Below are positions 1 through 64,000 of a stretch of DNA of 64,000 nt, piece by piece; the stretch's first letter is position 1, and each line of letters starts with the position of its first letter. The notes under the pieces are model-generated. The model was not told the origin of the DNA. It did no database searches and saw nothing but the letters and a program-made list of their open reading frames with translations. The position numbers and the translations under genes are program-made. The stretch covers positions 248,001 to 312,000 of the forward strand of contig NZ_QBKT01000003.1 of assembly GCF_003054265.1 (NCBI RefSeq), read 5' to 3'. This stretch comes from Kordia periserrulae (GTDB taxonomy: Bacteria; Bacteroidota; Bacteroidia; Flavobacteriales; Flavobacteriaceae).

Positions 1-677
1 ACAATTTGAATATCGACGATTTTAAAGAAATTGCACAAAATAATCGACTGGACATCATTGCCGCGAAAAAAACGCAAGAAGCCATCGAATTACAACTCAA
101 TTTAGCGCAAAATGACAAACAACCACAACTCGATTTAACGGGTTTTGTCAGTTATGGCGGAATGAATATGGGAAATGGTTTGGATAGAGCATTGGCTACT
201 TTTTCACGCAATGAAGGAAGAGATGTCGGTTTTGGACTGGGATTGCGTTTCTCCTTTCCTGTCAACAACAACTTGGCAAGAGGTAGATTCATTCAAAATG
301 AAGTGGCTTTCAAAGATCAAGAAATTGCAAATAAGAACTTGCAGCGAAACATAGATCTAAATGTGTCTATTGCAATGAACAACTTAGATAACAGTGTGTT
401 AATTCTTGAAAAAGCATTGGAATCACTCGAATTCTATCAAGAAGTATTCAACAATGAGCAAGTAAAATTTCAAAACGGACTCACAACACTGTTGAATCTT
501 ATCTTATTTCAAGAACGTTTAACCTTTGCACAACTCGATTATTTACAAGCGCAGCAACAATTTGCCAACGCAATCATCAACCTTCGATACGAAACCGGAA
601 CGCTGTTGTTAAAAAAGGACAACAGCACGGCAGTAAACATAAATAGAGAATTGTTTTACACAATTCCAAGCAATTAA
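1..677 (+). CDS. TolC-family outer membrane efflux protein, C-terminal part (cut by window edge)
   Basis: The reading frame is open to the left edge, so this is the last ~225 residues of a longer protein; the apparent TTG start at position 6 is internal. The sequence has the long amphipathic coiled-coil helices and short beta segments of the TolC/OEP fold, including a helix rich in Gln/Asn/Leu and a late segment with FQNGLTTLLN, the usual helix-turn of this family. TolC proteins form the outer membrane channel of type I secretion. It lies 23 bases upstream of a HlyD gene and two peptide exporters, so it most likely completes a tripartite export path for the NHLP peptides encoded downstream. 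Confidence 0.88.
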   Translation, partial: NLNIDDFKEIAQNNRLDIIAAKKTQEAIELQLNLAQNDKQPQLDLTGFVSYGGMNMGNGLDRALATFSRNEGRDVGFGLGLRFSFPVNNNLARGRFIQNEVAFKDQEIANKNLQRNIDLNVSIAMNNLDNSVLILEKALESLEFYQEVFNNEQVKFQNGLTTLLNLILFQERLTFAQLDYLQAQQQFANAIINLRYETGTLLLKKDNSTAVNINRELFYTIPSN

Positions 678-700
678 AAAAACACTAAAAACATAAAATC

Positions 701-1969
701 ATGGCAGCAGGATTTTTTAGAAAAGCAGCAGTTGAAAAACTCTCAACACCCGAAAAATTAGATCAGTTAATCAAAGTCACTAGCCCAAGAGGCTGGATAG
801 CATTGATAACGATTACACTCATTTTAGCAACTGGAATTATTTGGGCATTTTTTGGGAATGTAAAAACAAAGCTCAATGTCGTTGGTGTCCTATTGGGAGG
901 AGAAATTCATGAAGTAGTGGCAACTTCTCAAGGACAACTCATTAGTTTAAACGTCGCTATTGGCGATGTAGTCAACGAAGGCGATGTCATCGCAACGGTT
1001 GAGCAACCAGAATTATTTCAACAAATTGAAGAAGTAAAAGCGTCATTAGAAGAACGCAAATTTGATTTGCAACAATTGCTGTCGTTTGGAAATCAAGATA
1101 CGCGTTTGCAAAGCGAACTCATTCAGCAACAGCGTACCACAATCGTAATGCAAATTGAGTCTGAAAAGAAAAACTTAGAATTTCTACGAAATCAATTAGA
1201 CACCGAAAAAGGATTGTTGGCGCAAGGACTCATCACGCGTACGCAAGTAGTGAATACGGAGCAACAAATTGAAGCTTCTATCAATACGATAGAAAGTTTA
1301 AAAGGACAACAAGTACAAACATCGAGTCGAAAACTCAATCTCGGATTTGATTTGCAACAAAAAATAAACATGAGCAAACAGCGTATTGCAGAAACAGAAC
1401 GACAACTAAGCTATTTGCAAGAACGATACGATATCCAAACAAATATAAAAAGCGCATACACTGGCGAAGTCGTTGAATTGCTCACAGATGCAGGTGTGAT
1501 TGTGCGACAAGGAAGTCCGTTGTTCAAACTAAAAAATCAAAATCAACTGACGGCAGATACTAACAAACTACGCGGCGTCTTATACATTCCGTCACAAGAT
1601 GGTAAAAAAATCAAGGAAGGTATGGAAGCGCTTGTGGTTCCTTCAACAGTTCAGCCACAAGAATACGGTTTTATGAAAGGAAAAGTAACCTATGTATCGG
1701 ACTTTCCAATCACACAAAAAGGAATGATGATGACCGTTAAAAATGATCAATTAGTGCAAGGATTGTTGTCGCAAGGTGCCTTATTTGAAGTATATGTTGA
1801 ATTTGAAAAAGATGAAAACTCATACAGTGGTTTCAAATGGACATCTGCCAAAGGGCCAGAAATTGCCATCAATGAAGGAACTTCCTGTATGGGGAAAATT
1901 ACGGTAAAAAGTGAACCGCCAGCAGCAATTGTAGTACCTGCGTTGAAAAAATTCTTTGATCTCTATTAA
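701..1969 (+). CDS. NHLM-type HlyD family periplasmic adaptor
   Basis: A 422-residue membrane fusion protein. One N-terminal membrane helix lies at about residues 30-52, followed by a biotinyl/lipoyl-like beta segment, a coiled coil (~residues 110-250) and a second beta domain in which YTGEVVELL and the region around VRQGSPLF are typical. HlyD adaptors bridge an inner membrane ABC exporter and TolC. The order HlyD, C39-ABC, second ABC is that of the NHLM export systems (TIGR03794/03796/03797 families as I recall them). The ATG at 701 is followed immediately by a plausible cytoplasmic N-terminus. The 3' end is 13 bases before the next ATG at 1983, so the genes are probably co-transcribed. Confidence 0.9.
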   Translation: MAAGFFRKAAVEKLSTPEKLDQLIKVTSPRGWIALITITLILATGIIWAFFGNVKTKLNVVGVLLGGEIHEVVATSQGQLISLNVAIGDVVNEGDVIATVEQPELFQQIEEVKASLEERKFDLQQLLSFGNQDTRLQSELIQQQRTTIVMQIESEKKNLEFLRNQLDTEKGLLAQGLITRTQVVNTEQQIEASINTIESLKGQQVQTSSRKLNLGFDLQQKINMSKQRIAETERQLSYLQERYDIQTNIKSAYTGEVVELLTDAGVIVRQGSPLFKLKNQNQLTADTNKLRGVLYIPSQDGKKIKEGMEALVVPSTVQPQEYGFMKGKVTYVSDFPITQKGMMMTVKNDQLVQGLLSQGALFEVYVEFEKDENSYSGFKWTSAKGPEIAINEGTSCMGKITVKSEPPAAIVVPALKKFFDLY

Positions 1970-1982
1970 AAACCAACACACC

Positions 1983-4178
1983 ATGTTCGAAGTAAAAGAA
2001 GAAAAAAAGACAAAACTGCCAAAGCCAGTAAAAACGCCTACCGTTTTGCAAATGGAGGCAGTAGAATGTGGTGCGGCAGCATTAAGCATCATTTTAGGAT
2101 ATCACGGAAAATTTGTTCCGCTTGAAAAACTGCGAATTGCCTGCGGTGTATCGAGAGATGGATTGAAAGCATCCAACATTCTAAAAGCAGCACGTACCTT
2201 TGGTATGGAAGCCAAAGGATACGCAAAATCCATTGAAAAACTGAAAGAAGTAGAAATGCCTGCCATCATTTTTTGGAACTTCAATCACTTTCTAGTCATT
2301 GAAGGATTTACCAAAAACAAAGTATTTCTAAGCGATCCTGCACAAGGAAGATATCACGTAAGTCACGAAGAATTTGACGATGCTTTTACAGGAGTTGTGT
2401 TAACGTTCAAACCAACGGAAGAATTTGAAAAAGGAAACGAGAAAAAAAGCATGATGAGTTCGTTAGCGGCACGTGTGACGAATTCAAAAATGGCAATTAC
2501 GTATATCATTCTAGCGAGTCTATTTCTCGTCATTCCAGGATTGGTCATACCGTCGTTTACCAAAGTGTTTATCGATAAATATCTAGTCAATCAAATCTCA
2601 GAATTTGTCATGCCGCTATTGCTTGTCATGGGCGGAATCTTAGTGGTCAATTCTGTACTAGTCTATTTACAGCAATACTATCTCTTACGACTAGAAACGA
2701 AATTGGCACTTGCCTCTTCGAGTAAATTTCTCTGGCATGTTTTCCACTTGCCCATAGCTTTCTTTACGCAGCGCTACAGCGGAGAAATTGGTAACAGAGT
2801 CTCGCTCAACGATAAAGTAGCAAAACTGCTCAGTGGCGATTTGGCAAATGCCGTTTTAAATGTCATTGTAGTAGTCTTTTACGCAATGCTAATGTTTTCC
2901 TATGATGTCGTTTTAACGCTTATCGGAATCGGAATGGCAACCTTAAACATTGTTGCCTTACGCTATGTTTCAAGAGCGCGAAAGGATGGAAACAGACGAT
3001 TTATGAACGAAAGTGGAAAGCTATTAGGAACAACAACATCGGGAATAAGTATGATAGAAACCTTAAAAGCTTCTGGAAGAGAAAACGACTTTTTTACGAC
3101 GTGGACAGGATATTTGGCAAAAGTAATGAACGCACAACAAGAATTGGGTTGGTTGACGACGCGACTCAACATTATTCCACCGTTACTCATGTCACTAACC
3201 ACAACCATTGTACTAGGAACAGGCGCAATGCGCGTAATGGACGGAGAAATGACGCTGGGGATGTTGGTGGCGTTTCTATACTTGATGAATAATTTTATGG
3301 GACCTGTAAACCAACTCGTTACTACGGGAAGCATGTTGCAAGAAGTAGAAGGCGATATGGGACGTATTGATGATGTACTCAACTATGAAATTGCGAATGA
3401 ATTTAAGGAATATGATGAAGAAAAAGCAGCTATCAAAGAAAGTACACAACTCAACAAGCTGACGGGACATTTTGAAATGAAAAACATCACGTTTGGCTAC
3501 AATACGACCATGCCAGCATTAATCAACGATTTCAGTCTTACGCTAAAACCAGGAAGCAGAGTAGCCTTGGTTGGCGGATCGGGAAGTGGAAAATCGACTG
3601 TAGCACGAATCGCTTCTGGATTATACGAACCGTGGGAAGGCGAAATACGTTTTGATGGAAAACTGAGAAAAGATATTCCACGACATGTCATCACCGAATC
3701 GGTTGCGGTCATTGATCAAGAAGTGTTGATGTTTAAAGGAACCATTCAAGAAAATATTGCCTTTTGGGACACCAATATTCCTGAAAAGCACATCATTCAA
3801 TCGGCAAAAGATGCTGCCATTCACGATGTCATTGCGGCAAGAGCCAATGCGTACGACAGTGAAGTGTCTGAACGCGGCGCGAACTTTAGTGGTGGACAAC
3901 GTCAACGATTAGAAATTGCTCGTGCATTAGCGTTAAATCCTTCGTTCTTAATCATGGATGAAGCCACAAGTGCTTTGGATCCGAAATCGGAAAAAATCGT
4001 TATGGACAACATCAAAAAACGCGGTTGTACCTGTTTAATCGTAGCGCACAGATTGAGTACCATTATGGATTGTGATGAAATCATTGTCATGGAATTTGGA
4101 AAAATTGTAGAAAGAGGAACACATCAGGAGTTGCTCAACTTACAAGGAACGTATGCGAAACTAATCGATTCAAAATAA
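1983..4178 (+). CDS. NHLM peptidase-containing ABC exporter (C39 peptidase, permease, ATPase)
   Basis: A 731-residue exporter-protease. The N-terminal C39 peptidase (~residues 15-140) keeps the catalytic triad: Cys29 in VECGAA, His102 in NFNHF and Asp118 in SDPA. Six membrane helices follow, then an ATPase with Walker A GGSGSGKST (~531), signature FSGGQRQR (~636), Walker B LIMDEATSALD and switch AHRLST. Such proteins cut leader peptides after a double Gly while exporting the core. A TTG at 1956 would extend it into the upstream gene; ATG 1983 gives the usual short N-terminus and is preferred. The likely substrates are the five precursors at 10502-14666, all of which carry a Val-Ala-Gly-Gly site. 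Confidence 0.95.
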   Translation: MFEVKEEKKTKLPKPVKTPTVLQMEAVECGAAALSIILGYHGKFVPLEKLRIACGVSRDGLKASNILKAARTFGMEAKGYAKSIEKLKEVEMPAIIFWNFNHFLVIEGFTKNKVFLSDPAQGRYHVSHEEFDDAFTGVVLTFKPTEEFEKGNEKKSMMSSLAARVTNSKMAITYIILASLFLVIPGLVIPSFTKVFIDKYLVNQISEFVMPLLLVMGGILVVNSVLVYLQQYYLLRLETKLALASSSKFLWHVFHLPIAFFTQRYSGEIGNRVSLNDKVAKLLSGDLANAVLNVIVVVFYAMLMFSYDVVLTLIGIGMATLNIVALRYVSRARKDGNRRFMNESGKLLGTTTSGISMIETLKASGRENDFFTTWTGYLAKVMNAQQELGWLTTRLNIIPPLLMSLTTTIVLGTGAMRVMDGEMTLGMLVAFLYLMNNFMGPVNQLVTTGSMLQEVEGDMGRIDDVLNYEIANEFKEYDEEKAAIKESTQLNKLTGHFEMKNITFGYNTTMPALINDFSLTLKPGSRVALVGGSGSGKSTVARIASGLYEPWEGEIRFDGKLRKDIPRHVITESVAVIDQEVLMFKGTIQENIAFWDTNIPEKHIIQSAKDAAIHDVIAARANAYDSEVSERGANFSGGQRQRLEIARALALNPSFLIMDEATSALDPKSEKIVMDNIKKRGCTCLIVAHRLSTIMDCDEIIVMEFGKIVERGTHQELLNLQGTYAKLIDSK

Positions 4179-4184
4179 TTTGAT

Positions 4185-7097
4185 ATGTCTGAAAATAAAA
4201 AAATAAGATTGGAAGCCAATCATTCGCTAATTCTTAGGGAACACGATCGTTTTTGGATGATTACATCTGGAGAAGTAGATGTTTTTTATGCAGACATTGA
4301 CGAAAATGGAGAATATGCGAGTGCATTGCGCTATCTGTACAGTGCTAAAGCAGGCGAATTGTTGTTCAGTTTAATTTCTTCTCAAGAAAACGAACAAAAC
4401 ATCAAGCTGCTGATTGTAAGCAAAGGCGCTTCGCTCATTTCAATCAACAAAAACAAACTGCTCGATGTAGACACCATTTTTCTCAAAAGCATGATAGAAA
4501 AATGGATTCTAAAAACTGCCTACAGAATACAGCAAGTAAACACTCCACGACTGTACACAGCGTTGAATCCTTCTGAAACAATTCCGTTAAAGCAAGACGC
4601 AATGGCTTTTCCAACCAAAGGATTGGCTTGGTGCACGGTTGTCAAAGGAAAAGCAAGCAAATACGCAGTAGATACGGAAATCAATACCGAAACTGAATTT
4701 AATTTTCCTTTTGCTGTATCGGGCAGTTTGTGGCTCAAATCGCAAAGTAAAGACTGCGAAATCAAAGTCATCAGTACACGACAAGCGTTCAAGGATGAAA
4801 TATTCTTCATGCTTTCGCTGAATGATTTACAAGACCATCTCTATCAAAAACTTATCAAAAACTACGAGCGTCTTATTGCGGAAGAGCAACAACGGATTGA
4901 AGAGAAAGTAACTTCGGAATCCGAGAATCTTACCAAAACACTTGATCAGCTCCGTACAATTGTTGTGGGGAAACAAGATAAAAAAGTAGTGGTATCGTTT
5001 GACGACCAAAAAATAAATAGCGACTTATTCACGACGTGTCAACTTATTGGAAACGAGATTGGTTTCAAGTTTGAAGCACCAAAATACATGGAATCGTACC
5101 AAAACAGTACGACCAACCAATTATACGCCATTGCGCAATCGTCAAAAGTACGTGTTCGAAAAATCATATTACGCGGTACATGGTGGAAAGAAGAAAACGG
5201 CCATTTGTTAGCATTTTACAAAGAAGACAAGCGTCCTGTAGCACTCATTCAAGATTCTTCTTATAGCTATCTTTTAAAAGATGTCACTACTGGAGAAGCC
5301 ATAAAAGTAAACCACGAAATTGCGGACCAGTTAGAACCTATCTGTTACATGTTTTTCTATGGTTTTGGCGAAATCATGACATCCATCAAAAAAATTGGAA
5401 ACTTTGCAGCACAAGGCATCAAAAAAGATGCAAAATATCTCTTACTGGCTGCCTTTGCGGGAAGTATCATCGGATTGCTAATTCCAATCTTATCAGGTGT
5501 CATGTTTGATGATGTCATTCCTTCGGCGGACAAATCCTTGCATTTTGAAATATTCGCCATCATGCTCATGTTAGGCTTGGTAACTGCAGGATTACAGTTG
5601 GTTCAAGGTGTGTTGCAACTGCGTGTTGAAACCAAATCGAGTATCAATTTGCAAGCAGGAGTCATGGATCATCTCTTGCGATTGCCAGTAACGTTCTACA
5701 AAAAATATTCTGCGGGTGATTTAACCAACAGAGCATTAAGTATCAACGGAATACGTCAAGTGCTTTCCAATACGGTGATGACAGCGGTATTGAGCGGTGC
5801 ATTTTCTTTTGTCAATCTAGTTTTACTCTTTTACTACGAACCAAGTTTAGCGTGGATTGGTGTCGGACTGGCAGTATTGGCGGTGATTTTTATGACGGTA
5901 ATTGGTTGGAAAAAACTAAAATACGATCGCCAAATATCAGATGTACAAGGAGATTTGCAAGGGTTTTTATTCGAATTCCTTTCGGGAATCACCAAAATAC
6001 GCATCACAGGTGGCGAAAAAAGAGTCTTTACCTTGTGGGCACAAAAATTTGCCAAACTCAAACAACTAGGATTCAGTTCTGGAAGCTATCAAAACTTTGT
6101 GGAAGTCTTTAACAGTTCCTATCCACTCTTCACCAGCATATTTTTCTTTGCGTTCATCTATTACACCGTAACCAATGCCGCAGTCGTAGGAACCATGATT
6201 TCTGTGGGAGCTTTTATGGCGTTTATCAGTGCGTTCAATCAATTTTTGACAGATTGTTTAAAAATGAGCATGGCGTTAATCACTTCGTTAAACATCATCA
6301 CGCTATACGAACGTGTAAAGCCAATTTTAGAGGAAATTCCAGAATCTTCCGAGCAAAGTACCGATCCAGGAGAACTCATTGGAGAAATTGAAATGAATGC
6401 AGTATCCTTCCGTTATCACGCAGAACAACCACTCATTCTAAAAGATGTTTCTTTCAAAATAAAACCGGGACAAATGGTGGCTTTCGTAGGAACTTCAGGT
6501 TCGGGGAAATCAACCATCATGCGCTTATTGCTAGGTTTTGAATCGCCAGAAGTTGGCTCAATCTACTATGACGGAGACGCGTACGATTCTATGAATAAAG
6601 ACTTGGTACGACGACAAATTGGTGTGGTATTGCAAAATGGTGCATTGATGTCGGGAAGTATTTATAAAAACATTGTTGGAAACTCCGAATTAACCCTAGA
6701 AGATGCTTGGGAAGCCGCACGAATGGCAGGCATGGAAGAAGACATCAAGCAAATGCCTATGGAAATGCATACGGTAATTAGCGAAGGTGCAGGAACATTT
6801 TCGGGCGGACAACGACAACGATTAATGATTGCACGTGCCATTGTTCACAAACCAAGATTGCTCTTTATGGACGAAGCAACAAGTGCTTTGGACAACAGAA
6901 CGCAAAACATTGTTTCGGAAAGTCTCGATAAATTACAAGCAACCCGAATCGTGATTGCGCACCGATTGAGTACGGTAAAAAATGCAGACTGTATTTACGT
7001 ACTAGACAAAGGAACCATTGTAGAATCAGGAACGTATGAAGAATTGATGGAGCAAAATGGAGTATTTACCAGTTTAGCCAAACGTCAAATCGCCTAA
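4185..7097 (+). CDS. NHLM second ABC exporter with cNMP-binding-like N-terminus
   Basis: A 970-residue protein with no C39 peptidase. Residues ~1-350 form a large cytoplasmic region; its start (WMITSGEVDVF, then GELLFSLIS) resembles the beta-roll of cyclic-nucleotide-binding or cupin-like domains, though I do not see the full phosphate-binding cassette. A helical coiled segment, six membrane helices (~410-700) and an ATPase follow, with Walker A GTSGSGKST (~769), signature FSGGQRQR, Walker B LLFMDEATSALD and AHRLST. This matches the NHLM 'ABC2' type that pairs with the C39-bearing transporter. It begins 6 bases after the upstream stop. The two ATPase subunits may form a heterodimer. A cNMP-like domain beside two nucleotide cyclase genes is notable. 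Confidence 0.92.
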   Translation: MSENKKIRLEANHSLILREHDRFWMITSGEVDVFYADIDENGEYASALRYLYSAKAGELLFSLISSQENEQNIKLLIVSKGASLISINKNKLLDVDTIFLKSMIEKWILKTAYRIQQVNTPRLYTALNPSETIPLKQDAMAFPTKGLAWCTVVKGKASKYAVDTEINTETEFNFPFAVSGSLWLKSQSKDCEIKVISTRQAFKDEIFFMLSLNDLQDHLYQKLIKNYERLIAEEQQRIEEKVTSESENLTKTLDQLRTIVVGKQDKKVVVSFDDQKINSDLFTTCQLIGNEIGFKFEAPKYMESYQNSTTNQLYAIAQSSKVRVRKIILRGTWWKEENGHLLAFYKEDKRPVALIQDSSYSYLLKDVTTGEAIKVNHEIADQLEPICYMFFYGFGEIMTSIKKIGNFAAQGIKKDAKYLLLAAFAGSIIGLLIPILSGVMFDDVIPSADKSLHFEIFAIMLMLGLVTAGLQLVQGVLQLRVETKSSINLQAGVMDHLLRLPVTFYKKYSAGDLTNRALSINGIRQVLSNTVMTAVLSGAFSFVNLVLLFYYEPSLAWIGVGLAVLAVIFMTVIGWKKLKYDRQISDVQGDLQGFLFEFLSGITKIRITGGEKRVFTLWAQKFAKLKQLGFSSGSYQNFVEVFNSSYPLFTSIFFFAFIYYTVTNAAVVGTMISVGAFMAFISAFNQFLTDCLKMSMALITSLNIITLYERVKPILEEIPESSEQSTDPGELIGEIEMNAVSFRYHAEQPLILKDVSFKIKPGQMVAFVGTSGSGKSTIMRLLLGFESPEVGSIYYDGDAYDSMNKDLVRRQIGVVLQNGALMSGSIYKNIVGNSELTLEDAWEAARMAGMEEDIKQMPMEMHTVISEGAGTFSGGQRQRLMIARAIVHKPRLLFMDEATSALDNRTQNIVSESLDKLQATRIVIAHRLSTVKNADCIYVLDKGTIVESGTYEELMEQNGVFTSLAKRQIA

Positions 7098-7106
7098 AGA
7101 AAACGA

Positions 7107-8294
7107 ATGAATGAGCAGGAAAAACATGAGTTTTTAGAGAAGATAGTTCATAGCAAAGAAGCTACTGAGCAACTATTATCGTATTGTGAAAACAAGTTTA
7201 TTCCAGCAAAAACAAAAGTAGCAACGCCTGATAGTTATTTAGAAACTTGGGAAGCGTATGTTGCGGAAGCTTCGGAAAAAGGGGTTATTTCAACACTCAA
7301 AAAATACATTCCGCAGTTGCAATTTCCAGTAGAAAAGAACATATCCAGTTCAGAAGTTTACAAAAATGCAACTTTACGTGGAAGAGTAGTGGAGAGCGAT
7401 AAAAAATTGCAACTAAGAAACCCAGAACGTATTGCATTAGAACTCTATAAAACACCATTGATAGGAAAAGTGCCTGTCATGACGGTTTCAAACAAAGACG
7501 ATTTTTATACAATTTGCTGTGCATTGGGAAACAAAAACGAGCCGAAAGAGTTGCCCAAATCTATGGGCGCTTTGTTCATCAACGGATTGAACAATTGGCA
7601 TCGTATTAAAAAATTACAAACTCAATGGCAAGCGCAGCATCCGTACGGGAATTGGAATGAGGAATTCAAAAAAAACATCCTACCAAATCCTCATCTGTAC
7701 AAAGACAAATTGATTGTATTGAGTATAAGCAATTATAGCAACGTATCGCATACCGTAGTTGGAAAAAGTGAAACAGATTGGCAAAAAATATCTGTTGCGA
7801 TTCGGAAAGAACATGAATGTGCGCATCTTTTTACGTTGCAACAATACGGAACCATGGCAAACAATATGCACGATGAACTCATTGCAGATTATGCAGGTAT
7901 TACAAAAGCGTTAGGTTACTATAACAAAGATTGGTTCTTGCAATTCATCGGATTGGAAAACTATCCAGCTTACAGAAAAGGTGGACGATTGGAAAATTAT
8001 CAAGAACCTGTGCAACTATCGACAGCTGCTTTGAAAGGATTGCAACATATTATAAAAAATGCCGCAACCGCAATTGAAAAATTTGATCATTCACTCGGTA
8101 ACAATACAACAGACGAAGAACGAATGCGCAGAATTCAAACACTTTGCGAAGTCGATTTGCTAACGATGGCTTCGGTAAAAGGCGAACAACAACTTATAGA
8201 AACATATAATACTAGTAGGATATCCCCGTATCATGGTAAAGAAAAGCGAAAAAATAATCACAGAAGTCAACGCTATTCTCCAACAAATCTCTGA
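7107..8294 (+). CDS. Putative gluzincin-like metallopeptidase in the NHLP locus
   Basis: A 395-residue protein without signal peptide or membrane helix. I do not recognise the family, but residues 236-240 are HECAH, a HExxH zinc motif. At residue 257 a DELIADYAG segment gives E-xxx-D, the spacing of the second motif of gluzincin proteases (third zinc ligand Glu plus a supporting Asp). This is motif evidence only. It starts 9 bases after the exporter gene, so it belongs to the same transcript. Its 3' end overlaps the next gene by 62 bases in another frame; the last ~20 residues are basic and low-complexity, so the C-terminus could be extended by an old frameshift. Possible roles are follow-up proteolysis of exported peptides or immunity; neither is shown. 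Confidence 0.7.
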   Translation: MNEQEKHEFLEKIVHSKEATEQLLSYCENKFIPAKTKVATPDSYLETWEAYVAEASEKGVISTLKKYIPQLQFPVEKNISSSEVYKNATLRGRVVESDKKLQLRNPERIALELYKTPLIGKVPVMTVSNKDDFYTICCALGNKNEPKELPKSMGALFINGLNNWHRIKKLQTQWQAQHPYGNWNEEFKKNILPNPHLYKDKLIVLSISNYSNVSHTVVGKSETDWQKISVAIRKEHECAHLFTLQQYGTMANNMHDELIADYAGITKALGYYNKDWFLQFIGLENYPAYRKGGRLENYQEPVQLSTAALKGLQHIIKNAATAIEKFDHSLGNNTTDEERMRRIQTLCEVDLLTMASVKGEQQLIETYNTSRISPYHGKEKRKNNHRSQRYSPTNL

Positions 8295-10377
8295 CACCGT
8301 ACAAGCCGAAAGAAGTACTTTTTTCTTGTACAACAAGCAAAACGCTACGCTAGAGAGTTTGGTAGCGCAAGGCGTAAAACACATCATCATCAGCGTTCCT
8401 GTTGGAAAAGGCGTGGTTGGAACGATGTTTCAACAGCAAAAAGTAATTGTTGAAAATAACGTGCAACAAAGTGCAATTTTTGATGCTTCGTATGATGCAC
8501 AATGGCACTTTGAAACAAAATCTACCGTATGTGTTCCCGTTGTCAATACTGATGGAAAACCGATTGGTGCCTTGCAATGTTTGAATAAAATTGACGGAAC
8601 ATTCATGGAAAATGATGTCAAAATTTTAGAGAGTTTTGCGTCGGCAATTGCGTTGATTGTTAAGAATAGCAAGCTGTATTTGGCAAGTGAGCACATCAAA
8701 AATAACTTTTCAACCTTATTGGAAGTTTTTAAAGCGGTTTCTTCAGAATTAAATCTAAACAAACTCATTCAAGTGGTGATGAACAAAGCGGCTGAAATCA
8801 CCAAAGCCGATCGCAGTTCGTTGTTTTTAGTAGATGAAACTACGGGCGAATTGTGGACCGTTTTCGCGAAAGGACTCAAAAATACAACCGTTCGCACCAA
8901 AAAAGGAATCGTGGCGCATGTTGCCAAAACCCAAGAACCACTTATAGTGAACAATCCGTACGAGCATCCGCTTTTCAATCCGGAAGTAGATAAAAAAACA
9001 AACTATCATACCAAATCAATTTTGAGCGTTCCTGTGTTTAATGCCAATAATAAAGTGTTGGGCGTGATTCAAGCGATTAATAAACGTGGAAATAATTTTA
9101 ATGAAGACGATTTGGACATTCTCAAAGGATTTGCCAGTCAAATACGTATCGCCATTGAAAATGCAAAACTTTTTGATCAGATTCAAGGAATGAAAAATCA
9201 CTTAAACATTTTGGTACAAAATCTTGATACAGGAATCGTCACGGTAAATCAACAATTACACATCAACACAGTGAATGAAACGTTTTACCGCATGTTCGGT
9301 GTGAAAAAAAACACAAAACTCACAAACAGATCCATCCAAAAAATTGTCAAAAGATTGCAGCCACTATTTTCGCATTGTGAAGAAACGATTGCTACAGGAA
9401 CGAAAAACTATCAGGAAGATTTAAAAATTAAAGTGACGCCTGAAAAAACGGTCACGGTCAATCTGAGTGTGTTGCCTATGCAAGATGCGAAAGAAAATAT
9501 CATTGGTGCGATTGTGGTTTTTAACGATGTTTCACAAGAAAAGCGCATTCAGTCAAATCTCAGTCGCTACATTCCGCAACATTTGGTAAAACAAGTGATG
9601 CATCACGATAACTTGTCACTTTTGCAAGGTAATTTTTCAAAGTGTAGCATTTTATTTTCAGACATTCGAAATTTTACAACACTTACGGAAGAATTTGGCG
9701 CCATTCAAATTGTAGCATTGCTCAACAATTATTTTGAGGCAATGCTGACTTCTGTTCATAAGTACAACGGAATTCTCGACAAATACATCGGCGACGCCAT
9801 TATGACGGTTTTCGGCGTGCCGTATGCAAATATTACCGATGCAAAAAATGCCGTGAATTGTGCGTTGGATATGTTTGAAAGTCTTGCCGATTTAAACAAA
9901 AAAAGCACCTCGTTGCCACAACTCAATATTGGTATCGGAATTAGTACAGGAAATGTAGTTTCAGGAAATATCGGTTCAGAAAAGCGCTTTGAATATACGG
10001 TAATTGGGGATTCTGTCAATCTTGCTGCGCGACTCGAAAGCGCTACCAAAACCTATAAAGTAGACATGCTTATCTGTGAAGAAACGTATAATGAAGTCAA
10101 AAATGATTTTCACTGTAGAGAAATCGATACTATGATGGTCAAAGGCAAATTAACGCCAGTGAAAATATTTTCAGTCATTGCTAAAAAAACGATTTCACTT
10201 AGCGATTCACAAAAAGAATTTCTTCAATACTACGCTAAAGGCTTACAAGAATACCGACGTAAAAATTATGAAAAGGCAAGCATTTATTTTGTTGATGCCA
10301 ATGACATTATACCGTCGGACGGACCTACCAAATTATTCTTAAAAAGATGTAGAAAGCACACACGTGTAGTACAGTAA
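8233..10377 (+). CDS. GAF-GAF-PAS-like class III adenylate/guanylate cyclase
   Basis: A 714-residue soluble signalling protein. Two GAF domains (~5-150 and ~165-315) are followed by a PAS-like domain (~320-435), a class III cyclase catalytic domain (~465-650) and a helical C-terminal tail. Metal-binding Asp477 (FSDIRNF) and Asp521 (YIGDAIM) are present, as are Lys517 and Thr589 at the purine-recognition positions and the transition-state pair Asn596/Arg600 (VNLAAR). A Lys/Thr pair is found in bacterial adenylate cyclases of the CyaC type, so cAMP is the likelier product. It overlaps the metallopeptidase gene by 62 bases, which suggests coupling. GAF domains may sense a small ligand or the product. 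Confidence 0.9.
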   Translation: MVKKSEKIITEVNAILQQISDTVQAERSTFFLYNKQNATLESLVAQGVKHIIISVPVGKGVVGTMFQQQKVIVENNVQQSAIFDASYDAQWHFETKSTVCVPVVNTDGKPIGALQCLNKIDGTFMENDVKILESFASAIALIVKNSKLYLASEHIKNNFSTLLEVFKAVSSELNLNKLIQVVMNKAAEITKADRSSLFLVDETTGELWTVFAKGLKNTTVRTKKGIVAHVAKTQEPLIVNNPYEHPLFNPEVDKKTNYHTKSILSVPVFNANNKVLGVIQAINKRGNNFNEDDLDILKGFASQIRIAIENAKLFDQIQGMKNHLNILVQNLDTGIVTVNQQLHINTVNETFYRMFGVKKNTKLTNRSIQKIVKRLQPLFSHCEETIATGTKNYQEDLKIKVTPEKTVTVNLSVLPMQDAKENIIGAIVVFNDVSQEKRIQSNLSRYIPQHLVKQVMHHDNLSLLQGNFSKCSILFSDIRNFTTLTEEFGAIQIVALLNNYFEAMLTSVHKYNGILDKYIGDAIMTVFGVPYANITDAKNAVNCALDMFESLADLNKKSTSLPQLNIGIGISTGNVVSGNIGSEKRFEYTVIGDSVNLAARLESATKTYKVDMLICEETYNEVKNDFHCREIDTMMVKGKLTPVKIFSVIAKKTISLSDSQKEFLQYYAKGLQEYRRKNYEKASIYFVDANDIIPSDGPTKLFLKRCRKHTRVVQ

Positions 10378-10424
10378 CTAACACTCCCAAAAGCGGATAG
10401 ATTTCTCGAAAAAAGCATTTTTAT

Positions 10425-10441
10425 AAGTGTTTTTGGCACTT
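10425..10441. other. Short hairpin upstream of first NHLP gene
   Basis: In the 124-base gap before the first precursor gene, AAGTG (10425-10429) and CACTT (10437-10441) form a small stem with a T-rich loop and imperfect extension on both sides. It could be a weak terminator or attenuator that separates export/cyclase expression from precursor expression. A -7-like TAACTTTA lies at 10461-10468, but no well-placed TTG was found. Confidence 0.3.
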
Positions 10442-10501
10442 TTATACGCTCTTAAAAAGATAACTTTAAAATGGTATTAACAGGTAATATTTAGAAACAT
10501 T

Positions 10502-10831
10502 ATGGAACTAACGAAAGAACAAAAATTATTTCAGACAATCGTTCTCAAAGCTTGGGAAGATGCTGCTTTTATGCAGGAACTTACCTCAAATCCTTTGGAC
10601 GCGATTGAGAAACTAACAGGAACGCGTTTAAACATTCCAGCAGGGAAAAAGTTTGTAGTGCGCGATCAAACGGATGCTTCTTCTATTTATATCAACATTC
10701 CAACAGAGAAATCAATGGACGATATGGAGCTAACAGAAGAGCAACTTGAAATTGTAGCTGGTGGCGGTTCTTTGCCAGGCGCTGTAATTCAAGATTCTGC
10801 CGATTCATTAAACGGATTGACAGATGGATAA
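10502..10831 (+). CDS. NHLP-leader RiPP precursor 1 (polar, Ser/Thr core)
   Basis: A 109-residue precursor. Residues 1-88 are a nitrile hydratase alpha-like leader (ELTKEQKLFQTIVLKAW start, FVVRDQT, YINIP, then MELTEEQLEIVAGG). The double Gly at 87-88 is the expected C39 cleavage site. The core of ~21 residues (from G89) is acidic and polar with Ser90, Ser99, Ser102 and Thr107 and no Cys. Such leaders guide modifying enzymes and the NHLM exporter. The core is quite unlike those of precursors 3-5 although the leader is shared, so the locus uses one leader system for different products. Confidence 0.92.
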   Translation: MELTKEQKLFQTIVLKAWEDAAFMQELTSNPLDAIEKLTGTRLNIPAGKKFVVRDQTDASSIYINIPTEKSMDDMELTEEQLEIVAGGGSLPGAVIQDSADSLNGLTDG

Positions 10832-10846
10832 AAAGATATAGGGATA

Positions 10847-12814
10847 ATGAAATTGGTTAAAAAAAAATATTCCTTTGGAAAAGAGAAGCGTACTTGGTTC
10901 ATGTTTCTCTTTTTCGTTTTTATGTCAAGCGTGCAATTTGGACAAGAAGTTGCACAAGCTAACTCATTACAACTAAAAGCAGATAGCCTGTTTCAACTCA
11001 GTAAGCAACAAGTTAAAAAACGTGATTTTCAAAAAGCAATGGAAGCGGTAGAAGAAAGTCTTGCCATTTTTGAAAATTTACAAAACAACAAATCCATTGC
11101 CGATTGCTACAATCAAATTGCGACGATTTATTATTATCAAGGCGAATTTGCCAAAGCATTGACCTATTTCGAAAATAGCAGAGAATATTTTGAAAAAGCG
11201 GGTTTTACAAAAGGGATTGCTTCTTCCACCAACAACAAAGGCGCGATTTATTACTACTTAGGAAATTTTCCAAAAGCGCTCGATCATTATAAAAGAGCGA
11301 TGAAATTGCATGAAGAAATGCAAAATGAAGCGCAAGTTGCAGGAACTACACAAAATATCGGAAACATTTACATGCAACTCAATGATTTTGAAAATGCCAA
11401 AATACATTTTGAAATTGCAGAAAACATCTACCAAAAAACCAATGATGAAAAAGCACTTTCTTTAGTATTGAGCAGTATTGGAAGCATTTACAAAAAAAAA
11501 CAAAACTACGAAGCTGCTTTTCAAAACTTTGAAACCGCACTAGCACTTTCCATCAAAACCAATCAAAACCAAACACAGGCAGAAGTGCTGTACAATTTGG
11601 GGAAACTATATGAAGCAAAAGGCGATTTGCAAGAATCACTTCGCAATTATAACAAATCGTTGGAAATTTCAAGACAAGCAAAAAGTAGTCTGCACGAAAG
11701 TTCCGCATTGATTGCGTTGGGATTTGTAAAGCAAAAACTCGGCAACAAAAGAGAAGCAATTAACAATTGTGAGCAAGGATTCAACATCGCCAAAGAAATT
11801 GATGTCATTTCCATTCAAGAAGAAGCTTGCAAATGTTTGTACGATGCGTATAAGTTAACGAACAATCCCGCGAAAGCGCTTATATATAATGAACAAATGT
11901 ACGCTTTGCGCGACAGTTTGAACTTAAAGCAAACTTCTGACAAAATTTTGAATATGGAATTTGAGAAAGAAATGTTGTTGGACAGTATTGCGAATGTTGA
12001 AAAGGAGCGTATTCTCAAACTAAAACACAAAGAAGAGGTTGCCAAAAAGGAAAAACAGCGTAACATTTTTATCATTGCGGTTTGTTTTGCGGTCATCATT
12101 GCGCTTGCCATTTTTGGAAGATTGAGCTATATGAAAAAATCGAAAGCGCGATTGCAAGTAGAGAAAGACCGTTCGGAGCATTTACTGCACAACATACTTC
12201 CAATAGAAGTTGCGGACGAATTGAAAGAAAAAGGATATGTAGACGCGCAAGACTTTGAAACGGCGTCCATATTATTTACCGATTTCAAATCGTTCACCGA
12301 AACCGCTTCACATTTAACACCACAAGAACTGGTAGAAGAAATCAATGTGTGTTTCAAAGCATTTGATGCCATCATTGAAAAACACCGCATAGAAAAAATC
12401 AAAACTATTGGAGACGCGTACATGGCTGCTGGCGGTTTGCCAAAACCAGACGCAAATGCAGTAAAAAATATCATTTTGGCGTCGTTGGAGATGCAACAAT
12501 TTGTAGAGAAAAGAAAACGCGAAAACGAAGCAAGAAACAAACCTGCTTTTGAAATGCGCGTCGGAATTCATGTAGGACCTATTGTGGCAGGAATCGTAGG
12601 TGTGAAAAAATTTCAATACGATGTTTGGGGCGATACGGTCAATATTGCAAGTCGTATGGAAAGCAATGGCGCAGTGGGCAAAGTCAATATCAGTCACCAT
12701 ACCTACGAATTGGTGAAAAATGAAGCCGATTTATCCTTTGAATATCGCGGAAAAATAACGGCGAAAGGCAAAGGAGAACTAAAAATGTACTTCGTTTCCA
12801 AGAGAAATACCTAA
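10847..12814 (+). CDS. TPR-repeat, membrane-anchored class III adenylate cyclase
   Basis: A 655-residue protein. An N-terminal signal or anchor segment (~15-33) is followed by about seven tetratricopeptide repeats (~45-355, probably periplasmic), a coiled linker, a membrane helix (~405-426) and a C-terminal cyclase domain (~465-652). Metal-binding Asp479 (FTDFKSF) and Asp523 (TIGDAYM) are present, with purine-selecting Lys519 and Asp592 (the adenylate cyclase pair) and catalytic Asn599/Arg603. The layout suggests a receptor that senses protein partners outside the membrane and makes cAMP inside. It lies between precursor genes 1 and 2, 15 bases after the first. This is a second cyclase in the same cluster, with a different sensor architecture. 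Confidence 0.9.
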   Translation: MKLVKKKYSFGKEKRTWFMFLFFVFMSSVQFGQEVAQANSLQLKADSLFQLSKQQVKKRDFQKAMEAVEESLAIFENLQNNKSIADCYNQIATIYYYQGEFAKALTYFENSREYFEKAGFTKGIASSTNNKGAIYYYLGNFPKALDHYKRAMKLHEEMQNEAQVAGTTQNIGNIYMQLNDFENAKIHFEIAENIYQKTNDEKALSLVLSSIGSIYKKKQNYEAAFQNFETALALSIKTNQNQTQAEVLYNLGKLYEAKGDLQESLRNYNKSLEISRQAKSSLHESSALIALGFVKQKLGNKREAINNCEQGFNIAKEIDVISIQEEACKCLYDAYKLTNNPAKALIYNEQMYALRDSLNLKQTSDKILNMEFEKEMLLDSIANVEKERILKLKHKEEVAKKEKQRNIFIIAVCFAVIIALAIFGRLSYMKKSKARLQVEKDRSEHLLHNILPIEVADELKEKGYVDAQDFETASILFTDFKSFTETASHLTPQELVEEINVCFKAFDAIIEKHRIEKIKTIGDAYMAAGGLPKPDANAVKNIILASLEMQQFVEKRKRENEARNKPAFEMRVGIHVGPIVAGIVGVKKFQYDVWGDTVNIASRMESNGAVGKVNISHHTYELVKNEADLSFEYRGKITAKGKGELKMYFVSKRNT

Positions 12815-12900
12815 GAAACAGTTTTGACGGAATTTTTGTCGTTTTTATAGAAAAACATACTAATATATTTACACTATAAATAAAGAGTAAGAAACAAAAA
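12812..12900 (+). repeat. Promoter-like repeat, copy 1
   Basis: An ~88-base unit that starts exactly at the stop codon of the TPR-cyclase gene and recurs at 12982-13069 with about eight differences. It opens with TAAGAAACAGTTTTGACGG and ends in an A-rich stretch. It contains a -7-like TATATTTA. A 15-codon reading frame (12907-12954) follows; I see no homology in it. Confidence 0.8.
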
Positions 12901-12981
12901 ATAGAAATGAAAAGCTTACAAACGTTCACTGTAAATCTTAAGAATTATAAATAAAATAATTCACGCCTAAGATGAATTTGT

Positions 12982-13069
12982 AAGAAACAGTTTTGACGGA
13001 ATTTTTGTCGTTTTTGTAGAAAAAGATACGAATATCTTTACACTGTAAACAAAGAATAAGAAATAAAAG
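12982..13069 (+). repeat. Promoter-like repeat, copy 2, upstream of NHLP precursor 2
   Basis: The second copy of the ~88-base unit ends 7 bases before the ATG of precursor 2. A TTG followed 16 bases later by TATCTTTA fits the Bacteroidota promoter pattern, so this is probably the promoter and 5' leader of the precursor 2 transcript. The direct duplication may give two start points or be the scar of a tandem duplication that removed a precursor gene between the copies. Confidence 0.7.
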
Positions 13070-13076
13070 TAGCCAT

Positions 13077-13433
13077 ATGAAACCTACAAGTTCTCAACAG
13101 AAATCTCAAGAATTATTAGAAAAAATAATTCACAAAGCATGGAGCGATGATGCGTTTAAAGCGGCACTTATTGCAAATCCACTAGATGCTATTGAAAAGG
13201 CAACTGGAGAACGTGTACAACTTCCAGAAGGGAAGACATTAATAGTAAGAGATCAGACCTCGCAAGAAAAGATTTATGTAAATATTCCTGCAGAGCCAAA
13301 TATGGAAGATATGGAATTGTCTGAAGAGCAATTGGAAGTAGTTGCGGGAGGTGGAATTATATGGCCAGCATACGTAATGTTACCCATATTACCAACACCA
13401 ACAAATCCAAGTAAAGACGGACGTATAAGTTAA
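13077..13433 (+). CDS. NHLP-leader RiPP precursor 2 (Pro/Thr-rich core)
   Basis: A 118-residue precursor with the same leader family (KIIHKAW, ANPLDAIEKATG, LIVRDQT, YVNIPAEP, LSEEQLEVVAGG). The double Gly is at 91-92. The 26-residue core from G93 begins with hydrophobic residues including Trp96 and Tyr99, then carries a Pro/Thr stretch (Thr107, Thr109, Ser112, Ser118) and a basic end. There is no Cys in the core. It follows the duplicated promoter-like repeat. The Thr/Ser residues are candidate dehydration or glycosylation sites for the enzymes at 15064-17805. Confidence 0.92.
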   Translation: MKPTSSQQKSQELLEKIIHKAWSDDAFKAALIANPLDAIEKATGERVQLPEGKTLIVRDQTSQEKIYVNIPAEPNMEDMELSEEQLEVVAGGGIIWPAYVMLPILPTPTNPSKDGRIS

Positions 13434-13498
13434 ACAAACCAATCAATTTTTAATATTCATAATCAAATCTTTAATATAAACTTTTAAAAACAAGCAAA

Positions 13499-13843
13499 AT
13501 GGAATTTACAAAACAACAACAAGAAGGACAAGAGTTAATGAACACATTAATCGCTAAAGCTTGGGAGAACCCAGAATTCAAGCAACAATTAATTAGCAAT
13601 CCTCAAGCTGCTATTGAGCAAGTTACAGGTAAAAAATTAAACTTAAAAGGTTCACAGCACATCGTTGTAGAAGACCAAACAGATCCTAACACAATTTACT
13701 TAAACATTCCAAGACAAGTTGATGTTTCTGAATTAGAATTGTCTGACGAGCAATTAGAAATGGTTGCAGGTGGAGTTGCGCCAATCGTAATCTACGGAGG
13801 AATTTTCTTAGTAGGAGTAATCGCTGGAGCATTAGCTGAGTAA
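13499..13843 (+). CDS. NHLP-leader RiPP precursor 3 (hydrophobic core without Ser/Thr/Cys)
   Basis: A 114-residue precursor with the leader ending LSDEQLEMVAGG (Gly91-Gly92). The 22-residue core from V93 is hydrophobic and Gly/Ala-rich (APIVIYGG, then VGVIAGALAE) and looks like a membrane-spanning helix. It has no Ser, Thr or Cys, so a dehydratase cannot act on it; Tyr99 is the only hydroxyl residue. It may work unmodified, perhaps with the related peptides 4 and 5. The strong bias to TTA, GCT and CAA codons fits high expression. Confidence 0.92.
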   Translation: MEFTKQQQEGQELMNTLIAKAWENPEFKQQLISNPQAAIEQVTGKKLNLKGSQHIVVEDQTDPNTIYLNIPRQVDVSELELSDEQLEMVAGGVAPIVIYGGIFLVGVIAGALAE

Positions 13844-13863
13844 TCACAAACAACACAAAAACC

Positions 13864-13889
13864 GTTGAGCACATTTAGGGAAACTCAAC
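13864..13889 (+). other. Hairpin between precursors 3 and 4
   Basis: GTTGAG (13864-13869) and CTCAAC (13884-13889) form a six-pair stem with a 14-base loop. No T run follows, so it is more likely an mRNA-stability or processing element than a terminator. Weak evidence. Confidence 0.3.
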
Positions 13890-13938
13890 AAGTATCAAAC
13901 TATTAAATAAAATACAAACCAATTAAAACTTTTTTACG

Positions 13939-14286
13939 ATGGAATTAACTAAAAAACAAGAAGCAGCACAAAATATCATGACAAGTGTAATCGCTAAGTG
14001 CTGGGAAGATGCAGAATTCAAAAAAGCATTAATCGCTGATCCTGTAGCGACATTAGAGAAATTTACAGGAAACGAAATCAACTTACCAGAAGGAAAAAGA
14101 ATCGTTGTTAGAGATCAGAGTGCTGATTCAAACGTAATCTACTTCAACATTCCTGCGGAGCCAAACTTAGACGAATTAGAATTATCTGATGAGCAATTAG
14201 AATTAGTAGCTGGTGGAGCTACGCCTGTAGCAACATACTTCTTAGTATTAGCTGCTGGAGTTGCTGTAGGAAGCACACTTTTCTAA
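13939..14286 (+). CDS. NHLP-leader RiPP precursor 4 (hydrophobic core)
   Basis: A 115-residue precursor, near-identical in its leader to precursor 5. The leader ends LSDEQLELVAGG (Gly92-Gly93). The 22-residue core from A94 is hydrophobic with Thr95, Thr99, Ser112 and Thr113 and no Cys; a Cys at residue 21 is in the leader only. The Ala/Gly/Val run in the middle resembles a membrane helix. Four hydroxyl residues are possible dehydration sites. Confidence 0.93.
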   Translation: MELTKKQEAAQNIMTSVIAKCWEDAEFKKALIADPVATLEKFTGNEINLPEGKRIVVRDQSADSNVIYFNIPAEPNLDELELSDEQLELVAGGATPVATYFLVLAAGVAVGSTLF

Positions 14287-14318
14287 GAAATAATTCGAAT
14301 CAGATAAATAGATAAACG

Positions 14319-14666
14319 ATGGAATTAACTAAAAAACAAGAAGCTGCACAGCAAATCATGAGAAGCGTGATTGCAAAGTGTTGGGAAGACGAAGCTTTTA
14401 AGCAAGCTTTAATCGCTGATCCTGTAGCAACGTTGGAGAAGTTTACAGGAAACGAAATCAATCTTCCAGAAGGAAAAAGATTAGTGGTAAGAGATCAAAG
14501 TTCAGAAGCTAATGCGATTTACTTCAACATTCCTGCTGAGCCAAACTTAGAAGAGTTGCAGCTATCTGATGAACAATTAGAGTTAGTAGCTGGTGGAGTA
14601 ACACCTGTAGCAGCATACTTTACAGTGTTAGCCGCTGGAGTAGCTGTAGGAGCAATACTTTTCTAA
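14319..14666 (+). CDS. NHLP-leader RiPP precursor 5 (hydrophobic core, paralogue of 4)
   Basis: A 115-residue precursor, a recent tandem copy of precursor 4. The first ~16 codons are almost the same and the core from V94 shares the VLAAGVAVG segment. Thr95 and Thr102 are the only hydroxyl residues besides Tyr100, and there is no Cys in the core. It lies 32 bases after precursor 4 and 41 bases before a strong terminator, so it ends the precursor transcript. Confidence 0.93.
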   Translation: MELTKKQEAAQQIMRSVIAKCWEDEAFKQALIADPVATLEKFTGNEINLPEGKRLVVRDQSSEANAIYFNIPAEPNLEELQLSDEQLELVAGGVTPVAAYFTVLAAGVAVGAILF

Positions 14667-14707
14667 ACATGTGAATCAGATACTTCGTAATACATTTATA
14701 TATGTTT

Positions 14708-14751
14708 GCTCCCTTGAGATTAGGTTTTCCGCTTGAGGGAGCTCATTTTTT
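14708..14751 (+). terminator. Rho-independent terminator after precursor 5
   Basis: GCTCCCTTGAG (14708-14718) pairs with CTTGAGGGAGC (14732-14742) over 11 positions including two G-U pairs, followed by TCATTTTTT. It closes the precursor transcript and overlaps any upstream start proposed for the next small gene. Confidence 0.88.
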
Positions 14752-14770
14752 AACTAAAAAAATAATCAAA

Positions 14771-14932
14771 ATGGATAAATTGAGTAGTTTAAATTGGATA
14801 GGAATTTGTGTTCTTTTTTTAGGTATTGTAGCCTTTATGCTTGGAAAACAAGAAAAATACACTACGCTTACAGTAGTGCTTTGTATAGTAGGCGTTATTT
14901 TATTTATTATGGGATTTTACGTAAAAAAATAA
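14771..14932 (+). CDS. Small two-helix membrane protein (53 residues)
   Basis: The start at ATG 14771 gives 53 residues with two membrane helices (~9-27 and ~33-50) joined by a short Lys/Glu/Thr loop and ending in Lys-Lys. An in-frame ATG at 14702 would put the N-terminus inside the terminator hairpin and is rejected. Its place between the precursor terminator and the modifying enzymes, with its own terminator at 14952, suggests a separate short transcript. Small two-helix proteins are common as bacteriocin immunity proteins, which is a guess from context. I do not recognise the family. Confidence 0.7.
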   Translation: MDKLSSLNWIGICVLFLGIVAFMLGKQEKYTTLTVVLCIVGVILFIMGFYVKK

Positions 14933-14951
14933 TCCTTTCACATTATAAATG

Positions 14952-14983
14952 ATTCCCAAAATGTTTTGGGAATTTGTTGTTAT
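14952..14983 (+). terminator. Rho-independent terminator after small membrane protein
   Basis: ATTCCCAAAA (14952-14961) and TTTTGGGAAT (14964-14973) form a perfect ten-pair stem around TG, followed by TTGTTGTTATT. The following 80 bases before the glycosyltransferase must therefore hold a promoter; I found no clear match. Confidence 0.8.
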
Positions 14984-15063
14984 TACTTGCGAATCAACAT
15001 AAATCATGAGTTCTGCAAACGTAAAAGCATCAAGTCTATTCAAAAAATAATACCAACATCACC

Positions 15064-16248
15064 ATGAAAAAAGCTGTTTTACTATTTTGCGATAACGATA
15101 TCAGTCACAATATTCCCATGCTTGGCATTGCCAAAACGCTTCAAAGCAAAGGACATCGTGTGGTATTTTGTGGAAGTAACGAAAATCATTCTTTTTTTCA
15201 GAAACAACCTTATACATACATGGCTTCGGAAATATTTGACTTGGAAAAGCAAAATGTAGTCAATACGGTCGATTTAGGTTTTTTTGATACCAAAACGCTT
15301 CAAGGAATTGCAAAAGGGCAATTAGATAGCATCATGCAAGACGTACAACCAGACATGATATTATTCTCATACTACATATCGTACTTGTTGCCATTCTTCA
15401 AGAAAAAATATAACGAAATCAAGTACTGCTGCGTCAATATTTTAATGCGCGGTGAATTATTCACACCAAAGTTTTTATACAATTTTCATTACGAAACTGC
15501 GAGTAGCGATATACAAACCCTCGTTAAAAGCATACTACACACACCAGAAAAAGACATGGAAACAGTGATTGATGAAACCTATCAAGATTTTAAAGAATTT
15601 ATTCTCTGTCCAAAAGAAATGGACATTGACGCCAAGTACCAACAGCAAAATGTAGAATATTCGGAAGCCATTATTGGTGGGAATGATTTGAGTGAGGAAA
15701 TTCCGGAAAAGAATAATGTTATTCTATTCTCCATGGGTTCATATAGCAAGCAATTTCCTTTGGTGATTAATAAAATTGTGGAAAAAGTGATTGCCTGTAG
15801 CAAGTTGTTACGCGAGAAAGATGCTTCGTATAAATTTATACTGTCCATTCCCGATGGTGTATTGACAAACGATTTGATGCAAGCTTGTGCAGATGAAAAT
15901 ATCAACTTGGTCAGCTGGTTCGATCAAAACAAACTTTTATATAGTTCTAAATTGATGATTACCCATGGAGGAATAGGTTCTATCAAAGAATGCATTTATG
16001 CACAAACACCGATGTTGTGTTTTCCGCTTACGCGCGATCAACCTTACAATACCAAACGAATTGAAAGTTTAGGTTTGGGGAAAAAGCTGCACCCTTTAGA
16101 ATCGGATGTGGACGAAATTTTCTCAGCGTTGACCGATTTACTAGAAAATGACAGCTATCAAACCAATTTGAATACGTTTCGAAACATATTCAACGACTAT
16201 CGAGAAAAAGAAACGTTATACAATCAACTCATGGCAGTTGCGGGATAA
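15064..16248 (+). CDS. GT1/MGT-like glycosyltransferase
   Basis: A 394-residue GT-B fold glycosyltransferase of the UGT/macrolide type. The N-terminal half starts with an FCDNDISHNIPMLGIA strand-helix and the C-terminal half has the nucleotide-sugar site, with HGGIGSIKE at 301-309 and PLTRDQPYN downstream (the D-Q pair of this family). Enzymes of this type add a sugar to a hydroxyl of small molecules. It ends 18 bases before the dehydratase gene and so is co-transcribed with it; the likely acceptors are Ser/Thr/Tyr of the NHLP cores. The sugar cannot be told from sequence. Confidence 0.87.
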   Translation: MKKAVLLFCDNDISHNIPMLGIAKTLQSKGHRVVFCGSNENHSFFQKQPYTYMASEIFDLEKQNVVNTVDLGFFDTKTLQGIAKGQLDSIMQDVQPDMILFSYYISYLLPFFKKKYNEIKYCCVNILMRGELFTPKFLYNFHYETASSDIQTLVKSILHTPEKDMETVIDETYQDFKEFILCPKEMDIDAKYQQQNVEYSEAIIGGNDLSEEIPEKNNVILFSMGSYSKQFPLVINKIVEKVIACSKLLREKDASYKFILSIPDGVLTNDLMQACADENINLVSWFDQNKLLYSSKLMITHGGIGSIKECIYAQTPMLCFPLTRDQPYNTKRIESLGLGKKLHPLESDVDEIFSALTDLLENDSYQTNLNTFRNIFNDYREKETLYNQLMAVAG

Positions 16249-16266
16249 GCAAACACAGTTCATAGC

Positions 16267-17805
16267 ATGCAAACAACACCACATACACCACATGCAGATT
16301 TTTTTGATTTGACAACAGTGAAGGCGCTTGTGAGTCAAAATAGTGTGTTGAAAAACAAGCTATTACACGAGTTGAATCGTTTTATGTATGTTCAAAATGA
16401 GCGAATTTTGTATGATTGTTTTGATAAATACAAAGCGCAACACACGCATGCTAAATTTTCAACATTTGTTACCGATTTTCCGCATACGCGCGAAACGATT
16501 ATTAAAGAAAATTATCCGCATGCCAATACACTTCTCACACGTCAAGAAACAAAACTAGAAGCCTTTGTAGCTACATTATTGTCACAATTTGCCGTAGACA
16601 AAAAAGCATTGTACAACGCAAAAATACTTTCTGAGTCAACTGCACGCGTTTCCAACATCAATATCGGTTTGGGCGATTTTCATCATGGAAAATCAACCAC
16701 AATTGTGGAAATTGATAAGCAACAAAAAATTGTCTACAAGCCTAGTAATGGCGAAGTTACAACGGCATATCACGCGTTTCTAAAGTGGATTAGTGAATAT
16801 TTAGATATGGGTGATTTTGGGTATAAAACATACAACAAAGGCAGTTATCATTGGCAAGAATTTGTGACTTACGAATCGCTAAAATCGTCTGACGAAATCG
16901 CTAAATATTACCACAGAGCGGGAATTCTATTAGCAGTAACCTATGTGTTAAATGCTTCTGATTTTCATTATGAAAACTTGATTGTTCACAATGCGACGCC
17001 TATTTTGATAGATCACGAAACCATCATTCAACCAAAAATATACGACAACTTAAAAAAGTTCTTTAAGGCATTTGACAAAGAAACCGAGCAAGACACCGTG
17101 TTGAGCAGTTTGTTATTACCTAATCAAGGAAATGACAAAGGTTTTCCTGTCGGCATGTGCGGGTTTGGGTGTTCAAAAGAAACGCATTTGGAAGGTTTCA
17201 AAAAAATGAGCATTCATGAATTTACTAACGATTGGAAAATTGTCACCAAAATGACCAAACAGGATTTTATTAAAAATAACGTGCCTGAATATCGAGGTGA
17301 AAAGCAATTTGTAGATAAATATGCGAAAGAATTGCTACAAGGTTTTGAAGCCTGTTATCAGCTCTTTATGACGCATCGCGATTTTCTACTGTTTGATAAA
17401 AAAACACCCATAAAGCATTTTGAAGCGAAAACCCTTCGTTTTATTTGGCGACCGACCAATGTATATGTGAAAATTTTAGAATACATGAAATTGCCTAAAA
17501 ATTTAACGGATAAAAAAAACTATGCTAAAAAAATTGAAGAATATTTATCGGTAGCGTTTAAAAATGTACCAGAAGACTCTGAATTGCATCTCATTCTCAA
17601 AAGTGAAATTCACCAAATGTTACAAGGCGATGTTCCATACTTTGAAATTGATGCTTCCTCACGCGATTTAAAAACTGAATTTGGCGTACTACAAAACTTC
17701 TTTGAATTCAGTTGTGTAGAAAACTTAGAAAGAAAATTACAAAAGCTCTCTACAGAAGACTTAGCACATCAAAAAAAACTGATTTTACAAAGCATAGCAT
17801 TATAA
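16267..17805 (+). CDS. Stand-alone LanM-type lanthipeptide dehydratase domain (DUF4135), no cyclase
   Basis: A 512-residue protein matching only the dehydratase half of class II lanthipeptide synthetases (LanM, usually ~900-1000 residues). The kinase-like phosphorylation site is intact: GDFHHGK (136-142), Lys158 in VYKPSNG, D232-H234-N237 in SDFHYEN and D249-H-E251. The elimination motif RPTxxY (395-400) and the conserved GDVPYF (454-459) are also present. The protein stops where the LanC-like cyclase should begin, and no zinc Cys-Cys-His set is seen. It should phosphorylate and eliminate Ser/Thr to dehydro-residues without forming thioether rings. This fits the Cys-free cores. No separate LanC gene lies in the window. 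Confidence 0.92.
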
Positions 17806-17822
17806 AATGCTTCATAAAAAAT

Positions 17823-17850
17823 ACTGTCAATAATTGCATCAACAGTTTTT
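17823..17850 (+). terminator. Possible weak terminator after dehydratase
   Basis: ACTGT (17823-17827) pairs with ACAGT (17842-17846), followed by a short T run. The stem is only five pairs, so this is uncertain. The 356 bases from 17806 to 18161 otherwise hold a tRNA gene and its terminator. Confidence 0.3.
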
Positions 17851-17886
17851 AAGTCATTCAACTGTCAAGTACCTTGGGATTTCTAC

Positions 17887-17921
17887 AAATAAAAAACGGT
17901 TTTCCAAAAGAGGAAAACCGT
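17887..17921 (-). terminator. Terminator of tRNA-Met transcript
   Basis: ACGGTTTTCC (17896-17905) and GGAAAACCGT (17912-17921) form a perfect ten-pair stem. On the minus strand it is followed by a T-rich run (the A run at 17891-17896 on the plus strand), so it ends minus-strand transcription, 33 bases beyond the tRNA. Confidence 0.85.
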
Positions 17922-17954
17922 GTAAATAGTCACTTAGAGTCTATTTTATCTTCG

Positions 17955-18028
17955 TAGCGAGATCGGGAATTGAACCCGAGACCTCCGGGTTATGAATCCG
18001 ACGCTCTAACCAACTGAGCTACCTCGCC
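17955..18028 (-). tRNA. tRNA-Met (CAT anticodon)
   Basis: A 74-base cloverleaf on the minus strand. The acceptor stem GGCGAGG pairs with TCTCGCT with two G-U pairs. The D arm is GCTC/GAGC, the anticodon loop is TTCATAA with CAT, and the T arm is TCGGG-TTCAATT-CCCGA. CCA is not encoded. The acceptor lacks the 1-72 mismatch of initiator tRNA, so an elongator Met tRNA is likely; a CAT anticodon modified to lysidine (Ile) cannot be excluded from sequence alone. Confidence 0.93.
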
Positions 18029-18161
18029 TTGTTTGCGGCTGCAAATATAGGAACAATTTTTTTTAGTGCAAATAATCCATAAAAATTATTTTTTTTATTC
18101 TTTTCTTTTAAACTTATCAATTAATGTATATATTGTCAGCAACATAATCAAGAATACCAAT

Positions 18162-18548
18162 ATGTCAGATAAAGTTAAATACGAAATTGAATTCCCCATA
18201 CAATCTTCACCACAACTTTTGTTTCAATATTTGTCAACACCTTCAGGACTTTCTGAATGGTTTGCGGATAATGTAAATTCTCGTGGAGAATTGTTTACGT
18301 TTATTTGGGACGATAGCGAAGAAGTAGCTAAGTTGCTCGGTAAGAAAAATAATGAGCGTATTCGTTTCCAATGGGAAGATGATGAAGATACTTCGTATTA
18401 TTTTGAAATGAAGATTGTGGTTGATGAAATTACGAAAGATGTGTCGCTAATTGTAATTGATCATACTGATGAAGATGAACTGGAAGAAGCTAAAATGCTC
18501 TGGGAAAATCAAATCGGAGATTTAAAACAAGTTTTGGGTTCTCGTTAA
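18162..18548 (+). CDS. START-like (SRPBCC) domain protein
   Basis: A 128-residue single-domain protein with the start fixed at ATG 18162 (MSDKVKYEIEF); an upstream extension to 18066 would be Ile/Asn/Phe-rich and run into the tRNA promoter region. The pattern fits the helix-grip fold of SRPBCC/AHSA1-type proteins common in Bacteroidota: an N-terminal strand, LFQYLSTPSGLSEWFAD, a central acidic beta-sheet and a long C-terminal helix (the MLWENQIGDLKQVL segment). The ligand is unknown. It ends 27 bases before a terminator that abuts the next gene. Confidence 0.8.
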   Translation: MSDKVKYEIEFPIQSSPQLLFQYLSTPSGLSEWFADNVNSRGELFTFIWDDSEEVAKLLGKKNNERIRFQWEDDEDTSYYFEMKIVVDEITKDVSLIVIDHTDEDELEEAKMLWENQIGDLKQVLGSR

Positions 18549-18575
18549 GAAAAACCATTTATAAAAAGTATATTT

Positions 18576-18601
18576 GCCTTGAGAAAATCAAGGCTTTTTT
18601 T
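18576..18601 (+). terminator. Terminator touching the next start codon
   Basis: GCCTTG (18576-18581) and CAAGGC (18589-18594) enclose a seven-base A-rich loop, followed by TTTTTTT (18595-18601). The ATG of the next gene is the very next base (18602). It either ends the START-like transcript, or read-through products carry the aminotransferase message with almost no leader. Confidence 0.8.
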
Positions 18602-19438
18602 ATGGTGAATTTTAATGGAAATATCAGTGCTGAAACGACTCTTTTAAATGTTGAAAATAGAGGAATAAAATATGGAGATGCATTGTTTGAAACCTTGAGA
18701 GTGGTGGCTGATAAAATCCTCTTTTGGGAAGACCATTATTTTAGACTCATGGAATCGATGCGTATTTTGCGAATGGAAATTCCGATGAATTTTACAATGG
18801 AATTTTTAGAAGAAGAAATTTTAAAATTGCTGAAAGCCAAAGAATTAAAAAATGCGCGTGTGCGTTTTACAGTATATAGAGGCGATGGCGGACTGTACTT
18901 ACCAACGTCCAACGATGTGGCATATATAATTACTGCCAACGAACTTGCATCGCCATTTTATCTACTGTCTGAAGACGCTTACGAAGTTGATTTATACAAA
19001 GATTTCTATATCAACAAAGGATTGCTTTCTACACTTAAAACCAATAATAAAATCACAAACGTATTGGGAAGTATTTATGCGAAAGAAAACGACTTGGACA
19101 ATTGTTTATTGGTGAATGAAGATAAAAATGTGATAGAAGCATTAAATGGAAATATTTTCTTGGTAAAAGGAAATACCATCAAAACACCACCGATTACCGA
19201 TGGTTGCCTAAAGGGAATTTTGCGCAAACAATTAGTGGAAATTTTAGAAAAAACATCCGATTATGAATTGAAAGAAGAAAGCATCTCGCCTTTTGAAATT
19301 CAAAAATCAGACGAGTTTTTTATCACAAATGTCATTCAAGGAATTGTTCCCATCACAAAATATCGAAAAAAGCAATTTGGAAATACTGTGGCAAAAGATT
19401 TGCTCGCAAAATTAAACATGCGCATTCGCCTTGGGTAG
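18602..19438 (+). CDS. Class IV PLP-dependent aminotransferase (aminodeoxychorismate lyase-like)
   Basis: A 278-residue fold-type IV PLP enzyme. It carries RGIKYGDALFETLRV near the N-terminus, an Arg-rich FTVYRGDGG segment, the PLP Lys in LKTNNKI, and the ALNGNIFLV and PITDGCLKGILR segments typical of branched-chain aminotransferase, D-amino acid aminotransferase and PabC. These are hard to tell apart by eye; for a single flavobacterial gene of this length PabC or a general class IV annotation is usual. The start codon lies directly after a terminator T run. Confidence 0.85.
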   Translation: MVNFNGNISAETTLLNVENRGIKYGDALFETLRVVADKILFWEDHYFRLMESMRILRMEIPMNFTMEFLEEEILKLLKAKELKNARVRFTVYRGDGGLYLPTSNDVAYIITANELASPFYLLSEDAYEVDLYKDFYINKGLLSTLKTNNKITNVLGSIYAKENDLDNCLLVNEDKNVIEALNGNIFLVKGNTIKTPPITDGCLKGILRKQLVEILEKTSDYELKEESISPFEIQKSDEFFITNVIQGIVPITKYRKKQFGNTVAKDLLAKLNMRIRLG

Positions 19439-19488
19439 CTCTCGGTTTTCAGTTGGCAGCTCTCAGTCAACAGTTTTCAGTTCTCAGA
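19439..19488. repeat. Imperfect short tandem repeats
   Basis: Several variants of TTTTCAGTT / CTCTCAGTC / TTCTCAG occur head to tail directly after the aminotransferase stop. Such low-complexity CAGT-rich runs are common in flavobacterial intergenic DNA. The rest of the 206-base gap (19439-19644) is A-rich with one palindromic element. Confidence 0.6.
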
Positions 19489-19616
19489 AAAAATAGTTAA
19501 GAAACAACAAAGAACAAATCGAAAAAAAAACAAAGAGACAAGAGTCTAGTATCAAGAGGCAAGACAAATCAACAAAAAACAAAAAAAGCAAAGCGACCAA
19601 AAACCCAACACCTTTA

Positions 19617-19635
19617 CACTGAGCTTGTCGAAGTG
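19617..19635. repeat. REP-like palindromic element
   Basis: CACTGAGCTTGTCGAAGTG, with ends CACT/AGTG and an inner imperfect palindrome. This resembles the short extragenic palindromes (with the complement CTTCGACAAGCTCAGTG) widely spread in Bacteroidota genomes. It sits in the convergent gap between the aminotransferase and yqgE. Confidence 0.55.
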
Positions 19636-19644
19636 AACACCCAA

Positions 19645-20214
19645 TTAATTATGACTCGGATTCTCAGGTGCATTGGACCAAATTAGATACTCGCCGCCCA
19701 ATTCCATCATTTTTTTGCGCCAAATAGATTTGCAAGACTTGGAAATGATTTCTTTCTTAAACTCGTTTTCAATAATAATCCATGAATTGGAGTTCAACTC
19801 TTCACTCAATTGATTGGCGTGCCAGCCAGAATACCCTAAAAAGAACTTGATGTCATCTTGCTGTAATTTATCTTCTTCCAACAATTTAATAATAGAAGAA
19901 AAATCGCCGCCCCAATAAATCCCCAGCGAAATTTCTATACTATTAGGTACCAAATGTGGTATTTTATGGATAAAATATAAATTATCTTGTTCTACAGGAC
20001 CGCCATTGTACACTTTGAACGATGTTTTGGCGTTTGAAAATTGCGGAATTAAATCCGACAGATGGACATTTAGCGGTTTATTTAAGATAAAACCAATCGA
20101 TCCTTCATCGGTATGATCAGCTAGCAAAACAACTGACCTATTGAAAGATACGTCTCCAATAATGGATGGTTCAGCAATTAAAAGATGTCCTTTGTCGGGA
20201 TTTAAGGCTATCAT
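19645..20214 (-). CDS. YqgE/AlgH family protein
   Basis: A 189-residue DUF179 protein of normal length. Typical segments are GHLLIAEPSI, VVLLADHTDEGSIGFILNKPL, VYNGGPVEQDNL, FFLGYSGWHANQL and the C-terminal WRKKMMELGGEY. The biochemical role of this family is not settled. The gene is downstream of the HU gene on the same strand, beyond a strong terminator. Confidence 0.95.
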   Translation of the reverse strand: MIALNPDKGHLLIAEPSIIGDVSFNRSVVLLADHTDEGSIGFILNKPLNVHLSDLIPQFSNAKTSFKVYNGGPVEQDNLYFIHKIPHLVPNSIEISLGIYWGGDFSSIIKLLEEDKLQQDDIKFFLGYSGWHANQLSEELNSNSWIIIENEFKKEIISKSCKSIWRKKMMELGGEYLIWSNAPENPSHN

Positions 20215-20297
20215 TTATTATTTTTTAGGTTACTTAAATCTATTAAAAAAAAACGGAATAATCAAATATGACTGTTGATAGTAACCTTTTTAAAACG

Positions 20298-20325
20298 AAA
20301 AAGCACTCAAATTTGAGTGCTTTTT
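20298..20325 (-). terminator. Terminator after HU gene
   Basis: A perfect palindrome, AAAAAGCACTCAAA and its complement, with GCACTCAAATTTGAGTGC at 20303-20320 flanked by A and T runs. It works in both directions and lies 23 bases after the HU stop codon. Confidence 0.9.
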
Positions 20326-20348
20326 GCCTAATTTATGTATAAATACAA

Positions 20349-20621
20349 TTAGTTTACAGCTTTTCCTAAATCAGAACCTGCTTTAAACTTAACTACTTTC
20401 TTAGCAGCAATTTTGATAGTTTTTCCAGTTTGTGGATTTCTTCCTTCTCTTGCAGCTCTTTCTGAAACTGACCAAGATCCGAAACCTACTAGAGAAACTC
20501 TATCACCTTTTTTTAAAGCTCCTTCTACATTTGATAAAAATGATTCCAATGACTTTTTAGCAGCAGCTTTAGAAATTCCTGCATCAGCAGCCATTGCGTC
20601 AATTAATTCTGTTTTGTTCAT
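20349..20621 (-). CDS. HU-family DNA-binding protein
   Basis: A 90-residue histone-like protein of standard size. It begins [11 protein letters not shown], has the [26 protein letters not shown] beta-arm region with the conserved GRNP(x)TG tip that inserts into the DNA minor groove, and ends in [10 protein letters not shown] bends DNA and compacts the nucleoid. It has its own promoter (20671-20700) and a strong terminator, consistent with an abundant single-gene transcript. Confidence 0.97.
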
Positions 20622-20670
20622 AATCGTTGAATTATTAATTGTTGGTTAAACATTATTTTTAAAAGCACTA

Positions 20671-20700
20671 CAAATTTATACGGATTTCTTTGTCATGCAA
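20671..20700 (-). promoter_or_regulatory. HU gene promoter
   Basis: On the minus strand TTG (20698-20700), 19 bases and TAAATTTG (20671-20678) match the Bacteroidota -33/-7 consensus TTG/TAnnTTTG, about 50 bases upstream of the HU start codon. Confidence 0.7.
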
Positions 20701-20803
20701 GTAATAGCGCGGGAAAAGCGGGTTTTTGTTGATAACTTCATACGATTGTTAATAAACATGCCCATTTTTTATTGTTTTTCTCTTATATCAGTAAATATAA
20801 GGG

Positions 20804-21751
20804 TTACAAGACTTTTGCCTCTTTTTCGAATTGAAAACCGTTTAGCAATGCACTAATTTCCATAGCGCGCTTTCCAGGCAGTTGTATTACTTTCAACAGA
20901 ATATATCCTTGAGACACAGCAATTTTGACTTCTTTTTTAGAACTTACTACACTGCCAATAGGATATTCGTGCGATTCTAACACCTTCTCAACTTCATATA
21001 TTTTGATATTATACGATTCCTCTCCATTATATAAAGTCGTCCAAGCTGCAGGATATGGACTCAAACCACGAATCTTATTATATATATGGTCTATGGTAGC
21101 TGTCCAATCAATTTTACAAGTTTCTTTATGAATTTTATATGCCGTTTGTACATCGTCTGAATTTGATTGAATGGTCGTGCTGACATTATCCTTTTCTATC
21201 TGTTGCACAGTTTTCACCACCAACGCGCTTCCTACGGTCATTAATTTGTCGTGCAACGAACCTGCGTTTTCAGTAGGTTCAATTGTAACTTCTTCTTGAA
21301 AAATCATCGCGCCCGTATCAATCTTTTCATCAATAAAGAAAGTCGTAACGCCTGTTTTGGTTTCACCATTTATAATTGCCCAATTAATAGGCGCAGCACC
21401 TCTGTAATTTGGAAGTAAAGACGCATGTAAGTTAAAGGTGCCATACTTTGGCATTTGCCACACGACTTTTGGTAACATTCTAAAGGCAACGACAATTTGT
21501 AAATTCGCGTTTAAGGCTTTTAATTCCTCTACAAATGAAGGTCGTTTTAAATTGGTCGGCTGTAAAACGGTCAAATTTTGTTGTAATGCAAATTTTTTCA
21601 CTGCCGATTGATGCATCTTGCGTCCGCGACCTGCCGGTTTATCCGGTGCAGTAATGACGCCAACAACCTTGTAATTAGCATCTAGTAAAGCTTTTAATGT
21701 TGCTACAGCAAAATCGGGCGTGCCCATAAAAACGATTCTTAAATCTCTCAT
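20804..21751 (-). CDS. fmt: Methionyl-tRNA formyltransferase
   Basis: A 315-residue enzyme that formylates initiator Met-tRNA with 10-formyl-THF. The catalytic region is clear: FNLHASLLPNYRGAAPINWAI with the Asn/His pair, and TGVTTFFIDEKIDTGAMI. The C-terminal OB-like domain is present. Its start overlaps the recQ stop by 4 bases (ATGA type), so both are translated from one transcript with the upstream P-loop gene. Confidence 0.97.
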   Translation of the reverse strand: MRDLRIVFMGTPDFAVATLKALLDANYKVVGVITAPDKPAGRGRKMHQSAVKKFALQQNLTVLQPTNLKRPSFVEELKALNANLQIVVAFRMLPKVVWQMPKYGTFNLHASLLPNYRGAAPINWAIINGETKTGVTTFFIDEKIDTGAMIFQEEVTIEPTENAGSLHDKLMTVGSALVVKTVQQIEKDNVSTTIQSNSDDVQTAYKIHKETCKIDWTATIDHIYNKIRGLSPYPAAWTTLYNGEESYNIKIYEVEKVLESHEYPIGSVVSSKKEVKIAVSQGYILLKVIQLPGKRAMEISALLNGFQFEKEAKVL

Positions 21752-23652
21752 ATAGTATAAGTGTACGTATGTGTGTCTGTTAATTGTATTTGTTCCGCTT
21801 CCAAAAGTAACGGAATTATCTCTAATATCAACGCTTCTCTGTAAGGCAACATCGCACAGATTTCGGTTGAAGTCATAGGTTTTTCTTTTAAAACTTTTAA
21901 AATATCATCGCGCACCAGCAATTGCAAAGATGTGTCTGGCTTCACTGTTTTTTTAGCTTTACAGACAGAACAAATGCCACAAGGTGTCGAAGTTTGTTCT
22001 CCAAAATAGGAGAGAAGCTGAATATTTCTGCACGTATCCGAATTTTTAATGTATTGAATGACTGCCTGAACACGCTTCTTTTTTAATTCGTTTTGGTGTT
22101 CTACGTCTCTTGCAATCGGATGAATGGTTTTATCGTCTTCACGTGCGACTAAAAAAGTAATCTCGGCATCGGTTTGGATTTCCTCTAACGTAATAATTTC
22201 ATCTTTTGCCAACTGTTGAATGGTTGCTGAAATTTTCTCCTTCGAAAGTCCTAATTTTTGCGCTAAATAGTGTGTATTGATGTTAATTTTCTGCTCAAAT
22301 GCGCCTCCGTAGGTTCGCAAAATGGCTTGTGTAATCAGACTGATGTTTGGATTGTTGTCCAAATACTGCATCAAATTGTAATGATCTACGATGAATTTTA
22401 AAGCGGTTTTTCTGTGAAAATTCTGCGAAAGTTGAATCACGCTATGTCTGTCTAGCAATTGTAAAGCGGTGTAGGTTTTTTGTGTGGGAAATTGATAGGT
22501 TTTGCAAAACTCGTAAAAAGCCAGCGCGTGTTTGGTATCATACCCTTCACCGTAGGCAATTTGAAAGAAACTACACAGTTTGCGGAACACCAGTTTTAAA
22601 AAATCGACACTTGGTAAATTGTCAATGAATTGCTTTTTTAGCGTTTCAATATCGTTCGCATCTGTCAAAATGATAGCATTGGCATATTCGCCATTTCGTC
22701 CTGCGCGTCCAGCTTCTTGGTAATAATTTTCCAAACTATCGGGCAATTGCACATGAATCACGTTTTTAACATCAGGTTTGTCAATGCCCATTCCAAAAGC
22801 ATTCGTAGCAACGATGGTTTGTACTTTTCCATTCAGCCACAGCTGTAGATTCTTTTTTTTCGCTTCTGACGAAAGTCCACCATGAAAAAATACACTCGTA
22901 AACCCTTTTCGTGAGAGCGCTTCGTGAATTTGCACCGTACTTTTCCGATTGCGCGCATACACAATACACGACTGTGGATATTTGCGCAAGGTTTTCTCAA
23001 TGGTCAGTACTTTATTTTCGGTTTCTAACACCGTGTATGCAATATTTTCACGTGTAAATGATTGTTGAAATTGCTGTACCTCTTTTAAATGCAAACTTTC
23101 TACAATATCGTGTACAACCGTCGGAGTTGCTGTTGCGGTCAATGCAATACACGGAACATCAGGAAGTAATTCTCGAAGCGTGTTGATGTTTTTATAGGCT
23201 GGGCGAAAATCATTTCCCCATTGCGAAATACAGTGCGCTTCATCAACTGCAATTAGGTTGACAGGCATTTGTTTGACGCGTTCTTGAATGATTTCTTGCT
23301 GCAAACGCTCAGGCGACAGGTACAAAAACTTATAATCGCCGTACACGCAATTGTCTAGTAAATCGCTAATCTCTGTTTGTTTTAATCCGCCCGTTAAGGC
23401 AATGGCTTTGATGCCATTTGCTTTCAAATTTGCCACTTGGTCTTGAATCAACGCAACTAAGGGAGAAATCACAATGCAAATACCGTCTAGTTGTAAAGCT
23501 GGAATTTGAAAACATACCGATTTTCCACCACCAGTGGGCAATAAGGCTAAGGTATCTTTTTGTTGAATAACCGCGTTTATAATATCTTCTTGCAACGGAC
23601 GAAACGAAGTATGTCCCCAATATTTTTCTAAAAGTGCAAGCGATTTGGTCAT
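21748..23652 (-). CDS. recQ: RecQ-family ATP-dependent DNA helicase
   Basis: A 634-residue helicase. It has motif 0 GHTSFRPLQ, Walker A LLPTGGGKS, DEAHC Walker B with QWGNDFRP after it, and the helicase C motifs ATNAFGMGIDKPDV and YYQEAGRAGRNGE. The RecQ zinc Cys set is in SDTCRNIQLLSYFGE and CGICSVCKA, followed by a winged-helix region. A clear HRDC domain is not evident; the C-terminus looks like another small winged helix. It unwinds DNA in repair and recombination. It overlaps fmt by 4 bases and the upstream ATPase gene by 4 bases. Confidence 0.95.
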   Translation of the reverse strand: MTKSLALLEKYWGHTSFRPLQEDIINAVIQQKDTLALLPTGGGKSVCFQIPALQLDGICIVISPLVALIQDQVANLKANGIKAIALTGGLKQTEISDLLDNCVYGDYKFLYLSPERLQQEIIQERVKQMPVNLIAVDEAHCISQWGNDFRPAYKNINTLRELLPDVPCIALTATATPTVVHDIVESLHLKEVQQFQQSFTRENIAYTVLETENKVLTIEKTLRKYPQSCIVYARNRKSTVQIHEALSRKGFTSVFFHGGLSSEAKKKNLQLWLNGKVQTIVATNAFGMGIDKPDVKNVIHVQLPDSLENYYQEAGRAGRNGEYANAIILTDANDIETLKKQFIDNLPSVDFLKLVFRKLCSFFQIAYGEGYDTKHALAFYEFCKTYQFPTQKTYTALQLLDRHSVIQLSQNFHRKTALKFIVDHYNLMQYLDNNPNISLITQAILRTYGGAFEQKININTHYLAQKLGLSKEKISATIQQLAKDEIITLEEIQTDAEITFLVAREDDKTIHPIARDVEHQNELKKKRVQAVIQYIKNSDTCRNIQLLSYFGEQTSTPCGICSVCKAKKTVKPDTSLQLLVRDDILKVLKEKPMTSTEICAMLPYREALILEIIPLLLEAEQIQLTDTHTYTYTI

Positions 23653-24194
23653 TCTTCGTTATTAAGAGTCTGTAAAATGAAATCCACACGTTCTTCCACG
23701 GTGCCAAACGGCACGTCGATTAAATCGTAATTGTGTTTTTCGTAGGTCGTTTTTAAATATTGTTGAATGATTTGCGCTTGTTTAAAACTTTCGTAACGTT
23801 CATTATCTTGTTGGTAAATTTCTCTCCAAGGCGCTAAAATAAATGTTTTATCATATACATAATCTTTGCAAACATCTGTGAAAATGGCAGGATATTCATC
23901 ACCAGAATAGTCCATGTACGCAGCAATATCCGGAATTCCACGATCGTAAAAAGCATACGCTGTATTGAGATTTTCGGCATCTTCAAACTGTTGAATTCTT
24001 CCTTTTAATAGCAATTCACTAAACAATAATGGTTGCGTCAAAAACAATTGCTCAATGCCTTTTTTTTGAGCGGCAGCAGTGACTTCGCGTGAAATTTCAT
24101 GAAAACAGACATGACCTTTTTCTTCCAAAGCAGTAATCAATGTTGATTTTCCCGTACCTGGTCCGCCGATAATAAGTATTCTTTTTGTGTTCAA
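23649..24194 (-). CDS. Small P-loop ATPase (NadR-like / AAA_28)
   Basis: A TTG start at 24194 gives 181 residues beginning NTKRILIIGGPGTGKSTL, with Walker A at the N-terminus as expected for AAA_28 / NadR-kinase-like proteins. FHEISREVTAAAQKKG and FYDRGIPDIAAYMDY are typical. A longer frame to ATG 24401 adds ~69 hydrophobic and low-complexity residues before the P-loop and runs through likely promoter DNA, so it is rejected. The substrate is unknown; kinase activity on a nucleoside or nucleotide is possible. It overlaps recQ by 4 bases. Confidence 0.8.
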   Translation of the reverse strand: MNTKRILIIGGPGTGKSTLITALEEKGHVCFHEISREVTAAAQKKGIEQLFLTQPLLFSELLLKGRIQQFEDAENLNTAYAFYDRGIPDIAAYMDYSGDEYPAIFTDVCKDYVYDKTFILAPWREIYQQDNERYESFKQAQIIQQYLKTTYEKHNYDLIDVPFGTVEERVDFILQTLNNEE

Positions 24195-24385
24195 TCTGGA
24201 TAATTTATGATGTAAAATTACGCAAATTGTTGTGAAGTATGAAATGTTTGGGTTTTTGGGTATTAGGTTTTGGGTGTTTGGTGTTCGTCTAAAATAATTC
24301 AGATGACAAATAAACAAATCAACGAATCCACAGAAAACAAAAAACAATCCCACAAGAGAAACTATAAAAATTTTCAAAGAAGCTG

Positions 24386-24393
24386 TATCTTTG
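24386..24393 (+). promoter_or_regulatory. -7 box upstream of DUF493 gene
   Basis: TATCTTTG matches TAnnTTTG exactly and lies 26 bases before ATG 24419. No well-placed TTG was found for the -33 element. Confidence 0.5.
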
Positions 24394-24418
24394 CCATTCA
24401 CTAAGAAAAAAAGACAGT

Positions 24419-24709
24419 ATGAGTTCTAAAAACGATTCGGAAGCGTTTTATGCAAAACTGAAAACACAATTAGAAGAAACTACCCAATTTCCAACCTTAT
24501 ATATGTACAAATTTATTGTTCCTTCGCAAGAAGAACGCATTCAAGAAGTACATCAAATTTTTGACAATTTAGGCGCTGTTATTGATACTAAAAAATCGTC
24601 TAAAGGCACCTACACAAGTGTTACCATTACAGCAAATATGAAAAGTGCCGATGCTGTGATAGAAAAATATAAGGAAGCTAGCAAGGTAAAAGGCATAATT
24701 TCTCTGTAA
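24419..24709 (+). CDS. DUF493 family protein
   Basis: A 96-residue ACT-like small protein of the YbeD/DUF493 family. It has FPTLYMYKFIVPSQEE, a central helix, SSKGTYTSVTITANM and the C-terminal IEKYKEASKVKGIISL. The length is normal. The function is not firmly known; relatives have a ferredoxin-like fold. It is preceded by a good -7 box. Confidence 0.9.
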   Translation: MSSKNDSEAFYAKLKTQLEETTQFPTLYMYKFIVPSQEERIQEVHQIFDNLGAVIDTKKSSKGTYTSVTITANMKSADAVIEKYKEASKVKGIISL

Positions 24710-24811
24710 CTACGGAGTTATCTAGATTTTTTTTACTATTTTGCAAGCACAAAATAATCTTCACACGAACTTTATTTTACTTCAATAACATACTACACAA
24801 ATTTATTTATT

Positions 24812-25453
24812 TTGATTGAGCAGCTAGAGTACAATACAGAACGTCAACGTTTGATTATTCCTGAGTATGGACGACATATTCAAAAAATGATTGACATTGC
24901 CGTTGCAACAGAAGACGCAGAAGAACGAAACAAACAAGCAAAAGCCATTATTGGTGTGATGGGAAATTTACAACCGCATTTGCGCGATGTGCCTGATTTC
25001 CAACACAAATTGTGGGATCAATTATTTATTATGTCTGATTTTAAATTGGACGTCGATTCTCCTTTTCCAAAACCATCCAAAGAAGTATTGCAAGAACGTC
25101 CTGAACCGTTGGGATATCCTCAAAACTTTCCAAAATATCGCTTCTATGGAAATAATATCAAGCGTATGATTGATGTGGCAAACAAGTGGGAAGATGGCGA
25201 TATGAAAGAAGCGTTGGAATATGCCATTGCCAATCACATGAAAAAATGTTATCTCAATTGGAATAAAGATACGGTTGAAGATGAGGTAATTTTTAAACAT
25301 TTGTTGGAGTTGAGTAATGGAAAAATTAACTTGGCGGCGAAAGATGAAGATTTATCGGAAGCTTCCAACCTAATGAAAAATAAGAAGAAATTTTCCAACA
25401 ATAAGAATCAACAACGAACTAGTAAAAATCGTAGCAACAGAAAACGTTACTAA
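24812..25453 (+). CDS. DUF4290 domain protein
   Basis: A 213-residue protein restricted to Bacteroidota. A TTG start at 24812 gives MIEQLEYNTERQRLIIPEYGR, the usual N-terminus of this family; there is no nearby ATG. The body is helical with QPHLRDVPDFQHKLWDQLF and FPKYRFYGNNI. The last ~30 residues are Lys/Asn/Arg-rich and probably disordered, with nucleic acid binding possible. The role is unknown. It ends 21 bases before murA. Confidence 0.87.
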   Translation: MIEQLEYNTERQRLIIPEYGRHIQKMIDIAVATEDAEERNKQAKAIIGVMGNLQPHLRDVPDFQHKLWDQLFIMSDFKLDVDSPFPKPSKEVLQERPEPLGYPQNFPKYRFYGNNIKRMIDVANKWEDGDMKEALEYAIANHMKKCYLNWNKDTVEDEVIFKHLLELSNGKINLAAKDEDLSEASNLMKNKKKFSNNKNQQRTSKNRSNRKRY

Positions 25454-25474
25454 CACTATACATTATCATATTTT

Positions 25475-26782
25475 ATGGGGACTTTTAAGATTGAAGGTGG
25501 TCATCAGTTAAAAGGAAGTATTCAACCACAAGGAGCTAAAAATGAAGCATTACAAATTTTATGTGCCGTTTTGCTCACACCTGAAAAAGTGACAATTAAC
25601 AACATTCCAGATATTGTTGACGTGAATAAATTAATCATGCTTTTAGGAAACTTGGGCGTGAATATTCAAAAAAACGGACCAGGTTCGTACACGTTTCAAG
25701 CCGACGATATCAATCTTAAATATCTTGAATCGGAGCAATTTAAAGAAGAAGGTCGTGGATTGCGTGGTTCTATCATGATTGTTGGTCCTTTATTGGCGCG
25801 CTTTGGGAAAGGATACATTCCGAAACCAGGCGGCGATAAAATTGGTCGTAGACGATTAGACACCCATTTTGAAGGTTTTATCAAGCTTGGCGCGAAATTT
25901 AGATACAATCGGGAAGATTATTTCTACGGCGTAGAAGCCGAAAAGTTACACGGAACTTATATGCTGTTAGACGAAGCTTCGGTAACAGGAACGGCAAATA
26001 TTGTGATGGCAGCTGTATTGGCAGAAGGAACTACTACCATTTATAATGCCGCGTGCGAACCCTATTTACAGCAATTGTGTAAAATGCTGAACCGAATGGG
26101 CGCAAAAATTAGCGGAGTTGGTTCTAATTTATTGACAATTGAAGGTGTTGAAAAGCTAGGCGGAACCGACCACAGAATGCTTCCAGATATGATTGAAATT
26201 GGGAGTTGGATTGGGTTGGCTGCCATGACAAAAAGTGAACTGACGATAAAAAATGTAAGTTGGGACGATTTAGGACAAATTCCTGATGTATTTAGAAAAT
26301 TAGGAATTACTATTGAACGCAAAGGAGACGATATTTATGTGCCAGCCCATGCGGATGGTTACGAAATCCAAAACTATATTGACGGTTCTATTTTAACGAT
26401 TGCCGACGCGCCATGGCCAGGATTTACACCAGATTTGCTAAGTATTGTATTAGTTGTAGCAACGCAAGCACGCGGAAGTGTATTGATTCATCAAAAAATG
26501 TTTGAAAGTCGTTTATTTTTTGTCGATAAATTGATTGACATGGGCGCAAAAATCATTCTTTGTGATCCACACAGAGCAAGTGTTATTGGTCACGATTTTA
26601 AGTCACAACTGAAAGCAACCACAATGGTTTCTCCAGATATTAGAGCGGGAATTTCATTATTGATTGCAGCGTTATCAGCGAAAGGAACATCCACTATTCA
26701 CAATATTGAACAAATAGATAGAGGGTATGAAAATATAGACGAACGTTTACGTGCCATAGGAGCGAAGATTGTACGTTTGTAA
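25475..26782 (+). CDS. murA: UDP-N-acetylglucosamine 1-carboxyvinyltransferase (Cys-to-Asp type)
   Basis: A 435-residue enzyme of the first committed step of peptidoglycan synthesis, adding enolpyruvate from PEP to UDP-GlcNAc. The QGAKNEALQILCA N-terminus, VGPLLARFGKG and the C-terminal GAKIVRL are clear. The residue equal to E. coli Cys115 is Asp121, within PGGDKIGRRRLDTH. That Cys is the target of fosfomycin, and Asp at this place confers resistance in mycobacterial and chlamydial MurA. It is probably co-transcribed with the DUF4290 gene. Confidence 0.97.
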   Translation: MGTFKIEGGHQLKGSIQPQGAKNEALQILCAVLLTPEKVTINNIPDIVDVNKLIMLLGNLGVNIQKNGPGSYTFQADDINLKYLESEQFKEEGRGLRGSIMIVGPLLARFGKGYIPKPGGDKIGRRRLDTHFEGFIKLGAKFRYNREDYFYGVEAEKLHGTYMLLDEASVTGTANIVMAAVLAEGTTTIYNAACEPYLQQLCKMLNRMGAKISGVGSNLLTIEGVEKLGGTDHRMLPDMIEIGSWIGLAAMTKSELTIKNVSWDDLGQIPDVFRKLGITIERKGDDIYVPAHADGYEIQNYIDGSILTIADAPWPGFTPDLLSIVLVVATQARGSVLIHQKMFESRLFFVDKLIDMGAKIILCDPHRASVIGHDFKSQLKATTMVSPDIRAGISLLIAALSAKGTSTIHNIEQIDRGYENIDERLRAIGAKIVRL

Positions 26783-26804
26783 CTACCAACACAATAAAAA
26801 TCAC

Positions 26805-26844
26805 AAAAACGTCATTCGGAATTTTATTCTGTTTGGCGTTTTTT
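26805..26844. terminator. Bidirectional terminator between murA and OmpA-domain gene
   Basis: AAAAACGTCA (26805-26814) pairs with TGGCGTTTTT (26834-26843), ten pairs with one G-U, and A and T runs on the outer sides. It lies between two convergent genes and can serve both. Confidence 0.75.
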
Positions 26845-26845
26845 G

Positions 26846-27679
26846 TTACACTTTCGTGATTTTCACTTCTACGCGTCGGTTGGCGCTTCTATCACGTCTG
26901 CCTTTTTCTGGGAAATATAACGGTGAAGTAAAAGCGTATCCTTTGTAGGTCAATCGCTTTTCAGAAATGCCTCTGCTGATTAAATATTTGTAGATGAAGC
27001 GCGCTCTGTCTACAGACAGTGTTTGCGTGCCTGTATCTTTATTATACGCATCCGAAATGTCATCGCCGCCACAACACACATGTCCTTGAATTTCAATATG
27101 AATAGACCTGTTTTTACGTAAAAAACTCACCAATTTCTCCAATTCTTTTTTGGAAGATTTCATAAGTGCCACTCTTCCAATTTTAAAATTAATTCGACCA
27201 AAAGAGTAGGAGTTACCCACGCGAAGTTTTTTTACAGGAACTACATATATATTTTGCTTTCGGCTCACTACTTTTGGCTTGTCATCATTTTTTGAAATGA
27301 TGATAGAAACCTTTCGATGCTCTTGCACACCAATACGTTCATTTTGCTTTTCTTCTTCGGTAGGAAGTTCGCCTTTTGCTTCTTTTTCTATAGAATGTAT
27401 GAGTGATTTGTAATGCTCATTCAGAAATGAAGTGACCGCAGTTGCTCTGTTTTTGGATAATTCTAAGTTAAAGTTATCGGTATCCACAAAATCGGTATAA
27501 CCTCTTACAATAAAATTATACGTGATGGTGCTGTCTAAAGCAGAAAGTTTTTGATGTAGTTTTTTGGTGTGTTTAGAGGATAAAGAAAATCGTCCAGAAT
27601 CAAAATAAATATCAAACTCAACTTCTTGCGCTAAGCAGAAGCTAAGACTGCAAAACCAAATGACAAGTAGTTTTTTCAT
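26846..27679 (-). CDS. Secreted protein with two OmpA-like domains
   Basis: The start at ATG 27679 gives 277 residues with a signal peptide (MKKLLVIWFCSLSFCLAQ). The 14 extra residues of a start at 27721 are charged and would precede the signal. Two OmpA-type peptidoglycan-binding regions follow: the first with FDSGRFSL and VRGYTDFVDT, the second with INFKIGRVAL, IEIQGHVCCGGDD and the C-terminal RSANRRVEVKI. There is no beta-barrel. Doublet OmpA domains suggest a periplasmic wall-binding protein. The VCCGG insertion in the second domain holds an adjacent Cys pair, which is unusual. Confidence 0.85.
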   Translation of the reverse strand: MKKLLVIWFCSLSFCLAQEVEFDIYFDSGRFSLSSKHTKKLHQKLSALDSTITYNFIVRGYTDFVDTDNFNLELSKNRATAVTSFLNEHYKSLIHSIEKEAKGELPTEEEKQNERIGVQEHRKVSIIISKNDDKPKVVSRKQNIYVVPVKKLRVGNSYSFGRINFKIGRVALMKSSKKELEKLVSFLRKNRSIHIEIQGHVCCGGDDISDAYNKDTGTQTLSVDRARFIYKYLISRGISEKRLTYKGYAFTSPLYFPEKGRRDRSANRRVEVKITKV

Positions 27680-27791
27680 GCGTTCCCTTTTCCGCTCAAA
27701 AAGGTACAAAAATATATGCAAAAAATAAGGGCAACTAACATGTAGTTGCCCTTACCAGTCTTAAAAATGGTTTTCTTTGAATCTAATACAC

Positions 27792-27877
27792 CTAATTTAG
27801 ATTCGGTAAAATAACCTTATTAACAACATGAATTACACCATTCACTGCCTGAACTTCAATGGCTAAACCATTGGTTC
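27792..27877 (-). pseudogene. Remnant of a fasciclin-domain gene 3' end
   Basis: Read on the minus strand, these bases encode VQAVNGVIHVVNKVILPNLN followed by a stop, almost the same as the C-terminus of the intact fasciclin protein next door. An in-frame stop precedes it ~27 codons upstream. This is the leftover of a duplicated FAS1 gene. The spacer to 27931 shows nothing else. Confidence 0.8.
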
Positions 27878-27931
27878 AATTGTATAAGTTCGCAAAATCG
27901 TTGTTAGTGTTTTGCCAACTTGTGATATATC

Positions 27932-28909
27932 TTAATTTAAGTTTGGTAAAATTACCTTGTCAATCGCATGGATAACTCCATTTACTGCTTGTACATCTGT
28001 TACGATAATATTACCAGTTCTTCCGTTTAAATCTGTAAACGTTGCTCCGCCTGTTGTGTTGATAGTAAAACTATCTCCCAATGTGCTTACCATCATATCA
28101 TTCATTAATGATGTTGATAGCACATTTGAACCTGCCACAACGTGTGTGTTTAAAGTAGCTTCTAGGGTTGCTGTTGGAATGTCAGCTAGAGAATTCACAC
28201 CATCTAATTCTGCTACTAAATCAGCAAATGCTTGATCTGTTGGCGCAAATACTGTAAAAGGTGCTGGACTTCCAGTGGTGCTTAACGTTGCTACGTATGT
28301 AAATGTGTTTTCTCTTGTCAACGCTGCTACTAATGAACCAAATGTTGAATCGGCTGTTGCAAATGTTACAACAGTTGGTAATGATATTACAGAATTTACT
28401 GCGTGAATTACTCCGTTATCAACGTCAATATCTGCCGCAGATAAGTTTACTGATGTAGTACCATTTAATAATACACCATCAGCTGTATTTACATACATAT
28501 TAATGTTGTTTCCAGTGGTTGCTTCTTCAGCTAATGTTTCAATATATCCAGTTGCTAAGTCTGTAGATGTGTTTGTGCCTGAAACCACGTGATTTAATAA
28601 TACTTGTGTTAATACATCTACAGGAACTGCTTCTAGATTTGCAAAACCATTTGCTTGTAAAAATGCGTCAAATGCAGCGTTGTTTGGTGCGAATACTGTG
28701 TATTCTACAGAACCATCTAAAACTGCAGTTAAACCTGCTCTATCCAATGCAGCGCCTAAAGAACTGAAATCTGGATTTGCAGCTACAAAATCTGCAATGG
28801 TATTACTTGTTGGTAAATTGACTGTAGTATTGTCATCGTCACTACACGAGGTTAGTGTGAACAGCGACATAACAAAAGCCATTAGGATGAAAGTTGTTTT
28901 CTTTTTCAT
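27932..28909 (-). CDS. Lipoprotein with two fasciclin (FAS1) domains
   Basis: A 325-residue protein. The lipoprotein signal ends at TLTSC (Cys22), followed by acidic residues. Two FAS1 domains follow (~36-175 and ~180-325), each with VFAPNNAAFDAF or VFAPTDQAFADL, the NHVVSGTN / THVVAGSN segment and a C-terminal NGVIHAI strand. FAS1 domains mediate adhesion. In flavobacteria such genes often lie beside photolyase genes. A TATATTTG -7 box and two inverted repeats (28976-29047) precede it. Confidence 0.93.
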   Translation of the reverse strand: MKKKTTFILMAFVMSLFTLTSCSDDDNTTVNLPTSNTIADFVAANPDFSSLGAALDRAGLTAVLDGSVEYTVFAPNNAAFDAFLQANGFANLEAVPVDVLTQVLLNHVVSGTNTSTDLATGYIETLAEEATTGNNINMYVNTADGVLLNGTTSVNLSAADIDVDNGVIHAVNSVISLPTVVTFATADSTFGSLVAALTRENTFTYVATLSTTGSPAPFTVFAPTDQAFADLVAELDGVNSLADIPTATLEATLNTHVVAGSNVLSTSLMNDMMVSTLGDSFTINTTGGATFTDLNGRTGNIIVTDVQAVNGVIHAIDKVILPNLN

Positions 28910-28960
28910 AACAATTTATTGCTTTTTGTGATTAATTAATTTTTTCTTTTTCGATCATTA

Positions 28961-28968
28961 CAAATATA
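28961..28968 (-). promoter_or_regulatory. -7 box of fasciclin gene
   Basis: TATATTTG on the minus strand, seven bases downstream of the inverted repeat at 28976-29005 and about 50 bases before the start codon. Confidence 0.7.
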
Positions 28969-28975
28969 CTAATTT

Positions 28976-29005
28976 TGTTTAATCAAATCAATATTATATT
29001 AAACA
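28976..29005. promoter_or_regulatory. Operator candidate, fasciclin gene, proximal
   Basis: TGTTTAA (28976-28982), 16 bases and TTAAACA (28999-29005), a perfect inverted repeat. The same half-sites with the same 16-base spacing occur upstream of folE and of the TetR-like gene. Confidence 0.75.
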
Positions 29006-29017
29006 AAATATGTTAAT

Positions 29018-29047
29018 TGTTTGTTAAATCGACATAATAGTTAAACA
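29018..29047. promoter_or_regulatory. Operator candidate, fasciclin gene, distal (degenerate)
   Basis: TGTTTGT (29018-29024), 16 bases and TTAAACA (29041-29047). One half-site has two changes, but the spacing is the same as in the perfect copy 42 bases away. Confidence 0.55.
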
Positions 29048-29061
29048 AAAAACAACTTTTT

Positions 29062-30363
29062 TTAATCTTCAATCCCTTCTTTGTACGTTTCCAAACAGCG
29101 TTCACGCGCAAATTTATGTTCTACAATTTCTTCTGGATACGAGGATTCTCCAAAATCTTTTACCCATTCTTTAATGTATGTATGGTTCTTGTCATACTTC
29201 TTAATTTGTGAAGTGGGATTAAAAATTCGGAAATACGGAGAAGCATCGCAACCTGTGCCTGCAACCCATTGCCAGTTTCCAACATTTTGTGCTTGGTCAA
29301 AATCCAGTAGTTTTTCCGCAAAATACGCTTCGCCCCAACGCCAATCTATCAATAAATGTTTGCATAAAAAGCTTCCTGTAATCATACGAACGCGATTGTG
29401 CATATAACCAGTTTCATTGAGTTGACGCATGCCTGCATCTACAATTGGATAGCCGGTTTTTCCTTCGCACCACGCTTTAAATTCGTCTTCGTTGTTGCGC
29501 CATTGGATGCCGTCGTATTTTGAGCGGAAATTGTTTTTGGCCGATTCGGGATGATGCCATAAAATTTGCATAAAAAATTCGCGCCAAATCAATTCTTTTA
29601 AAAATGTATCATTTTTAGATTCCAACGCATGTTGAACACATTTTCGAACGCTAATCGTTCCAAAACGCAAATGAGGTCCCAACCTGGAAGTTCCATCTTT
29701 GGCAGGATAATCGCGTGTGTCTTCGTATTCGTCAATTAAATCATCGTCCAAACTGAACGGAACAGGTTGAATATCAGATGCTTCAAAACCAATATCTTCA
29801 AGCGAAGGAAAGTCGAATGATTTTTCAGCAAAGCTCTTGTAATTGGACTCACAATCAACACTTTGATACTTTTTTTCGGTGAGATTTTCGAGCCATTTTT
29901 TGGAATATGGCGTGTACACTACATACGGATCGCCATCATTTTTTAGAACTTCTTCTTTTTCAAAAATTACCTGATCTTTAAAGGTTTTAAATTCGATATC
30001 GTGCTCCTTTAGCAATTCAGCAATTTTTTTATCTCGTTTTGTAGCATACGGTTCGTAATCGTGATTGGTGTATACAGCACTTATATCAAGTGTATCTATT
30101 ATTTTTTTAAAGACTTCTATCGGTTTTCCATGTTGTACGTTGATGGAACTATTGTTTTCTTTGAGTGTGTCGTTTATTTTTTCCAATTCTTTGTGGATAA
30201 AAGTCACACGTGCATCATTTTTAGGCAAATCGTCCAAAATTTCACTATCAAATATAAACATCGGAATGACTTTATGACCTGAAGTTAGGGCATTGTAAAG
30301 TCCAATATTGTCTTTGATACGTAAATCGCGTCGATGCCAAAAAAGTATGTAGGTATCTTTCAT
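29062..30363 (-). CDS. phrB: Deoxyribodipyrimidine photolyase
   Basis: A 433-residue class I CPD photolyase that repairs UV-induced pyrimidine dimers with light. The N-terminal antenna domain starts YILFWHRRDLRIKDN. The FAD domain has TRDYPAKDGTSRLGPHLRFG, LIWREFFMQI, TGYPIVDAGMRQLNETGYMHNR and the electron-transfer Trp in GNWQWVAGTG, then FRIFNP. All key regions are intact. It is the last gene of the folE-SDR-TspO-SRPBCC-photolyase run. Confidence 0.95.
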   Translation of the reverse strand: MKDTYILFWHRRDLRIKDNIGLYNALTSGHKVIPMFIFDSEILDDLPKNDARVTFIHKELEKINDTLKENNSSINVQHGKPIEVFKKIIDTLDISAVYTNHDYEPYATKRDKKIAELLKEHDIEFKTFKDQVIFEKEEVLKNDGDPYVVYTPYSKKWLENLTEKKYQSVDCESNYKSFAEKSFDFPSLEDIGFEASDIQPVPFSLDDDLIDEYEDTRDYPAKDGTSRLGPHLRFGTISVRKCVQHALESKNDTFLKELIWREFFMQILWHHPESAKNNFRSKYDGIQWRNNEDEFKAWCEGKTGYPIVDAGMRQLNETGYMHNRVRMITGSFLCKHLLIDWRWGEAYFAEKLLDFDQAQNVGNWQWVAGTGCDASPYFRIFNPTSQIKKYDKNHTYIKEWVKDFGESSYPEEIVEHKFARERCLETYKEGIED

Positions 30364-30411
30364 GTATATTGTTATTTTTTCAGTCAGATAAAACTTGTCA
30401 AAAGTCTTTTT

Positions 30412-30915
30412 TCAAGAATCAGCTTGGTTAATTTCATAAGAACCAAAGAGTTCAGTTAGTTTTTTAGTTCGGTATTCAAAAATTTCTTTGAGTTTTGGTT
30501 TTACCAAAATTGGGTGCAGCCATCTTCCCAAGAAGCCGAACGGAATTTTATAGTCAATAATATCTTCCATTTCCACACCGCCAGGAATTTCTCTGATAAA
30601 ATGCTTGTGATGCCACATGGAATACGGACCAAAACGCTGCTCATCCACAAAATAATGCTGATGTTGTACATGCGTAATTTCCGTTACCCAATGAGTTTTG
30701 ATATTGAAAATAGGCGTAACGATGTATTGTATAATTTGTCCAGCGTACATTTCCCCAAGTTCTTCCGTGAGAATGTCAAAACACATATAATCGGGCGTAA
30801 TGGTTTTCAGGTTTTTTGGATCTGATAAAAAATCCCATGCCTCTTCAAGAGATATGGGAATGTTTTGTTTGTTGTGCAATCGGTACACAATTCCTTTCGT
30901 GCTAAATTTCTGCAT
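30412..30915 (-). CDS. SRPBCC family protein (photolyase cluster)
   Basis: The start at ATG 30915 gives 167 residues (MQKFSTKG) and leaves a 4-base gap to the upstream stop; a start at 30945 would overlap tspO. The helix-grip fold is suggested by ISLEEAWDFLSDPKNLKTITP, the central MWHHKHFIREIPGGVEMEDIIDYKIPFGFLG segment and a C-terminal helix with YRTKKL. Cell-division-inhibitor-like SRPBCC proteins of this type often accompany photolyases. The ligand is unknown. Confidence 0.87.
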   Translation of the reverse strand: MQKFSTKGIVYRLHNKQNIPISLEEAWDFLSDPKNLKTITPDYMCFDILTEELGEMYAGQIIQYIVTPIFNIKTHWVTEITHVQHQHYFVDEQRFGPYSMWHHKHFIREIPGGVEMEDIIDYKIPFGFLGRWLHPILVKPKLKEIFEYRTKKLTELFGSYEINQADS

Positions 30916-30919
30916 AGTG

Positions 30920-31381
30920 TCAGTTTGAATATAAAATATAGCCATTCAAAGAATTGGCGACTATCAACCAAATAAAATAAGGTGCTATAAATAGTGTATA
31001 AATTTGTGTTTGCGACTTAAATTTTAACATCATTACCGCAATAATTCCTGTTAAGAGAATCAAATTGACCATTCCCAACAACATATCGTGCTGATTGAAA
31101 AAAACATAATTCCAACTTACATTCAACACGAATTGGATGACGAATAATAATAGAATAATTTTGATGTTTTTTGCTTCTGTAAGTTTAGCCATATATATTG
31201 AAAAGCAAATCATCACGGTAGTCCACGCAAAGCCAAATACCCAACCTGGCGGCGTCCATGGAGCTTTGTCTAATTCTGCATACCAAGTAGATTGTGGTCC
31301 ATTATTCATTAAATAAGCACCCAATCCTAAAGCGCCAAAATTGATGAGTAAAAAGAGTATGAGTCGTACGTAAAAATTCAT
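30920..31381 (-). CDS. tspO: TspO/MBR-family tryptophan-rich membrane protein
   Basis: A 153-residue protein with five membrane helices. The family signature is present: a WYAELDKAPWTPPGWVFGFAWT stretch, and helices with WNYVFF and FIWLIVANSLNGYI. TspO binds porphyrins and can break them down in light. Its place between an SDR and a photolyase supports a role in light or oxidative stress. Confidence 0.93.
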   Translation of the reverse strand: MNFYVRLILFLLINFGALGLGAYLMNNGPQSTWYAELDKAPWTPPGWVFGFAWTTVMICFSIYMAKLTEAKNIKIILLLFVIQFVLNVSWNYVFFNQHDMLLGMVNLILLTGIIAVMMLKFKSQTQIYTLFIAPYFIWLIVANSLNGYILYSN

Positions 31382-31384
31382 TGC

Positions 31385-32071
31385 TTATAATTTGACACTT
31401 ACAATACCACAATCGATTGTGAAAATTTGTCCGGAAGTAGAACGCGCTTTGTCAGAAATTAAAAAGTCTGCCATATCCGCTACTTCTGTTGGTTCTAAAT
31501 ATTTTTTTAAAGGATGACGTTCTGTAATATTTTCAATCATTTTGTCGTTGCGCAACAACTTACTTGCCAAATCGGTATTGGTAATAGTTGGGGCAATTGC
31601 ATTGACGCGAATTGTGGGAGCAAATTCCGCAGCCAATGTTTTCACCAAGCCTTCTACAGCAGATTTTGCTGCGGCAATACTAGCATGAAAAGGCATTCCT
31701 AAATGTGTAGCTACTGTGCTAAACAATAAAATGTTAGGATTTGTCCCTTTCTTTAAAGCAGGAGTATATTTTTGAATGCTTTTTACAGCACCAATCACAT
31801 TGATGTCGTAATCGTGTTTAAAATCTTCAATTTTTAATCGTGCTATGGGTTTTAGGTTGATGCTTCCTGGACAATACACAAGTGCGTCTATGGATTCCAA
31901 ATCGGGAAGTTCATCTTCTAAAACATCACAACTGTAATGCGTTAAGTTATTGGAAGTTATTTCAGGAGCATTTCGGCTGATGTTTATCACTTTATGGTTA
32001 TGTTCCAATTGTGATGCTATAATAGCAGCGCCAATACCTCTGCTACCTCCAATTACTAAAATAGTTTTCAT
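31385..32071 (-). CDS. Short-chain dehydrogenase-like protein lacking the catalytic Tyr
   Basis: A 228-residue Rossmann protein with GGSRGIG at 8-14, NAPE/CDVLED cofactor region, an FSTVA strand with Ser118, and the C-terminal RSTSGQIFTIDCG. In classical SDRs the active site is Tyr-xxx-Lys; here Lys136 is present, but the Tyr position is Ile132 (SIAAAKSA). It may be inactive as a standard oxidoreductase or use another residue. It lies 3 bases upstream of tspO in the same run. Confidence 0.88.
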   Translation of the reverse strand: MKTILVIGGSRGIGAAIIASQLEHNHKVINISRNAPEITSNNLTHYSCDVLEDELPDLESIDALVYCPGSINLKPIARLKIEDFKHDYDINVIGAVKSIQKYTPALKKGTNPNILLFSTVATHLGMPFHASIAAAKSAVEGLVKTLAAEFAPTIRVNAIAPTITNTDLASKLLRNDKMIENITERHPLKKYLEPTEVADMADFLISDKARSTSGQIFTIDCGIVSVKL

Positions 32072-32112
32072 GTAATATAGGTTGATAAATTTATATTTTC
32101 ACTCCATAAGGA

Positions 32113-32144
32113 GCAATGCAACTAGCATTCGCTAGCAGCATTGC
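32113..32144. repeat. Interrupted palindrome between SDR and small gene
   Basis: GCAATGC (32113-32119) / GCATTGC (32138-32144) and the inner CTAGC/GCTAG form a 12-pair hairpin with a two-base internal loop. No T run follows on either strand, so an mRNA-processing hairpin or REP-type element is likelier than a terminator. Confidence 0.5.
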
Positions 32145-32162
32145 CGTAAACTTTGGGTGAGT

Positions 32163-32366
32163 TTATTTTAAACGTTTTTCGTATTTTCTTTTAAGTGCCG
32201 TTAAACGTTTCATAATTTCCATGATTGCAGGATCTTTTTTCTGCTTGTAAATTTCATTCAAACCTAAAATTAAACGTTTTGCTTCACGAGTTGCAGTAAT
32301 TTTGTCACTTCTTGATTTGAATTTAGTTTGCTCAAATGCTACTACTTCTGTAAAAATAGGTGCCAT
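32163..32366 (-). CDS. Small basic helical protein (67 residues)
   Basis: A 67-residue protein with Lys/Arg-rich helices (KSRSDKITATREAKRL and the C-terminal LKRKYEKRLK). I do not recognise a family. It begins 3 bases after the folE stop, so it is translated from the folE transcript. The composition suggests nucleic acid or protein binding, which is only an inference. Confidence 0.7.
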   Translation of the reverse strand: MAPIFTEVVAFEQTKFKSRSDKITATREAKRLILGLNEIYKQKKDPAIMEIMKRLTALKRKYEKRLK

Positions 32367-32369
32367 AAT

Positions 32370-33071
32370 TTAATTGTTTAAAAAGTTTTGTAATTCGAGA
32401 ATTTTTTCTGACGTGTTAAAAACGCCACCATAATAAGATGTAATTGTGGTTGATGAGTCATCTTTTACGCCTCTTGAGGAAACGCACAAATGCTTCGCAT
32501 CAATAATTACAGCAATGTCATCAGTTTGTAAAATAGCACGCAACTCGGTAGCGATTTGATTCGTAAGTCGTTCTTGAACCTGTGGTCGCTTTGCGTAATA
32601 TTGCACAATTCTGTTAAGTTTCGATAACCCAATAACCTTGCCTGAAGAAATGTATGCCACATGCGCTTTTCCCATAATTGGAACAAAGTGATGTTCGCAG
32701 TTAGAGTAAAATTGAATGTTTTTTTCAATCAGCATTTGGTTGTATTGATATTTGTTATCAAACAATGCTACTTTGGGTTTATTTTTAGGATTGAGTCCTG
32801 AGAAAATTTCTTCTATGTACATTTTAGCAACTCGTTTTGGAGTTCCTTGTAATGAGTCGTCTGTTAGGTCTAAACCTAACGTTTCCATAATTTCTGTGAA
32901 GTGATATGCAATTTTTTCTTTTTTATCTTCATCAGACATTTCGAAAGCATCTGAACGCATAGGAGTTTCCATACCTGTAAGTAGATGTTCATCCCCAATT
33001 TCATCATAATCAAATCCATTTAGAGAAATGGCAGTACCATTTAATTGGTTTAAAACGTCAGCAGTTTTCAT
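32370..33071 (-). CDS. folE: GTP cyclohydrolase I
   Basis: A 233-residue enzyme that makes dihydroneopterin triphosphate from GTP, for folates and pterin cofactors such as the photolyase antenna methenyl-THF. Zinc ligands are in NCEHHF and KHLCVSSRG; VIGLSKLNRIVQYYAKRPQVQERL is the family signature. The ATG at 33071 lies inside a TATATATG -7-like box, so translation may really begin at a later Met (for example residue 34, at 32972, where similarity to E. coli FolE begins with GMETPMR). Its place here suggests a supply for photolyase. Confidence 0.95.
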   Translation of the reverse strand: MKTADVLNQLNGTAISLNGFDYDEIGDEHLLTGMETPMRSDAFEMSDEDKKEKIAYHFTEIMETLGLDLTDDSLQGTPKRVAKMYIEEIFSGLNPKNKPKVALFDNKYQYNQMLIEKNIQFYSNCEHHFVPIMGKAHVAYISSGKVIGLSKLNRIVQYYAKRPQVQERLTNQIATELRAILQTDDIAVIIDAKHLCVSSRGVKDDSSTTITSYYGGVFNTSEKILELQNFLNN

Positions 33072-33076
33072 ATATA
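33069..33076 (-). promoter_or_regulatory. -7-like box of folE
   Basis: TATATATG on the minus strand, seven bases downstream of the inverted repeat 33084-33113, the same geometry as for the fasciclin gene. It overlaps the annotated folE ATG. Confidence 0.5.
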
Positions 33077-33083
33077 CTTAAAA

Positions 33084-33113
33084 TGTTTAATTTATTTTGA
33101 ATAAAATTAAACA
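33084..33113. promoter_or_regulatory. Operator candidate, folE, proximal
   Basis: TGTTTAA (33084-33090), 16 bases and TTAAACA (33107-33113); the pairing extends to ten bases per half (TGTTTAATTT/AAATTAAACA). Confidence 0.75.
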
Positions 33114-33136
33114 AAATTTTTTTAAGAAAAAAGTTT

Positions 33137-33166
33137 TGTTCAGTCCTTTTAACAAAATATTAAACA
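33137..33166. promoter_or_regulatory. Operator candidate, folE, distal (degenerate)
   Basis: TGTTCAG (33137-33143), 16 bases and TTAAACA (33160-33166); same spacing as the perfect copies, 53 bases from the proximal site. Confidence 0.55.
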
Positions 33167-33181
33167 ATTGTGACGTGCTGA

Positions 33182-33460
33182 CTATCTTTTTGAGATTTTA
33201 TTGTTGGAAATATTGCGTTGACGCGAACATTTAAAGCGACCTTCAGCAAAGTTTCGCTTCTTTTCGTGCTTGGTTTTTCTACCTTGTACACGTTTGCGCC
33301 ACATTTTAAAGCTAGATGGTTTCATTTCGCTGCGTATCAATTCGATGACTTCTTGTTCTTTGAGTCCAAATTGAAACTCAATAGCATCAAACGTAGTGCG
33401 GTCTTCCCATGCCATTTCTATAATTCTGTCTACTTGTCTTGGGTTTAAATCGTGTTTCAT
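33182..33460 (-). CDS. DUF2805 (TIGR03643) family protein
   Basis: A 92-residue basic protein. The N-terminal part (LNPRQVDRIIEMAWEDRTTFDAI and a helix-turn-helix-like EVIELIRSEM) is the conserved domain, with SSFKMWRKRVQGRKTKH following. The Lys/Arg-rich tail suggests DNA or RNA binding. The family often neighbours cryptochrome and photolyase genes. It overlaps the upstream 142-residue gene by 4 bases and ends its transcript before the folE operators. Confidence 0.85.
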   Translation of the reverse strand: MKHDLNPRQVDRIIEMAWEDRTTFDAIEFQFGLKEQEVIELIRSEMKPSSFKMWRKRVQGRKTKHEKKRNFAEGRFKCSRQRNISNNKISKR

Positions 33461-33885
33461 CCTTCGTAATAATCTGTAGTGTTGAGTACTAGGTTTTTTT
33501 GCACAATCATTTTCTCGATAAACGCTTTGTTTTCTTTGTAGAGTTTGTTTTTTTCGAATTGTACAAATTTGCCTTCTGCATGAATGCTAAAAAAAGAAGA
33601 GGTATAGATGTGAAGCTTGTAATACGGAATAATCCATGAGAAGCTGTTGAGTTTTTTGTGAATGTGAACCAAAATCCCTTTCGGACGCAATTCAATGCTA
33701 CCGTAGTTTAAATCATCCACCGTATTCATATATTGTTTTAAGTTGGGACTTACGTCGTGAATAATCATTCGCTTTGAACCAATTCCTTTTAGCTTGATGC
33801 GCTTCATCAACGGAAAAACCGCTCCCAAATGTGAGTCAATCAATCGTTTTGCTTCTTTGTCGGTATAGGTTGTATTGATAATCAT
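33457..33885 (-). CDS. Conserved hypothetical protein of the photolyase cluster
   Basis: A 142-residue protein, no signal or membrane segment, mixed alpha/beta pattern with Lys-rich strands. I do not recognise a domain. It overlaps the cryptochrome-like gene by one base and the DUF2805 gene by four, which is tight translational coupling and argues for a joint role. Confidence 0.75.
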   Translation of the reverse strand: MIINTTYTDKEAKRLIDSHLGAVFPLMKRIKLKGIGSKRMIIHDVSPNLKQYMNTVDDLNYGSIELRPKGILVHIHKKLNSFSWIIPYYKLHIYTSSFFSIHAEGKFVQFEKNKLYKENKAFIEKMIVQKNLVLNTTDYYEG

Positions 33886-35372
33886 TACGAACTTTTTTTA
33901 CGGTTTGATAGTGTGTGTTTTTGTAAGATTCTGAAGTTTTCTTCAATCACCGTGTTTTCATCTTTCATATTCCAAAGAATATCACTAGCATGCTTGCGGG
34001 TTTCTTGAAGATTGACAATCGGTTTTGGATAATTTTTTCCGATGAAGAAATTTGCCATTTGCTGTTCCATCGGCGTCATGCGTGATGGTTGATGCACAAA
34101 AGCAGTATCCAATTCTGCCAATTCCGGAACCCACTTTTTAATAAAAATTCCGTCAGGATCATGTGCTATTCCGTTTTTCGTCGGATTGTACATCCGCAGC
34201 ATATTGATGCCTGTTTCACCCGCTTGCATTTGAATTTGCGGAAAGTGAATGCCAGGTTCAAAATCTAAAAAGTAACGCGATAAAATGATGGTAGCTTTTT
34301 GCCACGGTTGCCATAAATTGTGTGTAAAAAACGAAACAACCATAGCACGCATTCTAAAATTCAAATAACCAGTTTCTTTCAAGCAACGCATACATGCATC
34401 TACCAGCGGATAACCTGTCATGCCATTTTTCCATGCTTCAATATAACGCTCAGAAGTTTGCTTTTTAAGTTTTCGATAGCCTTTGTTTAAACTTACAAAC
34501 TCCATTTCGTCTTCCATTTCAAATTTTTGAATGAAATGTGCTTGCCAACGCAAACGCGAACGAAAGGCTTCCATTTGCTTTTTGTACTTATTTTGGTCAA
34601 TACAACGAGCGGCTTCTTGCCATACTTGTCGCACCGACAAATTTCCCCATGATAAATACGGAGACAATCTGCTACAACTTCTACGCGATAGCAAAGGTTT
34701 GGAAATATGTGCATTGTAATTGGCACTACGCTCATTAAAAAACGTATGCATATACTTTAACGCAATAGACGTTCCGCCTTTTTGAAATGGCGAATCCGAA
34801 TCGGTTGCTAAATCAGGTAAGTGAAAAAACGAAGCCAAATGCGCTACTTCTTCTCGGGAGCATAATTGTCCCGTTTTAGGTCGAAAAGGAAGCAAAGGTT
34901 CATCCATAAAATCTTCCCACATTTCCACCCAATTATTGCGGTCACGCAATCCTCGGAATACGCCGTTGTTTACATTTTCTTCCCACTGAATCATATTGTT
35001 GAGCAAAAAACGCTTCAACACTTTGTCGCGGTCGTACGTAACTTTAATACCTGTTTCTTGATGCGAATAGACACAGGCAATTTTATACGTTTCCTGAATA
35101 ATCTGCAAAGTTCTATTAATGTTTGATTGTACAATTAATACCTCACTATTAAAAGCAATCAAAGAATGATTTAAGTCAATTAATGATTCTTTAATAAAAT
35201 TCCAGTGTCGTTCACTGTAGTGCGGATCATTCAGGAGCATATCTTCAAAAACGTATAAAAACAACGTTTTTCGTCCTGTAGAAAGCGCGTTGTAAATGGC
35301 TTCATTGTCTTGAAGTCGCAAATCGCGCTTGAATAGAACGACGTTGATTTCTATTTTGTTTTTGATATTCAT
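33885..35372 (-). CDS. Cryptochrome/photolyase-like protein with changed FAD-proximal Trp
   Basis: A 495-residue member of the photolyase/cryptochrome superfamily. The N-terminal domain begins VVLFKRDLRLQDNEAI; the FAD domain has SRLSPYLSWGNLSVRQVW, WQAHFIQKFE, TGYPLVDACMRCLKETGYLNFRMRAM and MLRMYNP. In photolyases the FAD-near stretch is NWQW; here the aligned stretch (PQIQMQ) has Ile and Met instead of both Trp, so the usual photoreduction path is altered. This suggests another photochemistry or a sensor role. It lies inside the operon led by a TetR-like regulator. Confidence 0.9.
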   Translation of the reverse strand: MNIKNKIEINVVLFKRDLRLQDNEAIYNALSTGRKTLFLYVFEDMLLNDPHYSERHWNFIKESLIDLNHSLIAFNSEVLIVQSNINRTLQIIQETYKIACVYSHQETGIKVTYDRDKVLKRFLLNNMIQWEENVNNGVFRGLRDRNNWVEMWEDFMDEPLLPFRPKTGQLCSREEVAHLASFFHLPDLATDSDSPFQKGGTSIALKYMHTFFNERSANYNAHISKPLLSRRSCSRLSPYLSWGNLSVRQVWQEAARCIDQNKYKKQMEAFRSRLRWQAHFIQKFEMEDEMEFVSLNKGYRKLKKQTSERYIEAWKNGMTGYPLVDACMRCLKETGYLNFRMRAMVVSFFTHNLWQPWQKATIILSRYFLDFEPGIHFPQIQMQAGETGINMLRMYNPTKNGIAHDPDGIFIKKWVPELAELDTAFVHQPSRMTPMEQQMANFFIGKNYPKPIVNLQETRKHASDILWNMKDENTVIEENFRILQKHTLSNRKKSS

Positions 35373-35381
35373 ATATGTTTT

Positions 35382-36803
35382 TTATCTTTTTTTAACCAAT
35401 TTGTTAATCATTCCATTGAAAATAAAACCATGAAACGGTAAAACGGCGTACCAATAGATACGTCCCCAGATTCCTTTTGGTCTAAATGTGGCACGTTGCA
35501 ACAATTGATTTTTTTCTATTTTAAATTCTAACCAAGCTTCACCAGGCAAACGCATTTCTGCAAAAAGTAACAAACGTTTTTCTTCTTTGTCAGCATATAG
35601 CACTCTCCAAAAATCGAGTGGATCGCCTGCATTGAGTGTAGTTTGATCTCTGCGCCCGCGACGCAATCCGATGCCGCCGACAAGTTTGTCCATATATCCA
35701 CGAATTTTCCATAAAAACGTGGCATAGTACCAACCATTTGTGCCGCCGATGGACCAAATTTTATCAAGCGTGTAGGCTTCATCAACAATTTTTCGCTTTT
35801 TAATGTCTTTAAAACAACCGTATTCAGGTACTTTGATATAGCTTGATATTTTTTCGCGAAAGATGCCACTGATGAGTGAATCTTTCCAGCTAGAAATCAC
35901 ACTGTTTTGTTCAATTTTGATAAATGCCTTTTTTACCGCTTGTTTGTAGGTCATTGGATGAATGTCTAAAATTTCATTGATATTGCTAGGTTTTCCAATA
36001 ACTTCTACTTTCATGCTATCGACCAAATTTTTGGCGAGTTTATATGATGTCGTGGTAATAAAATACAGCCAATACGACGAGAGTTTTGGCGTCATCACAG
36101 GAACTGAAATGATGGTTCGTTTCAACTTTCGAACTTCGGCAAATTGCAACATCATGTCTTTATACGTCAATGTGTCTGGACCAAAAATGTCATACGATTG
36201 ATTGTACACTTTATCATTGGCAATGGCTTTGGTCAAATATTCCAATACATTCCGAATGCCAATCGGTTGCGTTTTAGTGTTGATCCACTTTGGCGCAATC
36301 ATAATCGGTAGTTTTTCCGTTAAATCACGAATGATTTCAAACGAAGCACTTCCGCTTCCCACAATAATTCCCGCTCTAAACGTCGTTAAACTATAAACTT
36401 CCGAAGCCAGCGTGTTTTCTACATTTTTACGCGATTGCAAATGTTTTGACAATTGTTGGTCGTTTACAATTCCACTTAAATAAATGACTTGTTGTACGTT
36501 TGTTTCTTCAATACGCTTTTTAAAATGTACGGCGCAACGTTCTTCCAATTCTTCAAATTTCATAGAAGAAGACATGGAATGAATGAGGTAATAGGCGATG
36601 TCAATATCTTTCGGAATGCGCTGTAGTGTTTCTTCCTTTAAAAAATCGACTTCAATAAGTTCAATGCGTTCGTGGGACGATACTTCTTCTGGAACACGTT
36701 GCTTATCTCTCACACAACACACTAAAGAATGGTCTGTTTCCAATAAAATTGGAATCAGTCGTTTTCCAATATATCCTGTAGCGCCTGTAAGTAGAATTCG
36801 CAT
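35382..36803 (-). CDS. NmrA-like SDR fused to DUF2867
   Basis: A 473-residue protein. Residues ~1-290 are an atypical SDR with MRILLTGATGYIGKRL and YYLIHSMSSSM; the C-terminal ~150 residues are DUF2867 with WYYATFLWKIRGYMDKLVGGIGLRRGRRD and a terminal AVLPFHGFIFNGMI. This fusion is common in Bacteroidota light-response clusters; the substrate is unknown. It is 9 bases from both neighbours, so it belongs to the same transcript. Confidence 0.9.
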   Translation of the reverse strand: MRILLTGATGYIGKRLIPILLETDHSLVCCVRDKQRVPEEVSSHERIELIEVDFLKEETLQRIPKDIDIAYYLIHSMSSSMKFEELEERCAVHFKKRIEETNVQQVIYLSGIVNDQQLSKHLQSRKNVENTLASEVYSLTTFRAGIIVGSGSASFEIIRDLTEKLPIMIAPKWINTKTQPIGIRNVLEYLTKAIANDKVYNQSYDIFGPDTLTYKDMMLQFAEVRKLKRTIISVPVMTPKLSSYWLYFITTTSYKLAKNLVDSMKVEVIGKPSNINEILDIHPMTYKQAVKKAFIKIEQNSVISSWKDSLISGIFREKISSYIKVPEYGCFKDIKKRKIVDEAYTLDKIWSIGGTNGWYYATFLWKIRGYMDKLVGGIGLRRGRRDQTTLNAGDPLDFWRVLYADKEEKRLLLFAEMRLPGEAWLEFKIEKNQLLQRATFRPKGIWGRIYWYAVLPFHGFIFNGMINKLVKKR

Positions 36804-36811
36804 AGTGTTTG

Positions 36812-37426
36812 TTATTTGGGACGTTGATACGGATAGCGCGTTTGTTGTTGCGGTATGGCGTATCCGTCAAGTCCATTAATAGTGGCGGTTTCAGCTTTCG
36901 CTAGATTGATAAAACCGTCTGTTTCTAATATAGTATCGTTAATGTGTAAGTGTTCAATCTTTCCAACAACCAAAATGGTGTCATTTTCTTCAATCAGATA
37001 TTCGTTCATATAGCGCATTCCAATTTGCACGTGACAACCTTTTACATACGGAGCTTTAAAATCGTCTTTATATTCTGTTTCCAACTCGGTTTGATCAAAT
37101 TCAGAAACCTCTTTTGGATATTTTGCTGACGTATGATGCGCATCTTTCGTGATGCGTTGATGTATATGATTGATGGTGTAAAAGCCCGTTTCTTTAATGT
37201 TTTCGTACGTGTTTCTCGGTACAAAAGCTGGTCGCGTTATAAAACCCAATAATGGTGGATTGGAACCTAAATGCGTCACAGAACTAAACACCGCAACATT
37301 GGTAAAACCGTCTTTTGATTCCGTACCAATTAAATTTGCCGATTTGTAACCGGAACAACTGTTAATCAGGTTGATGCGATACAATTTTTCCATTGCATCA
37401 ATGTCTGCACGCGTGATGGTTGCCAT
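36812..37426 (-). CDS. Flavin reductase-like FMN-binding protein
   Basis: A 204-residue split-barrel protein of the flavin reductase/FMN-binding family: SANLIGTESKDGFTNVAVFSSVTHLGSNPPLLGFITRP is the flavin-binding start and ETGFYTINHI follows. It may supply reduced flavin to the photolyase or cryptochrome neighbours, an inference from context. Its ATG overlaps the stop of the kinase gene (TAATG). Confidence 0.9.
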   Translation of the reverse strand: MATITRADIDAMEKLYRINLINSCSGYKSANLIGTESKDGFTNVAVFSSVTHLGSNPPLLGFITRPAFVPRNTYENIKETGFYTINHIHQRITKDAHHTSAKYPKEVSEFDQTELETEYKDDFKAPYVKGCHVQIGMRYMNEYLIEENDTILVVGKIEHLHINDTILETDGFINLAKAETATINGLDGYAIPQQQTRYPYQRPK

Positions 37427-38736
37427 TATAGATTTTTAAAATTGTTAATTTTTACGTCCTTCGCTTTCAAATCGTGCAATAGATTGTAAAGTCCGAAAAA
37501 CGTTCTATTCATATAAATAAAATGTTTGGAACCTCTATTGCCGTTCATGCTGCGCAATTGGGTGTTTTTGGCATAACGTTCCCCGATGGCAGCAATTCTT
37601 CCGAAAAATTCTTCATCTGAAAAATCAAACACTTCATTGTTGAAAGGCATCGTAAACAAATCGAGTAATTCGTGAAACATTTCCGTGAAAAAGACCAATT
37701 CTTCTTTGGTATCGTCTTCGCGTAAAATCTCCAATTCGTACAGTTTTTTCGTAAACAACTCCGGATTGTTCAGTGTTTCTTTGTTTGCCAATTCGAAATA
37801 CGGAATGTAAAATTCTTCTGGAATCGCTTTCATACAGCCAAAATCGAGCGCAATCAATTCGTTGTCTTTAGAAACCAAAAAGTTTCCAGGATGCGGATCG
37901 GCGTGTACTTTTCGATACTCGTGAATTTGGAACATGTAAAAATCCCAAAGCGTTTGTCCGAGCAAATTCGCAATGTCTTGGTCGGTATTGTGTGCGGTAA
38001 ACTCTGATAAATGTTCACCTTGCATCCAATCCATTGTGATAATTCGCTCCGAAGAATATTCTTCATAATACTTTGGAAAACGAATGTTTGGGAGATGTTT
38101 GCATGCTTCCGAAACGTCTTTACTCTGTTGAACTTCGAGTATATAATCTGTTTCTTCCGTCAATTTTTCTTCTACTTCTTTAAAATATTTATCAGAACCT
38201 TTTCCGGTAATGTTAAACATTCTAATCGCTATAGGTTTTACAAGTGCCAAGTCGGTGGAGATGCTTTCCGCAACTCCAGGATATTGAATTTTCACAGCAA
38301 GTTTTTTCCCATCTTTTTCGGCGAGATGCACTTGTCCTATACTAGCGGCATTGACAGAGGTAGCATTGAACGTGTCAAATATGTCGTTTGGATGTTTTCC
38401 AAAGTATTTTTTAAATGTTTTAATCACCAAAGGCGGTGATAATGGTGGCACGGAGAATTGTGATAGCGAAAACTTTTCCACATACGCACGCGGTAAAATA
38501 TTTTTCTCCATACTCAGCATTTGCGCCACTTTCAAGGCGCTTCCTTTCAGCTTTTTTAAACCGTCATAAATATCTTCAGCATTCGATTCGTTTAAGCGTT
38601 CTTTGGCTTCTTCTTCAGAATTTATGAGTTTGTCGCCGTAATATTTTAAATAATTCACGCCCACTTTAGCACCTGTAGTGACAAGCTTTGTAGCACGTTG
38701 AATTTTACCAATAGGAATTTTGTCAATTGTTTTCAT
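37426..38736 (-). CDS. ABC1/UbiB-family atypical kinase
   Basis: A 436-residue protein. Motifs are the Ala-rich loop SVNAASIGQVH, the ATP-site Lys in AVKIQYPG, the HADPHPGNFLV catalytic loop and ALDFGCMK (metal-binding Asp). Relatives support quinone or isoprenoid lipid metabolism. The N-terminal KxGQ motif is replaced by KGSALKVAQ, a known variant in this class. Here it is tied to light-response genes in one operon. Confidence 0.92.
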   Translation of the reverse strand: MKTIDKIPIGKIQRATKLVTTGAKVGVNYLKYYGDKLINSEEEAKERLNESNAEDIYDGLKKLKGSALKVAQMLSMEKNILPRAYVEKFSLSQFSVPPLSPPLVIKTFKKYFGKHPNDIFDTFNATSVNAASIGQVHLAEKDGKKLAVKIQYPGVAESISTDLALVKPIAIRMFNITGKGSDKYFKEVEEKLTEETDYILEVQQSKDVSEACKHLPNIRFPKYYEEYSSERIITMDWMQGEHLSEFTAHNTDQDIANLLGQTLWDFYMFQIHEYRKVHADPHPGNFLVSKDNELIALDFGCMKAIPEEFYIPYFELANKETLNNPELFTKKLYELEILREDDTKEELVFFTEMFHELLDLFTMPFNNEVFDFSDEEFFGRIAAIGERYAKNTQLRSMNGNRGSKHFIYMNRTFFGLYNLLHDLKAKDVKINNFKNL

Positions 38737-38746
38737 TCAGGGTTGA

Positions 38747-39400
38747 TTACGGTCTAATTTTTTCTTTAAAGAGGAACTTTCCAAAGTCTATAATACTTTT
38801 CAAAGGCGTGTTGTCAATAAGGTCAAAACTCGCATTGACAGACTTTTCAATGTATTGATCGGTTTTGTCAAAACTTAGTGAGGTGTCTTCCAACCAAAAT
38901 TTCATCGTTAGTACAAATTGAATCCAAGCCGTTTCCGTAATAGCTTTGTTTTGTAATTTTTCTAAACGTTCTTGGTTTAAGTCTAATGTTTTTAAGTCTA
39001 AACTTTCAATAAAATCGGTAAAAACAGTTTTCAATCCTTTCAATAGTTTGAGAGATTGCATGTTGTTTTTATCACGCGTTAAGCTGTAAACCACATAACT
39101 TCTGTTTGCGGTTACCTGCTCAAAAAATGTGTAATAAAAACTCAATAGTTTGTTGCGCGCATCAAACGTTTTAAATTCCTCACTATTGGCTAAAACTTCT
39201 AAAGTGTTGGTGCCAAATGTGGTAAATATGTTTTCTTCTAATGTTTTGAAAGAACTGAAAAATTCGTAAAATTTTGCTTCGTCAAAATTATTGTCTTTTG
39301 CGAATGCGTAAACGTTTTTAGGTTGCTCTCCATGTTCCAGCACATAGTCCATATATGCGGTAATGATAAAGAGTGATGTTATGTTTTTTTTCTTTGCCAT
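38747..39400 (-). CDS. TetR-like transcriptional regulator
   Basis: A 217-residue all-helical protein. The N-terminal ~60 residues fit a TetR helix-turn-helix (VYAFAKDNNFDEAKFYEFFSSFKTLEENIF), and the rest is a TetR-type ligand domain. It is the first gene of the seven-gene operon to 33182 and lies directly downstream of the inverted repeat 39435-39464, so it may control itself and the other units with the same repeat. The HTH is divergent, so binding is unproven. Confidence 0.78.
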   Translation of the reverse strand: MAKKKNITSLFIITAYMDYVLEHGEQPKNVYAFAKDNNFDEAKFYEFFSSFKTLEENIFTTFGTNTLEVLANSEEFKTFDARNKLLSFYYTFFEQVTANRSYVVYSLTRDKNNMQSLKLLKGLKTVFTDFIESLDLKTLDLNQERLEKLQNKAITETAWIQFVLTMKFWLEDTSLSFDKTDQYIEKSVNASFDLIDNTPLKSIIDFGKFLFKEKIRP

Positions 39401-39421
39401 GGTGTATTTTTTAAAACTAGG

Positions 39422-39429
39422 TAAAGATA
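39422..39429 (-). promoter_or_regulatory. -7-like box of TetR-like operon
   Basis: TATCTTTA on the minus strand, five bases downstream of the inverted repeat and 21 bases before the start codon. Confidence 0.5.
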
Positions 39430-39434
39430 CAAAA

Positions 39435-39464
39435 TGTTTAACTTTTTAAAGTTAAAATTAAACA
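39435..39464. promoter_or_regulatory. Operator candidate, TetR-like operon
   Basis: TGTTTAA (39435-39441), 16 bases and TTAAACA (39458-39464), the same inverted repeat as at 28976 and 33084. A single extra half-site TTAAACA lies at 39471-39477. Confidence 0.75.
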
Positions 39465-39549
39465 AAAGTTTTAAACAAGCATGAATGATTTTCGCTCTTT
39501 ACAACAAAAAAGCGATGGAAAATAGAGTAGAAGCGTCGTATTTTAAGCT

Positions 39550-40209
39550 TTAGCAGCTTGTATCACAGCAGTTTTTGGATTTTACTAGTCTGCAACTTAC
39601 CACGGCGACAAGCGCACCCAAAATTGGCGCAACAATGTATAACCATAAATGTGTTAGTTGTCCAGAAACCAACGCAGGACCTAACGAACGCGCAGGATTC
39701 ATAGACGCTTTGGTCATAGGACCTGCAAACATGGCTTCTAGCAGAACAATTCCGCCAATAGCGATTCCAGCCATTGTACCAACTTCTTTACTTCCTGTAG
39801 AAACATTAATGATGGTAACCATTAAGAAAAAGGTGAGTAGAAACTCCAAAATCAGTGCTTTCCAAGGTACAATACTCGGAATGGTAGCGCCAATGGTTTC
39901 GCTTTCGGGCCAAAACATGTAAACGAGCAAGCTTGCACAAATAGCGCCCAAACATTGCGATAAAATATATTTTGGAACTTCCTTTACAGGAAATTTTTTA
40001 GCATACGAAAAGGCAATCGTTACTGCTGGATTGAAATGTGCTCCTGAAATTTCTCCAAAGGCATAAATCATTCCCATCACAATCAATCCCCACGTAATGG
40101 CAACACCAGGATGCGTAATTTCACCAGTAATATCATTCACAACCATGGCAGCTGTTCCACAGAAAACCATGGAAAATGTCCCTATAAATTCTGAAATATA
40201 ATTTTTCAT
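39550..40209 (-). CDS. Aquaporin / MIP-family channel
   Basis: A 219-residue six-helix channel. Both pore motifs are present: HFNPAVT and SMNPARSLGP. It has a Cys-rich C-terminal tail (NCCDTSC). Selectivity for water or glycerol cannot be settled by eye; AqpZ-like water channels are the nearest common type. A 114-base gap separates it from a divergent gene. Confidence 0.93.
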   Translation of the reverse strand: MKNYISEFIGTFSMVFCGTAAMVVNDITGEITHPGVAITWGLIVMGMIYAFGEISGAHFNPAVTIAFSYAKKFPVKEVPKYILSQCLGAICASLLVYMFWPESETIGATIPSIVPWKALILEFLLTFFLMVTIINVSTGSKEVGTMAGIAIGGIVLLEAMFAGPMTKASMNPARSLGPALVSGQLTHLWLYIVAPILGALVAVVSCRLVKSKNCCDTSC

Positions 40210-40323
40210 GTATTATGTTTTGGAGGGAATAAAAATACTATTTCTTATTTTAAGTATTTGTTAACATTCACAACTAATGTTTCTGCGTAAATTCGCTACA
40301 TAAAATCTAAATAACAATATAAG

Positions 40324-41166
40324 ATGAAAAAAATACTTTTAGCATGTTTCTTAGCAGTAGGAATCAGTGCTCAAGCGCAAATAGAGACGCCGCAACCAAG
40401 TCCTAGCGCAAAAATAATGCAAACTGTCGGATTGACAGAAGTTACAATTGAATATTCACGACCAGCAATGCGTGGAAGAACAATTTTTGGAGATTTGGTT
40501 CCTTACGATCAATTGTGGAGAACAGGAGCTAATGCAAACACTACCATTGAGTTTAGTGATGATATTACTATTGGAGAATCAGCTGTAAAAGCAGGGAAAT
40601 ATGCTATTTTTACAAAACCAGGAAAAGATACGTGGGAAGTAATTTTATACAATGATACGTCTAATTGGGGAGCACCTAGAGCTTGGGACGAAAGTAAAGT
40701 TGTGGCAACTGCCGTAGCGCCTGTAAACAAAATGCCGTATACGACTGAATCTTTCACAATTGGAATTAATAACTTATCAAATGATAAAGCTGATTTAGAA
40801 TTTTCTTGGGAAAAAACATTTGTTGTAGTTCCTTTTGCAGTTCCGACAGATAAGAAAGCAACGGCAAGTATTGAAAAAGCGATGGCTGGACCACAAGCAG
40901 GTGATTATTTTTCGGCAGCAAGATATTTCTTCGAGGAAGGAAAAGATATGGACAAAGCTAAAATGTGGGTTGATAAAGCTATTGAAATGACAAGCGATAA
41001 TCCACGATTTTGGTATTTAAGACAGCAGTCGTTGATTTACGCAAAAATGGGTAAAAAAGCAGAAGCTATCAAAATTGCAAAAGAGTCTTTAGCCTTAGCT
41101 GAAAAAGCTGGAAACAAAGATTATGTAAAGATGAACAGAGATTCCATTAAAGAATGGTCTAAGTAA
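40324..41166 (+). CDS. Secreted DUF2911 protein with TPR-like tail
   Basis: A 280-residue protein with a signal peptide (MKKILLACFLAVGISAQA). The DUF2911 domain (~20-180) shows VTIEYSRPAMRGRTIFGDLVPYDQLWRTGANANTTIEF and GKYAIFTKPG. Residues ~200-280 are helical with TPR-like pairs (AKMWVDKAIEM, AIKIAKESLALAEKAG). Its function is unknown. A strong terminator follows. Confidence 0.93.
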   Translation: MKKILLACFLAVGISAQAQIETPQPSPSAKIMQTVGLTEVTIEYSRPAMRGRTIFGDLVPYDQLWRTGANANTTIEFSDDITIGESAVKAGKYAIFTKPGKDTWEVILYNDTSNWGAPRAWDESKVVATAVAPVNKMPYTTESFTIGINNLSNDKADLEFSWEKTFVVVPFAVPTDKKATASIEKAMAGPQAGDYFSAARYFFEEGKDMDKAKMWVDKAIEMTSDNPRFWYLRQQSLIYAKMGKKAEAIKIAKESLALAEKAGNKDYVKMNRDSIKEWSK

Positions 41167-41187
41167 TCTAAAGTTTATAAAATATGG

Positions 41188-41219
41188 AAAGCCTTTCTGA
41201 AAACCAGAAAGGCTTTTTT
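41188..41219 (+). terminator. Terminator after DUF2911 gene
   Basis: GCCTTTCTG (41191-41199) and CAGAAAGGC (41205-41213) form nine pairs, with AAA before and TTTTTT after. Confidence 0.9.
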
Positions 41220-41314
41220 GATGCGTGTCGTTTTTTTGATAGAATTCTTGGTGTTTTTTTGTGTGATATATTCAAAAAAAACCTAAGTTTAACCTCTTAA
41301 AAACAACCAACAAC

Positions 41315-42691
41315 ATGAATTTTTCTTTACGAGCACTATGTTTGTCGCTTTTTATAGTAGTACTGACTGTTTCATGTTCCAATGAGCAATTGGACGAAAA
41401 TATACAACCAACTACACCAGTTGCCACCAACGATATTAGGCAAGTCATTCTCGATTGGAATCAGCTTTGGTGTGTATTGGATAGACATGCAACAGGCATG
41501 CGACCAAATGCTACTACGCGTGCATTAGCCTATATTCACTTAGCAGCGTTTGAAGTGTGTGTAGAAGATATGGTGAGTTATACTTCGAATAAAGATCGTT
41601 ATCCTGATTTAGAGATAGATTTTTCACAACGTCAACCAGATATTGATATTGCCATTGCTTTGAATGCTTGTTACGCCACAGCGATTGACCATTTTATGTA
41701 CAATGTTTCACCTACGGTTGATAGTCAAATTGCGGTGTTGCGTCAGCAAAAAGAAGCTACTTTAAGTGCGGGATTGAGTGCTGCTGTAGTGCAAAATTCA
41801 CAAGATTGGGGAAATTATGTTGCCCAACAAATCATTGCGTTTAGTCAAACAGATGTAGAAGCGGAAGCACAAATTTTGAGTCCGCAACCAACTTCGTACG
41901 AGCCGCCAGTTGGCGCAGGATTTTGGACTTATAGTGACGAAGCCGAACGTGGACTTTTTCCGTATTGGTCTTCTGTGCGTACGTTTGTGATTTCTTCTGA
42001 AGAAACTTCAAGCATTCCGCCATCGTTAACATACAGTGAAGATGCTACCAGTGCGTATTATGCTGCGATGGAAGAAGTATATACAACAAGTGAAGCTGCT
42101 AGAACAACCGATACAGAAGGCTTGTGGATTGCAGAATTTTGGTCAAATGATGTAGAAGGCTTAATGATGAGTCCGCCGGGAAGACAAATTTCGATTGCAA
42201 ATCAATTGATACGACAATACAATGTAGACCATGAAGAAGCGTTGATTTTACTCTTAAAATTAGGTTTCTCATTGAACGATGCTGCCGTGTCTACGTGGGC
42301 AGATAAGTATGAATATATGGTGATGCGACCAAGTGTGTACATTCAAGATTTTATTGATCCAAACTTTCAAACCAATTTGTTTCCGTTCATTTCGTGGCCA
42401 AATCCGACGTTTCCGAGTTATCCATCAGGACATTCTACGTTTGCTTCTGCAGCAGCGGGCGTTTTTATCCATCATTTTGGCGATGCTACCAATTTCACCG
42501 ATCGTTCGCATGAAGGAAGAACCGAATTTTTAGGCGCTCCAAGAACGTATGGTACATTTTCAGCGATGGCGGAAGAAAATGCTTTTTCTCGCTTGCCGCT
42601 TGGCGTACATTTACGTATTGATTGTTCTGAAGGTTTGCGTTTGGGATATGAAATTTCAAATGCTGTGAATGATTTCGATTTGACGCAGTAA
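41315..42691 (+). CDS. Vanadium-dependent haloperoxidase / PAP2-like lipoprotein
   Basis: A 458-residue protein with a lipoprotein signal ending TVSC (Cys21). The vanadate- or phosphate-binding motifs are in order: KYEYMVMRP (Lys-x6-Arg-Pro), YPSGHSTF (His373) and SRLPLGVHLRID. This is the full set shared by vanadium haloperoxidases and PAP2 phosphatases; the length and the K-x6-RP spacing fit the haloperoxidase-like group. Whether it halogenates or is a phosphatase cannot be told from sequence. It converges on the next gene with a 15-base gap. Confidence 0.88.
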   Translation: MNFSLRALCLSLFIVVLTVSCSNEQLDENIQPTTPVATNDIRQVILDWNQLWCVLDRHATGMRPNATTRALAYIHLAAFEVCVEDMVSYTSNKDRYPDLEIDFSQRQPDIDIAIALNACYATAIDHFMYNVSPTVDSQIAVLRQQKEATLSAGLSAAVVQNSQDWGNYVAQQIIAFSQTDVEAEAQILSPQPTSYEPPVGAGFWTYSDEAERGLFPYWSSVRTFVISSEETSSIPPSLTYSEDATSAYYAAMEEVYTTSEAARTTDTEGLWIAEFWSNDVEGLMMSPPGRQISIANQLIRQYNVDHEEALILLLKLGFSLNDAAVSTWADKYEYMVMRPSVYIQDFIDPNFQTNLFPFISWPNPTFPSYPSGHSTFASAAAGVFIHHFGDATNFTDRSHEGRTEFLGAPRTYGTFSAMAEENAFSRLPLGVHLRIDCSEGLRLGYEISNAVNDFDLTQ

Positions 42692-42706
42692 AAAAAGCTA
42701 CATAGT

Positions 42707-43471
42707 TTACTGAAAGAGTTGATATGTATGAATGATAATCGCAATAGTTTCGCCTAAAGACCAAATGATAAAAGCACCAACTGGAACAGCTTTTTCGTTG
42801 ATTTTAAAGATTTTTTTGAGATAGTCAGATAGTTTAACAACGGCATTTATCGGAACTAATAATACCAAGAAAACAATTAGGCAGACAAAGAGAATTGCCA
42901 AGATATCTAATAATAAAATAATCATCAATAATAAACCTTTGGTAGCAAACGCGTAGATTTTGACAATGTATAGCCAACCGATAAAATCGAGTTCAAATTT
43001 TTCAAAGAAATTTTGATAGCTTGTTACAAATTGTTCCGCATCGTAATCGGGTAAAAAACTATTAATAACAGGCACTTTTTGAAACATATCGCAGATAAAT
43101 TCTAACGGATAGGCGAGTGCTATTGTCCATGATTCTGGGAGAATCCACTGTTGAATTGCGGCAAAAAAGAGTGCGGCAAACAAGACTGCAAATCGGTAAT
43201 CGGAAATGGTTTCTGAAAACATAGAACCTACAATTGCAATCACAATCAAACCTGCAACTAAAAAGATACTTCCGTATGCCAGCAGTGTCATCACGAGAGA
43301 AATTCCAAAAAAGAATCCGACAGCATATAATAAAAATGAAGGAAGTTTTTTAAGTATCCATTGTTCGAGTCGCGCCTTTTTTTCATCGCTCAAAAATTCA
43401 AACGCAGCCGCAGGAACGGCAAAATATTTTAATACATCCGAAATGTATAAAATCACAGTAAAGTTGGTCAT
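42707..43471 (-). CDS. Polytopic membrane protein of unknown function
   Basis: A 254-residue protein with about five membrane helices (~45-90, ~92-115, ~170-215, ~232-250). No catalytic or transport motif was recognised. It is a single gene bounded by a convergent gene and a terminator upstream. Confidence 0.75.
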   Translation of the reverse strand: MTNFTVILYISDVLKYFAVPAAAFEFLSDEKKARLEQWILKKLPSFLLYAVGFFFGISLVMTLLAYGSIFLVAGLIVIAIVGSMFSETISDYRFAVLFAALFFAAIQQWILPESWTIALAYPLEFICDMFQKVPVINSFLPDYDAEQFVTSYQNFFEKFELDFIGWLYIVKIYAFATKGLLLMIILLLDILAILFVCLIVFLVLLVPINAVVKLSDYLKKIFKINEKAVPVGAFIIWSLGETIAIIIHTYQLFQ

Positions 43472-43512
43472 GATGTTTGTTATTTTTCAAAAAATCATTC
43501 AGAAAAATACTA

Positions 43513-43543
43513 AAAAAATCCTTTCGTTACGGAAAGGATTTTT
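43513..43543 (-). terminator. Terminator after leucine-rich-repeat gene
   Basis: AAAAATCCTTTC (43514-43525) and GAAAGGATTTTT (43532-43543), a perfect twelve-pair stem with A and T runs, lies 25 bases beyond the stop codon of the minus-strand gene. Confidence 0.88.
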
Positions 43544-43567
43544 ATGATTTGTTGTTTTTATATCGTT

Positions 43568-45946
43568 TTACTGACTGCAATTACCGTCTATAAAGTCTTG
43601 TACTGTAGGATTGTAAGCATTCCCCACAATCACGGCGCAAAGCGAAGCTCCACTATTATCCCATTGGTAAGAGTTCATAAATGTTTCAATGGCACAGTAA
43701 TCCGTCAAGCTTGGATTTGGACCATTGATGTAACCCGTACAAAAATTCTCCCATTGTATCGCTCCAATGTTGACAGCGTTGAAAATACTTGGTGTAAATG
43801 TGGTTAAATTGTCAAGACCATTTAGGTTTTGTAAGTTTTCATTGTTGGCAACAATTAAAATTCGAAGTTCTAAAAGTGATTCTAGTCCAACAAGTGTGAC
43901 AAGCGCATCATTATTGTTGATGGTTAAATCGAGTACTTGTGTCAAATTTTGAAAAGCCGTTAGCGAATTTAGCGCGTCGTTATCGTCAATAGTTAAAAAG
44001 CGTAATTGTGTAATGTTTTCAACGCCTGACAAAGAAGTTAACACGTCATTATTGGAAATTCGTAAATCATTTTCAGCACCTAATTGTAAAATATCAATTC
44101 CTTGTAATGAGGTCAAATTTGCATTGTTCATAATTCGTAGTCCCTGCTCTACTGTTAAGTTACTAGGAATTCCCGCCAGTGATGTTAGTCCGTCATTGTT
44201 GTCAATTTTCAAAGATTTGATGCTTGCTAAGCTACTAAATCCTGCCAAAGATGTTAGGGACGGATTGTTGCTAATCAATACTTCATAACCGTCTACATTA
44301 GAGATATTTTGTAAATCTTGCAGCGTGGTAAGGTTTTCATTTCCAGCAATTCTTAAATATCCTGTAATTGAAGTGATGGTTGCTAATGGACTCAAATCGG
44401 TAATGTTTGTGAAATTATTTAAGTTACCGATGGTAACATTTCCATTAATTTGTGTAAAGCCAAATCCGCCAAAATCATTAACTTCTTCTTGCGTAGCTAA
44501 GACTATATTTCCATTAAAAGTTCCGCCCGTATCTTCACAGGTGCTTACGGTTCCTAAATTGACAGTAGTTCCATCAAGTGCAACGTTTTCTAAAAAAGTC
44601 CATTGATTGGAATCAAAGTCAAATATTTGAATATTTACAGTCATTGTATCGCAGTTTGTTAGCGAAATACTGATGGTTCCATCTGCAATAAAATACGTAT
44701 TTAAATCATCAATATACACATATCCATTGGTGATAGGATTTCCGTTACAATCTGTAGCCATACCTGTAATGTCTGTTGAGGTGAGATTGTCATTAGTAAA
44801 CGAAATATCTACATTCGTATTTGTAGCAAAACCACCAAGCGTTTGACTATGTACCAATTGACCTGAACAAATTCCTGAAGATTCATAAATTTTAACTTCA
44901 ATTTCTTCATTCATTGGAATCCATCCACATTCAACAGCTTGGTTTGCTGTTACATAACCGTAATATATAAACTGTTCGTTTGAAGCTAGCCTTATAATCG
45001 TTTGATAGGGCACAGCAAGATTTGTATTGGCATCTGTTATTGAAAAACACAAATTGATTAAATCATAAGGAATATCGCAGTTCCACCAAGTAAAGTGTGA
45101 AACTTCTGCTACATACATATTTGAGAATCGTACAGCTTGTCCTTCTTCTTTCCAATACCCTCTTTCTTCGTCAAAATACCACAATGGAATAAAGTCAGGC
45201 GCATTGTTTGTATTGGAAAAATCAATTGGAATTTCAATGGTAGCACGGTTAAATTGATTAATGTTTAACGGTTCTCCAGAAGGTGAAAATAAATTGACAG
45301 AAATCATTCCGTAAGTCTCCAAAGTTCTTGCATCATTATTGCTATCTTGAGCAAATAAGCTTCCAGGCATTCGTCTAAATGTATCCGCGCTGTTTGGTCC
45401 CAGATAGTCTAACATTACATCAACTTGTCCTGTATATGTTGTTCCATCTTCGCGCACAAATCCGCCACTAAAATTGACTTTTACACCATTATCAAGTGCT
45501 ACTGTTGAGAATTCTCCAGAATTGACAGTTGCGACAATGTTTTTCTTCAACATGGTAATTAAAACTCTGTTTTCGCCGCCAACTTTTGGAATCACGACTC
45601 TTGAAGCATCAAGATAGCCTTCTTTTTTAGCTTTGATGTAGGCGAAATTTTCATACACATCCGCACTTTTAATTAAAAATATTCCGTCTCTATTGGTAAA
45701 AACGGTGACGTTTCCGATAGTGACTTGTACATTGTTTAATTTGGTTCCGTTGTTGTCTTCTATAATTCCAGAAAAATCTCCTGTGGTAAAGTTTCCAAAA
45801 TTTTCCGCGATGAATTCTTCATCTCGTAAAATGTCTTCTTGGGTTTGCAGGTTTGGGATTGTTCGCGTATCTAAATCGTCATTTTCACAATTTTGCAGAC
45901 TTAAAACGCACACGAATGCAATGGTCAGTTTTAGTAATTTTTTCAT
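43568..45946 (-). CDS. Large lipoprotein with carboxypeptidase-regulatory-like and leucine-rich repeats
   Basis: A 792-residue surface-type lipoprotein. The signal ends LSLQNC (Cys20). Residues ~60-110 resemble a CarboxypepD-regulatory-like domain (GIIEDNNGTKLNNVQVTIGN). After a central beta region come about eight leucine-rich receptor-L-like repeats (~510-730), such as LTSLAGFSSLASIKSLKIDNND and similar. The C-terminus is Cys-containing. It probably works at the cell surface in binding or adhesion. A terminator follows it. Confidence 0.87.
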   Translation of the reverse strand: MKKLLKLTIAFVCVLSLQNCENDDLDTRTIPNLQTQEDILRDEEFIAENFGNFTTGDFSGIIEDNNGTKLNNVQVTIGNVTVFTNRDGIFLIKSADVYENFAYIKAKKEGYLDASRVVIPKVGGENRVLITMLKKNIVATVNSGEFSTVALDNGVKVNFSGGFVREDGTTYTGQVDVMLDYLGPNSADTFRRMPGSLFAQDSNNDARTLETYGMISVNLFSPSGEPLNINQFNRATIEIPIDFSNTNNAPDFIPLWYFDEERGYWKEEGQAVRFSNMYVAEVSHFTWWNCDIPYDLINLCFSITDANTNLAVPYQTIIRLASNEQFIYYGYVTANQAVECGWIPMNEEIEVKIYESSGICSGQLVHSQTLGGFATNTNVDISFTNDNLTSTDITGMATDCNGNPITNGYVYIDDLNTYFIADGTISISLTNCDTMTVNIQIFDFDSNQWTFLENVALDGTTVNLGTVSTCEDTGGTFNGNIVLATQEEVNDFGGFGFTQINGNVTIGNLNNFTNITDLSPLATITSITGYLRIAGNENLTTLQDLQNISNVDGYEVLISNNPSLTSLAGFSSLASIKSLKIDNNDGLTSLAGIPSNLTVEQGLRIMNNANLTSLQGIDILQLGAENDLRISNNDVLTSLSGVENITQLRFLTIDDNDALNSLTAFQNLTQVLDLTINNNDALVTLVGLESLLELRILIVANNENLQNLNGLDNLTTFTPSIFNAVNIGAIQWENFCTGYINGPNPSLTDYCAIETFMNSYQWDNSGASLCAVIVGNAYNPTVQDFIDGNCSQ

Positions 45947-46030
45947 AAAAATGGGTTTTGGTTGTGTTTTTTAGATGTGAAAACTTTCAAAAGGTTGCGT
46001 AAACCATCACAAAGTTTACAAATAAAATAA

Positions 46031-47842
46031 CTACTCAGGATTTTCAGCGGTCATTTGTAAGATGGTTGCTAGTAAAATCACAATAACACAACCCACTAAA
46101 TTCAACCATAAAAACGGCATAATTTCTATATACCAAATTCCTATGACAATGATTTGCGTTATTAATGCTGCCATAAATACGGCATTTCCTTTTACTTTCT
46201 TAAAGAAGAAAGCTAATAGAAAAATTCCCAGCACATTTCCATAAAATATAGAACCGATAATGTTTACTAACTGGATTAAATTTTCAGCCAAACTTGCAAA
46301 ACATGCAATAATGATGGCTAAAATTCCCCAACCGAGTGTAAACCATTTGGTTGCTTTTACATAGTGTTCATCATCTGCATTTGGATCTACAGAAGGCACA
46401 CCTTTTCGATTGCGTTTGTATAAATCGATAGACGTAATCGTGGCTAAGGCGTTGATTTCAGAGGCCGTTGATGACATGGCAGCGGACAGAATTACCGCTA
46501 ATAATAAGCCAATTAAACCGCTTGGTAAATATTTTAAAATGAATGAAATAAACATGTAATCGCGGTCATTGGTTTCGCTGTCTTTTGCTGCGTATTTGTA
46601 CAATGTTTTGAGTTCCGCTTGTTTTACTTTGTAGATTTCACTTTCAGGATTTTTTTCTAAAGAAGCGACCTCTTTTTTCAATTTATCATATTCTGTAGCA
46701 TATTCCGCATCAATCGCACGTTTGATTAAATATTTGGATTCAGCGCGATAGGATTTTTCTATACTATCTAAGCGTAATAACTGTTGTTTGTCGGCTGTGT
46801 TGTATGATTTTGCCAATTGCACACTAACCGCTTTTTTCTTCTCGAAAAGCGCTGTTTGTTTTTCTTGCAAGGCTTTGTAATCATTGGCATATTCAGAAGC
46901 CAACACTTTCTCCGTAGAAGCATCAATAAAGTTCAATGGTGCGGGATTGAATTGATAAAACACAAACACCATCACACCAACTAATAAGATGAAAAACTGC
47001 ATTGGAACTTTCAACAAACCATTAAACATCATTCCCCAACGCATTTCTTTGACTGATTTCCCTGAAAGATAGCGTTGTACTTGACTTTGATCGGTTCCGA
47101 AGTAGGAGAGCATCAAAAACGTTCCGCCAAGAATTCCCGTCCAAACGGTGTATCTATTATCCAAATCGAATGAAAAATCCAAGACTTCCATTTTTCCACT
47201 CGCACCTGCAATATCTAAAGCTTCTACAAAGCCAACATCTTTTGGAATTAAATCTAAGGTAATGAAGAACGCAGCAAACATTCCCGCAAAAATGACAAAC
47301 ATTTGTTGCTTTTGCGTCACGCTTACGGCTTTCGTTCCGCCAGAAACGGTGTAGATGATTACTAAAATTCCGATGATAATATTCAACGTGATTAAATTCC
47401 ATCCCAACACAATTGACAAAATAATTGCAGGCGCAAAAATGGTGATTCCCGCTGCCAATCCTCGCTGAATGAGAAATAAAATTGCTGTTAAGGTTCTGGT
47501 TTTTAGGTCAAAGCGATTTTCTAAAAATTCGTACGCTGTGTACACTTTCAGTTTGTGATACAGCGGAATAAACACCATACAAATAATGACCATAGCAATA
47601 GGCAATCCGAAGTAAAATTGCACAAATCCCATTCCGTCGCTAAACGCTTGTCCCGTTGTTGATAAAAAGGTAATAGCACTTGCTTGTGTTGCCATGACCG
47701 ACAAGCCAATCGTCCACCATTTTGTGGAGCTTCCGCCACGAATATAATCTTCCGAGCTTTTGCTTCCACGCGTTTTCCAAGTTCCGTACCCTACAATGGC
47801 GGTAAGTGTTCCAATTAAAACAATCCAGTCTAATGCTTGCAT
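46031..47842 (-). CDS. Sodium:solute symporter with charged cytoplasmic insertion
   Basis: A 603-residue member of the SSS family with ~13 membrane helices. It begins with DWIVLIGTLTAIVGYGTW, and has a GLSVMATQASAITFLSTTGQAF segment and DQSQVQRYLSGKS. Between the middle helices there is a ~110-residue, Lys/Glu/Ala-rich, coiled-coil-like insertion (roughly residues 305-420) that is absent from short SSS proteins. The substrate is unknown. A 35-residue membrane gene lies 10 bases upstream, followed by a deacetylase gene. Confidence 0.92.
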   Translation of the reverse strand: MQALDWIVLIGTLTAIVGYGTWKTRGSKSSEDYIRGGSSTKWWTIGLSVMATQASAITFLSTTGQAFSDGMGFVQFYFGLPIAMVIICMVFIPLYHKLKVYTAYEFLENRFDLKTRTLTAILFLIQRGLAAGITIFAPAIILSIVLGWNLITLNIIIGILVIIYTVSGGTKAVSVTQKQQMFVIFAGMFAAFFITLDLIPKDVGFVEALDIAGASGKMEVLDFSFDLDNRYTVWTGILGGTFLMLSYFGTDQSQVQRYLSGKSVKEMRWGMMFNGLLKVPMQFFILLVGVMVFVFYQFNPAPLNFIDASTEKVLASEYANDYKALQEKQTALFEKKKAVSVQLAKSYNTADKQQLLRLDSIEKSYRAESKYLIKRAIDAEYATEYDKLKKEVASLEKNPESEIYKVKQAELKTLYKYAAKDSETNDRDYMFISFILKYLPSGLIGLLLAVILSAAMSSTASEINALATITSIDLYKRNRKGVPSVDPNADDEHYVKATKWFTLGWGILAIIIACFASLAENLIQLVNIIGSIFYGNVLGIFLLAFFFKKVKGNAVFMAALITQIIVIGIWYIEIMPFLWLNLVGCVIVILLATILQMTAENPE

Positions 47843-47852
47843 GCGATACGAA

Positions 47853-47960
47853 TTAAGAGAACATGTTCATGATGAAGTAAAATAAAAGTATGTACGCCAA
47901 GTTTGCTACTAAAATGACCGTGTACATTTTTTTCCAAACGAATTTTTTAGTGTCGCTCAT
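47853..47960 (-). CDS. 35-residue single-helix membrane protein next to symporter
   Basis: An ATG at 47960 and a TAA at 47853 enclose 35 codons: a charged start (MSDTKKFVWKKM) and one hydrophobic helix (~13-32). It lies 3 bases downstream of the deacetylase stop and 10 bases upstream of the symporter ATG, with both neighbours on the same strand. The position and type fit a small accessory subunit of the symporter. Confidence 0.72.
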   Translation of the reverse strand: MSDTKKFVWKKMYTVILVANLAYILLFYFIMNMFS

Positions 47961-47963
47961 ACC

Positions 47964-50495
47964 TTAGTTTTTTAGTGTTGATTGTTTAACGATTTGCGCT
48001 TTGCCCACCGAAATCATATTGGTGAATAATTTGTACGCACCAGGAACGCCCGCAGGTAATTCGCGGAAAAAGCTCAATCCTGTGTAAATGTAGTTTCCTT
48101 TGCCGTATTTGGCGATGAGCAGACTTCCTTTTTTGGCAGTTTCACCTGTATCGTTCATGGAAAGAATCGGCGTGAATTCGCTTCCCCAAGTGTTTGGAAA
48201 ATACAATCCGCGTTCTTGTACCCAACCTTCAAAGTCTTTGGCTTCTATTTTGTTTGGAAAATTTACTAAAGAATGGTCTTTCGCGATGATTTCTACCGTT
48301 GCATTTTCGTCTGTGACACGGTCGCGTGATAGTTGTAAGTTGTACGGAGCCAATTCGTTCGGAGCTACATTAAGACGGCGATTGGTATTGTATTGTACAA
48401 TCACGTTTCCACCATTTTTTACATAGTCTAGAATGTATTTTTGCTTAAATTTTAACTCGTCAACCGTATTATACGCACGAATTCCCACTACTACCGCATC
48501 GTACTTTTGAAGCAACTCAGCATTAATTGTTGAAGGATCAATGATTTCTACGTCGTATCCAATTTGACGCAAACTCTCAGGAATGGCATCACCCGCACCT
48601 TGAATATACCCAATATATTGTCCACTTTTTTGAATATTCAAGCGGACAACTTTCGTTTCAGAAGGTAATAGTACCGATTGTTTCGGTATATGGTCGTATT
48701 CAATTTCGCTCAAGGCTTTTGTATATTTTTTATCACCAATAAACACTTCTGGTGTCAATACACCTTCACTTTGCGTAGATGGTGGCACCACTGTAAACAT
48801 CAGTGTGACTTCGTCGCCTTTTTGTTCAATGGTAAGTTTTTGCTTTTCAGGATATACTTTCCAGCTATACGGATGTTTGATAGAAACATAACCGTCAATA
48901 TTATCTTTTCCTGCTTTAACGGTTACAGGTATTTCTTTGGTAGCATCGTCAGAGAAAATGATGACTTTATCTGCAAAATCAGCAGTGACTTCTGGTAATA
49001 TTTCAAACGGTTGATACAATTCGCCTTTGTCTGGTTTTGAATAGCGATAGACTACAGGTTTTGTTATCGTGATTGGCGTTCCTTCAATTTGTAGATTGAA
49101 TTTTATCGTTGCTGGTCGCGGTGTTTCTGGCAATCCACGCAATTGTTGGTTTGGAACTTTGTACATGCCCAACGTGCCTTTTTCAAACAACCAATACGGC
49201 GCAGAATAGTCGTCCGTTGCGATGTTGATATTTAATGTAAAGTTTTCTCTGTTATTTGGTTGCAATGCAAGGTCTTTTTTGTCTGTTTTATTATCAATGG
49301 AAGATGTTGTAGAGATTAATTTGATGTTTGCATTACTCCTGTTGAGCGCTTCAATATTGACATTTATAGCGCTTCTCGGCGTAGCGCTTGGCGCTGCTGC
49401 AGATGCTTCTAAGTACAATCCGGCGCAAGCCTGAATAATTGCTTCAATTTCTGCCAGTTTGATGGTTTTCCAATGTGCATCTTCCAACTGTTGAATCAAT
49501 TTGTAAGCGTTCATCAATTGTGGCAAATGTGATGCAGGATTTACAAAGTTGAAGTCTTTTTCAATGGCATATAAAATATTTCCAATCGCTTTTCCGCCTT
49601 TGACACGATTCCAAGACGTATCAATTCCTGAAAAGATATTGCTTTTATCTTCTGGAAAGTCACCTTTTAAAAATTCGATGTATTCTTCTTGTGTTCCGCG
49701 CGTGGTCAATCGCCCAAATCCTTGACATAAGTGTTGACTACTCGCAATAGACGCCAATTCGTTATTCGATAAACCTTTCAGTGGATAATACACCCCAATA
49801 TCAAAATTGAGCATTTTGCTTTTATCGGCTTTTTCAAATTTTTCTTGACTTCCGTAAAACCACCAAGAAGTGTTGAAAAATAAGCGTTTTGGTTGCCAAG
49901 CATCGTATGTTTTTAGTTGCGACGTATATTTTGTGTCATCGCCAGCCAAATCGAATGCTTCCATACTCAACATGGCAGACGTGGTGTGATGTCCGTGTGT
50001 TCTTCCAGGTGTTCTGTGATCAAAACGATTGATGATAACATCGGGTTTAAATTTTCGAATTGCCCAAACCACATCGCTGAGTACTTCATCTTTGTTCCAA
50101 ATGTCCAACGTTTCATCCGGATGTTTGGAATAGCCAAAATCATTGGCGCGTGTAAATAATTGTTCTCCACCATCTACACGACGTGCTGCAAGAAGTTCTT
50201 GTGTACGAATGACACCCAATTGCTCACGAATTTCGGGTCCAATTAAGTTTTGTCCGCCATCACCACGTGTCAACGATAGATAGGCTGTTCGCGCTTTCAC
50301 TTCATTGGACAAATAGGAGATGAGTCGTGTATTTTCATCATCGGGATGTGCGGCTACATATAAAGCAGATCCTAAAAAATTGAGTTTTTGTAGTTTCTCG
50401 TAGATTTGGTTGGAGGAAAGTTTATCTGGTTTTTGTGCTGAAATCGTAGATAGAAACAGACAATTCACTAGAATAAACAGTACTAATTTTTTCAT
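47964..50495 (-). CDS. Secreted PIG-L family deacetylase with C-terminal GATase-like domain
   Basis: The start at ATG 50495 gives 843 residues with a signal peptide (MKKLVLFILVNCLFLSTISA); a start at 50525 would add a charged stretch before it. The PIG-L domain (~40-280) has the zinc motif AHPDDE (49-54) and a later HGHH. The middle is beta-rich (NEW3-like), and the last ~180 residues resemble a ThuA/GATase1-like fold (YDAVVVGIRAYNT, YVKNGGNVIVQYN). It likely removes N-acetyl groups from sugars in the periplasm; co-transcription with a symporter suggests uptake of the product. Confidence 0.92.
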   Translation of the reverse strand: MKKLVLFILVNCLFLSTISAQKPDKLSSNQIYEKLQKLNFLGSALYVAAHPDDENTRLISYLSNEVKARTAYLSLTRGDGGQNLIGPEIREQLGVIRTQELLAARRVDGGEQLFTRANDFGYSKHPDETLDIWNKDEVLSDVVWAIRKFKPDVIINRFDHRTPGRTHGHHTTSAMLSMEAFDLAGDDTKYTSQLKTYDAWQPKRLFFNTSWWFYGSQEKFEKADKSKMLNFDIGVYYPLKGLSNNELASIASSQHLCQGFGRLTTRGTQEEYIEFLKGDFPEDKSNIFSGIDTSWNRVKGGKAIGNILYAIEKDFNFVNPASHLPQLMNAYKLIQQLEDAHWKTIKLAEIEAIIQACAGLYLEASAAAPSATPRSAINVNIEALNRSNANIKLISTTSSIDNKTDKKDLALQPNNRENFTLNINIATDDYSAPYWLFEKGTLGMYKVPNQQLRGLPETPRPATIKFNLQIEGTPITITKPVVYRYSKPDKGELYQPFEILPEVTADFADKVIIFSDDATKEIPVTVKAGKDNIDGYVSIKHPYSWKVYPEKQKLTIEQKGDEVTLMFTVVPPSTQSEGVLTPEVFIGDKKYTKALSEIEYDHIPKQSVLLPSETKVVRLNIQKSGQYIGYIQGAGDAIPESLRQIGYDVEIIDPSTINAELLQKYDAVVVGIRAYNTVDELKFKQKYILDYVKNGGNVIVQYNTNRRLNVAPNELAPYNLQLSRDRVTDENATVEIIAKDHSLVNFPNKIEAKDFEGWVQERGLYFPNTWGSEFTPILSMNDTGETAKKGSLLIAKYGKGNYIYTGLSFFRELPAGVPGAYKLFTNMISVGKAQIVKQSTLKN

Positions 50496-50584
50496 TACAA
50501 ATGATTTGGTTAGGATAACTCTCAAAAATAGAAAAGTTCAGCAATTCGTATCTATTTTTAACGTTCTTTAACTTTCGTAATTGC

Positions 50585-50610
50585 ATAAAAAAAGCGAACC
50601 GAAGTTCGCT
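50585..50610 (-). terminator. UUCG terminator, copy A
   Basis: On the minus strand AGCGAAC-TTCG-GTTCGCT followed by a T run. The C(UUCG)G tetraloop is very stable. The identical hairpin is found at 50964 and 54157. Confidence 0.9.
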
Positions 50611-50634
50611 TGTAGTGTTACATTTCTAAAATGG

Positions 50635-50856
50635 TTAGCATCCATTGCATCTTGAATAGCAATCAGAGTCACAAGAACGCGTGATACAAACTTTTTCATC
50701 TAACGAGTGTGGTACAGTTATAGTCCAAGGCAGTGGAATTGGCTCAGGACAATACTGTGATTGGTCTGTTGTTGGCGCGCCTCCAAAGACATTGTTTTCC
50801 AAATTAGAAATCGTTTTTTTACCTAATGAAAGGTTTTTGAAAGTTCTTTTTTTCAT
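50635..50856 (-). CDS. Class I lanthipeptide-type GG-leader precursor A (Cys-rich)
   Basis: A 73-residue precursor. The leader MKKRTFKNLSLGKKTISNLE is the Bacteroidota 'natural product precursor' pattern (KKxxxxL-L-K-TISxL), with a Gly-Gly site at 25-26 (VFGG). The core of 47 residues has Pro- and Ser/Thr-rich parts and six Cys, four of them in the last 12 residues (SCDSDCYSRCNGC). No LanB, LanC, radical SAM or ABC gene lies nearby, so the enzymes would act from elsewhere. It is one short transcript closed by the copy A terminator. Confidence 0.8.
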   Translation of the reverse strand: MKKRTFKNLSLGKKTISNLENNVFGGAPTTDQSQYCPEPIPLPWTITVPHSLDEKVCITRSCDSDCYSRCNGC

Positions 50857-50963
50857 TTTAAATCTATTTTAAGTTTCGAGTTCAAAGAACGAAATCGTTA
50901 CAAAAAAATAGTAGGGGAAAAACACGGATTCCCTTTTGGAGAAACACTTGAATTTTTTGGGGA

Positions 50964-50988
50964 TAAAAAAAGCGAACCGAAGTTCGCT
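50964..50988 (-). terminator. UUCG terminator, copy B
   Basis: AGCGAAC (50971-50977), CGAA, GTTCGCT (50982-50988) on the plus strand, with an A run before it. It closes the fibre-like gene on the minus strand and is identical to copies A and C. Confidence 0.9.
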
Positions 50989-51012
50989 CTGAAAATGGTT
51001 AGTACTATGTTT

Positions 51013-51918
51013 TTAGTTTTTAACGTTTAGTTTTTGTTTGAGAATTTTATTTTCTTCTTTTAGTGTTTTGATTTCCTTGTTCATTTCAATCATATACAAG
51101 GTTAACTCTTCAATTTTTTGGAGTAATTTAGAGTCCATTTCACCTAAAAGAATACCGTTTTCTGCGACTTCTTTAGCTGAAGGAATGTCTTTTAAGTGTC
51201 CTTTTTCGTTAATATGTTGTTCTACCTCTTCTAAAGATGGAAGAGCGTAATTACTTTCAAATACAAAATCAGACCAACCTGTTTCAACTTTCACTTCTTT
51301 GGCGCGAACTTTTCCGTTTACAGCAAGTTTCCAATTTTCAGTTCCGCCTACATCGGTAGTTCCAATCCCGATATTGCTATCTGTGAAAATGTCGCCTTCT
51401 ATTAAGGCACTACCATCTTTGACAACGAATTTGTGTGATGGTTCGTAGGTTGCATATTGTCCAATTACTATTCTTGAATCAGATTTAGGCATTTGAAGAT
51501 ACACCTTATTATTAGTAATACTGCCTTCATCTATTTTGAAAAATTCAGCTCCATTTTCATCGTACATTACCATTGTAGATGTTGACAAACTATTTGTTAT
51601 TCCGAATCGCCATTTTGAATTCTCATCTGTCATTAAGAATTGTAATTGAGCACTTGTGTTAGTCGACGGATTATTATTTACATAAAAATCAAAATTTCGT
51701 CTATTAGTAGTCCATTCGCTTCCAATTTGTAAAGCAAACGCTGGATTTCCGTTATTAGTTAGGATTGCTTTTTCAGCTTTAATTGTCCCTAAAACTTCAA
51801 GTTCATCAGTTGGTGTAGTTGTTCCAATACCTACATTTCCTGTAGTGGGAAATGTATTATTTTGTGACTGTATAGTACTAACTATTAAAATTGTTAGTAA
51901 AAAAGTTAATTTTTTCAT
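51013..51918 (-). CDS. Secreted fibre-like protein with C-terminal coiled coil
   Basis: A 301-residue protein with a signal peptide (to ~residue 19). It has the GNVGIGTTTPTDELEVLGTIKA start, SNIGIGTT and LAVNGKVRAKEVKVE segments, and the conserved ESNYALPSLEEVEQHI-NEKGHL end seen in many flavobacterial tail-fibre-like proteins, then a heptad coiled coil (~260-300). It probably trimerises at the cell surface. It is downstream of the S8 protease gene by 43 bases. Confidence 0.85.
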   Translation of the reverse strand: MKKLTFLLTILIVSTIQSQNNTFPTTGNVGIGTTTPTDELEVLGTIKAEKAILTNNGNPAFALQIGSEWTTNRRNFDFYVNNNPSTNTSAQLQFLMTDENSKWRFGITNSLSTSTMVMYDENGAEFFKIDEGSITNNKVYLQMPKSDSRIVIGQYATYEPSHKFVVKDGSALIEGDIFTDSNIGIGTTDVGGTENWKLAVNGKVRAKEVKVETGWSDFVFESNYALPSLEEVEQHINEKGHLKDIPSAKEVAENGILLGEMDSKLLQKIEELTLYMIEMNKEIKTLKEENKILKQKLNVKN

Positions 51919-51961
51919 GACTTTTATGAGATATTTTATTTTTAATTTATTTGTATAGAAA

Positions 51962-54031
51962 TTATTTTACAAGGACAATTTTATGCGTAAATAAAGAATT
52001 CTTACTTGTTGATACTTTTAGGAGATATATTCCACTTGTTAATTCAGATATATCCAAAACAGGAGTCTTTTGGTAATTATAATTCTCGTATTGCATTACA
52101 AGGTTTCCTTGTATTGTAAATAATTGAGCAGTATGTATGTTATCTGTTTTAGAATTGAATGATAATGTAATTATTCCCTTAGTAGGATTTGGATACACAG
52201 TAAGTTTGTCCTTTTGTGTAGTGTCTTCTTTTTCAAAAACTTGAGTGTTATTTTGAGAAACTTGCCTACTACTTGGCACACAAACATCATTGATTGTATT
52301 ATCTGCTTTTAGCGTAATGGAGCCGTTGGAATTAGGCACTAAATGTGTCCCTTCTTTTAAACTGATACTGTTATTTGCTACAAAATTCACGACTACGTCA
52401 TCTTTAAAGGTCACATTTTCAATAGATACATCGTTATTAAATTTTTCTAAGTCAAACTCGTAACGATAAAAAACATGGTCTTTAATGACGGCATTTCCAT
52501 CACTTTTTTGCATTTCGTGTACAAACTCAACGGCGTTTCCTGTTTCAAGTTTTCCTGCACCAATATAGCCTTCCGCAAAGGTGTTTACAGGTAATACTTC
52601 GATATCTTTTGTAGTAAGCTTCAGAATACTTTCTACTTCATTAGGAAGTAAACATTCATTCAATTTGAACATTAATGCAATAGTTCCTGTTACGATGGGC
52701 GTTGCTAGTGAAGTTCCTGAGGCATATTTGCCTAAATCGTCATCTAAATCACAACCATATTCAAAATTTTTGTGTCTCGGTATGCTATAACCGGGAGCGC
52801 ATATGTCTACCATTTCGTTTAACGTATGCATGTATGTTTCATCAGGTTCCCAATATTGTGAATAGACTCCTCTCGGATTTGTTGGATCACTGTAATTTAT
52901 AGTGTCTGTATAATCAACAGAAACAAGTTCTGCTACCGAATCCTCTATAAATCGCAGGTAATAGTCATCAGGAGGAAAAAAAATCAGATCATCATTTGCG
53001 TTTGGATAGTTATTGATAGTATACCAATGATTTACACCAGATACAGATATGACATTGTCATAAGAGGCTGGGTAGCTATATCTTAAATCGAGGCCATTAC
53101 TATCAAATGAAGTGAAATTTCCAGCTGCAGCAACTAAAACTACACCGTAATCTTCTACGATTTCATTGATGCATTCTTGTTGGTCACTACAATATGGGCT
53201 TGAAGCTGAATATTGAGAAGGCGGTACATTTGTGGAAAGTCCCCAACTCATGTTGATAACTTTTGCACCGTTTTGTGCTAAAAGAAGTAAATTGGGATAT
53301 GTATTTGGCCAACTCCAATTAGTTGCGATAAGATCACAGTCATAACAAACACCAGTAGTGATAAAATTATTATCCCCTTTTGCCGCAGCAATAACACTCA
53401 CTCCTGTTCCGTGAGTTCTACTTCCAATATTGCAATCTACAGGAAATGTTGCTCCATAAGGATTTATATAGGATACTTTGCCTGATAATTCTGGACTTTG
53501 ATCGTCTACTTTAGCATCTGATATTCCTATTGTGATGACTTTGTTTATAGAATCTGTAATACCCCAAGCTTTTGGAGCATCAATATATTCTAAATCTTTT
53601 CGATCAAAAACTAAGGTGTCATTTTGAGTTCTAGTTGCATTCACAACATAATCACCTGGATAATGAGGTGTATAACTCAGTTCAGGTAGCTTATCGGTAA
53701 TATCTTCGATGGAAGTGTAGATTCCTGGAAAGGTAGTCAACATATCATCGACAATTTCTGTAGAAGTGGTTACCATGATGAAAGCATTTCGCAAGGTTGT
53801 TCTATTTGAAGTTGGATAGGCTTGATAGAATTCATCAATGGTATACTTTGAGAATAAATCTTCTTCATCCGTATCTGTTCCTATGTACTCCATGTAATTT
53901 CCCTGTTTTTCAAACTCTGGAGCTGCGGCTTCATTAATGGTTTTTACATAATATGTTTTCTGTGCATGTATGTAACTGCCACTTAACATGTAGACTACAA
54001 AAAATAAATACAAAATAATTTTTTTCTGCAT
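51962..54031 (-). CDS. Secreted subtilisin-like (S8) serine protease with T9SS sorting domain
   Basis: A 689-residue protease with a signal peptide. The triad parts are seen: the Asp in GISDAKVDD, the His in SRTHGTGVSV and Ser441 in SGTSLATP. The last ~75 residues are a type IX secretion sorting domain (VYPNPTKGIITL start, SGIYLLKV end). Proteins with this domain are exported by T9SS and kept at or released from the surface. It lies among the Cys-rich peptide genes; processing of the mature peptides outside the cell is possible but not shown. Confidence 0.93.
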   Translation of the reverse strand: MQKKIILYLFFVVYMLSGSYIHAQKTYYVKTINEAAAPEFEKQGNYMEYIGTDTDEEDLFSKYTIDEFYQAYPTSNRTTLRNAFIMVTTSTEIVDDMLTTFPGIYTSIEDITDKLPELSYTPHYPGDYVVNATRTQNDTLVFDRKDLEYIDAPKAWGITDSINKVITIGISDAKVDDQSPELSGKVSYINPYGATFPVDCNIGSRTHGTGVSVIAAAKGDNNFITTGVCYDCDLIATNWSWPNTYPNLLLLAQNGAKVINMSWGLSTNVPPSQYSASSPYCSDQQECINEIVEDYGVVLVAAAGNFTSFDSNGLDLRYSYPASYDNVISVSGVNHWYTINNYPNANDDLIFFPPDDYYLRFIEDSVAELVSVDYTDTINYSDPTNPRGVYSQYWEPDETYMHTLNEMVDICAPGYSIPRHKNFEYGCDLDDDLGKYASGTSLATPIVTGTIALMFKLNECLLPNEVESILKLTTKDIEVLPVNTFAEGYIGAGKLETGNAVEFVHEMQKSDGNAVIKDHVFYRYEFDLEKFNNDVSIENVTFKDDVVVNFVANNSISLKEGTHLVPNSNGSITLKADNTINDVCVPSSRQVSQNNTQVFEKEDTTQKDKLTVYPNPTKGIITLSFNSKTDNIHTAQLFTIQGNLVMQYENYNYQKTPVLDISELTSGIYLLKVSTSKNSLFTHKIVLVK

Positions 54032-54156
54032 AAGCGATGGTTTTAAAAATTAATAAAATGTACATATATAAATTCTCACTTCCTCAATATTTCACCTTTG
54101 AAAAAGTAAGGGTAACACATAAAATAATGAGTCAATTCATCAAAAAAAACACCTTC

Positions 54157-54182
54157 ATAAAAAAAGCGAACCGAAGTTCGCT
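54157..54182 (-). terminator. UUCG terminator, copy C
   Basis: AGCGAAC (54165-54171), CGAA, GTTCGCT (54176-54182) with an A run before it. It closes the three-gene peptide transcript 54876-54210. Confidence 0.9.
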
Positions 54183-54209
54183 TAACATACATATTGAATT
54201 GATATGTTC

Positions 54210-54389
54210 TTAATAACATGCTCTTGGGCTAATGCTTTCGCATCTTGGATCCCAATAACAAGCCGTTATGTTTTGCTCAGAATAACATTGTCTGTTATTA
54301 GAATCATAACCGCCAATTGGCGAACTTCTTTCCATGCTAGAAATTGAATTTTTGTTAAGTTTTAAGTTTTTAAGTTCTCTTTTTTTCAT
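54210..54389 (-). CDS. GG-leader Cys-containing precursor B (59 residues)
   Basis: A 59-residue precursor. The leader MKKRELKNLKLNKNSISSME matches precursors A and C, with Gly-Gly at 26-27 (PIGG). The 32-residue core YDSNNRQCYS... has four Cys and shares a CYWD element with precursor C. It is 31 bases downstream of precursor C and 27 bases before the copy C terminator. Confidence 0.78.
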   Translation of the reverse strand: MKKRELKNLKLNKNSISSMERSSPIGGYDSNNRQCYSEQNITACYWDPRCESISPRACY

Positions 54390-54420
54390 GAGTTTTAATT
54401 TTATGGTTTGAATTTATAAT

Positions 54421-54681
54421 TTATGCTTCACAATCTTCCCAATAACAAGAACCTGTAGAACCACAATTTACTTGTGTTTGACAATTATTGGTATTACCGC
54501 CACCATTGCCAGTATAAGGACAATAACAATCGCTCGCAAACGGTTCTGGCTCTGAAGATGGACAGTCTTGCCAAAAGCAAGAACCGTTGTTTGATTCATA
54601 GCCACCTTTTGCAGTGTGCAGCTCCAAGTTTGAAATGGAATTTTTATTCAGTTGTAAACTTTTAAATGTTCTTTTTTTCAT
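54421..54681 (-). CDS. GG-leader Cys-rich precursor C (86 residues)
   Basis: An 86-residue precursor with leader MKKRTFKSLQLNKNSISNLE and Gly-Gly at 26-27 (AKGG). The core has eight Cys and an internal repeat: GSCFWQDC near its start and GSCYWEDC at its end, around a Gly/Asn-rich linker. The repeat suggests a two-unit product or cleavage into two peptides. Confidence 0.8.
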   Translation of the reverse strand: MKKRTFKSLQLNKNSISNLELHTAKGGYESNNGSCFWQDCPSSEPEPFASDCYCPYTGNGGGNTNNCQTQVNCGSTGSCYWEDCEA

Positions 54682-54693
54682 TAAGCTACAATT

Positions 54694-54876
54694 TTAATAG
54701 CACGCATAACATTGTCCATTGTACCATTGAATACCATAGCCAAAACAACGGTCTTGTGGCCAGCTGATTGGCATACCGCCTGTTCCGCCACATATTCCAC
54801 GTCCTCCACCAGTTACTTTTTGAGACGCTTTCGTTAATACTTTTGTTCCTTCAAGATTTGAAATGTTCTTTAACAT
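54694..54876 (-). CDS. GG-leader small peptide D (60 residues)
   Basis: A 60-residue peptide with a different leader (MLKNISNLEGTKVLTKASQK, bacteriocin-type) ending VTGGG at 22-25. The core is Gly-rich with Trp, Tyr and four Cys. It is the first gene of the transcript shared with precursors C and B; the gap to precursor C is 12 bases. The start is 124 bases from a divergent promoter for the aminopeptidase gene. Confidence 0.72.
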   Translation of the reverse strand: MLKNISNLEGTKVLTKASQKVTGGGRGICGGTGGMPISWPQDRCFGYGIQWYNGQCYACY

Positions 54877-54970
54877 GATTATAATTTTTTTGGTTAACGG
54901 TGAGAAAGTATAAAAAATGTTGCTAAAATTGGTACGGAAACACCGTACTTAACATTGGGTTTGGCACGTT

Positions 54971-55003
54971 TTGTGTGTTTTCTGAATAAATTGCGTAGCT
55001 TTG
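54971..55003 (+). promoter_or_regulatory. Promoter of M1 aminopeptidase gene
   Basis: TTG (54971-54973), 22 bases and TAGCTTTG (54996-55003), matching TTG/TAnnTTTG. It overlaps an alternative TTG start at 55001, which supports the ATG at 55043. Confidence 0.7.
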
Positions 55004-55042
55004 AAAAAATCGATTAAACCACTATTTAGTACCAAAAAATCC

Positions 55043-56905
55043 ATGAACATTCTTAAAAAAACTGCTTTTTTGTTGCTGCTTGCATGTTTTGTAAGCTGTA
55101 CTACTTCCGAAAAAGAAACTAAAAAAATGAGCTCTTACGCCAATGATACCCATTCGTACGCAAAACCGAATGAAGCGGTTGCGAAACATTTATTGTTAGA
55201 TATTGATGTTGATTTTGAGAAAAAAATTATCTCAGGAACCGCCACGTATACCATCGAAAGTTTCAATGCTACCGAAATTGTGTTTGATGCTAAGTATTTA
55301 CTCATTCACCAAGTGTTTGTAGATGGAAAAGAAGTCGCTTTTAAGCTTGGCGAAAACGATGCTATCTTGGGACAATCGCTACGTATTCCAATTGATAATG
55401 ATTCGAAAACAGTTTCCATTAGTTACGAAACTACCGATAAAACGGAAGCCTTGCAGTTTTTAAATCCGCAGCAAACTGCCGATAAAGAACATCCGTTTTT
55501 ATTAACGCAAGGACAAGCCATTTTAACCCGAACTTGGATTCCTATTCAAGACAGTCCACAAGTGCGTTTAACCTATTCTGCCAAAGTCAAAGTGCCAAAA
55601 GAACTCATGGCAATTATGAGCGCGAAAAATCCGAAAGAAAAAAACGAAACAGGGCAATATAGCTTTGAGATGAATCAACCGATTTCCCCGTATTTAATTG
55701 CGTTGGCTGTTGGCGATTTGGTGTATAAAGAAATTAGTCCAAGAACAGGCGTATATGCTGAAAAATCTATGATTGACAAAGTACATGATGAATTTGCCGA
55801 CATGGAAAAAATGGTAGAAGCTGCTGAAAATTTATACGGTCGGTATGCATGGGACCAATTTGATGTAGTCGTGTTACCTCCGAGTTTCCCGTTTGGAGGC
55901 ATGGAAAATCCACGATTGACCTTTGCAACGCCAACAGTCATTGCGGGCGACAGAAGCTTAACGAGCTTGATAGCGCACGAATTGGCACATTCGTGGTCAG
56001 GGAATTTAGTGACAAATGCTACTTGGAACGATTTCTGGCTGAATGAAGGTTTTACGGTGTATTTTGAGATGCGCATTATGGAAGCGTTGTACGGAAAAGA
56101 ATATGCAAACATGCTCGCATCTATCAGTAGACAAGATTTATCGGATGAAATTAAAAACTTGCGAAATCATCCAGAAGCGACACGTTTAAAGCTAGATTTA
56201 CAAGGAAAAAATCCTGATGATGGCATGAACAGCATTGCCTACGACAAAGGCTATTTGTTTTTACGAACGTTAGAAAAAACGGTAGGACGCGATGAAATGG
56301 ATGGTTTTTTAAAGGAATATTTCAAAAAACATGCGTTTTCTACTATGACTACAGAAAAGTTTGTAGAATATCTAAACTCACAGCTTTTAGCAAAAAATAA
56401 TATAGATTTCAACGTAAACGAATGGATTTACAAAGCGGGAATTCCAGGAAATGCGGTTACAATCAAATCGGATAAATTCAAAGAAGTGGATAAAGTATTG
56501 TCCGATTGGCAATATAAAACGATTGAATCCGAAGAAGTATGCCAACAAGATTGGAACATTCAGCAGCAAATACATTTTATTCGAAATATTCCACAAGAAT
56601 TGTATGACGGATTGTTTGAAAAATTAGATAACGCATGTAATTTCTCTTCTGCGAGCAACTCATACATCGCAATGGTTTGGTTTGAACAAGCCATCAATCA
56701 TAATTATCACGGAAATAATGTCGATCAGCAAATAGAAGATTTTTTAATGAATGTCGGTCGCCGTTGGTATGTATCTACCATTTACAAAGCGCTCAAGCGT
56801 AACAATCGTTTGGACGAAGCCAAACGTATTTACGAAAAAGCACGTCCAAATTATCATGCAGTTACGGTAAATACCATTGATGACATGTTAGGCGTTTCGT
56901 ATTAA
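55043..56905 (+). CDS. M1 family aminopeptidase lipoprotein
   Basis: The start at ATG 55043 gives 620 residues with a lipoprotein signal (MNILKKTAFLLLLACFVSC, Cys19). The M1 features are clear: GGMENPR substrate motif, HELAH (312-316) and Glu335 in LNEGF, exactly HExxH-x18-E, then YDKGYLFLRTLE. The C-terminal helical domain resembles leukotriene A4 hydrolase. It removes N-terminal residues from peptides, probably in the periplasm. Confidence 0.95.
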   Translation: MNILKKTAFLLLLACFVSCTTSEKETKKMSSYANDTHSYAKPNEAVAKHLLLDIDVDFEKKIISGTATYTIESFNATEIVFDAKYLLIHQVFVDGKEVAFKLGENDAILGQSLRIPIDNDSKTVSISYETTDKTEALQFLNPQQTADKEHPFLLTQGQAILTRTWIPIQDSPQVRLTYSAKVKVPKELMAIMSAKNPKEKNETGQYSFEMNQPISPYLIALAVGDLVYKEISPRTGVYAEKSMIDKVHDEFADMEKMVEAAENLYGRYAWDQFDVVVLPPSFPFGGMENPRLTFATPTVIAGDRSLTSLIAHELAHSWSGNLVTNATWNDFWLNEGFTVYFEMRIMEALYGKEYANMLASISRQDLSDEIKNLRNHPEATRLKLDLQGKNPDDGMNSIAYDKGYLFLRTLEKTVGRDEMDGFLKEYFKKHAFSTMTTEKFVEYLNSQLLAKNNIDFNVNEWIYKAGIPGNAVTIKSDKFKEVDKVLSDWQYKTIESEEVCQQDWNIQQQIHFIRNIPQELYDGLFEKLDNACNFSSASNSYIAMVWFEQAINHNYHGNNVDQQIEDFLMNVGRRWYVSTIYKALKRNNRLDEAKRIYEKARPNYHAVTVNTIDDMLGVSY

Positions 56906-56943
56906 TTTGTATTAAACAACGTTGATTATAATAAATTCTAATT

Positions 56944-56967
56944 GTCAGTTGGAGCGCAGTCGAGAAC
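56944..56967. repeat. REP-like element
   Basis: GTCAGTTGGAGCGCAGTCGAGAAC resembles a short extragenic repeat common in flavobacteria (GTCAGTTCGAGCG...TCGAGAAC). It precedes a terminator in the gap after the aminopeptidase. The rest of the gap to 57188 shows no gene. Confidence 0.5.
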
Positions 56968-56978
56968 ACATAAAAAGA

Positions 56979-57013
56979 AAAAGGATATATTGAGGGCACA
57001 ATATATCCTTTTC
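56979..57013. terminator. Bidirectional terminator after aminopeptidase
   Basis: AAAAGGATATATTG (56979-56992) and CAATATATCCTTTT (56999-57012) form a perfect fourteen-pair stem around AGGGCA. It lies between convergent genes. Confidence 0.9.
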
Positions 57014-57188
57014 TTAATGAGATGATATCTAAGCCAGCAGGTTAAGCGTGGAATTATGACTTAAATATACTAGTAAATAATTTATCAGATTATTATTTTA
57101 AATATCGTAAAATTTTATAACTTTTAGTTACGGTTTTACCATATACCCACTACATGAATGCAGTTGTATCATCGGCTGTTTTGTAGGA

Positions 57189-58118
57189 TTAAAGCCCCAA
57201 TTCTTTGCGAAGAATGCTATCTTTTACACTATTTTTAGACCAATATGCCGTTTTTAACTGATGGATTCTTTTCGCTTTTGTCGTTAATTTTCCTGATGAA
57301 TTTCCTGTTGTTTCTGTCCATCCCAAAATGTCGTGAGGGAAGTTCGTGCGGAACTGAATTTCGAGTGTTCTATTCAAATCTGGATAACTAATTGTATAGC
57401 TTGAAGTTTCGTCCGCTGTTTCCAATGTTGTGTTTGCCGAATACGCCTTAGCAGGAATATGTCGCATGCGAATTAATTCAAAAGACGGAATGATTTGATG
57501 CGTTCCTGTTGGTAATTGTGAAGGATCTATTCGGAGTTTTGTCCACAATTCATCTTCTAAAAAGGTTTTCTCTAGTGTAAATTGTTGGTCAGATTCACGT
57601 TCAAAATAGGAATACGAATCTAATTGAAACTGCTCTCGGTTGTTCAATTGCATAAACACGTGTCCGCACCATTCTTGCATAGAAAAACTCACTTTCATCG
57701 CGTGCTGATTGTTCGCCACAGGATAAAATGTACTTGTCATGACACTATACGGATAAATTCCTGTGTAAAACTTTTTCGTTGCGTTTAGCTTTAAAATCGG
57801 AACATTGTTAGCGCGTTGTTCATCTGCTTTTACCTGCTTTACAGGATTAAAATCTTCGGTGACATATACCAAAACCGCTTTTCCTTTGTGAATTTCGCCA
57901 TAGCGCGCTTGTTCCAGTTCAAAAGAAGTCAATTCAGCGTTGCCAGCATACCAATACTCCTTAAATTCTTTCGAGGTTGGTTGCGCTTTTTGTGTTGGAG
58001 TTTGTGTGGTAGACGTGGACGTAACGGTTGTAGTTTCATTTTTAATGTTAGAACAGGCAATAATAGTTCCAACAATGGTAAGTCCAGCCAAAATAAGATG
58101 TCGGGAAATGGATTTCAT
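57189..58118 (-). CDS. Conserved lipoprotein of unknown function
   Basis: A 309-residue protein. A signal with a possible lipobox (IIACS, Cys22) is followed by a Thr/Ser-rich linker and a beta-rich domain with a conserved EYWYAGNAELTSFELEQARYGEIHKGKAV start and SFSMQEWCGHVFMQLNNRE. Similar proteins have been misnamed Maf-like; I see no Maf motif. It lies 56 bases downstream of the CHAT gene and is probably co-transcribed. Confidence 0.8.
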   Translation of the reverse strand: MKSISRHLILAGLTIVGTIIACSNIKNETTTVTSTSTTQTPTQKAQPTSKEFKEYWYAGNAELTSFELEQARYGEIHKGKAVLVYVTEDFNPVKQVKADEQRANNVPILKLNATKKFYTGIYPYSVMTSTFYPVANNQHAMKVSFSMQEWCGHVFMQLNNREQFQLDSYSYFERESDQQFTLEKTFLEDELWTKLRIDPSQLPTGTHQIIPSFELIRMRHIPAKAYSANTTLETADETSSYTISYPDLNRTLEIQFRTNFPHDILGWTETTGNSSGKLTTKAKRIHQLKTAYWSKNSVKDSILRKELGL

Positions 58119-58174
58119 CGTTTTTCCATAAAGATACTTAAAAACAATGGTGTTGCCAATGGTTTAACAAAGTG

Positions 58175-60964
58175 TTAAAATAATTTCAGGGTATTTTTTC
58201 GGATGCGGAAACTGACAATGATAATGATAAAAAGTGTCAAAATAGCGGCAATCACACATACAAAACTAGTTGAAGGCTCTGCTGCTTGAAGCGTAATTGG
58301 AGCTGCGTCACCGTGCAATACAAATCCTGCCCAATAAAAAGGTTTTGTAAAGTTGGCATCGTCTGTATTTTTCAAGTAGTTGAGTTTTGCTTTGCGCAAA
58401 GCGTTGGCTTTACTTTCGCCATTTTTTAAATACTTGTAAAAGTCAATCATGATGGTTTGCGTGACTTTATCTGGCACTTCCCACAAACTTGATAAGGTTG
58501 ACGGAACACCTGCAAGTGTAAAGGCTCTGTTCATAGAAACCATTCCTGTAGCAGCATTCAGTTTGCCTTTTCCTGTGTTGCACGCGCTTAACACAGCTAA
58601 ATCGGCATTGAGATGCAAACCGTACAATTCTTCCACGTACATTTTGGTATCGGTGCCGTTTTCATTAAAAACCAAATGACTCAATTCAGGAGTTTCGTTG
58701 TCAATATTCGCGTGCATTGCTAGGTGAATGATTTTTGCTTTGCGCGAATGTTTGATAAAATTGTTTTTGGTCGCTAAAAACGATTCAAAAAGGGTCGATG
58801 GAAAAATAGAAGCCAACAATTTTGATTCGTTTTCTGCGCCTATCAATCGTGTGTTGGTATTGCGCATGGCAAGTGCTTCAGAATTCGCCAACGCATCATT
58901 GTAACTTGGCGTAAATACCACAATTTCCTCGTTTTTCACCGTCTGATTCGTAAATGTAGCTTGATTGACAAACACCAAATGTGAGGCGTAGTTCATCATC
59001 GCTTCCTCAATCAGATACTTGTTTTGTGTGGTCATAAGTACCTCAAACGGTAAATAATGCAATACATCGTCTGGAATGACGGTAATTTCAGTAAATACAC
59101 TCGTATCAAAAGGAAAAAGGGCGACATATAAATCGTGCGCTATTTTTGTATTTTCTTGCTGTTTGCTGATGGTTTCATAATAGTTTTCAACGGTTTGTAA
59201 AATTGCTTCTGAAGCCTCTAATTCATAAAAATCAACAGCGTTTTGCGTAATGGTAAATGCAAAAAGTTGCGCGCCAATTTTTTTATACTTTACAATCACT
59301 TTTGAAGTTGGCATTGCTTTTTGAATGGTTTCAATATCAAAATCTTCAAAAGCAAACAGAGCAATCTCAGGAAACGTTTCTTTAAGTGTTACTAGTTGTA
59401 ATTGCAATTGTTTGTGGTATTCAAAAATAGCGGCGGTATCTTTTCTTCGTTTCGCTGCCACTAAGGCTTTTCGAAGCTTTTGTTCTTGTTGTAAAATAGC
59501 ATCGGAAACAGCAGAAGCATTCAAGGAACGACTTTGACGAAATTGATTCCACGCCAAACGATTTTCAATCATTTCCATCCGATTTAACAACTCGTTCAGC
59601 TTAAATCCGTGATGTCCGTAGCCTAATTTTTTAAGTTTCAACATGCCGCCAACAGCCGTTTGGTAGTAGCGTGTTAGTTTTTGATTGAATACTTCTTCGC
59701 GATAGCAATTTTCAAACTGAATCAAGCCTAATTTATACATTTTCGCGGCAAGTGAAAGTATTGTTGGGTCTTTTGGATAGTGTTGTACAATAGTATCTGC
59801 CATTTCTACCAACAAACCAGTTTCATTCAAATCGTAACTCGGAACAAAGTTTGAAAAATCTTTTTTCAGAGCTGTTGTTCCTTTGTGAATTGTTTTTATA
59901 GCTTTCTCCAGAGATTGTATTGCTTGTTCTTTGTTGTCCAAAGCCAATAAAATATCCGCTTTTTTAGTTTCAAAATAGGAGCGACGTGCATCGTTTTCTG
60001 GTAAATCTTTCAATAAAGAATTCATCAATTTCAATGCTTCTGTATGCTTCTTTTCAAAAGAAAACGCCTTGACTTTATTAAATTGAAATTGATATACGTG
60101 TGATGCATACTGCTGTTTATTTAAGTTTTGTAAGGCTTTGTCTAAATATTTATGAGCCGATTGACAATCTGAAAGTGAAACAGCAACTTTGCGCAAATGC
60201 ATATCGCCCAACATGTTTAGCGCAACAGCGTACATGCGTTTTTCGGGAGCGTTGAACGGTTGTTGTTTTTGCAATGCTTGAATTTTCTCTGTAGCGAATT
60301 CAATATCTTTTGGGAAAATTACTGTTTTTTGATCGATAATTTCAACAGCTTTATACGCAAAAAGCACAGGTTTGGATACTTCTTTCGGGTCTTTTACAAT
60401 AGTTTTTTGATGTATTTGATAGATGGATTCCGCTTTCGAGAGATGGTTTTTCGCGTCGTCAATAAAACCTAAACTTGCTGCAGTTCCTGCAATGTCTGCA
60501 TAAATGGAAACCAAATAATCATAATTTGGTTGTTGTACTTGTTCCATCAATACTGCTGCTTTTTTCGAGCTTTTATGTGAAGCTATATATTGTCCCAATT
60601 CGTATTCTGAAAATGCACGTTCATAGTATAATTCCGCTTCGTAATTCAATCCTGCATCCGATGTTGGACACAGTGAAATAGCTTTGTTATAAGAAGTGAT
60701 GGATTGATCAAAACGTTTTAAATAATATTCAGAAGCGCCTTTATAAAAGTAGAGTTGCGCACGTTGTAGACTGTCAAGTTGCGATGTGTTGGTTTGTAAA
60801 ATACCAAGCGTTTTTTCTGCGGAAGCGAACGAAGCGGCATAATCGCCATTGGTATATAATTTTTCCGTCGTATCAAGCAATGTCGATGCTGATTCTTGCG
60901 CATGCAAAAAGTGCTGCGAAGAACATAAAAACATGATGAATATACAACGTAAAATTAGGTTCAC
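58175..60964 (-). CDS. TPR-CHAT caspase-like membrane protein
   Basis: A 929-residue protein. A signal (to ~residue 22) precedes about 10 TPR repeats (~25-480) and a linker. A CHAT domain (~610-900) has catalytic His751 (HLAMHANID) and Cys795 (LSACNTGKG), then a C-terminal membrane helix (~900-920). CHAT domains are caspase-like proteases; some act in defence or cell death. Here the protease would face the periplasm. Its partner is the lipoprotein downstream. The 219 bases to 61183 show only a weak hairpin. Confidence 0.9.
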   Translation of the reverse strand: MNLILRCIFIMFLCSSQHFLHAQESASTLLDTTEKLYTNGDYAASFASAEKTLGILQTNTSQLDSLQRAQLYFYKGASEYYLKRFDQSITSYNKAISLCPTSDAGLNYEAELYYERAFSEYELGQYIASHKSSKKAAVLMEQVQQPNYDYLVSIYADIAGTAASLGFIDDAKNHLSKAESIYQIHQKTIVKDPKEVSKPVLFAYKAVEIIDQKTVIFPKDIEFATEKIQALQKQQPFNAPEKRMYAVALNMLGDMHLRKVAVSLSDCQSAHKYLDKALQNLNKQQYASHVYQFQFNKVKAFSFEKKHTEALKLMNSLLKDLPENDARRSYFETKKADILLALDNKEQAIQSLEKAIKTIHKGTTALKKDFSNFVPSYDLNETGLLVEMADTIVQHYPKDPTILSLAAKMYKLGLIQFENCYREEVFNQKLTRYYQTAVGGMLKLKKLGYGHHGFKLNELLNRMEMIENRLAWNQFRQSRSLNASAVSDAILQQEQKLRKALVAAKRRKDTAAIFEYHKQLQLQLVTLKETFPEIALFAFEDFDIETIQKAMPTSKVIVKYKKIGAQLFAFTITQNAVDFYELEASEAILQTVENYYETISKQQENTKIAHDLYVALFPFDTSVFTEITVIPDDVLHYLPFEVLMTTQNKYLIEEAMMNYASHLVFVNQATFTNQTVKNEEIVVFTPSYNDALANSEALAMRNTNTRLIGAENESKLLASIFPSTLFESFLATKNNFIKHSRKAKIIHLAMHANIDNETPELSHLVFNENGTDTKMYVEELYGLHLNADLAVLSACNTGKGKLNAATGMVSMNRAFTLAGVPSTLSSLWEVPDKVTQTIMIDFYKYLKNGESKANALRKAKLNYLKNTDDANFTKPFYWAGFVLHGDAAPITLQAAEPSTSFVCVIAAILTLFIIIIVSFRIRKNTLKLF

Positions 60965-61183
60965 GTGTTGGTTATTTTAGGGAATCTCTTCTAATTTACA
61001 TATTTATAAATAAATAAAGTAAGTTTATTTGTGAGATTCAAGTTTCTATGTATGAATGGTAATGATTGATATATGAACGGTAAATGAGTCTGTTACAACC
61101 CACAACCGTCCATATAAGTAACAATCCGAAACGTAAAAATCCGACATTGTTAGGTTTTGACACACTGAGTTATTGTGTGATTA

Positions 61184-62146
61184 TTAGTTCTCTGGTAACT
61201 GTTCTTGAATTTGATAGGTACTAAAATTCAAGAAGTTTCCAGGATGCGCCAATACATTTTGAAGAATCAAAGGTGAATCGGGTTCTGTGCCTGTGTATTG
61301 TGTTTTTCCATCCATATTGACATCGTGAACATTGTATCCGTTGATGACGTAGGTTGGAAAGTTGAGGAAATTTCCCGAGTCATTTAATACTTCTGCTAAA
61401 ATGCTGGGCACATCAGGATTGGTTCCAGAATATTGAATCACAGTATCTCCATTTACATTTCCAGCCCAAAGTGCTGTAGTCGTACTCGGAAATTGTATCT
61501 GCGCATTGGCGCCAAAGGTTGAAAAACTACTATCGGTAAAATTGACAACCGTGGTAGTGTCTCTTGAAAGTGCAATCGGATTTGACGACATTACACCCAA
61601 ATGATTCCGATGTTTTATCACCACATAATGATTGCCTGGCGGAGCATTTAATAGCAATGAAGAAATTCCATCCAAACCTACAACATCACCGTCGCGTTGT
61701 ACGAAGGCAGATTGTGAAGCGATTATTTTTGTAGTGTCATTTTCTGCTCGTAATTCTACCCAAACCCAATCAACAATAGCATTATTTCCAGTCACAGAAA
61801 ATACCGAAGCATTTACGGTAGCATTGTCTGCATACGGACTTGTGGTTGGAATGTAATTGTTGACACGCAATGCATCGTTCATCAAGTCAGCTGTTTCCGG
61901 ATTTACTAGCGGACCTTGCAAAAAAACAACAGGATTGAGAGTGATTTTAAATCGAGCCGAGATAAAACCTTCCGAAATATGGAATCCATTAGACACTTCT
62001 CGATTAGTATTCTCGCCAATACTATACACCAAACGTACGTTATTCACGGATGTAGTTGCGCCGCCAGCATCTACAGAAGAAATTACAGTTTGTTGTCCAA
62101 AACAGCTACTAATACAGAGCAACAGTATTATTTTTATACAATTCAT
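61184..62146 (-). CDS. Secreted protein with dockerin-like calcium repeats
   Basis: A 320-residue protein with a signal peptide (to ~residue 18). The first part (VISSVDAGGATTSVNNVRLVYSIGENTN) is the start of haemagglutinin-like flavobacterial proteins. The last part holds two dockerin/EF-hand-like loops (AGNVNGDTVIQYSGTNPD and HDVNMDGKTQYTGTEPD). It is 10 bases after the adhesin-like gene and so belongs to its transcript. Likely exported to the cell surface; the partner is unknown. Confidence 0.82.
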   Translation of the reverse strand: MNCIKIILLLCISSCFGQQTVISSVDAGGATTSVNNVRLVYSIGENTNREVSNGFHISEGFISARFKITLNPVVFLQGPLVNPETADLMNDALRVNNYIPTTSPYADNATVNASVFSVTGNNAIVDWVWVELRAENDTTKIIASQSAFVQRDGDVVGLDGISSLLLNAPPGNHYVVIKHRNHLGVMSSNPIALSRDTTTVVNFTDSSFSTFGANAQIQFPSTTTALWAGNVNGDTVIQYSGTNPDVPSILAEVLNDSGNFLNFPTYVINGYNVHDVNMDGKTQYTGTEPDSPLILQNVLAHPGNFLNFSTYQIQEQLPEN

Positions 62147-62156
62147 GATGTTGATT

Positions 62157-64000
62157 TTAGTGTGTGTAATGAATTCGTACTTGTTGTATTGCCATTAATC
62201 CGTTGCCTGTCCAACCGCCTGTGCCAGGTTTTACGCGTACAAAAAAAGCTCTCCAAATATTAGTACTGGGAGATACTTGAAAATTGACATTATTTGCCGT
62301 AGCAATTTTGTTTGATGGGGGAAAGCTATTCGTATTTAAAGCGGTATTACTAATGGTAAAATTTCCATGAGCATTTGTTGTAGAATTAATTTGATGATAT
62401 CCAATACTAAACTCTAAGAATCTGTTTGCTTGTCCATCACTTTCAGAGTACACATATTCGACCTTTTCAATGATAGCTCCTTTTGGTAATTGTATTGGTG
62501 CATATATTTCTGCAATATCTCCCGGTACATTTATAAAAGAACCAAAAAATACATCTCTCGTTAAGCCAATTCCATTTTCTTCATTTCCTTTTACGAAATC
62601 GAATGCAGAAACAACCAAGATTTCGGTATTGGCAGTTGTATTTGCAATCAAATTACCACTAGCATCAACTTTTACATTTCGTGTACCTGTTCCTGCTAAA
62701 TTATTAATATTCACAACACCAGAATTTAATACTTTAAAAGCGGTACTTGTACTTCCAGAAGTTCCATTACCAACTTGAAAAATAGCATTCGGATCATACG
62801 TGTTATACAATCCTGTTGCCATTGCTCCTTGTGCATTTACGGTATTACCTAACCCAAATACAGCGGAATACGGGTTGCTTGCCGTATTTGCTTGTCCAAA
62901 AACAACGCTATGGTTTCCATCAACAGTATTACTAGAACCTGCGACAAAACCATAATTGGCATTAACTTCCACATTTTCTCCAAAAGATGCTGAATATTGT
63001 CCATTAGCGTCGCTTAAACGTCCAAAAGCAAAGGCAAAACTTTTTGTGGCTCTAGCATTATTTCCCATGGCAAAGCTATATTGGTCAGAAGTTGAGGAGG
63101 AAAGACCTCCTGCAAAACTGTACAAACCTATTGCACTTGTTTGACTTCCAAAGACAAACGAGTGATTACCCGAAGCTTCTGAATCCTCACCAACTGCAAA
63201 GCTAAAATTACCACTAGCAACGGTATTTTTTCCCAATGCTGAACTGCCTTCTCCAGAAGCTGTACTTGCGCCGCCAGCTGCAAACGCATTCTCACCTGAA
63301 GCCGAACTGCCATTTCCCATAGCAGTTGCACCAAAACCTGATGCAGTAGTTACAATTCCCGAAGCAAATGAAGAGTTTCCAGTAGCTCCATAGGTTGTAT
63401 TTGGAAATGTTGTTGTAGAAAGGTCTACAGCGTTGTTTCCAATGTTTCCGAAATTATTAGCATTTTGCCCAATTAATCGCCAACCATTTCCGTTGCCTTC
63501 ATCTAGTTGTTCCAAACCTGTACTTGGCGTTCCTACATTTGCATCTACGTAAGCTTTGGTAACCAATGCATTGCTTTGCGTGATTTCAGCAAGACTTAAA
63601 TCGCTTGCAATAATATTTCCATCTGCTTTTACACTTAAAATATTTTTTCGAGTCATGTTATCCGCGCCGTTTCCAATGATGAGTAGCGCATCGGTTTCTT
63701 CTTCATTCCATTTTCCTAAGACGGTTTGTGCATTGATTTGATTGCTCGAAATGTTTCCAAAACCAGCTACCAACGAGTTGGAGCCGTTGGCTGTATTTTG
63801 TCGTCCCAAAACCGTGGCACCATAGCCAGAAGCTTGGTTGTTTTCGCCAAAAACGGTCGTAGAAATTCCATCAGCCGTATTGTTTCGTCCGCCAGCAAAG
63901 GAATACAATCCGCGGTTGGCGTTGTCCCACTGAGTTCCATCAACCGAACCCGCTCTAAAAGCAACTTTCGATTTGTCATAAAACATTCGGCTGTCAAAAT
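62157..64000 (-). CDS. YadA-head-type adhesin-like surface protein (5' end beyond window)
   Basis: At least 613 residues; the frame stays open to the right edge (SRMFYDKSKVAFRAG), so the N-terminus is missing. The middle is a long run of YadA-head repeats of ~14 residues, such as SASGENAFAAGGAST and ASGNFSFAVGEDS. The C-terminal ~150 residues are a beta domain without the trimeric autotransporter anchor. It is therefore a secreted, probably trimeric left-handed beta-roll rather than a true type V adhesin. Confidence 0.85.
   Translation of the reverse strand, partial: FDSRMFYDKSKVAFRAGSVDGTQWDNANRGLYSFAGGRNNTADGISTTVFGENNQASGYGATVLGRQNTANGSNSLVAGFGNISSNQINAQTVLGKWNEEETDALLIIGNGADNMTRKNILSVKADGNIIASDLSLAEITQSNALVTKAYVDANVGTPSTGLEQLDEGNGNGWRLIGQNANNFGNIGNNAVDLSTTTFPNTTYGATGNSSFASGIVTTASGFGATAMGNGSSASGENAFAAGGASTASGEGSSALGKNTVASGNFSFAVGEDSEASGNHSFVFGSQTSAIGLYSFAGGLSSSTSDQYSFAMGNNARATKSFAFAFGRLSDANGQYSASFGENVEVNANYGFVAGSSNTVDGNHSVVFGQANTASNPYSAVFGLGNTVNAQGAMATGLYNTYDPNAIFQVGNGTSGSTSTAFKVLNSGVVNINNLAGTGTRNVKVDASGNLIANTTANTEILVVSAFDFVKGNEENGIGLTRDVFFGSFINVPGDIAEIYAPIQLPKGAIIEKVEYVYSESDGQANRFLEFSIGYHQINSTTNAHGNFTISNTALNTNSFPPSNKIATANNVNFQVSPSTNIWRAFFVRVKPGTGGWTGNGLMAIQQVRIHYTH

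Follow-up and report, generated by a model that had tools for sequence, protein, structure and literature searches.

A gene of Kordia periserrulae encodes a LanM-type enzyme that stops where the cyclase should begin, beside an array of precursor peptides, and the question raised by this locus is what such an enzyme could make. The locus was studied in a window of 64,000 nucleotides, this being the whole stretch of DNA that was analysed, and the genes placed in it below lie on its forward strand. Because relatives in one phylum share the cyclase-free design, dehydrated, ring-free secreted peptides are probably its products.

The stand-alone dehydratase and its relatives

The open reading frame at 16267-17805 encodes a product of 512 residues. 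Pfam DUF4135 spans residues 83-461 (E 2.5e-80), and the LanC-like cyclase (PF05147) was not found by Pfam in the protein, which has neither a C-terminal cyclase domain with its Zn ligands nor a zinc site. The NCBIfam LanM model TIGR03897 scores above its cut-off, yet the match covers only profile positions 50-519 of 932. By alignment, the protein matches residues 146-572 of LicM2 and 239-611 of CylM, whose dehydratase is reported to end with a helix to Pro624 (PMC4550811), so the product ends approximately at the end of the CylM dehydratase. Nine residues (D137, H139, K158, D232, H234, N237, D249, R391 and T397) show no variation across the 31 aligned proteins, of which the window protein is one; in CylM, their counterparts are described as important for phosphorylation or elimination (eLife 2015, PMC4550811). 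An AF2 model (pLDDT 89.5, pTM 0.91) ends with a helix at 496-511, and Foldseek searches with it matched LicM2 (E 3e-22, TMq 0.74) and CylM (E 5.6e-19, TMq 0.72). By sequence and predicted fold, the protein is a complete LanM dehydratase (kinase and phosphate lyase) without cyclase, folded like that half of LicM2 and CylM. The earlier note had described an enzyme that keeps the LanM dehydratase motifs and stops at residue 512, a description that stands, and the comparison with the CylM structure that it proposed confirms the missing domain, the alignment covering the dehydratase half alone.

Among 31 homologues from Bacteroidota, 30 are intact dehydratase-only genes (475-653 aa) that end at the same boundary; the 31st (L046) is split over two ORFs and was left out of the alignment, the trees and the pair counts. 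LanC was absent from all 31 fetched stretches around these relatives, and the cyclase-free proteins group together in both trees that were built (99/93 and 100/99; L041, L051, L054, L056 and L060 were left out of the second as near-copies). A truncated remnant, or a frameshift or assembly artefact concealing a cyclase, would fit with the almost double length of solved LanMs (979 and 993 aa), but it is contradicted by the 30 other intact genes that end alike and group together, by the invariant active site and by the dehydratase's own contig, on which a whole-genome search gave no LanC-like match, in such a way that this explanation was rejected and its probability is close to nil.

Export genes, precursors and neighbouring genes

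The locus carries the NHLM exporter genes and NHLP leaders of a proteusin-type RiPP system. The 3' part of a TolC-type outer membrane protein, whose gene starts upstream, was recognised through a Pfam OEP match (within 6-7097), and the genes for NHLM HlyD (701-1969), the peptidase-ABC exporter NHLM_ABC1 (1956-4178) and NHLM_ABC2 (4185-7097) all scored above their NCBIfam cut-offs, supporting the NHLM system claimed before, with export itself being predicted from sequence. A DUF7005 protein follows (7107-8294, PF22541), a possible metalloprotease with an HExxH motif that was present in 11 of the 11 proteins looked at, this one included. Two adenylate/guanylate cyclases are also encoded: a GAF-GAF-PAS-cyclase (8233-10377; PF00211, GAF, PAS), found too in several Kordia/Aquimarina/Tenacibaculum-type loci, and a TPR-cyclase (10847-12814; PF00211, E 3.7e-57), present in 25 of 31 related stretches, usually after the first precursor and before the remaining ones.

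Five NHLP precursors were identified, all above the cut-off of the leader model TIGR03793: A1 (10502-10831, core GSLPGAVIQDSADSLNGLTDG), A2 (13077-13433, core GIIWPAYVMLPILPTPTNPSKDGRIS), A3 (13499-13843, core VAPIVIYGGIFLVGVIAGALAE), A4 (13939-14286, core ATPVATYFLVLAAGVAVGSTLF) and A5 (14319-14666, core VTPVAAYFTVLAAGVAVGAILF). A sixth, around 2 kb upstream of the window, falls just below it (50.0 against 50.9 bits). No Cys follows the GG in the five window cores, as the earlier note had said, nor in that of the upstream sixth, so the core Cys of (methyl)lanthionines is missing. The A3 core, with a GxxxG motif, has no Ser, Thr or Cys and thus cannot be dehydrated; A3 is also above the cut-off of the class IIb bacteriocin model TIGR03949. 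In a sister Kordia locus (L034) the A1 counterpart has lost two of four Ser/Thr and the A2 counterpart core has none, and the A4 and A5 cores are identical.

The claim that enzyme and Cys-free substrates agree with each other did not survive the comparison, as Cys cores are frequent among relatives that carry the enzyme and A3 is undehydratable. Across 39 loci, which take in four without enzyme as well as near-copies, 136 of 225 cores were Cys-free and 89 contained Cys (in 11 of 236 precursors no core was recognised), with at least one Cys core in 35 loci and four loci wholly Cys-free. Since 89 of the 225 cores carry Cys, five consecutive Cys-free cores would be found in about 8% of cases by chance; being this common, such cores were rejected as evidence of co-evolution. 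What stands of the earlier interpretation is a conserved cyclase-free enzyme, with no frameshift and in genomes that mostly (12 of 19) lack LanC.

These last data come from a search of 19 enzyme-bearing genomes (G796 was left out), and they bear on the possibility that Dha or Dhb is formed and later captured by a thiol, be it through a stand-alone LanC in trans, by glutathione or, in relatives, by a core Cys non-enzymatically. The earlier note had seen a LanC encoded elsewhere as a threat to its reading, and in a weak form it exists: the K. periserrulae genome encodes three LanC proteins that stand alone and carry WC.G/CHG zinc motifs, as well as a LanM whose zinc site is degenerate. Moreover, the last cores combine Ser/Thr and Cys in 12 of 35 enzyme loci (e.g., QFNLEILWTGICIGWGN, KGVEISWSFICVTW and SCQFLSC). 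Against this, two of the three LanCs adjoin LanB halves or a HopA1-type gene, the window cores are Cys-free, and one relative (L062) has Ser replacing the Cys of the WT.IC type (WTSISFGDG). Moreover, 12 of the 19 genomes searched, four of them single-contig and some with Ser/Cys cores (such as G733, G402 and G303), showed no LanC-like domain able to act in trans. We therefore consider thiol capture unlikely.

Downstream of the precursors lie a 76-aa ORF (14702-14932), membrane-protein-like by sequence and with nothing above cut-off in Pfam, and a GT1-like glycosyltransferase of the UDPGT/MGT type (15064-16248; PF00201, E 1.8e-17, above cut-off; TIGR01426 below its cut-off). Close homologues of the latter occur in only two of 31 related stretches (L034 and L035, both with the 76-aa ORF), and a weak one in L061. 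The single transcript proposed for glycosyltransferase and enzyme fits the 18 bp between the two genes, but the 131-bp gap upstream of the glycosyltransferase holds a terminator-like hairpin (14951-14974), in a region where such hairpins are slightly commoner than chance (9 found against 5.3 expected). Another family (39x aa), possibly GT-B-like, recurs among related loci; its homology to the window glycosyltransferase was not significant in hhalign, and its "GT" label is tentative because just one of the members given to Pfam matches EryCIII-like_C, below the curated cut-off. Glycosylation of the peptides is plausible as an optional step.

GT-like or JmjC_2 genes recur beside the enzyme gene or in its place. 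This would suit an enzyme inactive alone, in need of prior modification or of a partner (glycosyltransferase, JmjC-type oxygenase or unknown accessory), like the dehydratase half of CcaM, reported to be inactive when excised from its cyclase domain (PMC10676384). By contrast, the same source states that excised CylM, HalM2 and NukM dehydratase domains are active, and the neighbourhoods that were annotated, covering part of the loci and genes, showed no partner shared among the enzyme-bearing loci; such a dependence seems improbable to us.

Thr/Ser-Pro at core positions 2-3 and presence of the enzyme

Among loci whose last two precursors are both hydrophobic, the cores start with x-[Thr/Ser]-Pro, with Thr/Ser-Pro at positions 2-3, in 15 of the 19 that encode the enzyme (four lack the motif) and in none of the eight syntenic ones that do not, or in 28 of 38 against 0 of 16 peptides. 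The Fisher test on loci gave 2.2e-4, a value that ignores relatedness, several LTP loci being near-copies. Of the eight enzyme-free loci, five were added once the first analysis had been made, and for these the absence of the enzyme refers to the fetched stretches. The comparison leaves out 16 of the 35 enzyme-bearing loci and enzyme-negative L091, where by the filter applied at least one of the last two cores is not hydrophobic; in 12 of those 16, by our own count, both last cores combine Ser/Thr and Cys (e.g., KEAALAVESCYFLSC). The pair counts also leave out L037, L050 and L104, and the "last two" rule leaves out precursors beside an AraC gene and one short core in L029. Outside the comparison too is L047, with one precursor 3' of the enzyme gene and two hydrophobic cores without [ST]P.

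A looser mark, a Ser or Thr at any of the first five core positions, told peptides with the enzyme from those without it in the first set (36 of 38 and 0 of 6, respectively; 34 of 36 and 0 of 6 before one added locus) but not in the second, where 7 of 10 enzyme-negative peptides were positive. Narrower rules held in these negatives, with Ser/Thr at 1-3 in one of 10 and [ST]P at 2-3 in none of 10. A paired contrast shows the same: enzyme-free L088 has ILP/VLP where enzyme-bearing L049/L058 have ITP/ITP, and the other precursors in this contrast keep Thr motifs (PTPTFP, TPPIIVK).

The enzyme could instead be only a kinase, or act on another substrate, the array peptides being unmodified two-peptide bacteriocins. 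In line with unmodified peptides are the match of A3 to the class IIb model, the poor conservation of Ser/Thr in A1 and A2, and nine syntenic arrays without enzyme in the fetched stretches (L088, L089, L091, L097, L134, L136, L138-L140); DUF4135 was absent genome-wide for the four checked (L088, L089, L091, L097), and enzyme remnants sought in these and in L087 gave none convincing. However, D137, H139, R391 and T397, whose CylM counterparts matter for elimination, are invariant in the 31 sequences, [ST]P follows enzyme presence, and precursors occur in 29 of 31 enzyme-bearing stretches, so we regard this alternative as doubtful.

Proposed function and comparison with known systems

We propose a modular NHLP/NHLM secretion cluster whose variable tailoring slot is filled by a class II (LanM-type) dehydratase. 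Its substrates would be A4 and A5, the last two precursors, in which a side chain would be phosphorylated and then eliminated, most likely at Thr2 of the x-Thr-Pro core start, giving x-Dhb-Pro and no thioether ring; A1-A3 would be non-substrates or modified only incidentally. After removal of the leader at the GG site by the C39 peptidase of NHLM_ABC1, hydrophobic, GxxxG-bearing peptides resembling two-peptide class IIb bacteriocins would be exported through the NHLM/TolC machine. Of the 55 unique hydrophobic cores, 41 contain GxxxG, a hallmark of class IIb two-peptide bacteriocins, whereas shuffled cores gave a mean of 18.9. For this model as a whole, from the stand-alone dehydratase to the ringless exported product, our confidence is evenly balanced; a pure picture of ringless Dhb leaves the Ser/Cys-rich last precursors of 12 of 35 sister loci unaccounted for. 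More tentatively, a whole Bacteroidota clade of class II synthetases may have lost the cyclase and become dedicated to introducing one Dhb/Dha, at the second core residue, into helical, GxxxG-paired secreted peptides that would form a class of ringless, dehydrated two-peptide bacteriocins, the slot being exchangeable among LanM dehydratase, JmjC oxygenase and glycosyltransferase on a cyclic-nucleotide-linked NHLM chassis.

If true, a LanM dehydratase would be naturally free-standing and place dehydroamino acids without rings across several Bacteroidota families, and a small enzyme would become available as a tool for installing Dhb/Dha. The existence of arrays both with and without it would be a natural experiment predicting the modified residue. 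Genome-mining rules are described as labelling any DUF4135 cluster as class II lanthipeptide (PMC7268733), and these clusters would be mislabelled by them.

Compared with the LanM enzymes of known structure (LicM2, 6st5; CylM, 5dzt), the window enzyme shares the DUF4135 dehydratase fold and the nine residues important for CylM catalysis, but it is around 470-480 residues shorter, without LanC-like domain or zinc site. Closer in setting is CcaM, from the carnazolamide (dehydrazole) pathway, also from Flavobacteriia, with an NHLP precursor and a DUF4135 enzyme forming Dha but no lanthionines; as described there, CcaM keeps a zinc-independent cyclase domain required for activity and acts after YcaO on azoles in a leader-independent manner (PMC10676384). 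The window enzyme has no cyclase domain, and neither YcaO, which dehydrazole clusters combine with LanMbC, nor a radical SAM enzyme was found among the cluster ORFs annotated by Pfam. The lack of the latter, together with the cyclase-free LanM, also sets the locus apart from proteusins, RiPPs with NHLP leaders, with which it shares the leader and the NHLM exporter. Landornamide and polytheonamide are named as proteusins (PMC10734526). Finally, the window peptides resemble class IIb two-peptide bacteriocins (TIGR03949) in their GG leader, hydrophobic GxxxG core and adjacent gene pair, all seen from sequence, and differ from them in the NHLP leader, NHLM export, Bacteroidota host and predicted Dhb2.

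Dehydratase without a cyclase domain

The DUF4135 domain spans residues 83-461 of the 512-aa LanM-type enzyme (window 16267-17805, + strand), and TIGR03897 is matched only to profile position 519 of 932. In CylM, a full-length LanM of solved structure, passages of PMC4550811 assign K274, D347, H349, N352 and D364 to phosphorylation, with slight residual activity in the K274A and H349A mutants, and D252, H254, R506 and T512 to elimination. The counterparts read off the alignment are K158, D232, H234, N237 and D249 for phosphorylation and D137, H139, R391 and T397 for elimination, and all nine are invariant across 31 aligned proteins, in line with the earlier note, which had described the LanM dehydratase motifs as kept. 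An AlphaFold2 model built from 31 sequences (pLDDT 89.5, pTM 0.91) closes with a helix at 496-511, and at E <= 0.001 Foldseek matched it to CylM and LicM2, another full-length LanM, and to no others. On the basis of the profile spans, the invariant residues, the model and these matches, the enzyme is a complete dehydratase in which the cyclase is absent, so the missing domain proposed in that note also held on comparison with LanM structures.

The first alignment, used to scan GTDB species genomes, matched 42 loci, 31 of them in Bacteroidota; the families, taken from record or tree labels, were Flavobacteriaceae, Weeksellaceae, Hymenobacteraceae, Cytophagaceae/Spirosomataceae and Saprospiraceae. 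One intact dehydratase-only gene of 475-653 aa was present at 30 of these 31 loci, and at L046 the gene is split over two ORFs. No LanC match was found in any of the 31 retrieved Bacteroidota stretches, and NHLP precursors lie within the stretch at 29, some contigs being so short that exporter genes sometimes fall outside it. Of the remaining 11 loci, L064 and L070 run into a contig end and the others have open frames of full-LanM size (at least 941 aa). In a tree of 36 rows, a single branch (support 99/93) has the dehydratase-only proteins on one side, and a branch with support 100/99 separates 31 rows from 8 full LanMs, Bacteroidota ones included, in a second tree; such proteins were also the seeds of the scan, and the branches of the full LanMs are long, so exceptions could emerge on wider sampling. 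Judged by sequence, the dehydratase-only form is a group and not an accident. When the phylum was sampled evenly, DUF4135 of any kind turned up in 9 of 395 genomes. NHLM_ABC1 was matched in 11/296, 9/398 and 10/173 genomes of three overlapping scans (25 distinct genomes), and the dehydratase is present in 20 of those 25.

Genome G049 also encodes a second, divergent 463-aa DUF4135 protein (L032:8685-10076), with DACGAN replacing DFHYEN; a 93-aa NHLP-like ORF adjoins its gene. A 752-aa protein of G211 (L033:8153-10411) has a DUF4135-related domain after an N-terminal stretch that we take to resemble the DUF4157-type start of contractile-injection cargo, and the dehydratase locus of G768 (L104) also encodes a 1010-aa full LanB and has a gene that matches EryCIII-like_C weakly.

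Precursor cores and the proposed product

All five window precursors (A1-A5, starting at 10502, 13077, 13499, 13939 and 14319) pass the cut-off of the NHLP leader model, which bears out their earlier assignment, and a sixth, upstream, lies slightly under it. The core set comprised 225 cores from 39 loci, 35 with the enzyme and 4 without. Recurring classes are TPPIIVK-like cores ahead of the TPR-cyclase, GQ.VW.DL..LFP cores past it, Pro-rich cores and, in many cases, a hydrophobic pair in last place. Ser/Thr is lacking in 13 cores and Cys occurs in 89. The Cys-free cores and the missing cyclase of the window had been read as an agreeing pair; because a Cys core is present in 35 of the 39 loci, even in that of Kordia sp. 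TARA_039_SRF (L034), the nearest named relative (91% in the enzyme), this match is, from the cores at hand, not a family trait.

The A4 and A5 cores of the window recur unchanged in L034, and A3 lacks Ser/Thr in both. Of the Ser/Thr in the window cores, the L034 counterpart of A2 keeps none of four and that of A1 two of four. Both last cores have Ser/Thr and Cys in 12 of the 35 enzyme-bearing loci (for example KEAALAVESCYFLSC, KTVPIGSCQFLSCFG..., QFNLEILWTGICIGWGN), part of which sit in genomes without LanC. Tandem precursors with identical cores lie ahead of the dehydratase gene in L042, L052 and L096 (three, three and two copies).

Some syntenic arrays lack the enzyme. In one of them (L088), which keeps other Thr motifs, the last pair reads VLP/ILP, versus ITP/ITP in the enzyme-bearing L049 and L058. 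When the count was restricted to loci with both last cores hydrophobic, Ser/Thr-Pro at core positions 2-3 was found in 28/38 peptides (15/19 loci) with the enzyme and in 0/16 peptides (0/8 loci) without it (Fisher p = 2.2e-4, kinship ignored). Three of the enzyme-negative loci belong to the first analysis and five, from two genera, were added later, with the motif in 0/10 peptides; the absence of the enzyme holds genome-wide for the first three and within 20 kb for the later five (34-40 kb for two). A rule of Ser/Thr in the first five core residues failed, as 7 of the 10 peptides of the later negatives also follow it. Among 55 unique hydrophobic cores, 41 contain GxxxG, where shuffling leads one to expect 18.9, and A3 passes the class IIb bacteriocin model.

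We propose that the enzyme would dehydrate Thr2 (core position 2) of A4 and A5 to Dhb with no ring closure, and that the NHLM machine would then cut at GG and export a ringless two-peptide-like product, a reading to which we give an even chance. More secure, and in our view probable, is the reading that the enzyme is active as a dehydratase, at whichever residue, and that no enzyme closes a ring.

LanC genes, tailoring genes and cluster surroundings

The search for LanC that the earlier note had called for gave a divided answer. With the LANC_like profile, run on 19 enzyme-bearing genomes and four without the enzyme, no match was found in 12 of the 19, including the single-contig G402, G065, G277 and G733. 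The Kordia periserrulae genome is among the other seven, with LanCs bearing WC.G and CHG zinc motifs on C10, where a HopA1-type gene is adjacent, on C7, next to split LanB genes in a presumably pinensin-like locus, and on C1, near a transglutaminase-like gene; the three loci are L015:8855-11177, L016:9559-13939 and L017:8119-10843. Its contig C2 encodes a full-length LanM of 957-975 aa with replaced zinc ligands (WSHG, SLSAGD; L014:7984-10857), adjoining a 64-aa ORF (L014:7716-7910) that ends in a Cys-containing core-like stretch.

Gene content after the hydrophobic pair varies between loci: the enzyme alone, with a glycosyltransferase or with JmjC_2 (L029), and, where the enzyme is lacking, JmjC_2 (L097, L136, L139) or two 39x-aa proteins (L088); in L134 no adjacent co-directional enzyme gene was seen after the pair. 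The JmjC_2 oxygenase-like gene thus occurs near the pair with the dehydratase (L029) and without it, and may possibly provide an alternative peptide hydroxylation. The earlier note had predicted peptides that are perhaps glycosylated; the window cluster does hold the glycosyltransferase, but because its close homologues were found only in the related stretches L034 and L035, each with a 76-aa ORF, glycosylation is, on gene distribution, an optional extra outside the core pathway.

In the window (G000:C3:248001-312000), all cluster genes from the 3' part of the TolC gene through 17805 are on the + strand: TolC, NHLM HlyD, peptidase-ABC1, ABC2, DUF7005 (HExxH), a GAF-PAS cyclase, A1, the TPR-cyclase, A2-A5, the 76-aa ORF, the GT1-like glycosyltransferase and the LanM-like enzyme. 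An AraC-type regulator, the sixth precursor and a cyclic-nucleotide-binding protein lie directly upstream of the window. The cluster thus includes two cyclase-domain proteins (window 8233-10377 and 10847-12814) and a cyclic-nucleotide-binding protein (L013:12579-13097; L027:3468-3989), which suggest that peptide export may be under cAMP/cGMP-linked control; the TPR-cyclase was found in 25 of 31 related stretches. HExxH was present in 11/11 DUF7005 proteins (PF22541; window 7107-8294) inspected from NHLM loci, which suggests a putative metalloprotease. A tRNA-Met gene (window 17954-18028, - strand) immediately downstream of the enzyme gene may mark where the cluster integrated, but a scan of seven related stretches gave no tRNA.

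Comparison with known systems

No cyclase-free LanM of the window type was found in open-access PMC text, as covered by listings, abstract openings and passages. A figure of PMC10734526 includes a "proteusin-like" Kordia cluster that may or may not be that of the window, "truncated LanMs" of archaea are mentioned in a passage of PMC10105419 without detail, and the text covered also included passages of PMC11251773, PMC9576775 and PMC7268733. The LanM-like proteins in the passages of PMC10301443 lack the zinc motif as well as parts of the dehydratase, a different case from the enzyme. The nearest published case found is CcaM/carnazolamide, which, in the passages of PMC10676384, shares the NHLP precursor, DUF4135 and dehydroamino acids without lanthionine, but CcaM differs in having a fused zinc-independent cyclase domain that is needed for its activity.
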